A program made the position numbers and the translations under genes. Positions 1 to 64,000 of a stretch of DNA of 64,000 nucleotides are shown in pieces. Numbering within the stretch: the first letter of the stretch is position 1; each line of letters begins with the position of its first letter. Under the pieces are notes generated by a model, which was given only the letters and a program-made list of their open reading frames with translations, had not been told where the DNA came from and did no database searches. Origin of the DNA: Protonemura montana (taxonomy: Eukaryota; Arthropoda; Insecta; Plecoptera; Nemouridae); the NCBI GenBank assembly GCA_947568835.1, contig OX387607.1, positions 2,790,001 through 2,854,000 on the forward strand. The letters run 5' to 3'.

Positions 1-4382
<4,382 letters not shown>

Positions 4383-7300
4383 AGAAAGCTGGGGTGGTTG
4401 AGGTGCTTGCGGATTGCAATGGTCATGATGTCCTGCATGCCGGCCGCCTCGTCGTTGTGATAGACCAGCGACAGCAGCAGGTTTATCACCTGTCGCACCT
4501 GCGGCAGCGGCCACGACTCGAGGTTGTACATCAGCGTCTGGAAACGAACAACTCGGAATATTCGCTAGAAACTAGAAAGCTTACCTAACACGGGCCGAGC
4601 CTCTTAAAACGAAATCTGACATCTTTTAAATGACTATAAATCATAAATTAGTGATAGACTTAAAAAAGAAAAGAAACACATGGTTATAGAAGGGGAGCTG
4701 GACTGGAAAAATAAGCGACCGAACCGGGATACGAACCCGGAACCTCCTAACTGCCGGTCGGGTGCCCTACCAACTGATCTCCAGTTTTCGTGGGATTGGA
4801 TAAGGGATTCCCTCCAACCTTGCGAAAACCAGGTTTGTATTGCAGTTCGGCCGCACATGTTTCCAGGCTAGCTCCCCTTTCCTTCCATCGCTTGCTGGTT
4901 TCAGCTCCATAGTGGAATCACCAGAAAAATAAAAAACCCTGCAACATGGTTATTAGCAACAACCGTACTACCCCAATAAAATTTATGTCCACATCAAAAC
5001 GCAGTACACCCTGGCTCACTGGTACTATACAAATCATGATAAAATTAAAGGACGATGCCTTGAAAAAATTCAAAAGAAACAACCTCACGGCAGCATGGAA
5101 ATATTATGCCGAGCTTCGAAACTACACAAACGGAGCAGTACATAGAGAACAGCAGGCATACATAGTGTCTACTCTCTTAAAATGCAAAAAGGACCCAAAG
5201 AAATTCTGGAACAATTTGGAGAAGTGGGATATACACAGCAAACGAGGAGGAGAACAACAAGACATCCCAGAGGAACTTAGTGACCCCGACCAGCTGAACT
5301 CGTACTACATAGAAGCAGCAGGCCAACACACTGTCAAAGCAGAGATAATAGACAGCTGTACAGGCACGACAACCGACCACAACACCAAAACAACCCTGAA
5401 CTTCCAGCCCATCAGCACCTCTGACACCCTGAAGATAATCCAGACCATCAAGACAAATGCCACAGGCATAGACGGAATCTCCCTAAAAATGATATACCTT
5501 TCTCTTCCAGCCTGTGCCCAAGCTATAACAAATGTCATAAACAACTCTATGTCCACAGGCAAGTGCCCTGACCTATGGAAAATAGGACTCATCACTCCGA
5601 TCCCAAAGGTGTGCCACCCTAAACAACACAAAGACCTGCGTCCAATCACTATATTACCAACCATGTCAAAAATACTGGAGAAAGCAGTACATAAACAACT
5701 CAGTGAACATGTTGAGAAAAACAATATCCTCCCAGACACCCAGTCAGGATTCCGGAAGAATCATAGTACCACCACAGTGCTACTAGATGTGTCAGATGAC
5801 ATACTTCGTGCCATGGAAGCAGCAGAAGTCACGAGTCTAATACTACTAGACTACTCCCGAGCATTCGACACGATAAACCATCCACTACTGATCAAGCTAC
5901 TCAGCAACATCTGCTCTGAAGGTGCAACTCAAGAGTGGTTTACCAGCTATCTTACCAGAAGAAGCCAAAGTGTGGTAGTAAAACATGGTACGACACAGAA
6001 ACAGTCTTCGCTGCTTAACATACCCTCAGGCGTGCCACAGGGGTCAATACTCGCCCCGCTACTATTCACCATCTACACAGCGGATCTACCCAGCATAATC
6101 AAAGGCTGCAAAATAAAACAATTTGCAGACGACACCCAAATATACTACTCTTTCAAACCACAAGACACACCGGCAGCACTGGCGGTGATAAACTCAACCC
6201 TGGCTGACATTCTTAAATGGTCGAGTGAAAGAGCACTGATAATAAATCCCTCAAAAACAGTGTCCCTACTGTTCGGAACAAACACCCAGAGAGCGAAAAC
6301 AATGGAGCTGAACTTCAAAATCACAATCGATGGAACCGATATAAAATTATCCGACAACGCACGAAACCTGGGGCTGATAATGGACAGCAACCTCAACTAC
6401 GCTGCGCACGTCACCAGCTTGCGAAATAAAGCTAGATTCAAACTCCGGTCACTTTATAGGTTTAAAGCCATACTACCTCCAACAGCAAAAATAATCCTAT
6501 GCGACTCCCTAATACTGTCTCAAATAAACTATTGTGCGCTGGTCTATGGACCAGGCATAACAAAAAACAACTTCAAACATTTACAAAAAATCCAAAATTC
6601 CTGTGCCAGGTACTCTCTCAACATCAAGCAAAGAGAGCACATAACTCCTGGCATTCGGAGGGCTGGCTGGATGAAAATGGCAGAAAGACTCAAACTTCAA
6701 GCACTCTGCACCATCCATAGAACACTAGTCACAGGAAAACCAGATTACCTCAAACAAAAACTAAACAAAAGAAGTGACCTCCACGACATCAATATACGCT
6801 CAAAAGGACAAATTTCCACGCAACACCACCGAACAAAAAAGTACTGCGCCTCTTTCACACACTTTGGAACATCACTATATAATCTATTACCAGAAAAAAC
6901 CAAGACATATGGACCAGAAAAATTCAAAAAAGAAGTTAAAAAAATGTACCAACTAGAGGATGAGAAGTCAGACTTACAGGCATAGTCTTAATTATAGAAG
7001 AAGGTTGCATGGAACAACAAAAAGTGATGTTAGGATGCATTATTCTAATATTACTACTTTGAATGTGACCCATTGACATGTATTATGTATTAACAACTAT
7101 TCATGCAATAAACATATATACATACATACATACATACATACATAGCGCTATTGTTTAATCGTGGACCTTCATGACAGGACTGGCATCTGCTAGCTGTGCG
7201 ACCGATTGGAATCCTGCCCCAACACAGCGCCACATTCCACATCTGTCACCACCTACATGTATTGTCTCTTAAATACCAGGACCTCGATTCGACTTTATTT

Positions 7301-10300
7301 TATTAATGTTGCTAATTTAATATCTACCAATATTTTTAAAGCAAAATAGCAAGGATCTAGAGCGGAACTTAAGGATAGAAGCGACTCTGACAGATCTTAA
7401 GTTGTCAAAGATTGCTGCCAACGTGCAGCCTACTCTAGGCACCGCCCCTGATCTATGTTGCCAGTCCTTAACTACACGTCAATGGATTAACTGTCTTTGC
7501 AAAAAATTACTGCTAAATGGCTACTTTACTGACAAAAAAATGGAGAATGCTTCGAGGTAGTACGTTGTACAACCCAACAAATCTATCAACCCAAATCAAG
7601 AACTACCAGAATCAAATATTTACCCTCCCAGCTCCAGAACAGAAGACTTTAAAAACGAAACAACAAAATCATTAACTCACGAGAATCCTTTGCGTGTGTC
7701 GAACGACAGAGTTTTTGTCTTTGTTGGCAGCGTCGATCAGGCTGTTCAGCGCAAGGCTTACCTCCGCTGGGTTGCCGGAAGAGTGGCCGATGTGGCTCAT
7801 CACGTCGTCTAGGATCTGTAGACAAAGTAGAAGTACGAGCATATTACAAAATCAATTGTTTAAACATTTAAGGTAACAACATTATACACATGATTTTACA
7901 TAATGGTGGCCTAATTTCGAAATCTTTCACTGGATTTTCAATGAAATGCAAATAGAAATTTAATAAAACTATGTATTTAGAAAAATTGAAAAAAAAAAAA
8001 ACAGAAACGTCAAACTATGATTGAATAACGATAAAATAATTAATTAGTAGACTCGTATCTACTTTGTCTAACCTTTCCTAGTTTCTTATTTTCTCATTTC
8101 TCAATTTCTCAAATTAGTTGCTTTTTAATGTAGTATTCAAAACCAATTTATAAAAAGTTTTTTTATTTTTTATGGTTAAATAGTCTGTTGATAACTCCGG
8201 CACGCAGTCAAGTTTTGAGCACCGACTACAGTACCTTCTGGCTAACGTGGCTCGTCTCGATGTTGTTGAGCAGGAATCGGTACCAGAACGCAGCGTGACG
8301 TGATTCGAGGACGGCTCGAGACTTGAACAGGTTGTCCAAGATCTGACGCACCGTGTCCAGGTAGTCGTACTCCAGGATCTGAACAGAACGAGCGGTGGCG
8401 TGAACAACTCGCAGAACCGGTAATAAGTCTTACTGACAGCACCATTACATCGACTTTTCAGCTTTGGAAAGCAATGTTTGAAACAGAGACGATGAAATGA
8501 GACGATATGTTGAGACGATGAGACGATATGTTTGTTTCTTCTGAGGTTTCGAGAGCGATTGATTGATAATATCAAAGATTGACCTAACTTCAAAAATAGT
8601 CTAGCAACATTCCTCACAGAAAAACATTTCATAGCCTGGATGAGTTTCTTACAACTTATCTTGAAGGAATTAACTAGATGCAGCTATGTAGCTTTAGTGG
8701 AACTTTGACTTGATTTATACCTAGGAAATACTTGAACAAATTGTGATACAAAATAAAATAAAATATAATAAAAATAAACAAGTCCTTTTTAGGACACCAC
8801 ATCCTTCAAATAAGAGCAGACACCGTGAAACCACATGCACCGTATGGTTGTTATGGTCGTTGATAGTGACTGGGGTGAATTGATAGCGAAATCGCAGCAC
8901 ATGCAAAGTGCGCAGTGGGTTGGAAGGTTTAGGGCACTGTATACAACCATACGTGTGATTGTTTTTGTTTCATATCTACCTTATCATGGCTGTTAATCGC
9001 TTTAACTGATTTCTCTGTTACAACCTACTCTCTCTCTCTAAAAAAAATTATGCTAATGCACTCCTGCAGCAGATTTGTAAGCTATATTTCTTGTGTAGCC
9101 AATTTAACATAGGATGATTGAGTGCAAGGCTATCTCCGGTCTCCGAGTAAGTACAAATAAACCATATTTACTTACACTCTTGATTGCTGGGTAGACCTTC
9201 TCCACGTCTTTCTCGCCCTCGGCGCAGCGTGCAGCCAACTTCTTGAACGCAGCCATGACGGGCGCCTTGACCTTGGAATGGTTGACGAGCAGTGCCACGA
9301 AGTCGACTGCCAGCCATTGTTGCGGCTCCGCCTCCTCTACCAGCTCCATCCAGGTCACGATCAGCGCCTTCTTGTTCTCAACCTCCCTGTGGGGCAGAAC
9401 GTCACGGCTCAATTGCGGTGTTCACCAACATGATTCAAGGGGAAGAATGTAGGAAGGATTTACGTAACTGAAAGAACTTATCATACTTTGATCCACTTTT
9501 CGGCCCTTATCACAGACTACCATCTATTATACGGTAGTCTCCTGATTTCTGTACCCCTTAATTACCCTGATTCCCATGTTTCTCTGGCTATAGCACCTAT
9601 GCCAAGCCATTCCTTGTGTATCTTAAGCATTGTAGCAAGCACCTAAAGACCAACATCGAACTATATTCACTCCTCGGCTGGGCTACAAGACTTTTGAATG
9701 TCATTGGAAAGAAAAATCTTTCTTAAACTAAAAGAACAAGCAACCACAGGAATTGTGTATTTGTATATCATGTCATGTATATTATGTGCTGCAAATATTA
9801 GTTACAAATTAGAACTGTTGATTTGGAACAGAATGAATTGATAATAGTTTAAAATACATGCAATATGGTTTAATTGAATCTAAAAGTGTCAGTTATGAAT
9901 TGAAAACTGAAGAACGCTAAATACCAGTGGCAGAAGCCTTGACGTACTTGAGAGTGGAGGCGAGCATTATCCCTTCATTGCCATCGTTGCCGTACGCGCC
10001 CGGATCCAGGTCCAGGTGCTGGCGGATTCCCCGGATAACCGGCTCCAGGTTGTTAGTAGTGACGACCAGATACTTGATGATTATCTGCCGGGCCAAACAA
10101 AAACAGACATTATATGCCTCGAGTATGAAGTGGTAATAGCTGTGCTTTGGATGGTACTCTACTAGGACCATAACGTTTCGATATAGTGGTTTTTAGACTC
10201 ATTTACTTTACCTGACTTGAGCACTAGTTTTGAAAATAAGTATTTACAACAATAATTTTTTGAATGCTAAGTAATAAACAACTAATTTTCTCTGTTTTTT

Positions 10301-13300
10301 TTTACTTGGCCTTCAAAAAACCAGTTGTGAATAGTTTTTTTCACAACGTTTTGATGTTTTATAATAATGCTGACTGAACGTAAAATTTTACCACATCAAT
10401 TTCCTTGCTATGTCAAATGAAAAAAAAAACTCCCAAACCGAAGTTAACTTAGATTCTTGAGGAAAAGTAAAGGTAATTCACTTTCACAGGATGCAATTAC
10501 AGTTCGTAGGATGAACGTTGATAAAAGTTAATCTCTCAGATGTAAATGAAACTTGATCAGCCAATGTTAACGTTTCTACGATTGAATAGATATGTCGTCG
10601 ATTTTGTTACCTGAAAATATTTGGTATCAGCGCGACCGAGTAATTTGATGAGTCGCTCGACCATGTCCTTGTTCGTCTCCTCGCAAAGTACCAGACTCGA
10701 CAGGGTGTCCAAGTACGCTGGGATGAGCGGGTGGTTGCTGGACAGAGAATCGCTGATTATTTGTGCAGCTTTCTCATGGTCTTCCTCACTGATCACGTCG
10801 GGCAGCAGCAGGATGATCTCACGTTTTGTCTGCGTGGGAAAAAAGCGGTAGCATTTTATTAGTTACTATTCATGCAATCTTTAATGATTACAAAATCAGA
10901 AATAGAATGTAAGACAGCAGTTCATGCGGTGTGCTGTTTACTTTATTTACATCCTTTTATTTGAGTTATATCATTGAGTTTATTACTTTGTAGTTAATAG
11001 GTTAAGTCAGAACCTCAGCATTAATGGATCTATCCATTTATGCTGAGGTTCTGAGGAAGACCTATATAGGTCTTCACAAAATTTGCTGCTGGCTGCCCAC
11101 TATATTGACAAAAATGGTGCCTGGAAATGGTAGTTTTTAATCTGTAGGTCCCTGCTCTTCCTTTATTTTCCCAATCAACATATTCGTAACTTTAACACAG
11201 TGACTCTAGCTTCTTTAAACCCATTTTATGACCAAATTTCCATAAAAAACTCAATGCATTTTTTAACTAGTAATTTGACTGCGAGCAGCTTTTTTAATTA
11301 CTCGTTGTCTACGTACGTCTTCCTTGGTGGCCAGTTCCAGGATGACAAAGAGCTGGTCACAAATGTTGACGTCCCCCTTGATGACTCGGTCCAGGCAGCG
11401 CATCTGCCGCATGATTCGGTGCAGCATCTCAAAGTTGGCTTGCTCCTCTCTGGAAAGTAAAACAAAGGTGATGCAATGTGCACAGCAAAACATTACAACC
11501 TAAGCTCAATGCACTAATACGCATACTGAGGTATTTTACATGTGTGGTATGTCAAAAAGCTGGATGTACGTAAGGGGAGAGAAAATTGGAGTGGTAACGG
11601 AACATAACAAGGGGAGTTGGTGGTCAGCAGAGATAAAATTTTACTAACAAAAGATTAATCTACTGCAGCTTACCACCTTTGCTTTTTTAATCTCGGTACT
11701 TTCTGTTACCATTAAATTTTGTTCCCTTAGAGAAATTGCCGGATTGTATTAGCAATAGAAAATAGCAATAAGCGGTCGATTCCCATTTCCCAATTCTGAC
11801 AGAGATGTTAAATTTCACCAAAGTTGCATTTCGTATTTGATTGTTAGATTTGTGGTGGTTGATAATGTTTGTCTATGGCAGTTTTGCCATAGACAATGTG
11901 GCACTGGTCTAATGGCATCGGTGAATAAGTGAATGATGATGACGAACCTAACTGAGGCTAGAAGGGAGGAGGGCCAACCCGGTGCCGGGACGTAGCCTAC
12001 TACTATCGAAGAGCACCAAGGGGACGACCGGCTTAACGTCTCTTCAGAAGAATGCTACAACTCGAACAACAGGATTCCTTCACAAATACATAATTCAAAA
12101 GGTTGTAAAGCGAGGTGAATAAAGTTGTGCTAACTTCAATGATCTCACAAGAACCAGTGTTTCTCACCCGTAACACCGTTCGTTCCTTGAATTTGAATCA
12201 CCTTTTACTGTCCAGTCTACACGAAACAATAAACAAAACAACATTCCGTGCAACTCACTCTTCATCGATGATGAGTTCGCTAATCTTTGCCAGTAAAATC
12301 CCCCACAGTTTCGGCTGCACGCAATCGACGTTCAGCAGCAGACGCATGAGGCATTCTTGCACCGACTTGCGTGCAAAATCGTCGCTTGATTGCGTGGTCT
12401 CCAACACCCGGCCTAAGTTCTCCATCGAAGCGGTCATGAACGTCTCAAAGTGTTGGACGAAATCATCAACGTTCTGAGGATACTTCTTGTCGTTGCGCAA
12501 AGCAGTGTCTAGTGAACGGACAAAGCTAGCCTGATCACGATCTGGAATCAGTTTTGAATGGTTTTAAAAATTAAATAGTGAACAAGCAGGTTTTGGATTT
12601 TTTTTTTGTAAACAATCTAACAAACTGTAACTACATGTTGTGAGTATTCAAGGTTTAAACATTTTAAATTAACTAATTATAAGACTGAAAGGTCAATAAA
12701 TGTTGTGTTAATATCCAATTTAAGTTCAAGTAGTTCAGGAAAGCAATAAAAAATACTATTGAACATTGTCTTTAGCTAAGTCGGAGGTCAATGTTGAGTA
12801 CTTGAATATTTTAACAAAGTTTTGTAGTATTGTCAGCGAGGAGATATCAAAGAGCAAATCAAATTCAGAAAGTTTTGCAATAGTAATACTGACAACAAGA
12901 TATATTAACAACATTTTTAGTATTTTTAAAACCATTTAAAAAAAAAGGTAAAATAACAAAGAAAATCAAAAAAAAAATTACCAAGACAATTTGGTTCTTC
13001 GCCTTCTCCAAAAGTGAACCCAAAGCTGCCGAGTTGATCAAATAACGGATTACCCGTCTGTGGGCGTATAGTGTTCATGTACGCTGGAACAGTTTTTTTC
13101 CGAGCCAATCCTGCCTGGATTCGTGATCGTTTCTCGGGCGAGCTGGCCGGAGAGCAGATGCTTGAAATGGCCGGAGAACTTGTAGCGAAGTCGGCAAACT
13201 TGTTTGTAGTCGATGTTTGAGTGCGTTTCACTGCCGGCTCGTTGCCGTTCATGTTCTCGCCAGACCGCTTTTGTCCTCTTGGTGGTTCGTCAACGTCAGT

Positions 13301-14644
13301 GCTCGAATCGTCCAAAGTTGACTTTTGTGTCGATGTTACAATTTGTCCGCTGTTTTTTGTTAGTTTTTTAGTTTGTAATGATTTCCCTTTTCCATTTTGT
13401 AGAATATCATCGTCAGTGGAAGACTCATCAAGAGTGATCTTCTTAGATGAAGGTGTGGTTTTTTTCAACCCTTTTGATTTCTTTCTCTCAACTTTTTTCT
13501 TTTCTTGTGGAGATAACTCATCCTCACTGCTAGATGTATCTATAGAGATTTTTTCTGTAGCAGAAATTACTCTTTTAGAACTTCTCGTAATCGTCTTCTT
13601 TCCCACTTCTTTTCCCTTTCCGACCTGTGGACTTTCATCTCCGCAAGGTGAATTTGCAGATGTAGGTGTGATTTTTTTCAACTCTTTTGATTTATTTACT
13701 TCTCCTTGTTTTTTCTTTTCTTGTGGGGATAAATCATTCTCGCTGCTCGAGGTGTCTATAGAGATCTTCTCTTTAGTTGGAACAACTTTTTTAGAACTTC
13801 GTGTAACCGTCTTCTTTCCCATTCCTTTTCCCTTTCCGACCTGTGGACTTTTATCTCCGCTTGATTTATCGACAGCTAATGGTGCTGATTTCAAATTTGA
13901 AGGTGAATTTGCAGATGTAGGTGTGATTTTTTTCAACTCTTTTGATTTATTTACTTCTCCTTGGTTTTTCTTTTCTTGAGGGGATAAATCATTCTCGCTG
14001 CTCGAGGTGTCTATAGAGATCTTCTCTTTAGTTGGAACAACTTTTTTAGAACTTCTTGTAATTGTCTTCTTTCCCTTACCCTTTTTAACCTGTGGCCTTT
14101 CATCTTCGCTGCTAGATTGCAGAATTGTACGATTGGAAGGTGCTGATTGCACATTCAAATTTACGTTGGACTTTTTTCCTTTCACAGTTTTTTCTTTTTG
14201 CAGCACATCATCATCAGTGCTTGAATCATCGACAAATGCTCTCTTAGCTGATGGAATGGATTTCTTGGAATTTTCAGAATTTCTATTATCAGTGGACTTT
14301 TTTTCTTTTCGTGGTGCCTCACTTTCACTACTTGATTCGTGAATAGCAAAACCTCTAGCTGGTGGACCTCTCTTTTTCAATTTTTCAGAACTGGTATTTT
14401 CAATGGATTTTTTTTTAATTGGCAATGTGGTTCTTTGAGGTTCTTCATCATTAACTACAGACCGGCCAGAGGTTGTAGCACCCGTATTAGCGCTTGGCTT
14501 GTCTAGGTTATTACCTTCGCTCTTCTCCTGGGACTTTGTGAGCAAGTCTTTATTCTGAAATTTATCAATTTCGGCTGTTTTCTCAATCTGCGTGGCAGGA
14601 GCTGCAGCAAGTCGCTTGACTCGAGGTCTTTGATTTTTGTACAT
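4383..14644 (-). CDS. Fancd2: Fanconi anaemia group D2 protein (FANCD2), N-terminal half; 3' exons not found
   Basis: FANCD2 is the nuclear scaffold of interstrand-crosslink repair. With FANCI it forms a DNA clamp that is locked by monoubiquitination. Nine exons join in consistent phase: 14644-12982, 12541-12259, 11449-11317, 10829-10611, 10084-9948, 9386-9176, 8378-8235, 7815-7681 and 4537-4383, giving about 1,027 codons. The first 554 codons are a Ser/Lys/acidic low-complexity region with internal repeats, far longer than the short N-terminal tail of vertebrate FANCD2. The helical-repeat region then aligns with human FANCD2 through QMRCLDRVIKGD, REIILLLPDVIS, FQIIIKYLVVTTNNLEPVI and RQVINLLLSLVYHNDE. 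Lys881 in YPAIKS aligns with the human ubiquitinated Lys561. The start ATG directly follows a TGGACAG acceptor, so a 5' UTR exon is likely, with a GTAAGT donor at 14924. Exon 9 ends in phase 2 at GTGAGT, and the C-terminal half is absent from the window. Confidence 0.9.
4690..4870 (-). mobile_element. tRNA-derived SINE or tRNA relic in FANCD2 intron 8
   Basis: The minus strand at about 4715-4785 has GATCAGTTGGTAGGGCA (box A region), an imperfect anticodon arm with GGC in the anticodon position, and a perfect T-arm CCGGG-TTCGTAT-CCCGG that includes box B. The would-be acceptor strands do not pair, so it is a tRNA-Ala-like SINE head, not a working tRNA. It lies just upstream of the LINE. Confidence 0.6.
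4946..7145 (+). mobile_element. 5'-truncated non-LTR retrotransposon (LINE, CR1/L2/Jockey-like) with open RT frame
   Basis: The open frame 4946-6985 encodes 679 residues. It has the pre-RT linker (PWLTGTIQIMIKLKDDALKK) and then reverse-transcriptase motifs: LLDYSRAFDTINH, SGVPQGSILAPLLF and the catalytic FADD at residues 393-396. The C-terminal part is typical of CR1/L2/Jockey-like LINEs (FKHLQKIQNSCAR, PDYL, FKKEVKKM). No endonuclease domain or ORF1 is seen and an in-frame stop lies just upstream, so the copy is 5'-truncated. It ends with AATAAA and an (ACAT)n run at 7112-7144, a common LINE tail. No stop interrupts the RT frame, which suggests a young insertion. It sits antisense in FANCD2 intron 8. 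The exact 5' edge and target-site duplication could not be fixed. Confidence 0.88.
11008..11075. repeat. two adjacent hairpin-forming inverted repeats in FANCD2 intron 3
   Basis: The arms 11008-11028 and 11033-11053 are complementary at 20 of 21 positions around a 4-nt loop. Directly after, 11056-11075 is a perfect 20-bp palindrome, GAAGACCTATATAGGTCTTC. No coding potential is seen. Confidence 0.85.
11869..11896. repeat. short perfect inverted repeat at the edge of a SINE
   Basis: TTGTCTATGGCA (11869-11880) and its exact complement TGCCATAGACAA (11885-11896) flank a 4-nt loop. The right arm abuts the 3' end of the reverse-oriented 5S-SINE copy that follows. Confidence 0.8.
11895..12183 (-). 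mobile_element. 5S-SINE family, internally deleted copy (copy D)
   Basis: Reverse-oriented copy in FANCD2 intron 2. Reading the minus strand, a short head remnant (AACACCGGTT-like, GATC..TGAAGTTA) is joined directly to the body. The segment that normally carries GGTCAGGTATTGGATGGGTG and TCTGTTCGGGAGAGAGG is missing. The rest follows the family to its CCAGTGCCACAT-like end. Confidence 0.75.
13647..14056 (-). repeat. 255-bp in-frame tandem duplication inside FANCD2 exon 1
   Basis: Segments 13647-13801 and 13902-14056 are nearly identical and offset by exactly 255 bases (85 codons). Each encodes KKVVPTKEKISIDTSSSEND, SPQEKK and SKELKKITPTSANSP. A third, more diverged unit lies at about 13450-13600. 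The reading frame is kept throughout. Confidence 0.85.
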
Positions 14645-14925
14645 CTGTCCATAAAAAAATGTTGTTTTATATTTCAAATTGACTAAACATGTGTTAACAG
14701 TTTTAATGAGATCACAATATGATATCTCTTTAGCTCTGTTCTACCCACTGGTACTACCTAGTCTAGGAAGTACATGGAGCTAATAAAGAATTTGAAATGG
14801 GGAATTTGTAATCTTTAAACATGATATAATGTAATATAATTTGTAACTTCAATAGCACAATAGTACACCTAGACAGAGAAACCCTGGGGTCCTGTGGAAA
14901 AGATACGCCAAAAACTATACTTACA

Positions 14926-15211
14926 CTTTACCATAGATGATAGAACGCTTTCAGTCAATCTACAATACTCTTATTTTCAATATTCAAGCATGCCTGCGAC
15001 TCAACACAGCTGTTCCACAGGTTGAGGCGGGAAATTAACAAGACAGCCAACCAAACAACAACCGCATTTTCACATGCAGGTACACAAACACTGGCGCAAT
15101 AATGTTGACAATTTGACATTCGGTAGTCGGTTGCATTTTCGGTTATTTCATCGTCTATTTAATTAGTTAAGAACATAAGTACATTTAATAATAGCTAAGA
15201 CCCTTTAAATC
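14926..15211. promoter_or_regulatory. probable bidirectional promoter between FANCD2 and HIRA
   Basis: The start codons of FANCD2 (14644, -) and HIRA (15212, +) lie 567 bp apart and diverge. A putative FANCD2 5' UTR exon ends at 14925 with donor GTAAGT, leaving under 300 bp for both promoters. I see no clear TATA box. The assignment rests on geometry. Confidence 0.6.
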
Positions 15212-18200
15212 ATGAAACTATTAAAACCATCATGGGTAACTCACGATGGTAAGCTTCAGTTATCAATTAGATTTGTATTTAGAAGACTGGAGAGATTTTC
15301 CAATAATTGTAAGTGCCTTCACCTTTTTTTGAATATATTTCAGATCTTCCTATATTCTCCATTGATATCCACCCTGATGGGTCCAGATTTGCTACAGGCG
15401 GCCAGGGAGATGACTCTGGCCGAATCGTCATTTGGAATATGGCTCCTGTTGTTAACGCGGATGTGGAAGATGACATCAACGTTCCAAAAATGTTATGTCA
15501 AATGGACAATCACTTGGGTACTGTTAAAAGAAACGTGCAAAGTTTGCGGCCTGTTATAAACTTACTAATGGTTTACTTAGAGATAACCTAAATTTACTTA
15601 CTCTCTTCCCGCAGCTTGCGTAAATTGTGTCCGATGGAGCTTCTCTGGAAAGTATCTTGCGTCTGGAGGTGACGACAAGTTGATTATGATTTGGAAGATT
15701 AGCAAGTACACAAACGGTGGTACTGTCTTTGGTGGCGGTGGTAAAGTTAATGTTGAGTCATGGAGATGTGCCGGTACGCTAAGAGGACATGACGGCGATG
15801 TCTTAGACATGGCATGGTCACCTCATGACGCCTGGCTTGCTACCTGCTCGGTTGACAATTCTGTTATTGTCTGGAACACACTTAAGATGCCAGGTAAGGA
15901 CCTCATAACCAAGGTGGATGAGATTAATTTTTTAAATTTCTATTTTCATATTTTTCCCTCCATTTGTTTCAATTCTTACAGGAATATACTATTAAACGGT
16001 TCTGCCATTTACTCAATCTTTAACATGTGTAGCAAAGAATTTGGAACTATGGTTAGGTAGAAATTGATCTCTTTTGCGGAAGACTTTGCTTTTGCTGCCG
16101 CCCCTAGCTAAGATAAAATCACAGAGTAAACTGTCCGGTACCCGCTAGATGCGCTGCTAGCTGAAAATCACATTTACGGCATTTAGATTCGGTTCCGGGG
16201 TATTGCCTCGAGCTTTTATTAGCTTTGCCTGTTAACCTGGTGGCAGCAATCGCCATGGAAGACTTTTTGTTATTTCCAGGTTTTTTGTGGAAACTAGTTA
16301 CTTTCATTTGCTAGTACCTATTTAAATATTTTGTCATGCAAATTTGAATCTCATCTGGCAATTTGCAGATTTTTTTTTCTTGCTAATGTTTGCTATCATT
16401 GCTTGTTTTTTAAATGCTTTATTCTTATAATTATTACTATGTTCCTATTTCTCAAATGGAATGTCAGCACTTTGGCTTTTAGCACCCTATGTATTATAAT
16501 TACATTGTGATAGGATAAATAGACAATCATTTTGTTGTTGGCAGCCGAAAAATAACATAAAACAGCATTAATAAGACATTTTTAACAATATACTTTTGCA
16601 AACAGCCAGCTGATATGCTCAACAGAATGTCACAATTTGTGTTATGTGTTTCAGAGCGTGTAGCAGTTTTAAAGGGACACACCGGCCTCGTGAAAGGAGT
16701 GACTTGGGATCCTGTTGGGAAATTCCTGGCATCGCAGTCTGACGACAAAACGTTACGAGTTTGGCGTACGGCAGACTGGAAAGGTAATGCAATCGGAGGG
16801 ATTTTCATTAATCGTGATATCATTCAGTTGTGTCTTGGTGTTCTTTTGTAAAACCGAACGGTTTGGCGTGTTGGAAACACCGGTTTTTTTGTGAGATGAC
16901 CAAAGTTAAACAAAACTGACTGGGTCAGGTATTTGATGGGTGACCATCATACACATGACCAGTTCTGTTCGGGAGAGAGGTTGGTGGGTTGAAAGTTGGT
17001 ACAACAACTGAACTCGCCAAGCTTATCAACCTCTCGACAGCATGGATTTGTGGAGGAATCCTGTTGTTCAAGTTGTACCGTCCTTCGGAAAGGACGTTAT
17101 GCAGGTGATCCCCTCGGTGCTCTTCGACAGGAGTAGGCTACGTGCTGGCACCAGGCTTCACCACCTCCCTTCTAGTCTAGGTTAGGTTCATCGTCATCAT
17201 CACCCACTCATTCACCGACGCCACATCGCCCACTGTCAAAACAGTGCATTGTTAACAAAGCAGATCGATAAATCGTCAATGTGTGTTTAATCACAGAGGA
17301 GACGGTTGCCAAGGATCCGTTTGAGAACTGCAGTGGCACCACGCACGTCCTGCGGCCTGGCTGGTCACCCGATGGTCTGTACCTTGTGTCGGCTCACGCT
17401 ATGAACGGGGGCGGACCCGTTGCTCAGATCATAGACCGAGACCAGTGGAAGGAGGCGATGGACTTCGTGGGACATCGGAAGGCAGTCACTTGTGTGGTAA
17501 GGAACACTACATTATTTATGCATACATTAAAAAGAAACGAATGTGGTAAAGTAGGATAGAGAGAAGGTGCGCAACTTACTGGAAAAGAAAACTGCTGCTG
17601 TGTAATGCACTTATCAAGAAATTTCTAGATTTCCTTAAAATTTTGACGTTTTGGCGAGTTGCCTTCGTCAATATTAGAGGTGTATGTATAAAAGTAAAAT
17701 GTGTCATTTTTCCTGAGCGTTGGAAATGAAATGCGAAGTAGTCGTACTATTTGATAAAATAAGAGCTATCCCTGCAGTAACATAAGAAAGCAGAATTGAG
17801 AAGCTCTGTCAGGCGATCTCAGCATCTCCATGGCTACCAAACGTTGAATCTACCATTGAACCTCCTATGCTAGGCCATGATATACCCGTGGTAACATAAG
17901 AAAGCAGAATTGAGAAGCTCTGTCAGGCGATCTCAGCATCTCCATGGCTACCAAACGTTGAATCTACCATTGAACCTCCTGTGCTAGTCCATGATATACC
18001 CGTGGTAACATAAGATAGCAGGATTGAGAAGCTTTGTCGGGTGATCTCAGCATCTCCATGGCTACCAAACGTTGAATCTACCATTGAACCTCCTATGCTA
18101 GGCCATGATATACCCGTGGTAACATAAGATAGCAGAATCGAGGAGCTCTGTCAGGTGATCTCAGCATCTCCATGGCTACCAAACATTGAATCTACCATCG

Positions 18201-21200
18201 CATCTCATATCTTCAAAGTTTTTATTTGTTTTCAAACTTGGCGACAAAAATGACCTTCTTAGAAAAATGTGTGTATAAGTTGCGCCATTATCGAATTTCC
18301 TTGGATAGTCGCTCTTGAATCGCTATTTCTGCCCACTTTTCACGTCTGGAATCTCTCCGCAGGGTTTCAACCCCAACATCCTTGTGAAGCACAATAAGAC
18401 GTCAACCAAGCCGCAGCAGTACTGCTGTTGTGCCATCGGATCGAGGGATTGTTCGCTGTCCATCTGGTCGACTGCGCTCAAGCGGCCGATTGTTGCCATA
18501 CTCGACCTGTTCGATCACTCGGTGCTCGATATCACTTGGAGCAGCCTCGGTCGCCAGCTGATGGCCTGCAGTTGGGACGGTGAGTACAAAGATCAGTGTA
18601 GGGAGATTGACAAGATAATACAACCGTAGCTGTAACCATTGAGCTTATGGTACCTACAATTTACACAGCAATTAGCATAAGTACAAGCACAGCGACATGG
18701 AGAATTTAACGGTCACCGGCCACCTTGAGTTTTGAATCTGTCTCTCTTCACAGGCTTTGGCTCAGCTGTCACTTGTGTTTTCAGTAGAGTACATTTGAGA
18801 TTTATTTGAGTTCATATTCTAAATACAGAGTACTCGACAATGTCCCACCTCGTCGGTCAGAAAATGTCGTCCACCATATTCCTTAAAATAATGCGCTGTA
18901 ATTGCTTATTCTTCAAACATTGTTAAATTCTATGCTTGTGCCCTATGCACTTTGAATCAATTGTGTGCAGTCCCATATTATCACCAAGTTTTAAGTTCAT
19001 TGTGCCCTATGCTTGTGCTTGTGCTTTTTGCCATGTCATTTGTCGGTAGACCTTTCTAGTAAGTAAGAGTTATGGAGCTAATTTGAAACGTTTTTTCAGC
19101 CTCCCACACTTGGTAATGGAAGGTGCCACCCGATGGCGCTTGCGGCTGCCTTTTATAACAAACCTTTATGATTAAATAATTGTATGACTTTTCTTTATCC
19201 GGTTATAATATATTCAATATTTTAAATCAGGGAACACCATACAGCATAATAGAATAGATCAAGCTTGCCAAACAACTTCACCAAAAGAACCTGATCACTA
19301 GCCGCTCATTTCTGCTTGCAGGTAGCGTAGCGTACATCGAGTTCACGGAAGACGAACTCGGCAAGAACGTTCCGTCGGAGGAGAAGATGGCCGTGCACGA
19401 ACGGCTCTACGGCAAATGCCTGCAGACCTCGGCGGTGGTAGAGACGCCAGAGTTCTTCCAGGTAAGCACATGCCGACGTTGAAACCGGTTCACGAGTTTT
19501 TCCTGGTGTTATTTGGATGTTTTATGATTAGGAACACTCGTAACCTCTCAGAAATTGGAGCCCAAACGGGGACTCGAACCGTGATCTCAATCTATTGCGG
19601 GTGTTGCTCTGACCATTTTCTATGCTGTTTCAATTTAGTTCGTTTTAGTGAGGTTAAGCGTGATTCTGACTCTAACTAACGGGTTTTCAGGTGTACGGAG
19701 AGGAGAAACCCGTTAAACAAGAAGTGAAGGAAAAGCCTATCGCACCGAGCACGCCGGTCAAGGGACCAATCAACAAGCAGGCAAGTCCATGGGAACTGCA
19801 TTTTTATGCTAACCCTAACCTCAATTTCTTGAGATTTCTGACTCCAAACATTGCTATGAGATACAAAACCTGCTTTCCTGGATATCTGTTTGAATTTCAA
19901 GCCTAGTTTAAAAACAGAAAACTCAGTAGTGGCATTTGAAAGTAGTGTGAAGTATTGAAGTAGTACTTTATTGGAAGACCCCGCTAGGCCATGTCCGTTG
20001 CTAGAAACTGCTAGAATTCTAACAGACTTTTGACAGCAGAGTGAGTAGCCAACGATTTGATCACTGGGACTTTGACGGATCCGGCGAGGAATGGGAAGTC
20101 GGGGACAAACATGGGAATGACCGGCTTGCGGTAATTTACTTAAGTTTAAAAAATTAAGAAAAGTACAAAAATGTGAGAGTTGGCTTGTTTTTCCATATAT
20201 TTTTATTTTAAATTTTCTTGACTACAGTCATTCACCGCAAGTACCAATAAGGATCGAAAATTAAGTGTAAAAACCTCTCCTAGTCAGCATCGAATTCGGG
20301 GCCAGGCGGCCGCGTGGTTTGAGAACAAATTTTTAGAAAAATACAAGTGAAAATTGTTTATCCCAGCTTTGATCTTGCAATATACATTTTATTTCAATGG
20401 GGTGATCTTTGCACTACAATTGATTTCTGTACCAGAATGTGTATCTTTCTTGAAACAAATAAACAACAAGAACGTGAACCGACTTTAGATCGAGACTCGA
20501 ACGTCGGACGGAAAGCGTCGTATCACACCGATGTACATCCCACCGGCTCCGGATACGGACAACGGCCCGGAGCCGTTCTCGGCGTCCGGTCCCGCCCAGC
20601 CCACGTTCAGCAGCTCGTCGGAGACTAAGAGCCGGATCGTCATCGAGAAGCGCGATGACATCGTCGTGCCCAACGTTAGCGGCGCCAGCTGCAGTCTGCC
20701 AGACTCCCCGCAGAAGGGCTCACCGAGCAAGCAGGCCAATGGGTGAGTTCGAGTTATTTTGTATGGGGCAGAATGATATGAATTTTTGGTTAATCTGTCC
20801 TATAGTGCCAGTTTTTTCAGTGGCTTTTCAAGTAATTAACAGACTGTTAACAAACAAAATACATCTTCTGATTGGCTGTTGCCAAGCAAATGACAAATTA
20901 ACAGACCGTTAGGTTCTTAATGAACCACAGAAAATCCGGGACTTAGTATTTTCAGGATTAGAACCTCTAACAAAATGGTCAAAACACAGCCTTCTTGTTT
21001 ATACAGCCTTCTTATGGGTGAATGTTGCAAGAAGGCTGCATGCCAGTCATTTTGTTCAAGGTTTTTGTTCCTGACAATCTCCCAAGCTTGATCCAGATTC
21101 ATTAAAAGAGGCTGTGACATAAATAAATGGCTCACAATATTCACTGATCAGGTTAAGTATCCTCTTTTGGTTGGTAATAATCTCTTCAAAATTAAAGCTT

Positions 21201-24200
21201 TTTGGTCTGCATGAAAACAAATAATAATGATAATAAACCGGTCTTACCTCTGAAACCAACTGAAATCTTATGTTATATTGTCAATCAATAATAATTAATT
21301 ATCATATGTTTACTGCCGTGAAGTAAAAATAACTTTTTACGCTCAAGTGTATATAGAATATTCAATATTGCTTAGATAAGGAGTTAATTTATCAAGTTAT
21401 TTCGAACTCATACCTAACATAATATCACCAAGCTGCTCTCCCACTCCCCCAGCCTACAACTCGAGGTGATCAAAGTCCCAGCACCGAAACGTGTCGACAA
21501 AGAAGTGCACCAGTCGCGAGCGCCGCACCCCAAGCGACCGAAGCTGGGCGAGAGTCCCTCGTCCCCGAGCAAGCACGTAGTCGAGACTGAGTCGGTGCTT
21601 CGCTTGCCTGCGCTCGGACTCGGAAAGACAACCCAGGTCGTTCTCTCCGCGCGAAGGAGGCTCGACGTCGTCAACGAGGCTCACGGAAATATCACGAGGT
21701 TGCGGGTTTGCGGTGCGATGAACGACGGGCTCAGTTCCGATTGGGAGGCTGTGCTCGGTAAGTTTTGTTTGAATTTAGACCCGGTTTTCTCTTTTCTTTC
21801 AACTCTTTAGTTTGTGAAACATGACCCCATGTCAAAAAGGGAAAATACTATATTATCACTTCTATTTAGATATAGTATTTCTCAAATTTTGAACCAAAGA
21901 GATTTAATAAACAAGAAATATGGTAAAAGTGTCAGAAGTGTGGATGATTGGTGTGTTACCAGAGGTTGAAGGAAAGAGGAAGAGTCTGTCTTACCGCAAA
22001 CTCAAAGGTGCAGTTGCGTGGTACACATCATTTTATCGACTGGTGCCTTTATCACTTAAGAAGCAGTTGTTCTAGGAGGATCACTTCATTACCGAATTTG
22101 ATTTATTGACACTTTTACATACTATTATTAGGTACTATTAACTTTTTTTTTCTTATCTCCTGACAACCCCTAAGAGTGGCAATGGCTTGTATTTTTTTTT
22201 GTATCAGCCAAATAAATGACATCAATCAATCAATCCAATTAAACAAGAGAGTAATGTAGAAAATTTCAACAAAGTGTGTGTAGGTCTAAACTGCACAAAA
22301 CAACATCGGAGCGTATCTCAAACCAGCCGTTCTGTTGCTATGCAGGTTCCTCAGCGTGCGCTGCAGTTGCCAACAGCCGTATCGCCGCCGTGGCTTGCGC
22401 CGATTCAACGCTGCACGTTTTCGACGCAGCCTCGGGCGTCCGGCCCCTGCCACCTCTCGTGCTCAAGTCACCGGCTGCAAAGCTGGCGGTAACCGCCCCC
22501 GCGATCGTCATGGCAATCACCACATCCGGGCACGTCAGCGTTTGGGACGTCGGGAAGGGCAAGGTGCGTGAAGGGGTTAAGCCGTTTCGGGATGGATCAG
22601 TTGTTGGATGGGTGGCTGCAACAGTTCTTGTTTTTTCAGTTTTGTGGGATAAAAATTGTGATAAGAAGACATGTTGTGTTGAAACCTCAGCAAATAAGAG
22701 AAAAGGTAAGACATGCGGAAGCATATCTAAGTGAAAGAAATCAAGAAACATTGCCACAAGCACCAGATACTGTTCATTTCAAGGGGGAGAGGAAAGAAAG
22801 ATCCCAGAGTAAGAAGGTGAAAAAGCTGGCTGCAAAAAATGCAGCAATTTCTGCGATGTTTTGGCTATGTCGCCTTGTTCACGTACCTAGATTTACTCAG
22901 TCATAGCTAGAGGTTGAAGTCGTCTTTCAGCTTTTCCAAAAACAAAAGATTCTGACCCAGGCCAAAATAAAAAAAAAACACAAATTTAACTGCTCGTGTT
23001 GAGTGGCGGTCTCAAAATCTTTACGTTTCATCACTGGACCATATCTTTGTAGAGAGCATTATCACTGTAAGGGAGCTCTCAGCTGTTCAAGTTTCAATAC
23101 CAGAGAATAAATGCTAACTACTTGACCTTAAGTTGTTAAAAGTGTTGTGCCTCTGATTTTGATGTCGCACTGTTTGTTGCAGGTGCTGGTACGTAGCGAA
23201 TCGTTGCTCCCCGTGCTGCAGCAGCAAGCGGCGAGCGTATCGATAAGAAGCTGCTCGCTTACGGACCAGGGCTGTCCAACCGTGTCGCTGACGAGCGGCA
23301 AGGCCTACATGTTCTCCATCGACCTCGAGACCTGGTGAGCTTGCCGCCATTGCGTTGTTACTCAGTAGTTGATTATTTCATCACTCTTGCCTTTCCTCAG
23401 GATTGGTTGTCGATTGAAAGATGAGCGTTCCTTGTTTTCAGATACATTTTCATGTTGTTTGTACTCAGCGTTTCCTTTTTCTTTGGGTCACAAAGTTAAA
23501 ATATCAATTGGTAATTGTGCTACACTCTACTTTTAGCAAAGAGTCTTTAAAAGATGTTATTATTGGAAAGAGGACCGTTTGGGCACCAATTTTTGAGAGG
23601 TTATTAGCGTCTCTAATAATTAAAACACTTTGCCCATTCCAAGCATTTGCAATTTAAATTAGATTTCACAGTCTTGTTAAATGATTGACCATCGAAAGCT
23701 ACGTGTCAAATAATTTTTGACAAGCATGGTTCAGAATTTTAACAGAAGAAAACGCTGTAAATTCAGATTGGGACAGCCGAAAAAAACTCTAAAGCTAAAG
23801 AGTTTAATGTTGGCCAAAGTGATGATCTAATATTTGTTTTCTCCCACTCCAGGCTCGTTCTTGGCGATTCGACAGACCCCGTTCTACGTTCTGCCAGCCA
23901 TTCCTCGTTCGTCTCTCAAGCCCCGGGCAGTTCCAACCTCCCGCTGGCAAAACTCCAATCAAACCAGAAGCCCGTCCGGTCTGCCATCACGACCGGCTCC
24001 TCGCTCGGCACGCTGTGCACCCTAAGCTACCTCGAGCGGCAGCTCTCCTCGTGCAAAGCGCTCAACTCTCGCACCGAGTACAGGCTTTGGCTGCTGAACT
24101 TGACCCGGTTCCTGGTCGACCAGTGTCTGGAGACGCGGCTCCGGGATTTGTGCGACGATCTCCTGGGGCCGGCGAAAGCAGCGACAAAACGAACGTGGGA

Positions 24201-24321
24201 CTCGACTCTAATGGGATTCTCGAAGCATGCACTTTTGAGTGACGTGCTCGATGTCGTTCGTGTTAACCTCAATTTGCAGAGGCTTTATACGGAGTATAAG
24301 GAACAGTTGGCAGTCAAGTGA
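15212..24321 (+). CDS. Hira: HIRA, histone H3.3 chaperone (complete, 13 exons, 887 aa)
   Basis: Scaffold of the HIRA complex, which deposits H3.3-H4 independently of replication. Exons: 15212-15248, 15344-15517, 15615-15893, 16655-16783, 17297-17496, 18363-18579, 19322-19461, 19691-19780, 20489-20742, 21453-21757, 22346-22563, 23183-23334 and 23853-24321. Phases agree at every junction and the frame ends in TGA. Residues 1-345 or so form the WD40 propeller, with hallmark strings [69 protein letters not shown] and [11 protein letters not shown]. The ASF1-binding B domain is at about 423-440 ([13 protein letters not shown]). The C-terminal Hira domain (about 600-870) ends [15 protein letters not shown]. 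The protein is about 130 residues shorter than human HIRA, mostly in the central linker. Intron 8 is GC-AG. Introns 4, 5, 7 and 12 carry repeats described separately. Confidence 0.96.
16854..17260 (+). mobile_element. 5S rRNA-derived SINE, near full length (copy B), in HIRA intron 4
   Basis: The head at 16854-16955 resembles eukaryotic 5S rRNA: AACACCGG, GAGATGACCAAAGTTAAACA and GGTCAGGTATTTGATGGGTG. Then comes the family body (GACCAGTTCTGTTCGGGAGA, GGATTTGTGGAGGAATCCTG, GTACCGTCCTTCGGAAAGGA) and the end AAAACAGTGCATTGTTAACA. It fills about 407 of the 513 bases of intron 4, in the sense direction. Confidence 0.85.
17777..18205 (+). repeat. 114-bp minisatellite, about four units (array 1), HIRA intron 5
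   Basis: Units begin at 17777, 17891, 18005 and 18119 (GTAACATAAG...), exactly 114 bases apart, with only scattered substitutions. The unit includes CTGTCAGGCGATCTCAGCAT and GGCTACCAAACGTTGAATCT. The same unit in reverse complement forms a second four-unit array at 25791-26228. Confidence 0.95.
19512..19622 (-). mobile_element. tRNA-derived SINE copy in HIRA intron 7
   Basis: Read on the minus strand: a box A remnant GGTCAGAGCAACACCC, a good box B GGTTCGAGTCC (19570-19580) and the family tail TTTGGGCTCCAATTTCTGAG. It takes up about half of the 229-base intron, antisense to HIRA. It belongs to the same family as 1-170. Confidence 0.75.
19781..20488 (+). other. HIRA intron 8, non-canonical GC-AG intron
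   Basis: Exon 8 ends AACAAGCAG at 19780, followed by GCAAGT. This is the usual consensus of GC-AG introns and no GT donor gives the right junction. The acceptor is CGACTTTAG at 20488. The joined product [18 protein letters not shown] matches the human KKQVETRTADGRRRITP arrangement and supports both ends. Confidence 0.85.
23578..23660 (+). mobile_element. tRNA-SINE tail fragment in HIRA intron 12
   Basis: It contains CCGTTTGGGCACCAATTTTT, GAGAGGTTATTAGCGTCTCT and a terminal AAGCATTTGCAATTT. It matches the 3' part of the element at 1-170 but lacks its tRNA head. Confidence 0.65.
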
Positions 24322-25084
24322 TATGTGCTGTTATTATTTAGCTTTTAAACTTTAGTTGCAGGTAATCATTGTATGTATTTGATATATATTTTTTTTTTAT
24401 TTCTTTCCGTTTGTTGTAAAAAAGAGGTTAGTATTTTACCGGCATGCCCTATTTCTTTAGGAGCTTGCCATTCCTTCTTGTTTCTTAGATAGCAGCCTTT
24501 GATCCTTTAAAAGACTGAGCATATACTCCGAGAGTCAATACTTTCACTGCCAATGGCCAGCGCTGGTTTTCATTGCGAGAGCTTATTTGGTGACACCCAG
24601 TAATATAATGCTAAGTTGAACATGTGAGTTGATTGTACTATGTATAGTGAAGTCATCGCCGTAACTGGTTGAAATTACTTTCCAATCTAGTATGTATTGA
24701 CTGAGTAACCAACCACAGCAAAAGGTAATGGCTTTAGTCGTGTTTACCAGCTATGAACCAGTTAATTAGTGCGACGTTCAGTTCTGTCAGATGTTTTCTA
24801 TTGTTGATACCGGCTCACAACGTTTGGAGCTTGCGATACCAGCGTATACTGGGGTGTAGAGAACTAGAACTTGTTTGGCTAACGAACAGACAGCTATGAA
24901 CAGAACGAACAGACAGCTTAGACTAGTTTTGTCAACGAGGTGTAAAAAGAGCTGGCAAACAGACCTAAGCATAACCAATACGTAAGTATGATGGCTTAAT
25001 ATTTGGTTCATTTGCAACTATCATTATTATTATTATTTATCACAGTTTAGTTGCCTTTTAAGGCTTCTCTTTGAGTACATCCAC

Positions 25085-25482
25085 AATAAATTTTGTCTGT
25101 TAATTTTGTCAATTTCAGTATCTAAAGTTGGTGTGAAACGTTTTTAAATTATATTTAATGCTAAATCGGCTAGTTGTCTTATAAGAATTGATGCCTTATT
25201 AATTTTGAAAATATTCCTGTCATTAAAAAACTGCTAACTGTGTGTTTAATATTAATATTTAGCCTCTAGCTAAATATTAATATTAAGTGCAGACTTGATA
25301 GTATTTTATTGCGTAATAATTAATCGGTAAATAATTATTTTAAAAACTTTCAAATTTTTTCATTGATGAAAAATACAATAGATACATTTTTCTAGACATT
25401 TTGTAATTTGTATATACTATTGCAGTTAGGATGATGTTGTATTTCATAGGTTTGTCAATATGTAACGATAAATTATAATAAA
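25085..25482 (+). terminator. candidate HIRA polyadenylation signals
   Basis: AATAAA occurs at 25085-25090 and again at 25477-25482 on the plus strand. These are the first clear hexamers I noticed after the HIRA stop at 24321, implying a 3' UTR of roughly 0.8-1.2 kb. No transcript evidence is available. Confidence 0.35.
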
Positions 25483-25661
25483 AGTATTTTTCACCTCATG
25501 ATTTATTCATTTTGACGTCCGTCTTCTCGTCAATGACAGTGGTTTAGTGCTGGGTATACCTGTAGACATGGATACACCCACCTTTATATCAAAGAAATTA
25601 TAAAAGCAAACTTTTATGTTTTCAAATATTCAACGAAATCCAACAATAATTTTAAAATTCT

Positions 25662-25684
25662 CCCCCCCCCCCCCCCCCCCCCCC
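25662..25684 (+). repeat. poly-C tract, 23 bases
   Basis: An uninterrupted run of C after AAAATTCT. The complementary strand is a G-run able to form a quadruplex. It lies about 100 bases before the second 114-bp array. The exact length may be affected by sequencing or assembly. Confidence 0.9.
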
Positions 25685-25790
25685 AACACCCTTTAACCCA
25701 ACCAGTTGGCAAAAAAAAAACATTTATCTAAAGACATTTATATGTGGTCTGTTTCGTTGGCTACTTTCAAAAGAAAGGATTATCGAGCGT

Positions 25791-26228
25791 AGGAGGTTCA
25801 ATGGTAGATTCAACGTTTGGTAGCCATGGAGATGCTGAGATCGCCTGACAGAGCTCCTCAATTCTGCTATCTTATGTTACCACGGGTATATCATGGACTA
25901 GCACAGGAGGTTCAATGGTAGATTCAACGTTTGGTAGCCATGGAGATGCTGAGATCGCCTGACAGAGCTTTCCAATTCTGCTATCTTATGTTACCACGGG
26001 TATATTATGGCCTAGCATAGGAGGTTCAATGGTAGATTCAACGTTTGGTAGCCATGGAGATGCTGAGATCGCCTGACAGAGCTTCTCAATTCTGCTATCT
26101 TATGTTACCACGGGTATATCATGGCCTAGCATAGGAGGTTCAATGGTAGATTCAACGTTTGGTAGCCATGGAGATGCTGAGATCGCCTGACAGAGCTTCT
26201 CAATTCTGCTATCTTATGTTACCACGGG
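25791..26228 (-). repeat. 114-bp minisatellite, about four units (array 2), inverted relative to array 1
   Basis: Units begin at 25791, 25905, 26019 and 26133 (AGGAGGTTCAATGG...), each 114 bases, reverse complementary to the array at 17777-18205 and differing at only a few positions. The array ends TTACCACGGGT at 26228. The flanks do not resemble those of array 1. Confidence 0.95.
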
Positions 26229-28919
26229 TTCCTTTTTAAACATTCACCTCGTCCTCGTTTACGTTTTTGAACATACATAGAAACATTTATCAACTTTTAG
26301 ACACTCTTGGCACACTGTTTTTTTATAAATATGTAATTTTTAAGGGTTTTATCTCCGGCCTGACCTTTGCTCGCATATGCGTTAAGTAAACTCTTAATTT
26401 ACTTTATGTAATGCATGTGGTATTTGCTCACTACAGATAGTAGATCTTAACTACTACCGTGAGACTTTTAACTGTGACTTCTGGCTCGATGGATAATTAA
26501 TAGTTTTTCGAAACTAATGGTGGTCCTCCTATCCCATTATATACACTCTTGAACCTTGAAATCATAATTACATAGAACCAAAGCAAAACAATTTCAAAAT
26601 TTGATGCCAAAAATATGTTACAATAGGATGCAAGCCTTGAATTAATTAACTTCTCTTGGTCATCTAAAGAAGACTTCTCTGCTTGATGTTCATTAAAATA
26701 AATGAGCACGAAAGTTAATTTTTAATTGAAGGCTGGATAGGTTTTGCATGATTAATTGTTTTTGAATGGGAGTACCTTCGCGTGTTCTTTTTTCTTTACA
26801 GCAGGTCAACCGTAAAGTTAAAATAAAGTGTAGGTAGGTATGCCTAATTCATGACCGAGCAACAATTTCATGCAATTAAAAGTCGAAATTGTGATGGCTT
26901 AAAAGTAATTACTATTTTCCCAAAGAAGCTATAAAAAAAAACAAAAATGATCACGACAGCTTTCAGCCATCTAGATACAAATACTGTATGACAGCCTATT
27001 AGTGATGATATTTTACGGTATGACGTCAAACACACATACCTTTACAACATCACAATTCACGTGAAATCGTGGCTTAGATATAAAAATAAAAAAACATAAA
27101 AAGTGATTTGGATTTTGATCTTGAATCTTTCTCAAGGCTAGAGGAAGTTTGCTAAGTTTATACGTGACCAGTTTTCCTCATTAGATATCGATTCGATGCA
27201 TATATTTACTTCTATATCTACAAACATAACCATGTTTTCTCATAAACTGTCAATTTTTTAAATCTTGAACTTGTAAGCAATCTTGATCATTGATTAGTGA
27301 CCACATGTAGACTTCGTAGTATCGGCGTATCGGCAGCGAAGCATGACCCAACACGATAAGTATATATTTTCTTGTATTGTGCACTAGTTTAGACTAACAA
27401 TTGCTAGAGACCAATGTAGGTAATTCCCGCTCTAAACCTTGGACGTCAAATGTAAAACAAAACAACGTGCACATCGTCTCGCCATTCACGAGTTGTTTTA
27501 CTGGGGAAATTATTCGCCTACTTTTTGACATAAACTTCACGGAATGTCACGCACGATCAAATCCGTCCAACCATTATTTTAAAGGTCACTTTCAGAAAAA
27601 GCTAATTGGATAATTTTTCGGAAGTCCAGAGATGTAGAACGAAATAAACTTCCTTTATAGAAAGCATGTATTACATGCCGGATATTGTCAGCCAATCACA
27701 GACGGTGTTTCAACCTTACAGGGATGTTACCCCCGAATTAATCTGGGTAAAACTTGAACTCTGCCTGGTGATCCGGCACCTTATTACCTCACTGCTATCA
27801 CACTTATAGCAAAATTGCAAAATAACTGTCAAAACCAACACAGTTTGACTCCTTTGTTCCCATGACGTAAACGCTAAGAATTCAAAATAACTGGAGTTAT
27901 ACCGTCTTCACTGCTCTGTCCCCGGTTGGCCCTTTTCTCTGTCCCATGAAATTGATGTTAAAGGCCAGCTACGTCAAGGATAGTGCACACATCTACGCAT
28001 TGGTGAAAGTGATTTGTTTGCTCGAGGCTTGTCATGTGATCGAAGTGACCACTGAGAAGTGTCATCTCATATTTTAGATATCGCTCTTCAATCCCCCCTC
28101 CAACAATCCCAACAAAGTTCAATTGTTACCGCAGAGTTCATTTTAAATATGGAGGTAATATGTTACCGTTGTGACCTACCCCAAATTTTATTCAAATCGC
28201 GAAAAAGGTTAACTGTGACCTATAAGGAGGTCTCAAATCTAAAAATATTTTTAAGAGGGCGAGGAAAATTCGACAATTTGGAGGACATATTTCTAAATAT
28301 CAAATCGTGAGAGTCAATCAATTCTGCAGGTGACTGATGAGAATTGTGAAGTGGAAAATGTTCTCGCACTTTTGCTTTCCAACCTTTCCCCCCTTCTTCC
28401 ACTGTTTAATCATCTCTCCGGGCGATCATTATCGTTAAATTGAATGAATTGCTGACTTGAGCTGCTTGGATAAACATTGCAATCTATGACGCGTAATTAT
28501 TTGAAATTTTAATCTCCAGACTCTGTTGTAATTTCTTCACAGCTTCATTGTTTCTCAACAAACCCCCGCATGCTATTTAATGATTGTTTAATATAAGTAG
28601 GCGACGATTATTTGTGGGGGTACCAACCACCAAGTGAAGAGTGCACGATTTGCATAAGAATACATTGAATTTCGTGTAAGAAAATTCAGAATAACAATTG
28701 TACCAACTCGATATTAACAAAACAAATTACAACCTGCAACACTCGGTGTACCTGCGATGCAGCGTCTGTCAAGTAAAACCATTCTTACGAGGCGCCGTTT
28801 AAATGAGGCACTCTCAAAACAGTTGCTAAATGATTAGCTTACGCGGGAAGAACGTGTGGTCAAGATACTTTAGGGGTGAGCCATCAACCAAGCTATGACC
28901 GTACTACTCTTCCATCTTT

Positions 28920-29070
28920 ACCGTTGTTCGAGTTGTACCGTCCTTCTGAAGGACGTTAGGCCTGTGGTCTCCTTGGCGTTCTTCTTCAGGAATTAGGATC
29001 CCTCCCCTTAAAGAACGATTTGGTTCATCATCTTCATCACCATTAGTGCGACTGCGCCAGTCATCTTTAT
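28920..29070 (+). mobile_element. 5S-SINE family, internal fragment (copy F)
   Basis: CCGTTGTTCGAGTTGTACCG, CCTTCTGAAGGACGTTAGGC and a TTCATCATCTTCATCACC-like end match the middle and 3' body of the family. The head and first body half are missing. Confidence 0.7.
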
Positions 29071-29249
29071 TCACTGCTGGAAATCATCCAATTAATCAAC
29101 CTCCACTCAAAGGTAAATCGTCGTCCCTGATTCTGTCGAGCAGCGAAGTACCTGGAAACGTTAGGCGATCAGTCAATTGCGTAAATTGACAATCGGGCCG
29201 ATAATTCGAGGTCGTGCCATCAGCCAGGTGCGACGACAATGGTGCATTC

Positions 29250-29312
29250 GGGTGGTGGTGCTGGTGGTGATGGTGGTGGCGGTGGTGATGGTGGTGGTGG
29301 TGGTGGTAGAGA
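29250..29312 (+). repeat. GGT-rich simple repeat
   Basis: Imperfect (GGT)n with GAT and GCT variants. The open frame that crosses it, running mostly to Val/Met, is a by-product of the repeat. Confidence 0.85.
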
Positions 29313-32300
29313 GGTGGATGGTTATTGGACGTCGAGGGGACGCGGAGATTCGACGAGGACAGGTTTCAGTCCCTCAGGGCAGCGCCGGTGTTTTGTACAA
29401 AACTGAGCGAGTTTGGTCAGCGTTCTCACTTGGAAGCTGTCTGTCTGCAGAGAGGTAAGTCACCGGCGAGGTGTTTTCTTTAACTACACGCACTTATGTA
29501 ATTAGCATGTCCTTGAGTCACCAGCGGTCCAGATTCTTTACATTCGGATGTTAAGTCTTGTTTGGGATTTGTAATGGAATCGTCGATTTGTAGCCAAATT
29601 TCCTATGACAAGTTATTTTGGATTTTCGATTCCCTGCGGTCAATATTTACTTCTAAAGCGATTCCACTTTCTTATTGATTTAATTTTTAAGGCCTGTGAG
29701 AGGAATCATGGCTTTTCAGCACTTTGTGTAATCAGGGAGATTGTGTAAGGGTTTGATTTTTCAGTAAATCGTTGCAGAATGTTTTAGTTCGTCGTAGAGC
29801 TCTGAAATCTACCCACATTATCAAAATCATCTGCGTAAAATGTGACAACAGCAAAATTCACAGAGCTGTTCATATATATGTTCTTTTTTTTTGGAGTTGG
29901 TACAAGTATCCAAAACATTCTAGTTTTTACTATTACTAACATATTATCATCTTTGTCATGGTCGATTTCGGAAACGATATTATATTATCAACTATCAGAA
30001 TGTTTTCTTTGGAGTTTGAACAGCTAATAAGTGCAAGGTAATTTATAAAACTCACGTAAAGTTCCCTTTCCCCCAAACATATCTGATTTGTTTATGCCAT
30101 GTTCACCTAGTTTGTCAGCTGCTGTCTCACGCGAAAGAGTTGTGTAATTTGCAGACGAATAGCGACCTACCTATTGAATACCAGTATATTCGGACCAGTA
30201 AACCTACAATTATCAAGTAGATATATTATATGAAATTACAAAACCATTCAAAACCATTGGCACATGGTACCAATAATCGCCGTTCGCGCCATAATAACCG
30301 GTCACTGCTCGCTAATGAAAACAAATGCCGTTACACTGCATCGAATTTTTTGAAATCGGCACGGTGCATCCTGGTTTCTGCGTGCTGACAGAAGAATGAC
30401 AGTTGATTTGGAGGACTCTCAATCAGACAAATGATTGATTGCTCGAACTGATGATTATGTCGAACAAGGCTAGCCGGTATTGCCGATTTTGTATTCGTAT
30501 TTAAACCAATTTGCACACTCACGTCAAGCGGCTTATAAAATTGTTCATCGATGCGTGGCAGGCACGAATACTCATGCGGCGTTTTGTCACAAATCACATC
30601 ATTGATGCTAGACATGCTACGCCTAATTTAATCAATTCATCTGTCAGTTGATTCTATTGGAATAGGGACAAATCTTTTTGAATTCGCCAACGTATTAACC
30701 ATTTTGGTTGCGAATCTAACTCGCACAGGGGAGGTGGACTTTCGGTTGTTTACTAGAGTCGTAGTATATGATTTGAAACATGAAATGATTTATGCATGAA
30801 AGCTCTAGCGAATTATGCACTCGGTGTAGAAATCATTTGCGCTGCATTTTGGTGAAGTAACTGTGCTGGGGTGTTAGTGAAACAATTATACAAGTGAAGG
30901 CATTGACTGTTGTAGTGGTAGCGTACATAGATAGTTGACATTGTGCAGGTAGGTCGCTAATTCTCACTGCTTTTGTGTGATTAAACATTTTTATGGGATT
31001 TTTAGCAACACGGTTGGACATCGACAGGTGTGCACTCGACGTGAGGAAGAAACTATTTTGAACTTTAACGACTGGAAACACCAGCAACATCCATGCATTA
31101 TGACATCGAAATATATTGCATTAGTGAAGTAATATCAAGCTTTCAATGTAGTAATACCAGTCTGTGAACTCCATGCATGCGGGCAAGCAATTTTCAGGTG
31201 CACTCGTTGCATTAATGATATCTTTTAATGGTATTGTCTCCAAGTATTTCATGGTATTTACGATCTTTTTCCAGTTTTATCCGAATAGGTAATTAGTTAT
31301 TTCTATGCTCCTGGAATTATTATTTTCTGCCTCAAACCTGAATATCCGGCATACAATCATAAAGAAACATTTCAAATAATTAATTTAGTTAATATTCACT
31401 TTTTTCTGAATGATACCATGATTTCTTAAACCCCGCAGGTACACTGTAAGCCAACGTGTTTTACCGTAAAAATAAAACAAATAAAATAATTTGTTTTGTT
31501 GGCCAACCCCTTTTTTATTTCTAAAATAAATCAGATTGCTTAAACTACGCAGGTGTCCACCGTGGACCGACGCGGTCTATCGTCTATAAGGTCACACCAG
31601 ATATAAATGAGTTTTTATAGGTTTTATAGCTCACAATCTATTTGCTACCACCAAAACGCCAACAATGTTTACCCTTCAGTTCAGCAATTGGCCAAGAAAC
31701 CCAAAATACTGACTTCCGTGTTTGTCAACTAGCTCACACACACTGACTCATAACGATTCGAAAATAGTGACAAAAGAAACTCATTTGCATAAGCACTGAC
31801 TGACCAGTCGATACGTACCTACCTCATGTATATGTGTAGATTCATACCAACATTCTAATTTCCAAGCCAAGTAGCCCGAGGATACTGCTTTTATACTACT
31901 GGTAGCGATGAAACCAATGTAACCATTCCGACGGTCGCTTGGTAGTAAAAGCCTGACCCTTAGGAAGGGTTGATCATTGGCTTTATAGAATAAAAGCAAC
32001 GATATGGCATAATTGACAGATGTCTCTTATGCAATTTGGGACAATCTCGCACCTACAATTGAGTGAAGTTTACTATGGAGAAGAGGGTGGGTGACAAAAA
32101 ACGCCACACATTTTCAGTTTTTTGAACCATAATATTCCATAACAAATTTTTTTGTATAATGTTTCATATTCAAACTCCAAAAAAATGTAATTTTAGTTTC
32201 ATTCACAAATTTAAATAAATTTTAATATGTGATTGATTTCAATTGTATATCTTCACCTGTTCAAATGGAACAAGCAAGGGCAGTAAGCGCAGACGAATAT

Positions 32301-33607
32301 AATTGTTTCATCTATCAGACCTGCCAGACAGACACATATGATTGTCCAATATCGTGACAGACCAGACCGTGAGTTCACACTCTAACGACTAGAGACGTGC
32401 AAACACATAGATAAGCGACAAGGGAATTATCTGGCACACGAACGTAGTCTAAGCAGATCGTATGATGGCTGGGTGCTGCATACACTCATGGACCCATGGA
32501 CAGAGTCCTCCGCCACCTCCCCCCTAACAAAGCGAACACGACTCTTTCTGGGACTTGTGACATTGACTCGACGCTGTACATTCTCTAGTAGCAATTAATT
32601 CTCTAAGTGACAATTTGCATAGTTTGATAACACACCTTTGCCATTTATTATACCTTTTAAGTGTTTTTCTCCCTGAGCTCCTCCTCTTCTTGAGCAACGC
32701 CCGATGCCAGAGGAAATCAAGCAGGACGAAAATATTATTTCAATTATACGTTAGGTTTGCGCACGATCGAGGTGCATTGGTACCTGCAGATGTGTACTTA
32801 CGCAAATAAATACATACACATACATATCTACATGCATACAGATCACCAAGTTGCTAATAATTGCAAAAATATTACTGTCTTTCTTTGATTTTTTTGTAAA
32901 ATCTCTCTCAAAATATGTTCACATGAATGTACATACCTCACAAATATTCCTCTCGGAGTTTGATTTTATTTTTTGTACCTTTACGGATTTTGCAGAGTTT
33001 ATTTTTATTTTTTGAAGTCGATAATTTCTCATAGCTTTCACGTCGTGCTGGGTTTTCCTGTCAAGACAGTTTTTCAAACAGGCGCAACGTGCGTCATCAA
33101 GTCCATGAAGAGCAGACTCCTTTCCATTTCGTAGCGCGTAGTCTTGGCAAACTTGATTTTGATTATACGTTCATTAATTCGATGACTTCAGCTTGATAAG
33201 GAAATCCGGTAGAATCAGGTCTCTGAGAGCAGGTTTCTTGAGATGTCTCCACCGATAGCAATCTGCAATCTGCAGTGTGCACCCATGTCAAGACTTGAGC
33301 CTCTCTGAAAAGGTTTAACCTGCAAAATCACCAATCGGTTGACGCGCGTCAAAACCCAAATAACAAAAAGAGGTTTTCGCTTTTGAGAATAATAAAACCC
33401 TTGGATTCTGTTTAGCAAAAACACTTCGGTACATTCACTTCATATTCACTTCATATTTCGGTACATTGTGTGAGTTTGGCCGGGAGGATGGTATTTATGG
33501 CGACCTCGAGCCCACTAACGAATCAGTGTCCGGTAATATGTAACATATTCTCAGTTCACAAATATATTTGGTAAATTACTTGTCGCTTATCTCCGTGGAA
33601 GTGAAAC

Positions 33608-33664
33608 TTTAAAAACCTTTTAGTTCGGCCAGTCTACAATCTCCATCTTTGTGTTTCAGCCGCC
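33608..33664 (+). promoter_or_regulatory. Yellow-family gene start region: TATA-like box or 5' UTR splice acceptor
   Basis: TTTAAAAA at 33608-33615 is followed by GGCCAGTCTAC (initiator-like A at 33631). This would be a core promoter with a short leader, although the 23-base spacing is tight. Alternatively, TTTGTGTTTCAG at 33648-33659 is a good acceptor, which would place the ATG (33665) just inside exon 2. The sequence alone does not decide between them. Confidence 0.4.
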
Positions 33665-35059
33665 ATGAGGAACACACAGGCCCTCCTGCTTCTGGCTTGC
33701 CTTGCCGCCGCCTCAGCACAAAACACCAAGTTGAAAGAGATATTCACATGGAAGCAACTCGACTTCAACTACCCTAACGATGATGCTCGTGAGACCGCGA
33801 AGCTGACCGGCGAATTCGTCCCCAAGAACAACCTTCCCTTGGGCGTGGAAGTGTGGCGAAACCGCGTCTTCGTCACGGTCCCCCGCTGGAAAGCCGGTGT
33901 GCCCGCGTCCCTAACGTACTCCATCTACGACCCATCCGTAACAACCAGCTCCCCGAGACTTATCCCGTATCCCAACTGGGAGACAAACGCCCTGCCGAAG
34001 GAAGGCGCTTCGGAGAACGATACGCACATCATCTCGACGTTCCGTGTCCGCGTTGACGCGTGCGACAGACTGTGGGTGATGGACACGGGCCTTGCCGACA
34101 TCCTAGGCACGCCGAAATCGTACAACGCTCCCCAGATTCTCATATACGATTTGCATACCGACGAACTGGTCAAGAAGTTCACGATCCCAGCCGAACACAT
34201 TAAAGAGCACACTTTCTTTGCGAATATCGTCGTCGACACGGACGGCGAGAAAAGCTGCGAAAACGCATTCGCGTACATCCCCGACCTTGGCAGTTACGCA
34301 GTCGTTGTTTACAGCCTGAAAGACAACGATTCGTGGAGGGTCAAGCATCACTACTTCAACTTCGACCCCCTCAACGGCGATTACAACGTCGGTGGCGTCA
34401 ACTTCCAGTGGACCGACGGCGTGTTCGGCATCGCCCTGTCCAAACGCAACGAAGACGGATTCAAGACAGCGTACTTCCACGCTTTGTCGAGCACCAACGA
34501 GTTCACGGTGTCCACTGAGATCCTGAGGAACAAGACGGCAGCGTCTGACAGCTACCACTCGTTCAAACTGCTCGGCAGTCGTGGACCCAACACTCAGTCT
34601 TCAGCGTCGTTCCTCGATGAGGAGTCTGGGGTTTTGTTCTATACACAGGTCAACAGAGATGGGGTTGGCTGTTGGAATACCAAGGATTCGGAGTATTCCG
34701 AAGCGACTCAGGGACTGGCAACTCAGGACAACGAGACGTTTGTCTTCACCAACGACTTGAAGGTGGATCGGGACAGCAACTTGTGGGTGCTGTCTGACAA
34801 GATGCCGGCGTTCATCTACAGGGAGTTGGACCCTGAGCAGGTTAACTTCAGGATCTTCACGGCGACCGTGAAGGATGCCATCCGGGGGACGGTGTGCGAG
34901 CGTCTTAGCGTTGACGCGGGAAAGAAGGAGGAGATGAAGGTTGTGGCCTCCGAAGAGCACAGAGAGGAGATGAAGATTGAGCGAGAGGAGAATGATAGCC
35001 CGAAACAGGTCGTGAGGACTGTTTCGAACGTGATGAGGAGCTTTAGCAGGAAGTCTTAA
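33665..35059 (+). CDS. Yellow / major royal jelly protein family protein, intronless coding region (464 aa)
   Basis: A secreted six-bladed propeller protein of the Yellow family. Members act in cuticle melanisation and some convert dopachrome. The catalytic role of this member is unknown. Residues 1-19 form a signal peptide (MRNTQALLLLACLAAASAQ). Family strings follow in order: LKEIFTWKQLDFNYPNDDAR, GVEVWRNRVFVTVPRWKAGV, PASLTYSIYDP, LIPYPNWETN, RVDACDRLWVMDTG, ANIVVDT, FAYIPDLGSYAVVVYS, GVNFQWTDGVFGIALS, SYHSFKLLGSRGPN, VGCWN and DSNLWVLSDKMPAFIY. The length is normal for the family. A charged Glu/Lys/Arg tail (about 420-464) follows the conserved domain. It most resembles Yellow and Yellow-c-like proteins, but I cannot fix the orthologue. 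The coding region is GC-rich and has no intron, unlike its neighbours. Confidence 0.93.
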   Translation: MRNTQALLLLACLAAASAQNTKLKEIFTWKQLDFNYPNDDARETAKLTGEFVPKNNLPLGVEVWRNRVFVTVPRWKAGVPASLTYSIYDPSVTTSSPRLIPYPNWETNALPKEGASENDTHIISTFRVRVDACDRLWVMDTGLADILGTPKSYNAPQILIYDLHTDELVKKFTIPAEHIKEHTFFANIVVDTDGEKSCENAFAYIPDLGSYAVVVYSLKDNDSWRVKHHYFNFDPLNGDYNVGGVNFQWTDGVFGIALSKRNEDGFKTAYFHALSSTNEFTVSTEILRNKTAASDSYHSFKLLGSRGPNTQSSASFLDEESGVLFYTQVNRDGVGCWNTKDSEYSEATQGLATQDNETFVFTNDLKVDRDSNLWVLSDKMPAFIYRELDPEQVNFRIFTATVKDAIRGTVCERLSVDAGKKEEMKVVASEEHREEMKIEREENDSPKQVVRTVSNVMRSFSRKS

Positions 35060-35155
35060 TTGCATTATTTTTTTATGTTTTGGTAAATTTTGTTTCATCA
35101 CAGGATGTAGTGGGAAATATTTTTAGAATTTACTGAGGTTGACCAGTAAATATTA

Positions 35156-35161
35156 AATAAA
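35156..35161 (+). terminator. polyadenylation signal of the Yellow-family gene
   Basis: AATAAA lies 97 bases after the TAA stop and is followed by a GT/T-rich stretch (GCGTTGTGTTATGTAATTTT), the usual downstream element. Confidence 0.7.
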
Positions 35162-35737
35162 AATGTCCATAAAATGCGTTGTGTTATGTAATTTTTGTGC
35201 TTCGTGCAATCCACCCTTGTATTTAGTATTTTTTAAGACAAGGATTTTGGAATGACGATGAACTGACAGAATTACTACGTTGGTGACGCTGAAGACTAAA
35301 AACAAGGGTACAATTGGCGATATTCCAATGTCATTTCACAAGCAGCTTCTGTTAATTGTTTGTTAGATAATTCGGACTGAAATTTTACTTCATACATCCC
35401 AGTAGACTCTTGAGCCTACTTAGTACTACCACAGGATACAGATACAGGATGAGACCCAGGAACCAAATCAATTTGTTGAACACAGAACAATTCTTGCATT
35501 TAGTTAGCGCTGTCTTGCGGTGTCCCAACAAATACTCAAGACATACTTCAATTTCAAAATTACCTAAACGGAAATAAACTTCACATGAAAAGCACGCGGC
35601 TTGTACTTAAATTTCTAAAATACATTTTCCAGTTTCGCAAATGTTGCTGAACGTCATTCATTTTTCAAAGTTTGATGGGCATATGAAGTTCAATGAGTCG
35701 ACGCTAGAAGCGACAGGACAAAACAACACTCACAAAA

Positions 35738-38700
35738 ATGGCCGTCAGAACTTACGGGGACAAGCCTGTCAGTTTTCAAATCGATGGAGCTGGCGAATAT
35801 TTTTGTATTGGGTCGGAGGTAAGTGATTTATGTTACGAAAACGTAATTTTCTTCTTTATTTATTATGTCTCTTGCTTTATGCTACGCCAGAATGGCTAAA
35901 AACTCGGTTTGCATCGGCGGCTTACATTTTTAGGTTGGAAACTACCTCCGACTCTTCCGAGGGTCTCTATACAAGAAGTACCCTGGTATGTTTCGGAGGA
36001 GCATCACAAATGACGAGAGAAAAAAGCTTGTTGAAATCGGATTGAGTCAGCACGTTTTAGCGTCCAGTGTATCGTTACTACGGGCAGCGGAAGTCGAAGA
36101 CATCATTGACGGTAACGATGAGAAATACAAGGCGGTATCTGTTCACTCTTCGGAACCACCATTACCAAGAGAAGGAAAGTCCAAGAAAAGTATGCCTTGG
36201 GTGCCGTCCATTCCAAACAGCTCCCACCTTGATGCCGTGCCTCAGGCAACGCCAATAAATCGCAACCGTGTTAACAACAAGAAAGTGAGGACGTTTCCTC
36301 TCTGGTAAGACCCAGTATGATCAGAAATATCATTTAGAGCTCCACTTATTTCTAGCATCCTTGATAATAATTTCTCGCTCTTTATTTTATCAGCTTTGAT
36401 GATACTGATCCAGCCATCATAATTGAGAATGCCTCTCAGATGGAATTCCTTGTACCGATTCGTCTGGACATGGAGATTGAAGGGCAGAAGCTTCGAGATA
36501 CTTTCACGTGGAATAAACATGGTGAGCATGCACGTTATTTACACTTAAATCTACACTAACCTAAAACCACTAATAACCAGATTGTTCTCTATCTATGCAA
36601 AATCAAAAACATGAACTAGGTATTCTAGTTAGATATATCTTTATGTTGGTATGTTATCAGGGTATCAATTGAATGTGAATTGAATGTGATAGCTTCAGTC
36701 TCCACCGAATTACTGTCTTTGTCCCACAGTATATTCAAACACTCCTTGTCACTTAACTTTTTCCAAAAAAACTGTAATTTTGCCTTAAATTTATAGCAAA
36801 AGTCACTTTGTCTGAATCTGGATACAATTTCCTGGGAGTTGGATTATTATGAAGCTAGACTAGTCGATGCATTGCACTGCATTCTTAATTATTGGCTGCA
36901 AATAATAGTATTTGTCATGGTTTTATAACCCTTTCTGTGACTTCAGGCCTCTGTAGTACCATTTACCAAACCATTTACCAGCTACGTACATACTAAACAA
37001 AGCCCTTGCGCTTTGTTTCAGAGAGCCAGATCACTCCCGAGCAGTTTGCCGAGGTGCTCTGCGACGACCTGGACTTGAACCCGCTGACGTTTGTCCCGGC
37101 AATCGCTCAGGCAATTCGCCAGCAAGTTGACGGCTTCCCGACAGACAATATGATCGAGGAGAATTGCGATCAGCGCGTCATCATCAAGCTCAACATTCAC
37201 GTCGGCAATACTTCGCTTGTCGATCAGGTAACTTTGTTGGATTCCCTTTAACAACGCTAATAGATAGCCTCACTGAGGCTTTGACTGCTTGCCTAGACAA
37301 TCTGTTTTGATTTGCAATCAGTATGATATCGATTTGGTAAACGTTACACAAAGCCGCTAAGCAGTACCTACACACAATGCTCTGCCTGGTTTTAAACTGT
37401 CAAAAATGCCCTTCCCTATCTTAGGATAAAATCTTATTTAAATTGCAAACGCTTGCAATGCGCGGGGTATTTTATTATTATCAACACTATAACCGTCTCA
37501 AAAATGGATGCCCAAACGGGGATCAAATCGGGGATTCCCATTTGGGCATCAATTTTTGAGACGGTTATGGTGTTGATAATATTAAAATACCCTTCCCTAT
37601 CTTATTGTAAGTATTAATGGAATTAAGTTTTAAAGTTATTTTGCCAAAATTTTAAGTTAGTTTATTTATAATAAAACCTGTTATTGAAAAACATCGATGA
37701 CTTCTGTGTCTATGCAGTATTTTTGCAACCCTGTAAACTGGTTGCGGGTCACTGGAGCTTTTTTAGGGCCGATAAACTCCTCGTATCAAAGCAATACAGG
37801 GAAACACTTCAAAATAAACACTGGTTAGTTTTGATGAGATAAGGAAATGCACGTTATGGAAGCAGATAAGGAGATTGTGACTGATTAAGAGAGGTTTTTT
37901 TACACTTTGGCTTCTCCGACCCAGTTACTTTAAGCAATTGACCTGGTTTTATCTAAATTTTGGAAAAGTACATATGAGTCCCAGCATTTGCTAATGGTTG
38001 TGGGAAATTTGTTGTCACATTCGTTTCTCTCTTGGCTCACAGGTCGAGTGGGACATGAGTGAGAAGGACAACAACCCGGAGACGTTTGCGATGAAGCTCT
38101 GCGCCGAGCTCGGTCTCGGCGGCGAGTTTGTGACGGCGATCGCATACAGCATCCGGGGGCAGCTCAGCTGGCATCAGCGCACGTATGCGTTCAGTGAAGC
38201 ACCCCTGCCTACCGTAGAGGTAAGTCCAACACCGTTTCCATTGGACTGCTGTTCATTTTGCTTGGATGTTAAGTCTGCGGCTAGATCTTGGTGCATGTTA
38301 GAACGGTACAACTCAAACGACAGGATTCCTCCATTAATCTGTCCCGTCTGGAGATTGAAAAGCAAGGCAAATGAAGTTGTAGTATTAACTTCAATTCCTC
38401 CAACCTCTCTTCCAAACAGAACTGGACATGTGTAAGATGGTCACCTAATACCTGACCCAGCGCAGTGTTGCTTAACTTTGGTGGCCATATGGCTACCTCC
38501 TACATTCAAACCCAATCTCCTTTGCATAGTAATTGTGTTTTTAACTGGTAAGTTTGGGTTCAAATACTGCATGAAGACTTTGTACATTACGCCCGGCCCA
38601 ACCTGGTCGGTAGCTGTCATTGCTCTTTAAAAAATATTGGCAGCAAGAAACATGCTCCGAGTTAAGCCGAAAGCAAACTTTCCTTCCAACCATGAACACG

Positions 38701-38957
38701 AAAGTTGCATGAGCACGGTGCCATGAGCATGAGCCATTGAGTTCCATCACTACATGCCAGGGCATAAATGCCTTACAACAGGCAACGCGTTGATCTTGTT
38801 CTGATTCTAGGTGCCGTTTCGCCCGCCTTCGGAGGCCGACCAGTGGGCTCCGTTCCTGGAGACTCTCACCGACGCCGAGATGGAGAAGAAGATCCGCGAC
38901 CAAGACCGTAACACGAGGAGAATGCGGCGGCTGGCCAACACTACGCCTGGATGGTAG
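35738..38957 (+). CDS. Snr1: SNF5-related protein 1 / SMARCB1, SWI/SNF (BAF) core subunit (complete, 369 aa)
   Basis: Core subunit of the Brahma/BAF chromatin remodeller; it contacts the nucleosome acidic patch. Six exons: 35738-35818, 35934-36304, 36394-36521, 37022-37227, 38043-38219 and 38811-38957, all with matching phases and GT-AG borders, ending TAG. Residues 1-110 or so are the winged-helix domain ([20 protein letters not shown]). A linker contains [14 protein letters not shown] and NSSHLDAVP. The two SNF5 repeats follow: [21 protein letters not shown] / [20 protein letters not shown] and [16 protein letters not shown] / [20 protein letters not shown]. The C-terminal basic helix is [18 protein letters not shown]. 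The length is close to fly Snr1 (370) and human SMARCB1 (385). The start lies 679 bases after the Yellow-family stop. Confidence 0.96.
37438..37605. mobile_element. palindromic pair of tRNA-SINE tails in Snr1 intron 4
   Basis: Left arm 37465-37522 and right arm 37535-37592 are reverse complements with a few mismatches, around a 12-base loop. Each arm is the SINE tail seen at 1-170 and 23578-23660 (TTTGGGCATC, TTTTTGAGACGGTTATGGTG). Outside the left arm, AAATTGCAAACGCTTGCAAT is the terminal motif of the same tail. The tRNA heads are lost or reduced at the centre. Confidence 0.8.
38288..38490 (-). mobile_element. 5S-SINE family, truncated copy (copy G) in Snr1 intron 5
   Basis: Minus strand: CCACCAAAGTTAAGCAACAC, TGCGCTGGGTCAGGTATTAG, TCTGTTTGGAAGAGAGGTTG and then GGAATCCTGTCGTTTGAGTT. 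The start of the head and the 3' third of the body are missing. Confidence 0.75.
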
Positions 38958-39215
38958 ATCCGTCGTCGCCGATTCATTCCTTCGATTCTGTATCGCATAT
39001 TTCTCCTGAAATTTTATTGTATTTGATGTCTGTAGCTTAACGAGTCTCATTCTATGTAATATTGATGATTAAAATCCAAAAACTGTACTTCAGACTATTT
39101 GTGATTATAAAATGCTTAATCAGTAATCTGTAAGCCATTAATCACTAAATGCTATGAACATGTGGAATCGTTTTTATCTTTAAGTGTGTACTTGATGATA
39201 TGTTTGCATATCTGA

Positions 39216-39221
39216 AATAAA
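39216..39221 (+). terminator. polyadenylation signal of Snr1
   Basis: AATAAA lies 259 bases after the Snr1 stop, before the citrate-carrier start at 39545. Confidence 0.6.
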
Positions 39222-39544
39222 AATCAAACTGAACATGCAAAATGTAAATGAAATCGGCGCATGAAGCACATGTACACTATTTCCTGGCACGGTTCCATTT
39301 CATTTTTATATGAAAGGGGCGTGGCGTGTCTCTCGTGTTGTCAAATGCACTTATCACCATTCACCATCGTGAATGATTAGGCAAAAGAAAACGTCCATGG
39401 TCAACTGAAAGGTTAAGAATAAGCTAGATTGCTTACAATTACAGAGCAGTGAAGGGTTCTCAGATATGTAAAATATACCAAACATACTCAACAAAGAAAC
39501 TGCAACGAGTGACATTTCACCAAAGCAAATATAAACAAAGTACA

Positions 39545-41678
39545 ATGGACGGACCAAGGCGACAATTTAAAAGCCCTTTCAGTCGACCATGGATGGAAAA
39601 TACAGGAGCAGCATCCGCGGCAGGACAGAGCAACTCGGGTTTGAAGGGGATCATTGCTGGTAAGTAGACATTTGGATTTGTCTGGGAACGCTAGCGTTTG
39701 AAGGTTATTTTTTACAGTAGGGCAGTTGTCGTTTATGGTGCAGTGCATCGTTACTAACCCATTCATGGTTTTCTCTTCAGGTGGCATCACCGGAGGAATC
39801 GAGATATGCATCACATTTCCAACAGAGTATGTAAAAACGCAGCTTCAGCTTGATGAGAAAGGTGGAGCGGCCAAGCGATATACGGGAATCGGTGATTGTG
39901 TAAAGAAAACTGTTAAAAGCCACGGAGTTCTTGGTCTGTATCGTGGCCTTAGTGTACTGCTGTATGGTTCGATACCAAAGTCTGCAGTACGTTTCGGTGC
40001 ATTTGAAACATTCAAGAATGCGGTAGTTGACGAGAAAGGCAATTTGTCGCCTGGAAAACGAGTCCTTTGTGGACTGGGAGCCGGAGTATGCGAAGCTATC
40101 TTTGCTGTAACACCGATGGAAACTATCAAGGTGAAGTTCATCAACGACCAACGATCTGCGAATCCGAGGTTCAAGGGTTTTGGACACGGAGTTGGGATCA
40201 TTATCAAAGAACAAGGTAACAGAATGAGGAAGTAGAGAAAGTGAGACATACAACAACATACTACTCTGATACTACCTACACCACTTTCACTTTCCAAAAT
40301 TAGGATTTTTCCTGTTTCATTTTGCAATATAAGTACTTTTATTTCAACACTATTTACTTTGAAATCTTAATACTGCAAGAGAGAATCATTCTTAGTTTCT
40401 ATTTGTGTCAATTCAAAGAGTAAATTCAAAATTAAAAAGCATGAATTAAAACTCTATTTATTTGGTACTAGTTTTTTGGAGCTTAAGCAAGTGGCATGTC
40501 AAGGCACAAAAACATGGACATATTAGTGTCTTATAAAATAATCTTTACTGACCAAGACCCAGTAAGACGGACTAACAACGGGTAGATACAGATCCCATCC
40601 ATTGAACTGGCTGCATTTTTCCACAGGCTTCCGTGGTGTCTACCAGGGAGTCACAGCAACCATCATAAAGCAGGGCAGCAACCAGGCGATCCGGTTCTAT
40701 GTGATGGAGACCTGCAAGGACTGGTATCGCAAGGGTGACCCCACCCAGCCCGTGCCCAAGCTCATCGTGGGTGCTTTCGGAGCCGTCGCTGGGGCTGCAT
40801 CCGTGTTTGGTAACACACCCGTCGACGTCGTCAAGACTCGGATGCAGGGACTGGAGGCGGCCAAGTACAAGAACACGTGGGATTGCTTCCAGCAGATCTG
40901 GAGGAATGAGGGACCGCTGGCGTGAGTTGATCTACATGCATTATTTCTGCTTTTGTACAATTTGTTTCTGTCCTAGCAAAACTTAGCTTTTGGGAACCAG
41001 AATCTAGTCTTCAGATGTTTGTGGCTTTGTGGTGTAGGCTTTGGTTTATTTCTTATCTGAACTTTTCGAATCAAAAATGAAAAATTTTTGAAAATACTCA
41101 CTTGCTTCTGCATCTCATCTTAGATCATGATGTTTTATATAGAGACAATATTACACTTCAAATTAAGAAACTGAAATTAAATATATCTTGAACTGATCAC
41201 TGTTAATTCAATCATTTTTAACTTGTCAATCACCTTTTGCAAATGCATATGTTCATGTTTCTTGTTAGTGAAGCTTAATTTTGTTACACTCTCATCGTTA
41301 CACATTAATTTGCCAACACCAAATAGCTTCATTATAATGGTTTTTAGACTCGAGTCCTTAGTCCTCATGTCCACATATTACCTTAGCACTTTGTGGATTT
41401 TTGTTATTGGAAAATTGTCAGGACTACTTTCACCCTTGATAAAGTAACAGGTACAAGTTACAAAACATTATCAAATTTAGTTGTTCTTTACTTAGCATTC
41501 AAACCCCAGTTGAAAAAGTTTTTGTCACATAGCTTTATCGTTTAGCTAATCGCTGAAACTTTCTCACAGGTTCTACAAGGGAACGGTTCCTCGACTGGGC
41601 CGCGTCTGCCTGGACGTAGCGATCACCTTCATGATCTACGACTCCTTCATGGAGTTGTTCAGCAAGGTTTGGAAGTGA
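39545..41678 (+). CDS. sea: mitochondrial tricarboxylate (citrate) carrier, SLC25A1-like (complete, 317 aa)
   Basis: Inner-membrane antiporter exchanging mitochondrial citrate for malate; it feeds cytosolic acetyl-CoA. In flies it is scheggia. Four exons: 39545-39659, 39781-40215, 40627-40921 and 41570-41678, in consistent phase, stop TGA. The three carrier repeats each carry the PX[DE]XX[KR] signature: FPTEYVK (Pro52), TPMETIK (Pro150) and TPVDVVK (Pro248). Citrate-carrier-specific strings include [59 protein letters not shown] and [16 protein letters not shown]. The N-terminal 33 residues before the first helix are not conserved. The length is normal. The start is 588 bases after the Snr1 stop, with its own polyadenylation signal between them, so it is a separate transcription unit. 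Confidence 0.96.
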
Positions 41679-44049
41679 AAAGCCTGAATCTCTTGCTGTT
41701 AGCGTCGTGCTAATCATAGCTTGCACTATGCCTCTCTTTATTTGTCAGTTGCCACTGAGATATTGTTGTGAATGCCAGTGGAGAGTTTACCAGGTCATTT
41801 TCTTTATTTTAGATAAAACTTATCGTTTTTTCACTGCAAAGAGTGGAAATGAGTTATATCTTTAAGAGTTTTGAATACAGTCATCTTCAAAGACTGTATA
41901 AAGCTCCACTCCGATTTTGATCAAAGTGGTCACTGCTAATATTTGGCGATAGGAAAGGAGCGGCCAAAGCTGAAATATCAAAAGGACTAACATTCTCTCT
42001 GGGAATCGTATCCAAATACTTCTAAAAACAAGCCACTTTGAGCTGAAGCTGAAAGAATCCAGATTTTACTCTTTTACAGCAAATAATTTGCTAAATTTAT
42101 TAATAATTTTAATTGACGACCGAGAAGTAGATAATCAAAAGCATGATCCGTGTCTTGCAAGGTATCTTCAATGGAGTGAGTTATGGAGAAACCCGTTGGT
42201 TTGTTTGACAAAGAGACTGATAGAAAACAAATATACCTTGAAGTAAAATGTTTTCAGAACACATGCATCTAGTCTTTGAGTATCGTGAATAATTATTTGT
42301 TCATGATGAAGATTCCTGTGAGGGAAAACTAGAGAAACTGAACAATCTTACATGATAAAGAAGTTGCCGATGACTGAATAGTGGCAATGATTGACATAAA
42401 TTTACCGGTTCCATGATTGATGAAAGCCAAGAGGTAATAATTATCTAAAAAAAAGATTTTCCATGAAGATGCATTCTTACTTTTTAGTCGTTTTAAGTTG
42501 GACCTAAAAGCACTGATGAGCTTCTTCGATGCGACTGAAAAGACCTAAAGTTTCACAAATAACTGCAGGAGTGATTGTGGAGAGCGTAGATCGACAAAGA
42601 CAATTTACTATATTATGACCACGTAAAAATATCGCTACTTTGAACAAATCGGAGAGGAGCATTTAAGTTGAGGTTTATGACGCTATAAAACCGCTGCCTT
42701 TTGGCTGATGGCAAGAATGATTCTCAGTGGCAGCAGAGGTTTTAGTTTCACCATATTTGTTTTAACGTAATTTAGGATTGGATCCCGGCAGAGATGCCGG
42801 AGGCTGTGGAGATGAAAGTTATTTACTTTTGCCTAGAATTTGAATTCTGCTTGCTACATCACCGACCTTATAATTAGCAGCTGTGCTTTTAAGTCATGAC
42901 ATTCCAAATGCATTTTACCTGCTTTGCCTTCTTTTGATTGTCAAGCTAAGTCAACATTGATGAGCCGTGTAACCAAACCGTGATAATTTAACTAACCGCG
43001 AAAAATCAAATATTTTATTGCTTTTGTCGCAAAATGAACCTCTTAACATTCCTTGACTATACTTTACTTGTAATCTTTGCTTTCCAAGGTGGCTAGCTAC
43101 ACCAGTTCATGGTTGGTGCCAGTTGAACATGACCAAGAATATATTGTATCTATTTTAAAGCTAATACATTCTCCCTAATTTATATTTCCTCTGTGCTTTT
43201 TATCAATTACATGTGTTCAACTATAAGTTAGCTTAAGATTTTAAATTTACTTTACAAATTTTTGCCCTGTTAATTAGTGTAGTAAAGTTTATTATTTTGT
43301 TACCAAATATTTTTAAAACTGATTGGGAAAAGGCTGATAATGAACTGTAAGGTCTAATAAATTAATGTGGTGTTTGTAACAGGATGAGTGTCGTAGTTTA
43401 TAGAATTGAGAACGAAATGAACTTGACGACAGGCAAAAAGTATCTTTCTACTTGTGCTGATTAAAAGTAAAGATCGTTTTTAACTGGTTTCATTCACTTT
43501 CCGTTTCATCTTCCTACTCAGTGAAATATCAAGATTTATCTGCACGATGCCGCAAATATCCATTGAGTATGCACTATTTGCTGTGAAGTTGTAATTCAAG
43601 TGATAAAGCAAAGGTAAGAAAACGAATGGTTTAAATCCTATTGCAACGATCATGTGGAGTTGTCACCGACGATACCACACGTTTTCATACCTCTGCCCAT
43701 ATATACTTCATAAGATTGGTCAAGGTAACGAGTGAGACCTTCAGAAACGACTTTGTATGACAGCTACCTAGGATAAAACTGCATTGTATAATAAAATCAA
43801 CAGGTTGAAGGGAAACTGTAATTATATTGGTTAGGAGAATTTAAAACAGTGAATGGTTGAACCAAAATAAAACACTGCAAGTAGACAGATCATGAAATAT
43901 GTATTGCTTTACAAAATTTGTAATAGTTACACAAAATTAAATTGAAATCCACGGGAGTTCTAGCTTTTTCAAACAATGGGGTATTGCGTTTTCACAATCA
44001 ATGTAAATTAGTTAGGTTATGTCAAATGTTCCCAAGTATCACCACGAGT
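41679..44049. other. interval between the citrate carrier and RPB12 (convergent 3' ends); no gene seen
   Basis: AT-rich sequence without a coding frame. It should contain the 3' UTRs of both flanking genes. AATAAA hexamers on the plus strand occur around 43356 and 43790, but none can be assigned. Confidence 0.6.
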
Positions 44050-44223
44050 TTATCGCGCATCGAAAACAACTAGACGTTTAGTGCGTTTCTTGTACATGAT
44101 TCGGTAGCCGCATTCTCGACATCGGATGGGATCTCGAGGACGGATTTCATTTTCATGATGACATTCACCGCATGTGTAAACCATTGGAGTTTTCACGGGT
44201 TCTTTGGCTGCTGGCTGGTCCAT
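44050..44223 (-). CDS. Polr2K: RNA polymerases I, II and III subunit RPABC4 / RPB12 (57 aa)
   Basis: Small zinc-ribbon subunit shared by all three nuclear RNA polymerases. Complete at 57 residues (human 58). Zinc ligands Cys18, Cys21, Cys35 and Cys38 lie in [13 protein letters not shown] and [13 protein letters not shown]. The C-terminus [13 protein letters not shown] is invariant in the family. I chose the ATG at 44223 because it gives the family's usual length and follows an acceptor (TGCTTTTAG) 19 bases upstream. A matching 5' UTR exon ends at 44329 with CTG-GTAAGT. The remaining N-terminal residues ([13 protein letters not shown]) vary among species. Confidence 0.96.
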
Positions 44224-44739
44224 TGTTTGACCCGATGCGCCGCTAAAAGCAGGAAATAACGACAATTTGAAAACTGCTCAAAGTATGGTGTGTGAATGAG
44301 CTCGAAATTTGAGTTTCGTTAAACTTACCAGCGATGATATTTTCCTAATTAACACAAACTTGTACAAACAACAAAAAGTACGTAACCTCTGAAACGATTT
44401 TGCGTCAAGTCAGCTGGCTGGTAGCTGCGCCGACGCACACGCATATTTTAATCGCGCGCTCTGTGATTGGTAGAAAAGGACGTCGATGAAATAATTTCTA
44501 AAATTCTGCCAATTTTGAAATGAACCGTCCACTGTAGTGAACTGTAATCTGTAAAACCTCTTAATTTGATATTCTGCATTACTTGCGTATATAAACTGTA
44601 GATGAATGCAGACACTAAAGCGTCATAACAACTAGATTAATCTGAAACTGCCCGTGTTTCGTTGGTTTTCAAGAGTTCCATTGATACAATCAAACCCACA
44701 TATTATGAGATCCACATATTATGAGATTTCCATAATATC

Positions 44740-45060
44740 CTCATCAACACCCTCCCAGCTTGCTCCCAGCCAAGTACACTTTCCTGACAGCGCCGTCGTT
44801 ATGGGCGTCGGTTGCTAGGAGCCGAAGGGATGCAGGACTCGCGCATGCCTCCTCGCCGTGGACGCCGATCGGAGAACAGCCGAGCGACGGGACAGTCTCG
44901 ACTCCACGTGCTCCGAAAGCGACCGCGTCCGAGCGGGTTGCTCGACCCAACGCGTCCGCTGTCGAAATCGTACTCCCTTTTCATTGCGAATCGCGTGGAT
45001 TGCTTGGTATTACGGCACCCTGTCGTGTGGATCGAATCGCGGGTTTGTATTTTGTTTATT
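44740..45060. other. GC-rich island, possible promoter or first exon
   Basis: A CpG-rich block in AT-rich surroundings, open in several frames on both strands for 60-100 codons. One plus frame reads ERRDSLDSTCSESDRV. No family could be recognised. It may be a 5' exon or promoter of a gene with very long introns, or an unmethylated island. The multi-frame openness means no frame can be called. Confidence 0.35.
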
Positions 45061-47267
45061 TGGTCTAGGAAGCCGTGTAAAAGTTAATTACTGGTAGGGT
45101 TGGATTTGGTTTCAGAGGGGCGTTAATCACACCGCGTTCGTTTGCATGCACTGGTTATTGTCTCTCGAATCACCGAAAGAGGGAATCTTTTCGGGCTAAA
45201 TCACTCTTGCACCAAGCAGGACCCTTAGCAACAAAGTAATTATTATAGTATTGCAAAGTAGAGGTCAGCGGTATTCCCTCAGAATTGTTCAGTGCCACGA
45301 CATAAAAGAGTTGCACTAACCTCTAGTTCTAATGCTGAAATTGGTGAGGGCTGAATTGCTGTCAAGGTTATGTAGTTCGAGATCTCTCTTAAAATTATTG
45401 TCGTTCATGACCTTCTAACGTTTCTGATCATTTTTGCGAATGACTACTGAAATGGTAGCTACCAAACGCGTATTTTTTTCGTCGCTTCATGTACCTACTC
45501 TGTTTTTTTTATATGGCTTTCGTCGTTAGACTACCTATAACATCACCCATTCTGCTCCACAACTCTGCCAGGTTTGGATAGGATATCCAAGACAAATTTC
45601 TAGACGCAAAGCTCGTTTTGATTGAAACGTAACCGCCAAATAATATAAAGTGAATAATCGTATACAGTGACATTTTTGCGTGTGCTCTCGCGTGTTCTTC
45701 TGATTGGACCAGAGTGTGCGTTACATAAACCCATACGTTGTTGTGATAAGTACACCATGCTACTGTGATCGCCCCGAGGGGTGAACTCTGTGCGAGCTCT
45801 CCGTGAATCCGGCGCCGAGATGAGGTGAAAAAGCACAGGTGGGTGGAATTGGATTGACTCTGCTATGTTACACATATACCAACCCGAGAGTACGGCGTGC
45901 ACGTATGTGTCAGTTTAGTGAATGTTATTAAATGAAATTGAAATCGTGTAACGGTGCGAAATGCCTAAAAGGGCACTGAGATATGTTTATATGCGAATTT
46001 GTGGATTTGCTTTCGTTGATATGCGTCTCGTGGTTTATGAGGTAGTCGCCGTTACCTGCCTTCAGTTCTGACATGACCCAAGAGTCCAGACGCAACGAGC
46101 TAAATCATAATTAGTTTTTCGCTTGACTGACCACGGTAGTTAAATTGGTACATTGGTAAGATACTGGTTTAGTTTATGTTTGGGTAGCCACGTTCCTCGA
46201 CAAATCTTTGTTTTGGTGTCCGGTGGGATATCGTATACTATGACATGAATCATAGAAACCTGTAGCCGAGATTAATGCTCCAGGGTGGTTTTTGTAACGT
46301 TGCGCGAAGAGCGAGAGACGGGCGAGAAATGTCTTTATTTTTGTACGTGCTCCAGGTAAATGTTGCAATTGTTGTTTCGGCTACGTGAAACGTTACTCCA
46401 TATGGATGACAGTGTTTGTTATAGATGTTATTGTTGGTGGTATTTTGGGGTTTATTATTTTAGTATCAACAGGGATTTTTTGTGTGGCATTTCGACGAAG
46501 ACAAATCGTGTCATGTCCTCGGCGCTAGGATAGGTACGACTCGACAATGAGCTGGCACAATTCAATTACTCATTACACAGCAATATATTGTAATAAATGT
46601 CGCAAGGCAGGGTTTAATGGTTCTAAGGATATACATATATTTTTTTAATAGTTACCACTGAATATCCACTAAATATATCGATATAAAATCATTACATTTT
46701 GAACAAGCCTGTGTTTTTAATTGTCTGTGAGCTTACAGGGCTAAGATATAGTTAAGATTTGGTACAAGTCATTGACAGTCTTTGACAAGATGAGCAGCAT
46801 TACGAAAAGCAAGTTTTAAATAGAGTCTCCAAATATCTATAGTAGTCCGTATAATCTGTATTCTAGATATCGATCATGTACATTAATCGTACATTACATA
46901 CATTTAAATTACCGAGATAACCTTCGGCTTTTTTAAGGAAAAAGTTTAATAATCGCTATCCTGATTAGAATTAATGATCAAAGTTCGACCAACATTATGT
47001 TTCGATACTCCGTCCAATGAAACCACGTTTACTAATTCCACCTGTAAGCCACAAAGCGACCTGCAAGCACGTGACCTCTGCATACCACGTTGATAATAAT
47101 GAAATCACAATCGAATAGTAACCACAAACTGGACGATGGGAGGCGAACAGGTCGCTAATGGAAGGGTTAGAGGGCTGCAAATCTGCTGGGAGTGGCTGAC
47201 TGCGATTACAAACGTCGGAAAGGCTGATTTGAAAATTGTTGATTGATAACTTGTAGTGTTTGTCTAC

Positions 47268-48062
47268 CAGCCATGTGGCTCTGATTAATGGCGTCAGAGA
47301 ATGTAGGGATGATGATTAACCTAATCTAACCTAGAGAGAGGATGGAAAACCTGGTGCCGGCGTGTAGCCAACTCCTGTCGAAGGCTTGACGTATCTTTCG
47401 AAGGACGGTACTACTCGAACAACAGGATTCCTCCTCAAATTCATGATGTCAAGAGGTTGATAAGCAAGGCGAGTGAAGTTTTTGACCCCCATCCCGCCCC
47501 GGCAGCATGGCGATCGCTTCACACTACATCGCCTCTGCCTTACACTATCAAAGATTGTGCAGCCCGTTGCAAGCAACAGGAATCTCTGATGTGCGGACAT
47601 GCAAGGATTCATGCAAGGATCAACAATGTCGTGGAGGTAGAATGCATTGTTCAGGTTTTTGGCTGGTGTAATGTTATCATGCTTGGTAGTTAGTTGGTTC
47701 GACATTCCAAGATGGAATCGAGAAGAGAGAGAGAGAGAGGCAGTAAAAAGACCGACACGAAAGAAAGATTGTGACGATCAAAAACTCTGCCGTGACATGC
47801 AGACAGAGAAGAGCAGGTTGCATTCCCACTGGAAGTGAGTTTGCTAAATATGCTGTAGGAGGGCTATCAATTAGTCTACGTGGGACTAGACATTGAAGTA
47901 GGGCGAGTGAAGGTGTCGCACTAGCTTTTATCACAAAATCTTTCTCTCAAATGGAACTGGCCATGAGTGTGATGATCACCCAACCAGTACCTAAACTGAA
48001 GTATTGGTGGCTTAACTTCATGATGTCACAAGGACCGGTGTTTCCAAAACGCCAGTACTGTT
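47268..48062 (-). mobile_element. 5S-SINE family copy split by about 470 bp (copy E)
   Basis: 47268-47481 carries the 3' two-thirds of the body in reverse. 47955-48062 carries the start of the body and the 5S-like head in reverse (minus strand AAACACCGGTCCTTGTGACA, TGAAGTTAAGCCACC). The order and orientation fit one element interrupted by unrelated sequence at 47482-47954. Confidence 0.6.
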
Positions 48063-48615
48063 TAAATTGATTTTTTTTTCAATTGCCAGTGTGGCATTTT
48101 AACTCAACTTTTGTTGGGCACAACAGATGATTTAAGAATCTTTTGGGTGTATTTTTAAGGAAACTACAACGAAGTAAAGAAACCACGAAGACTGGTTTTT
48201 TCAATGGTACGTAAAAAATTTTCTGACAGAAATCGTTGTTCTAATACACTAAAATGAGCGTCGATATCAAAGTCCTAATTCTAGGGCGCAAGATTCACCA
48301 GATATTGTGTTTTATCCTCTTGAAGCTTAGCCGAGGGTCGGTACTTACTTCATCAATTAAATTAATTCGCCAACCTAACAGAATTCAGACCACAGTCCCC
48401 TAAAAGCACGTATGACAGTCATCCGCCTCGCAACCCCCTCTCAAGCACGACCAGCTCTCGAAACGCGACAGATCGCACGGGTTCACCCCCCGCTACCCCC
48501 GGACAAACGGTCCCGCGCTCTCATCTCGATTTATGATTCAATTATTGCCCCCGAACAGACTGTCGTTTACTTATTAACAATCACTTACTGAACGTGCAAT
48601 CACGTCACTCACCAT

Positions 48616-48857
48616 GTACGGGCGAGTGTACGGGCGAGTGTACGGGCGAGTGTACGGGCGAGTGTACGGGCGAGTGTACGGGTGAGTGTACGGGCGAGTG
48701 TACGGGCGAGTGTACGGGTGAGTGTACGAGTGAGTGTACGGGCGAGTGTACGGGTGAGTGTACGGGCGAGTGTACGGGCGAGTGTACGGGTGAGTGTACG
48801 GGCGAGTGTACGGGCGAGTGTACGGGCGAGTGTACGGGCGAGTGTACGGGCGAGTGT
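48616..48857 (+). repeat. 12-bp minisatellite, about 20 units
   Basis: The unit is GTACGGGCGAGT, with GGGTGA and GAGTGA variants. Because 12 is divisible by three, the array stays open in many frames. Those frames give Thr-Gly-Glu-Cys or Tyr-Thr-Arg-Pro repeats and are not taken as genes. Confidence 0.97.
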
Positions 48858-49017
48858 GTATACGTCGCGTTTTCACAGGTGTGTGGCGATCGATTGTATT
48901 TAAATCGAGGGGTGAGAGTGGTTTCTTGATACTGGAGACTCGTGTGAGTTACAGGGGCTGCTTTAAGTTTAAAATGTTTGTTTTGTGTAGTCGGCTATGA
49001 GCAAACAAATTGTCTGC

Positions 49018-49188
49018 GAACCAATACCTAACCCAGCGCAGTGTAGCTCAACTGTGGTGATCTCATGTGAACCGGTGTTTCCAACACGCCAAACCGTTCG
49101 GTGGTCACCTATCCAGAACGTGACCCAGCGGAGTGTTGCTTAACTTCGGTGGTCACACAAGAACGCTACACGCCAAACCGTTCAGCTG
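49018..49188 (-). mobile_element. two tandem 5S-like SINE heads (copy H)
   Basis: Two successive reverse-oriented 5S-like segments, about 49018-49105 and 49106-49188. Each contains a version of GGTTTGGCGTG...AAGTTAAGCAACACT...GGGTCA on the minus strand. Neither is followed by the SINE body. Confidence 0.7.
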
Positions 49189-50918
49189 TAGGAGAGGAAA
49201 GCATTCGCAATGCCCTATAGGAATAAAGGCGACATAGTACAGAAAACAGTAAAGAGCCCGTTGTTTTGAAGACAGTATTTCCAGCTGAAATATCCTACTT
49301 TTTCTTTGAGGAAAGCAAAAAGATGTAAGCACTTAATCAAAGAAATTCTGATGGAAAAAGCTTTAGGTCTGTATTTAATCTGCTAATATTTTCAGAAATA
49401 TATGAACAAACGACCAAGCAGAATTAGTTTTCGTCTCTATGAAGTTTGAGGTAAACATTGTAAAAGTAATGTGCTATTTGGAAGAAAATGCATTGCAACT
49501 TTTACAACCGTGTTATTTTGAATTCGTTCCGAGTTATGAACCAAAAGTTAGACAAATTGCCCGTTAGAGCAGCAAGAGAAAGAACTGGCAGGGAATTCTC
49601 TTTCGAGGAGGTAGTTGTGGTAGTTTTAAGCTGTATACATAGTTTGTAGTTACATCGACATTTGAACTAGCAAATTGCAATAACCAAACCACTTGAAGAT
49701 ATCATATGGTACAAGAGAGGGTATCTTCTAATACGAATACGAATTCCACCATTGCGAAAAGGTAGTGGGAAAACAAGCGGAAGCGGAAACCCTGTTTTAA
49801 TATTGGTTTTGAATGCCAAGTGGAAATTAACAACATTTTACCGACGTTTTGTCTGTAACTTTATCAAGGGTGAAAGCTTATAAGATTAAAGGGAAAATTA
49901 TAAGATTTGCGACTAAAATATATCTGTACAAAACTAACCTATCCTTGTGAAAACTTAAAAAAAACTCGGTTTTTTAATTTTGAGTTAAAAAAACTTTTCC
50001 CAATTTAAAATTTAATATTGCTAATTTTACGCTGTGTTATAAAACCCAGTGTTAAAACTTTTTTTTTCAAAACTAGCGCCAAGGCTAGAAAAAGTATTTT
50101 CTCATTTTCTCCACGAAATGACCCCGGAAAATGTGACGTCTTTTTCTTCAACTAACAAAACCAACAAGTCAATGGGACCGTCTTTTAGTGCTACGCTTAG
50201 ATAATGTAGGTAGACAATTCTTAAAAAAAAAATATTATGGGTTCTTTGATTTTGTCAAAAGGAAAAAAATGTTTTCGCCCAAAACTTGAGGGAGATGGTA
50301 CACTTTTTGGCCCAACAAGCACAGCCTGAATAAGCCATTTAAATTTCTGCCTTCAGACAGAATATACTATTTTGAAAGTGGGCTAGATATTTGTTTTGAA
50401 ATCCTTGTTCGCTTGGTAGTGTCCGTGACTGTATAATGGGGGCTGTTTGTCTTCTGGAGATAGTCAACTTTGATCTCGCGGGTGTTTTGCTGGCTGCCGT
50501 TCATTTTCATACCGCAATGCATTCTAGAGTTTATATCATTCTGAGTTTTCATATTCCCTAAAGCGGCAGCTAAAATGGCAAGGAATCTTGATTGTTCAAC
50601 TTCAAAATGGACAATGACAAAAATAAATATTATTCAAGAGTTCTTTTTTGAAATAATTATGTTATTATTACCTGTGTGATATTTGTAGATTGTTATTATC
50701 CCTGTTTGATCCCATTCCAAATTGCTGACTTATTCATTTCACATAGATTTATTTTGTCAAGTTATGTTATTTCCACTAGTTCAAAGTATTTCAGCCCATC
50801 ACCCATTTTTATTTTTTCTGCTCCCATTCTCCCGGCATCAATAATTTAATCAAGCAACGAGCGTCTTTAAGAGCACACACATTTCTTATCGTAAACTCTC
50901 CCATCCCCCCAATACAAT

Positions 50919-51257
50919 TCACGAAAACGTTCTTCCTTCGCAAATAGACAGGTGCCTCTCGAGGAGACCTCGTTCTCGTCCATAGACAGCCGTAGGAGGG
51001 TAATCGCTGACAACCGGCCCGGTGCTTCCCCCCTGGGTAACTAGACTGGCAAAAGAGTTTTTCTCACTGCCACGATGATTGAACATCTCCGGCAGGTCGG
51101 ACGTTTCTTTCCATGCGATTTCGACCCGCTGTAAGAAGCTACGGCACTGGCAAAGACGATGGGGTGGGTGTCGAAGGGAGGCGCCTTGCCCACTCGCTCT
51201 TTGATAGAGGATGTGAATGCCATAGAACATTTCGCGGTGGCTGTGATTCGAAAACAT
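50919..51257. other. GC-richer island with coding-like frames on both strands
   Basis: The minus strand has a 112-codon open frame (RVEIAWKETSDLPEMFNHRG...). The plus strand has a possible 85-base exon, 50952-51036, with a CAG acceptor and GTAACT donor that would read VPLEETSFSSIDSRRRVIAD. No similarity is recognised, so neither is called as a gene. Confidence 0.25.
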
Positions 51258-54200
51258 TTAGATGGTTTCCTTCATAAGTACCAAAAAGTCACGGAATACA
51301 CTTGAACATTGAAAGACTGCCAAACTTTATTGTGTTTTTAGATTCAAGTCGGTCTGCTATTTTTTGTTTTCTCAAAAAACGATTTACAGAATTAGGCAGA
51401 TATTTGTCAAAAGTGTTGAGAAAATCTAAGACTTAATATATGATAATGCCTTGAAAATGTAAGGAACATCTGTCATTTGAAAGCAAACAGAATTGCAGTC
51501 CATGTCGTTACATACTTTGCTCATTTAATACGAAGTATCACACAACTTTTTCTAGCTTACATAGAAGATATTGTCCATGTTTGACTGTCCATTTATTCCG
51601 ATGCTTTCCCAAATTACATGAAATAACGCCAGGGAAAAGTACTTGGCTGAAAGAATGCCTCTTCTGTACGAGCACGAAGTTCGAATGAAAGTTCGGGGAC
51701 CGCAAGACTCTCGATAGACGCCGACGCTGACGCCGAAGACGCCACACTGAGGACTCGGAGACGCCGGAAAGTTTCACGACGCCCGACTCTAATGAAAGTG
51801 CTCCACTAACTCACGTCTCGTAAAAGCAGAGCAAATTTTATGTCCCGATCAATGTCAAATATTTGCTTAGGTGCCAATCTTAAGAGGCAGTCGCTATATG
51901 TGAGTTTTTCTATGAATGTCTCCCTATACACAGTGTTTGCCGTGCTTTGATCTCTTTGTCTTGCCGCGATAAGTGGCCTGTTTATTAAAGTGTTTCCATC
52001 TCGGCGTGTTGCGCCGAGGAAAAGTTTCGTGTTTATATGAAATGGTTTTCGTTTGGGGCTTAACTTTTATGCGGAAAGAAAACCGGGTTTGCAATGAATC
52101 TTGGGCGAAGCGTTTTATTCAGAGAGAACGCTCATCTCGTTGCACGAAGTCGCAGTGTTTCATCTTTTCTTTGACAGCCGTTTCTGCATCTTGATGAACC
52201 TTTCTTCGCGTCTTAAATCCTTCGTTCATTGTTGCCATAAGCTGCACTTGCTTTTTGATGGCAATTATTTATGAGTTTTTTCACAAAAAATTATAAATGA
52301 GATGTGAGATTTATTTTCCATAATACTTTTTTGACGACGAGGAAAATAATCTAAGTAGGAGTTCTTTGTTAATTGCAAATTCGTCGTAATTGAGTCGCAA
52401 TATTAATTACTGAGATTTATAACACGATCAGGTATAAAACATCTTGCAAGAACCATCAACGCATCCAAGGAAGATCAAAATTACCAGGGCACATGCCGTT
52501 GCTCTCAATTTCCCATATTACGCAATTCAGGCAAAATATTTTCTTCGTTAGGAAAATTAACGGCAGCGTAAATACATTTATAATTGCTTCATCCTTGAGT
52601 AGGCTGCAGATTTTCCGACGTAACGCGAGAGATTTTCCGAGCAAGAAAATCTTGCGACCGTCGCTCGCGCGCGCTTCAACATTTCCCGATATTTTCAGCG
52701 ACGGGTGAAAATGAAAATAAATGATCGTCGACGGCGACGAAACGTATTGATCTGACAGATTTCTGTTCTCGTCCAACGATGGACGAGACTTGATGAAATG
52801 ACTGTCCGCTTTTTGCGCACGTCCGAGGACATGCGATTCACCAATTGACTGCAAGGTGACGTATCGAACTGCAAACACAACATTGTCGATGTGTTGTCTG
52901 CATTTCATGACATAGGACACTGACCCCTACAATATGATGACCACTCGTAAGGATTGACATGAATAATTGGGAAAAAATACTAATAAGCCGTCAGCGAAGT
53001 CATCGTTTATAAAAGAAATTAGAAAGATACACCTAAATAAGCGTAACGTAAAAATGCGTTTTTTTTTTTTTATTATTTGGTTTTACAAATCAATGAAAAG
53101 TGCTGAATATCAGGACATTCTTGGGGAATATCCAGGGAATCTAGAAGACCGCTCATGTGAATTGTTTTTATTTTCATTTGATAACGATCATTCGGCAATA
53201 ACAAGCAATAAAGCAATTGTTGAACGTCGAACAATTTGTATCGCATCTCGCCACGAGGTTCGGCGAAAGGTAACGACGCACGTGATGCTCCCATCTGAAA
53301 TAGACTGGCAGGAGGGAAAGTGCAAACTGCACGCGTTTTAGTCGTTCACCAATAGGGAATTCCTTGGCCCACTGAACGCGCGATTCAATTATCTAGATGG
53401 TCGGCAACTCTTTGTTGTCTCCGCTCCCGCAGCCCTGCACCGGCGTGGCTTAAAGGCTACTGGCCGATTAGCCCTCGCTAGCAGCTACCTACCGTGCAGT
53501 GGTCACGCTTGACAACGACAATTTGTTGGGCTAAAAATGGTAAAACACACTTTTACCACTTTGTTTTTGTTAAGCCGTCCCGGCATGGGGTAAAAGGTTG
53601 GTGGAGGAGCTAACGACAATAAGTCTAGCTAATTTCGTCTGAGAAATTGGCGCGAAATTGCGGAAAATAAATTATCAGGCTAACCGAGTTCGTAGAGAAA
53701 CAGATGGCTTTCCCTTTTTTTTTAAATCGAACCTCGATGTCTCTATTTGCAGCAGGAATCACTTTGACTACATCAATACGAAGACCTATGAACAGTGACT
53801 AGAAATGTATTCCAAGTTTTCTTCCTCATTTATCTGGTTTACGAATTCAAAGTCTGCATTCGCTCGTCGTTTTTGTTAAAGTTTAACTGCGATTTGGACA
53901 AAAATCAAAAGCGGGATGATTGTTTGGTTGTACGTTAGCATCTTGGCTACTAAGCGCCAGCATGGACTAGCATGTGAAGCGGTAGGTATAGGTGAACATA
54001 GGTAACTGCCAGTCAGGTATACCTATTCAGTCATTGAAAACTCAGCACCCACAGCGAGGGCGAATTAGTTGTTGTTTCAATATAAAAATAGTTTAATGCC
54101 AATTAATTCGCGAGGCCAAATGTTTTGTTCCCGTGTAAATAGCTTGTAAATCGAGTGTGCTTTTGCTCTGTGGTTTGTAAGGGGAATGAATAATTTACTG

Positions 54201-56252
54201 TTTAAGAGATAAAAACTTTATTTTATTGACTCAACCAGTTTTCTTTTTGGCTCTATAAACCAAAATATATGACCGCAGGTTGAATCATGGCGATGCGTTA
54301 CGTCTTTTTAGATCGAATGAGCTTGTCTTTTTACTGGTGGAGATATAATTATGTTTGTAAAGTGTTTTACATGGTTTAGTTGTAAACTTTGTCTGCTAGG
54401 TAGCTAGTGTAAATATTTTTTGTGATTTCTTGTAACTGCACTAGCAAAGCACAACTAGAGACAATGGTCACGATCCACCTTTTGGTTCTTTGTCCCGCGA
54501 TTTTGATAACCTTACACTTAGAACACGAAATTTGAACTGAAAGACAACGTTAAGTCTTTAAGGGGGTTGAAACAAGCCGCCTCAAGCAAAGGGAGCGTTG
54601 TAACATCAACGGGGTAAAGTCAAAACCTTTCATGCCTTGAAGACTTAACTAGAATCATTTTATTACCGAGTCGTTTGTTGACCTTTGGTTAGTTCTCGGT
54701 GATATTCTCCAGATGCGACCATCGTAGAAACGCGCCGGTATTATTCTTTGCAGACAACATCAGAGCAGAGGAAGTGGTCAGAGGAAAGATAACAATGATG
54801 CAGTTTATTTTTAGTCCGCGCCTAAAACTCGAGCACAAACGGGGCACTAAAAACAGTGGACATATGCTTTCATGAGCGTAGAAAGTTGAAGTCGTGTGAA
54901 GCTACATAAAACGATGGGTTTGATCTGTTTAACGAGGTAAACAAATTTAGTTTTTACTGTCGGGGTCGTCGTCTGTTTATAATGATGCCTTCAAAAGAGT
55001 CACGCGACCTATCCGAACTAGAAATAACATTTTAAAAATTTTGTTTTTTCGTCTTAATTTAGTTTTCATGCGAGGAGTTCGCTTAGAAGCTTTCGACGCT
55101 CTAAAGAAGGTCTCTTCGGGAAACCAGTTATTTTTTATTTTGTTATGAAAAATTTGCTACTTTTCGCACAAAAAAGAAATAATTTGATTTCTTTTCCATC
55201 TAAACTATTATTTTTCACGTACGGTACCAACTGAATGACCCGGTATTTTCTTCAGAAGTTCCAGATAGAGCGAAGACAGGAAAGAAAGGTGTATATTTCC
55301 AGTACGCTTCACGCTATTGTGCTTTATACCCTCCGGGTAATTTCATGGAACATGCTATGCTCAGGAGTCCATGTTAGTTGAGTCCCAGATCATGACCCTC
55401 CCCCTTTTCCCTTCCGTTACCTAATTCTTGATGTTCCTTTGAAATAATGACCAGGTAACCCTACAAATTCAGTAGTATAGGCGAAAAGTTTATTTCAAGC
55501 TGATTTCCTTTAGAAGGTGTCAGCACTTCTACATGACAAATCAGGTCAAATTTGCTCATAAAATACTCGTTTCTCGCCGGTTTCCATAACGATTCGGCTG
55601 CAACGGGTCATCATGGTCGTGAAATACATCAACTGTTAGCAACTGATCAAGCTGTCGCTAATTATTAACGATTTCTATGAACTTTTTAGCAAGATCTAGT
55701 CAACCGGATCCAAGTTATCTTAGCGTTCTTAAAACAGCCGGCGTCGACGAGCAGACGATTTAATTGCTTGAAGCAATGTCGGCAGAGCAAGTTTGATGCT
55801 CCCGTTGATTTGCGCATCATTTAGTAATCAGCCACGCTTGCCAGAGATGAGAGTAGGTATGCAAATCGTGACGGTACTTTTTTATGCAAAGTTATTGCAA
55901 TTTATACAAATTTTCGTCTTTGATGTTGCATTGTTTGCATATCGACGGCGAGCAGCTCCAGCTAACAGAGCAATAAAGGCTTGACGTGCAGACAGATAAG
56001 TTTCAATAATCACACGTTTGAGCTTGCTTTGAGCACGCTTTGAGCGTCGGTCACATACACAAAGGTCGACCATGATTTGTGTTTTTGTAGCCAGTGTGAA
56101 AGGGGATTCTTGGCGAGTGTTCGGTCTTCTGCCTTGTTTGTCAGCTATAAGTTTTGATCGATTCAATATGGTTGATTCTTTTAAATATATTTACGAGCAC
56201 TACTAACCTTTCCAAAATGTGTACCTAGTCGGGGAATTCCCCATTTTGGTGC

Positions 56253-56675
56253 AGAACGGTTTGTCGTGTTGGAAACACTGGTCTTCGTGAGATCACCGAA
56301 GTTAAGCAACACTGCGCTGGGTCAGGTATTGGATGGGTGACCATCATACACATGACCAGTTCTGTTCGGGAGAGAGGTTGGAGGGATTAAGGTTAATACA
56401 AAAACTACACTCGCCTTGCTTATCAACCTCTCGACAGCATGGATTTGTGGAGGAATCCTGTTGTTTGCATTGTACCGTCCTTCGGAAGGGAGTTAAACCA
56501 ATTGTCCCCTTGGTGCTCGTCGACAGGAGTAGGCCACGTGACGGCACCGGGTTTCCCCTCCTCACTTCTAGACTAGTTACATATTATCATCATACTTATC
56601 ATCATCCATTCACTCACCGGCGCTATTAGACCAGTGCAACATGGCCCATTGTTAAAACAGTGCGTCATTCAATGA
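56253..56675 (+). mobile_element. 5S rRNA-derived SINE, best-preserved full-length copy (copy C)
   Basis: The head, about 56255-56340, contains GAGATCACCGAAGTTAAGCA and GGTCAGGTATTGGATGGGTG. These correspond to the internal control region of 5S rRNA genes (GATCACCGAAGTTAAGCA and the C-box-like GGATGGGTGACC). The body then runs from GACCAGTTCTGTTCGGGAGA to TTGTTAAAACAGTGCGTCAT. No poly-A tail is present. Confidence 0.88.
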
Positions 56676-58635
56676 CCAATTATTACAAAATTCGAAGAAT
56701 TTTGGAACGAAAAACTTGCAGGAATGTTCCGAACCTATTTTCATCTTTTTTTTCGGAAATTCTTTCTTGATTATTTAAAAAATTGTTGCCAGAGATATTT
56801 TTTTCTCACACGCAGCTGATTAGCTGTTGCAGAGATATTAACCTTGATCATAACTAGGTCAAAGACTTTGTTACAACGGGAAAACGTTTTTGAACTGACG
56901 GAAAAACGGCGAATCTAGTTAGGGTTGTAGTCTAACAGATCAAATCACATCTCCTAACCTCCCCAAGTTACACTAAAAGTACTTTTTATTATATATTTTA
57001 GCATTTCTCTGCTAGCAATGTTAGTTATTGTAGATTAAAAGTGGGGACCAGATTAAATGGCTTTTCCATATTTTAAATTTGTCTCTTGAGCGACTTAAAT
57101 CGATGAATTCTTTCCAGACGCGACTTTCTGGTCCTGGCTGGTCTGCCGGAATAAAGTACGATTCAACTCGATTATTTCAGAAGTAACGCGATTTACTCGC
57201 AGTTTATCCAGGACAAGTCAAATATTGGGTTATCGATCAAATGCAATTCGTTAAATAACACAGCAGCGCGTTCGAAATCACCGAGGCTCACATTTTCAGT
57301 TTTCTTTACTGTGCACATTTTACCTTGCCTAAAATGTAAGAAAATTTCTGGAAAAGATGTGAAGTACTTTTCGTGCGTGTAGTTTCCTCCTTTTCTTTGG
57401 CATCTGTGGCAGTATTATGTAATTCAGATTGACATATGACTTAAATATGCCTTAAAAACAGCATTTTTTAAATGTTTCCTTTATTGACACAGATACTCTG
57501 CTTATAACGATCTAAATACCGGGCTTTACGCCCTTATCCAAGAGTATTGACTAATTATAACAGGTATAACTTGCTGGATTGTTTTAGTAGTCATCAGACC
57601 GTCAGAGAAAGCAGAAAATTGGGTTCTATTCAATAAGTAGGCATGTCCTTACTACAAAACAGAGGCGTTGATGAAATTGTCATTTTAAACAATTTCAATT
57701 TGAAATTTATTTTATGATCTAATTGTTTAACGAGGCTACTGCATTTGCGTTAAATACCTGGACGTTGAAGGCTTTCAAGGATTTTTGAAAGACTGAACGT
57801 TTAAAACCTCCATGTACCCAGCACAAAAAAGGAAAAAAAATCAAAGAAGGGCTGCAGGGCTTTGGTTTTGCTGGTGATTCCATGCGAGAGCTGAGACCAG
57901 CAAGCGATAGATAGGGACCAGGGAGGCGATTGTGTAAAAAAGTTAAGGGTCCTTACAGATAATGATTCTTATCACAAAAGTTATACAATCGCCTACCAGC
58001 GCACAATTTTCCAGACATTTCCAAACATTGTTTTTGTTAGAAAATTACAAAGTGTTTTGTAATATTGAATAACTACTTTGCCCAGACGGATTGCATCTAT
58101 TTTCTTGCAAACTACTCACATTGTTTGAAACGTTACTTGGTAATCATTATATTACTCGACTCGAGTTTGTTTGGTTTGTACTCAGACATACATTAGATTA
58201 AGTTTTGTTAGTGCAAATCAAACTTGAATATGATGCTTGGTCCCTATGCTTAGGCTGCAGTTGCAGTTGCAGTTGCTGCAAGTTGCTTTGATTGGCCAGG
58301 ACGCGCTTTTCATAGAGTTTGATCTTTTTGGTATATCGCTGTTTTTTAAGTGAACTTTCAATTACGACTAGTGAAGTGAAGTCGCAACACACTACCTAAA
58401 TAATTTAGGCTATGTTTTTTATGTTTCATTTTTTTGATTTTAGAAAAAAATTAGGAATATACATTTCAAATTAGGAGTGTAGATTAGACATGTAAGATTT
58501 TCCAAGCAGAAATAAGTTTGAGGTATCTTGAATGAACGTAGTCAAGGTTTTAGCGAAGCTACTCTGTATTTCAGTAATACATACGTGGCCATTGGATTAT
58601 TACTCAACGCTTAGCTGGTTCGTAAGTTAAAGAAT

Positions 58636-61600
58636 CTACTGGAATCTCCGCCATCTTCTAGCCGCAGTAGGTTTGAACGCAGCTTTCGTGACACGTTTTG
58701 GTTTGGTTCCTCGCATAGCATCTGCCACACGTTTCAGCGTAGATTCTGCCTCATGTCTCAGCGTAGATTCTGCCACGGGTTGGAGCGTAGATTCTGCCAC
58801 AGGTTCGAGCGTAGATTCTGCCGCAAGTCCTGCCACAGGTTTTGCCATAGTTTTCTGTGAAGACTCCTTCACAGGTACCTGCTCAATTTCGGGCGCTTCA
58901 ATAACGAAAGGCAACGTATTTTCGAGAGATTCCTCGTCCGACGTCCCCAGAGATTCCGAAAGCGCCGTTTGGCTCGTAGTTTTCGTATTCTTCGCCGTCA
59001 TAAGAGACAGAGTCGTCGAGGTGAGTCCGTTCAACTTGATGCACTTGACGCACGCTTGGGTAGGCATTCCAACGCCTCCGGTCTGCTGGCAATGCGGGAA
59101 GAATATGTTATCAGGGTCCAATTGCTCCGGAAAACACAAGCTGTTGTAGTTACCGCACTTTTTCAGGCAAGGGTCGTCTTCACAATCCCGACCTTCGCAA
59201 CCCCTATCTGTCGTGGACGTTCTGGTGGTATGCGTAGGGAGCGATGGTCTCGGGGCCGGAGTCGGCGTCACGGCAAACGTCTTGAGACAATGCAGACACG
59301 CGATCGGTGGCAATACGGAGTTGATTTCGTCGTCGCAGTGTGGGTAGAATAAATCGAAGGGATCTATGTACTCTGGCAGGCAGATGTCTTCGTAGTTCAG
59401 GCAGCGTTGGCGGCAAGGATCGTCTACGATTTCGGTGACTGTGGGCTTTGTTGGTGTTATGGTTGGATTGTGGGTAGGTTGTGGGTTGGTGATGGCCCCG
59501 TTGACTTTCAAGCAGAGTAGACACCCTTTCTGAGGCATTCCAACGCCGCCGGTATCTTCACAGTGAGGGCTGAACTCGTCTTTGATGTCGATCCATCGAG
59601 GCACGCAGAGACCTTCGTAGGAGCCACCACATTTTTCCAGACATTTTTCATACACGCAGCCAAATTTGGATGTTCTACAAAGATCAGTATTTATTCCAGG
59701 AATAGGTCTACTTAGAGGTGATTGGGGCGTTGACGACACTGGGTTTGGCTGGAGTCCGGGACTCGTATTTGGAAGTTTGGTGTTGTATTTTCGGGTAGTT
59801 TTGACTTGAGGGTATCGCACCGATGTGGGTCGTTGAGATTTTGGTGTCAGCCCGTGAGACTGGATGCAAGAAATGCACCACTGGGTTGGTCTCTTGAGTA
59901 TGTTTAGCTGGTGCTCGCAATGCGGGCTGTAAAGATCCGTCGGATCCAAGAACTCAGGCATGCATATGTCTTTGTAACCTTTGCAGATCGAATAGCAAAA
60001 GTCGTTCTGTAAACGAAGAATTGAGTCATTTTTAGAAATCAAATAAATTATATCTCGATTAGAATTAAAAGTGTAGTATTGCCAAAAACATTGTAATAGT
60101 AATAGATGGGTGAAACGAGGGTTTTCGTGGCAATCTAAAACAAGTAACCCGTGCCCGGCATCGGACAGTTCATAACAATGTAATAGTAATGGGTGGGTGA
60201 AACAAGGGTTGTCATGGCAATCTAAAACAAGTAACCCGTGCCTGGCATCGGACAGTTCATCACAATGTAATAGTAATGTGTGGGTGAAACAAGGGTTGTC
60301 ATGGCAATCTAAAACAAGTAACCCGTGCCCGGCATCGGGCAGTTCATCACAATGTAATAGTAATGGGTGGGTGAAACAAGGGTTGTCATGGCAATCTAAA
60401 ACAAGTAATCCGTGCCAGGCATCGGGCAGTTCATCACAATGTAATAGTAATAGGTGGGTGAAACAAGGGTTGTCATTGCAATCTAAAACAAGTAACCCGT
60501 GCCCGGCATCGGGCAGTTCATCACAATGTAATAGTAATGGGTGGGTGAAACAAGGGTTGTCATGGCAATCTAAAACAAGTAACCCGTGCCCGGCATCGGA
60601 CAGTTCATCACAATGTAATAGTAATGGGTGGGTGAAACAAGGGTTGTCATGGCAATCTAAAACAAGTAACCCGTGCCCGGCATCGGGCAGTTTATCACAA
60701 TGTAATAGTAATGGGTGGGTGAAACAAGGGTTGTCATGGCAATCTAAAACAAGTAACCCGTGCCCGGCATCGGGCAGTTCATCACAACGTAATTAGCAAC
60801 GCGTGGGAGGAACAATAAGGAATCTAAATAATGGGTACCTGGATGCTATGCGCTGCTAGAAAAAGTAATTAGGTGATATCATGTTAAGTGTATGGTGACC
60901 AGAATAATACTAATTAACATTTTGATACGAGAAGTCTGAGTGCTTCAATGAGTTCTGAAGAAAAGTTAGACGTAGTCAAATTGACTGAATTGTCAGATTG
61001 TCAAAGCTAGCAAACCTCTAATTATTCACATGGACAACTAATATCATTATTGAAGAGTAGGTACTCTCGACCGCTAATAGAGCGCACTGCAGTACTTTTA
61101 AAAGCTATTTCATCGTCTGCAAATTGCCATGAAAACGTCATAAACTTTCTGCTAATAAGTTACTAGTTGTAGCAGAACAATCGGGAAGTGACCGGCAAAA
61201 AATCTGAACACAAACTCATGCGTCATGCACTGGGAGGCTGATACTAAACACTGTAAAAACAACGATATTAAAATGTGCTGTCATCTGACACCACCTGCTC
61301 TTGACATCTTTTGACAAATAGTCTTAGCTTGAAAGTATGTGTGTGTGTGAGAGAGGGTGTGAGGGTGTATCTTTGATATCGGTGCTATACGCAAGTTGTG
61401 AAAATGAGTGATTTATAGGCTGTCAGAATCATCAAAGGTTGCTTAAAAATGTTTTAAGAGATAATTTAGGAAAGATTGATCGAGTAAGTATGAAGAGATT
61501 TTGAACTAGTAGGAGATGACTGGGACAGAACAAAGAAGAATATGATTAAACAGAGAAAAATAGGATGAGATGGTGACAAGAGAAGAAATTCAGAAGAAGT

Positions 61601-62059
61601 AAAGGTATAGGAATGTACTTATAGAAAAAATGTACATTGGCTAATCTTTATGTTACTGCCTTAAAGATGAAACCTTTACGTTTTTGCTGAAATGGTAATG
61701 TTCAATAAAGGCGTTGAAAAATAAAAATAAAAAAAAAAACAATCAAGTACATAAATTTGCTCTCGAATATAATTAGGTAAACTACGTGACTTCTTTATAA
61801 GTCATAACCTTCAGTTACGGCGACATTTGTGTGCATAAACAATTGCACTAAAATGCACGGGGAATGCACTAAAATCAAATAATCTATCCATTGACAATAA
61901 GCGTAGACAGAATCCACAACGCAGATCTCAAGATTATCTTTAAAAATGAACAATTTTCCAGGGCTGGTCGCCATTACTCACATTTTCTATGAAACGCTGA
62001 GAGCAATTTGCCAAGCCAAGCACACATGCAAACAGCACGCACAGCGTCCGAACCTTCAT
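58636..62059 (-). CDS. secreted protein with four six-cysteine repeats, family not recognised (482 aa, two exons)
   Basis: Exon 1, 62059-61982 (26 codons), encodes a signal peptide, MKVRTLCVLFACVLGLANCS, and ends at GTGAGT. Exon 2, 60006-58636, follows a TTTACAG acceptor. Both are phase 0, so the join reads SQRFIENNDFCYSICKGYK. Four modules lie at about residues 30-73, 148-191, 224-266 and 306-348. They share C-x3-C-x6-7-C-x14-C-x12-13-C-x2-C with a conserved core like Y..IC.PE..DP.DLF.PHC. The linkers are Pro/Thr-rich and probably O-glycosylated. The C-terminus has ESTL-type octapeptide repeats (about 422-450) and a basic end, RRWRRFQ. There is no transmembrane segment or catalytic motif. 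I do not recognise the domain. It faintly recalls Kazal or chitin-binding modules, but the spacing differs. An extracellular structural, salivary or inhibitor role is only a guess. Confidence 0.82.
60091..60797 (+). repeat. 87-bp minisatellite, about eight units, in the intron of the cysteine-repeat gene
   Basis: The unit starts TGTAATAGTAATGGGTGGGT and includes AGGGTTGTCATGGCAATCTA and CCGGCATCGGGCAGTTCAT. Starts at 60191, 60278 and 60365 show the 87-base period. 87 is divisible by three, so a plus-strand frame stays open for 199 codons. It lies wholly within the spliced-out region of the minus-strand gene. Confidence 0.95.
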
Positions 62060-63804
62060 AGCGAACGTTTTGGCTTACAGCTGGCAGAATTTTAGCCACA
62101 CGCTGCTCTCGCTGCATATCTATTATTACTGTTGTAACGGTTTTTTTATTACAAATATTAGAATGCAATGTATTATAAGAGTTTTTGTCTCGTATGCCAA
62201 GGTGATAAATGAACAACAATTCAGTACTTGGTACCAAGCGGTTTAACAAAAAAAAAAAAACATAACTAAGTACCTTACGTCGGTTAGGTGAGCTAAGAAA
62301 CGAACACGTGAGCGTGACCAAGCTTTTGGGCAACGTCGTCTAGCAATTACACAGAGACATTTGTACTGAAAGGTATTGCTTCGAAACCACTTCTAACCAC
62401 TGGAGATCGCTGAAACTGGATTTGGTTGTTTTCGATCTTCTTCCAGCTCGGTTAAAAATCGCTGTCTCATTGACAGCAATCTTATCGCGTTGCAGCAATT
62501 CGTATACGATATTCCGGTGAGCGAGGAGATTTGTAGCAACTTTTGAGTGAAAAACGCACGGTTCACTACTTTAGTTAGAGTAGTTTTATTCAAGCTACGC
62601 AGTCCAAACTTTTTATTTTGTTGGAATCAATTCATTGCAGGATTCCTGTGTCATAAAAAAAAAGTAAATTTTAATAAGTATTTTGTACCTCAATGTTTAA
62701 GATTTTCGAAAGTAAAAGCATAAAATTGGCACATAATGAATTGACATTTCCGATTCTGCGAACGGCAGATTTCCAGCTATTTGCTGGAAAATGCGTCAAA
62801 CACGGGCCAACGAAAAGCGCTGCTTCGAAAGCTGACTCGAGGTTAAGAAACGTACTAACGAGTCAAACGAGATGTTTACGCTGCAAAGGTGTGCCTGCAA
62901 TTGTTGAACACAGTTACATGCCATATTGTTGAAGAAAAGAGTAAATATAGGAACCGTTGGATTCTGTAGAATTTAAAATCTGTAGATCAGACTCCCTCCC
63001 AACATCATATTCGCGAAATTAGTGCCAAAGTGCCAGAGTTTACACTTTTTTAGAGGATTGTAAATTGTAGTGGCAAAACAAAAATTAATACGAATTGGGC
63101 CCGATTTCGCCAAAATGAAGCCAAATTTGATATTGAAGTCAGTGAAAGATGAAGTCAGTATTTGATATTCCCTATATTAATGACAATTTTCAGTGGTCAA
63201 GTAAGTCAATTTAAGCAACATACGTAAAACAAGAAACATCGTTTCTAGCACGGAGTATTAATCAAAAGGGAACGTCTGGTGATGTAGAAATATTTGACCG
63301 TCACTTATAACTGAAACAATTTTCTTTTAAAACTCAAAGAGTGGTGAAAAACAAGCCTCGACTGGTCTTGGTTTAAATTGTTAACGGAGGCTAGCACAAA
63401 GTGAACAGCTACACAATTAAAATTGATGATGCGCCAGAACAGGGATTTCTGGAATAAATACCAAATTCAATGAAAGTTCCCATATTTTTTTGAGTGGTTG
63501 TTTATTTTTATGCTTTTAAGCCGTTGAAGATATAAAAAATGAGCAAACCTGAATTTGACCTCGAAACCTAGTTTCAACCGAACTTAAGTCAAAATCAGCT
63601 CAGAGCGTTAAAATTTCAACTCTTCATACTGCAACTGGAATCTCGAAAGTTAAAATTTATATTTTTGACGGTAGGTCCACAGTTGTCGAGGGTTAAGGAC
63701 AAAGTTGTCTCGTTCATAATTTATCATACAAGCATTTTCGCTCAAAGAGGGATTTTCGACTAGAATTTTAGCAATGCTTAAAAATCTCCGTACAAATACA
63801 CCAA
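62060..63804. other. upstream flank of the cysteine-repeat gene; no gene seen
   Basis: AT-rich, with only short frames lacking recognisable motifs. It should contain the promoter of the gene starting at 62059. Confidence 0.55.
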
Positions 63805-63915
63805 GCAATTCGGTGGTCACCCATCCAATACCTGACCCAGCCTGGTGTTGCTTAACTTCGGTGATCTCACGAGGACCGGTGTTTCCAACACGCCAAACGG
63901 TGCGGTGGTCACCCA
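63805..63915 (-). mobile_element. 5S-like SINE head (copy I)
   Basis: Minus strand: CGTTTGGCGTGTTGGAAACA, CCGGTCCTCGTGAGATCACC, GAAGTTAAGCAACACC and GGGTCAGGTATTGGATGGGT. This is the cleanest match to 5S rRNA in the window. The SINE body does not follow. Confidence 0.8.
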
Positions 63916-64000
63916 AACTAGAAACTAGGAAAATATATTTTAATACGAGATATCAGTTCTACAGCTTACATATTGTCCCACGGAACAAAATTTTATGATA

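Follow-up and report, generated by a model that had tools for sequence, protein, structure and literature searches.

A 5S-headed SINE in Protonemura montana and tandem arrays of its promoter-bearing 91-bp unit

The repeat at positions 56253 to 56675 of the window, i.e., the whole 64,000-nucleotide stretch of DNA analyzed here, raises the question of whether this insect genome carries a short interspersed element (SINE) with a head derived from 5S rRNA and, if so, how the element is copied. A preliminary description made from the sequence alone had listed nine places in the window as copies of one family. BLASTN of the window, using the 56253..56675 copy with short flanks as the query, matched all nine places, with the best E at each place between 0 and 1e-7, and the same nine were matched by a consensus derived from genomic copies. 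The copy at 56253..56675 (+ strand) is near full length, corresponds to consensus positions 4-423, is 90% identical to the consensus, and has a possible 7-bp target-site repeat, ATTTTGG, with a target-site duplication (TSD) score of 7, which is reached by 2.3% of mismatched flank pairs. A second near-full copy lies at 16853..17255 (+; consensus 1-422, 85% identical). We also found a 5'-truncated copy without a head at 606..938 (+; consensus 103-432), a copy with an internal deletion at 11896..12182 (−; consensus 3-54 joined to 140-393), a body fragment without a head at 28923..28991 (+; 210-279), a partial copy at 38300..38483 (−; 44-231), and, at 47259..48054 (−), an old single element split by ~415 bp, with consensus 12-171 at 47896-48054 and 153-407 at 47259-47480. 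Two tandem 5S-like heads without a body, in which consensus 92 is joined to 1, are present at 49021..49183 (−), and a head-only copy (consensus 1-93) with remnants of neighboring 92-bp units on either side is present at 63814..63906 (−). Thus, the ~300-bp body that had been described as common to the copies is found in seven of the nine, while 49018-49188 and 63805-63915 consist of head only; the statement that most copies carry a 5S-like head holds for seven of nine, those without it being 606-938 and 28923-28991.

The consensus is based on an alignment of 27 genomic copies from 9 contigs together with the window copy (448 columns, including the tail) and describes a non-coding element of ~445 bp in which a head (1-92) is followed by a middle piece (93-139), a body, and, at the 3' end, GTGCGTCGTTAAACACCACAAAT with AAT-like repeats after it; it contains no TTTT. 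In the window copy, the head at 56252..56370 (+) scores 47.8 bits with the Rfam 5S rRNA model (RF00001), and the only other hit above the 38-bit gathering cut-off is at 63800-63893 (38.7 bits), while 48989-49094 (30.6 bits) and 16854-16973 (29.5 bits) score below it. With the same model, host 5S genes score up to 117.5 bits among the best 47 of 52,711 candidates scored. In a local alignment, the SINE and a host 5S gene match over positions 17-92 of both, small gaps cancelling out, with a score of 98 for the consensus compared with a maximum of 32 and a mean of 17.1 for 1000 dinucleotide shuffles, and a score of 85 for the window copy (shuffle maximum, 29). Hence, the head proposed in the preliminary description to derive from 5S rRNA aligns to 5S rRNA far better than shuffled sequence does. 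Clear 5S homology stops at consensus 92 (window 56342).

Using what we take to be the numbering of boxes A, IE, and C on the 5S gene, and with window positions in the 56253-56675 copy given by consensus + 56250, box A of the 5S-type RNA polymerase III (pol III) promoter maps to 56300..56314 (+), the intermediate element (IE) to 56317..56322 (+), and box C to 56330..56347 (+). Compared with the host 5S gene, the consensus keeps 13 of 15 bases in box A and 13 of 18 in box C. By these alignments, the head is derived from 5S rRNA with all three boxes included, the IE keeping just 3 of 6 bases. Presumably, the element would be transcribed by pol III from this 5S-type internal promoter.

To follow the family beyond the window, we searched the genome (258.5 Mb in 34 contigs). 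Among the best 40 of 4,080 candidates scored, 39 other near-full copies are 87-89% identical to the window copy. Fragments of the SINE are present in 7 of 20 arbitrary 3-kb genome stretches, which include near-full copies at L095 (95%) and L099 (75%) and arrays at one locus, L096; identity to the consensus is 71-98% for the matched pieces of this sample and of the window. In the 28-copy alignment, dispersed copies have common 5' and 3' ends and an (AAT)n-like tail. TSDs of variable length, with a score of at least 7, were detected in 21 of 27 single copies, which are the best matches to the window copy or neighbors of these rather than a random sample; L043, L001, and the window copy were left out of this count. 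For mismatched flank pairs, which served as the null, the mean score is 4.1 and 2.3% reach 7. Dispersed copies with common ends together with TSDs show that the element moves by retroposition. Based on the 5S homology, the dispersed copies with common ends, the tail, and the TSDs, the element is confirmed as a 5S-headed SINE (SINE3), an uncommon but known kind; the genome-wide consensus and the TSD search that the preliminary description had proposed both bear out its identification of such a SINE. A body motif was not detected when viral contigs were scanned for it.

The preliminary description placed 5S-headed SINEs in fishes and a few other groups, and those other groups already include insects, since 5S-headed SINEs are described for moths and a beetle in the relevant sections of PMC3272025, PMC8010984, PMC10886601, and PMC7245038. 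Compared by description, the element shares with HaSE3 of Helicoverpa, PxSE4/PxSE5 of Plutella, and SINE3-1_TC a 5S head with boxes A, IE, and C, a body, a LINE-like 3' end, and a short-repeat tail, as far as these are set out in PMC3272025 and PMC8010984; the same two papers report TSDs for HaSE3 relatives. The element is therefore a further member of the known SINE3, and its array-bearing form, described below, is uncommon and the more unusual part. The word "tandem" is absent from the main texts on the HaSE3 and PxSE4/PxSE5 families (PMC3272025, PMC8010984), and a literature search that covered papers outside subscription journals and Repbase Reports, judged mostly from listings, brought up no report of a 5S SINE with tandem promoter arrays.

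The element would be copied into new sites by a LINE reverse transcriptase that recognizes the SINE 3' end, here CGTTAAACACCA and then short repeats, located behind a possible hairpin. In the search for such a LINE, the best 150 of 1,781 reverse-transcriptase candidates were scored, and the 3' stretches of eight from differing score groups, and later three more ends, were compared. In three of the eight stretches (L105, L106, and L107), a C-terminal reading frame precedes a hairpin, a TTAAACCCC-like motif, and short repeats; the remaining five did not show this type of end, which may lie beyond them. Pfam identified an RNase H domain in L106 and L107 and no domain in a 160-residue piece of L105, which is 45-47% identical to the L106/L107 families. 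Tested against mononucleotide shuffles, the SINE end matches L105 (0 of 2000 shuffles), L111 (p 0.0005), and L113 (p 0.001), matches L112 weakly (p 0.02), and does not match L107 (0.09) or L106 (0.24). The preliminary description had suggested that the 3' body could point to the mobilizing LINE; three of six tested LINE ends match at p ≤0.001 over a short stretch of 16-27 bp, and the exact partner was not found among the LINE ends compared. When the SINE tail was compared by BLAST with the first eight LINE stretches, the best E was 0.047, and a search of the fetched loci for SINE tails outside SINEs yielded nothing convincing among the first 41 matches listed. The SINE 3' end can fold with its closing stem placed as in the LINEs, with a folding energy that is not unusual (z −1.4). 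As judged from these alignments, the 3' end seems to resemble, briefly, LINEs of the same genome that are related to RNase-H-bearing ones. I elements carry RNase H. Our guess is that the partner LINE might be of the I clade, in line with the Tribolium element SINE3-1_TC, which is said to be I-clade mobilized in the part of PMC7245038 that deals with it.

Outside the window, many copies contain a feature that is absent from the preliminary description, namely, 91-bp units (consensus 49-139) arranged in tandem, each with the 5S internal promoter and its boxes A, IE, and C. The corresponding segment of the window copy, at 56299..56389 (+), is single. The first arrays were met near single copies at 3 of 27 fetched loci (L003, L027, and L035). 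Arrays were then searched for using three units as the query, and the best 40 of 2,554 candidates were scored; because the arrays were found by similarity to one array, this sample favors young, uniform ones. The array-bearing form of the element is organized as head, n units, body, and tail. In the genome, the exact 22-mer of the unit-unit junction occurs 16,001 times, the exact unit-to-body junction 4,459 times, and the exact head-to-unit junction 3,672 times, while reversed-sequence controls of all three gave 0 each. Among 47 arrays, some of which are cut by the ends of the fetched stretch and from which the L035 array was dropped because it is the same locus as L043, 17 have head and body, 4 a head and a cut body, 11 a body without a head, and 15 no body; thus, the head is kept in 21 and both SINE ends in 17 of the 47.

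The longest array read has 35 units (L046). The 100 listed junctions, all in the first 2.3 Mb of contig C1, form 26 arrays with 1-48 junctions by span (median, 1; mean, 5.5), and the array of ~48 by span has 28 exact ones. Array matches are located within 3.5 Mb of contig ends in 35 of 40 cases compared with the 31% expected on these contigs, and 21 of 39 plain copies are. Six body-less arrays (L027 1-527, L043 1445-2272, L049, L061, L068, and L072) end at consensus 92-107, just past box C. Separately, apparently fixed array ends (226-279 and 1-56) were rejected when the loci were read, as they came from the limited flank scored in the search. A second tandem form consists of the 5S part alone (92-bp unit, consensus 1-92), with 756 exact junctions genome-wide and at least 11 consecutive junctions at C4:22197336-22198277; the copies at 49021-49183 and 63814-63906 of the window are diverged members of this form.

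Next, we considered how the arrays arise. TSDs are present in 10 of the 17 array copies with head and body, and these ten have 3-16 units; for instance, L066 has 16 units and a perfect 12-bp target-site repeat, and L075 has 3 units and a perfect 14-bp repeat. Among the arrays scorable for TSDs (all 17 with head and body, 10 of 11 head-less ones with body, 10 of 15 body-less ones, and 2 of 4 with a cut body), duplications were found in 1 of 10 head-less arrays with body, 0 of 10 body-less arrays, and 0 of 2 with head and cut body. Across 383 of 386 extracted units with 46 array labels, the L035 array being excluded, unit divergence averages 3.9% within arrays and 4.1% between arrays, and shuffling the labels on a subsample gave 4.1%. 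The closest relative of a unit sits in its own array in ~97 of 377 cases, and 169 of 216 rare variant instances are confined to one unit. At a common variant site, 29% of the units differ from G; 39 of 46 arrays are mixtures of this second unit type and the main type, with the two in random order (170 adjacent-same pairs versus 170.2 expected, p=0.54). Both types are also present among single copies (16 A, 11 G, and 1 T). At four sites with rarer variants, mild clustering in neighboring units is observed (p 0.007-0.036). The nearly equal divergence within and between arrays and the random shuffling of the two unit types argue against simple local expansion long after insertion, while the clustering of rarer variants and the ~97 of 377 closest relatives in the same array support that some local duplication happens.

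The ages of units and bodies were compared in 25 array elements, with median divergences of 2.6% for bodies and 1.9% for units, so that units are slightly younger (Wilcoxon p=0.034); the two values are weakly correlated (Spearman 0.26, p=0.21). In L050, L073, and L045, the units are much younger than the body, and in L052, the outer units and the ends are old, while the inner units are 0-2% diverged. Divergence within arrays does not fall with array length (Spearman 0.20, p=0.20, 43 arrays). We read this as arrays made mostly before or during insertion from a mixed pool, followed by later local changes, with gene conversion among arrays as a serious rival; the elements with decoupled ages, the scarcity of TSDs in incomplete arrays, and the bias toward contig ends, as for satellites, count against arrays being present at insertion. 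Duplication of 49-139 would probably be seeded by a short internal direct repeat (GAAGTTA near 48 and GAAAGTTA near 138), and the most likely route to longer arrays would be jumping of the reverse transcriptase, or recombination of source elements, between homologous units. Each insertion would then carry a differing number of units and a shuffled mixture of unit types, and several consecutive pol III control regions would come to lie in one element, like the promoter monomers of mouse L1. Overall, we give a probability of about 0.5 to the reading that this is a LINE-mobilized 5S-headed SINE in which the 49-139 arrays, with their several pol III control regions, are largely complete when the element inserts.

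A quite plausible alternative, to which we would give somewhat less than even odds, is that single-unit SINEs insert and that unequal crossing over and ectopic gene conversion then expand the 91-bp unit distally and homogenize it genome-wide, making it a SINE-derived satellite. The distal location of the arrays, their length (~48 junctions by span, 28 exact, in one case), the body-less arrays with TSDs in 0 of 10, the young units in old bodies of a few elements, the old outer units of L052, and the clustered rarer variants all agree with this alternative, and the mosaic order of units could equally come from gene conversion between arrays. However, in most of the 25 elements, bodies and units are of about the same young age, within-array divergence does not drop in longer arrays, and the two unit types are mixed at random. 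Squamates provide a precedent for the satellite alternative in a promoter-bearing unit with a subtelomeric bias. As described in the sections of PMC10702118 on these satellites (sSats), they are SINE derived, often occur at thousands of loci with SINE ends on their flanks, and prefer subtelomeric locations; the snake unit consists of the 3' portion of the SINE head, promoter box included, and some of the body, and in a cobra sample, units are 89% alike and parent SINEs 64%. The Discussion of that paper also refers to SINEs in tandem or dimeric form and, for other SINEs, to short duplications within the element. The squamate satellites are the nearest precedent for the arrays described here, and mouse L1 monomers would be their functional analogue. 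In contrast to the reptile satellites, which have box B, mostly keep one SINE end, and have units more alike than the parent SINEs (PMC10702118), the arrays described here have an entire 5S-type control region in every unit, 17 of 47 keep both SINE ends with TSDs in 10 of these, and the SINE bodies are about as young as the units.

If inner units acted as promoters of their own, as in mouse L1, new copies would start one 5S length upstream of the next control region, i.e., at consensus ~92. Starts at 87-97 in 4 of 11 head-less copies with body (uncorrected p=0.035) are suggestive of this, as is L076, which begins at 97 and has a weak 10-bp TSD, but the remaining starts are scattered over 29-108, a TSD is present in just 1 of 10 scorable head-less copies with body, and 21 of 47 arrays retain the head, so that we consider this route improbable. 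That the family consists of dispersed 5S pseudogenes rather than a SINE would account for the clear homology over 5S positions 17-92 but not for the constant body, the common 3' end, and the TSDs, and we give it next to no chance.

Mouse L1 is transcribed by RNA polymerase II. Returning to arrays that are largely complete at insertion, we tentatively suggest, while holding it to be rather doubtful, that they are a pol III counterpart of the L1 promoter monomers, in which a type-1 control region has been amplified into variable arrays assembled mosaic-fashion during retroposition. Both are retroelements in whose 5' part tandem promoter units vary in number; mouse L1, on the other hand, is an autonomous LINE with ~3-4 units on average in its youngest subgroup and measured promoter activity, as given in the relevant part of PMC9022269, while the SINE arrays are known from sequence. 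The TRIMs Cassandra and Ajax are also mobile elements that borrow the 5S internal promoter but differ in being LTR elements, with Ajax making 5-bp TSDs, according to the passages on them in PMC10886601. Kapitonov and Jurka, as cited in PMC3272025 and PMC8010984, proposed that the strong dependence of 5S-type promoters on upstream signals should leave a 5S copy silent, or nearly so, after retroposition. If the pol III counterpart is real, every unit would provide the upstream sequence missing from a solitary 5S promoter, and the host 5S genes (best 47 matches scored) might even face competition from the more than 16,000 additional TFIIIA-type sites. An element with many control regions in a row is a natural test of whether extra units rescue transcription, and it brings SINEs, satellites, and promoter monomers together in a single genome with units that can be dated and typed.

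Several minor observations were made along the way. We claim no association of arrays with a 3-bp body deletion, as 14 of 25 array elements have exactly three gap positions compared with 45% genome-wide (1,243 of 2,758 exact matches). By listed positions, the subfamily with this deletion reaches 42.7 exact matches/Mb at C1:30.0-31.85 Mb versus 0.16/Mb at 2.4-27 Mb, and the undeleted form 18.4/Mb versus 1.3/Mb in the same two regions. On contig C11, positions 1 to ~106000 (L012-L020) contain a 9,508-bp repeat, each copy of which has three 5S rRNA genes in both orientations, and a histone 3' stem-loop is found near 5S genes in L013 and L016, which suggests linkage of these 5S genes to a histone gene cluster. 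COX1 matches are present in the 25.9-Mb contig C4 at 5760925-5762262 and 5776811-5777755; the first scores 455.5 bits, the same as COX1 of contig C34, which reads through with the invertebrate mitochondrial code, so C4:5760925-5762262 reflects either a recent transfer of mitochondrial DNA to the nucleus or a misassembly. In the window, a long near-palindrome at 37470-37588 (−), with a MIR4374 score of 60.6 bits that is below the 105-bit cut-off, is probably a MITE rather than a microRNA, and long stop-to-stop frames are present at 4913-6985 (690 codons), 12926-14740 (604), 33605-35059 (484), and 58636-60792 (718).
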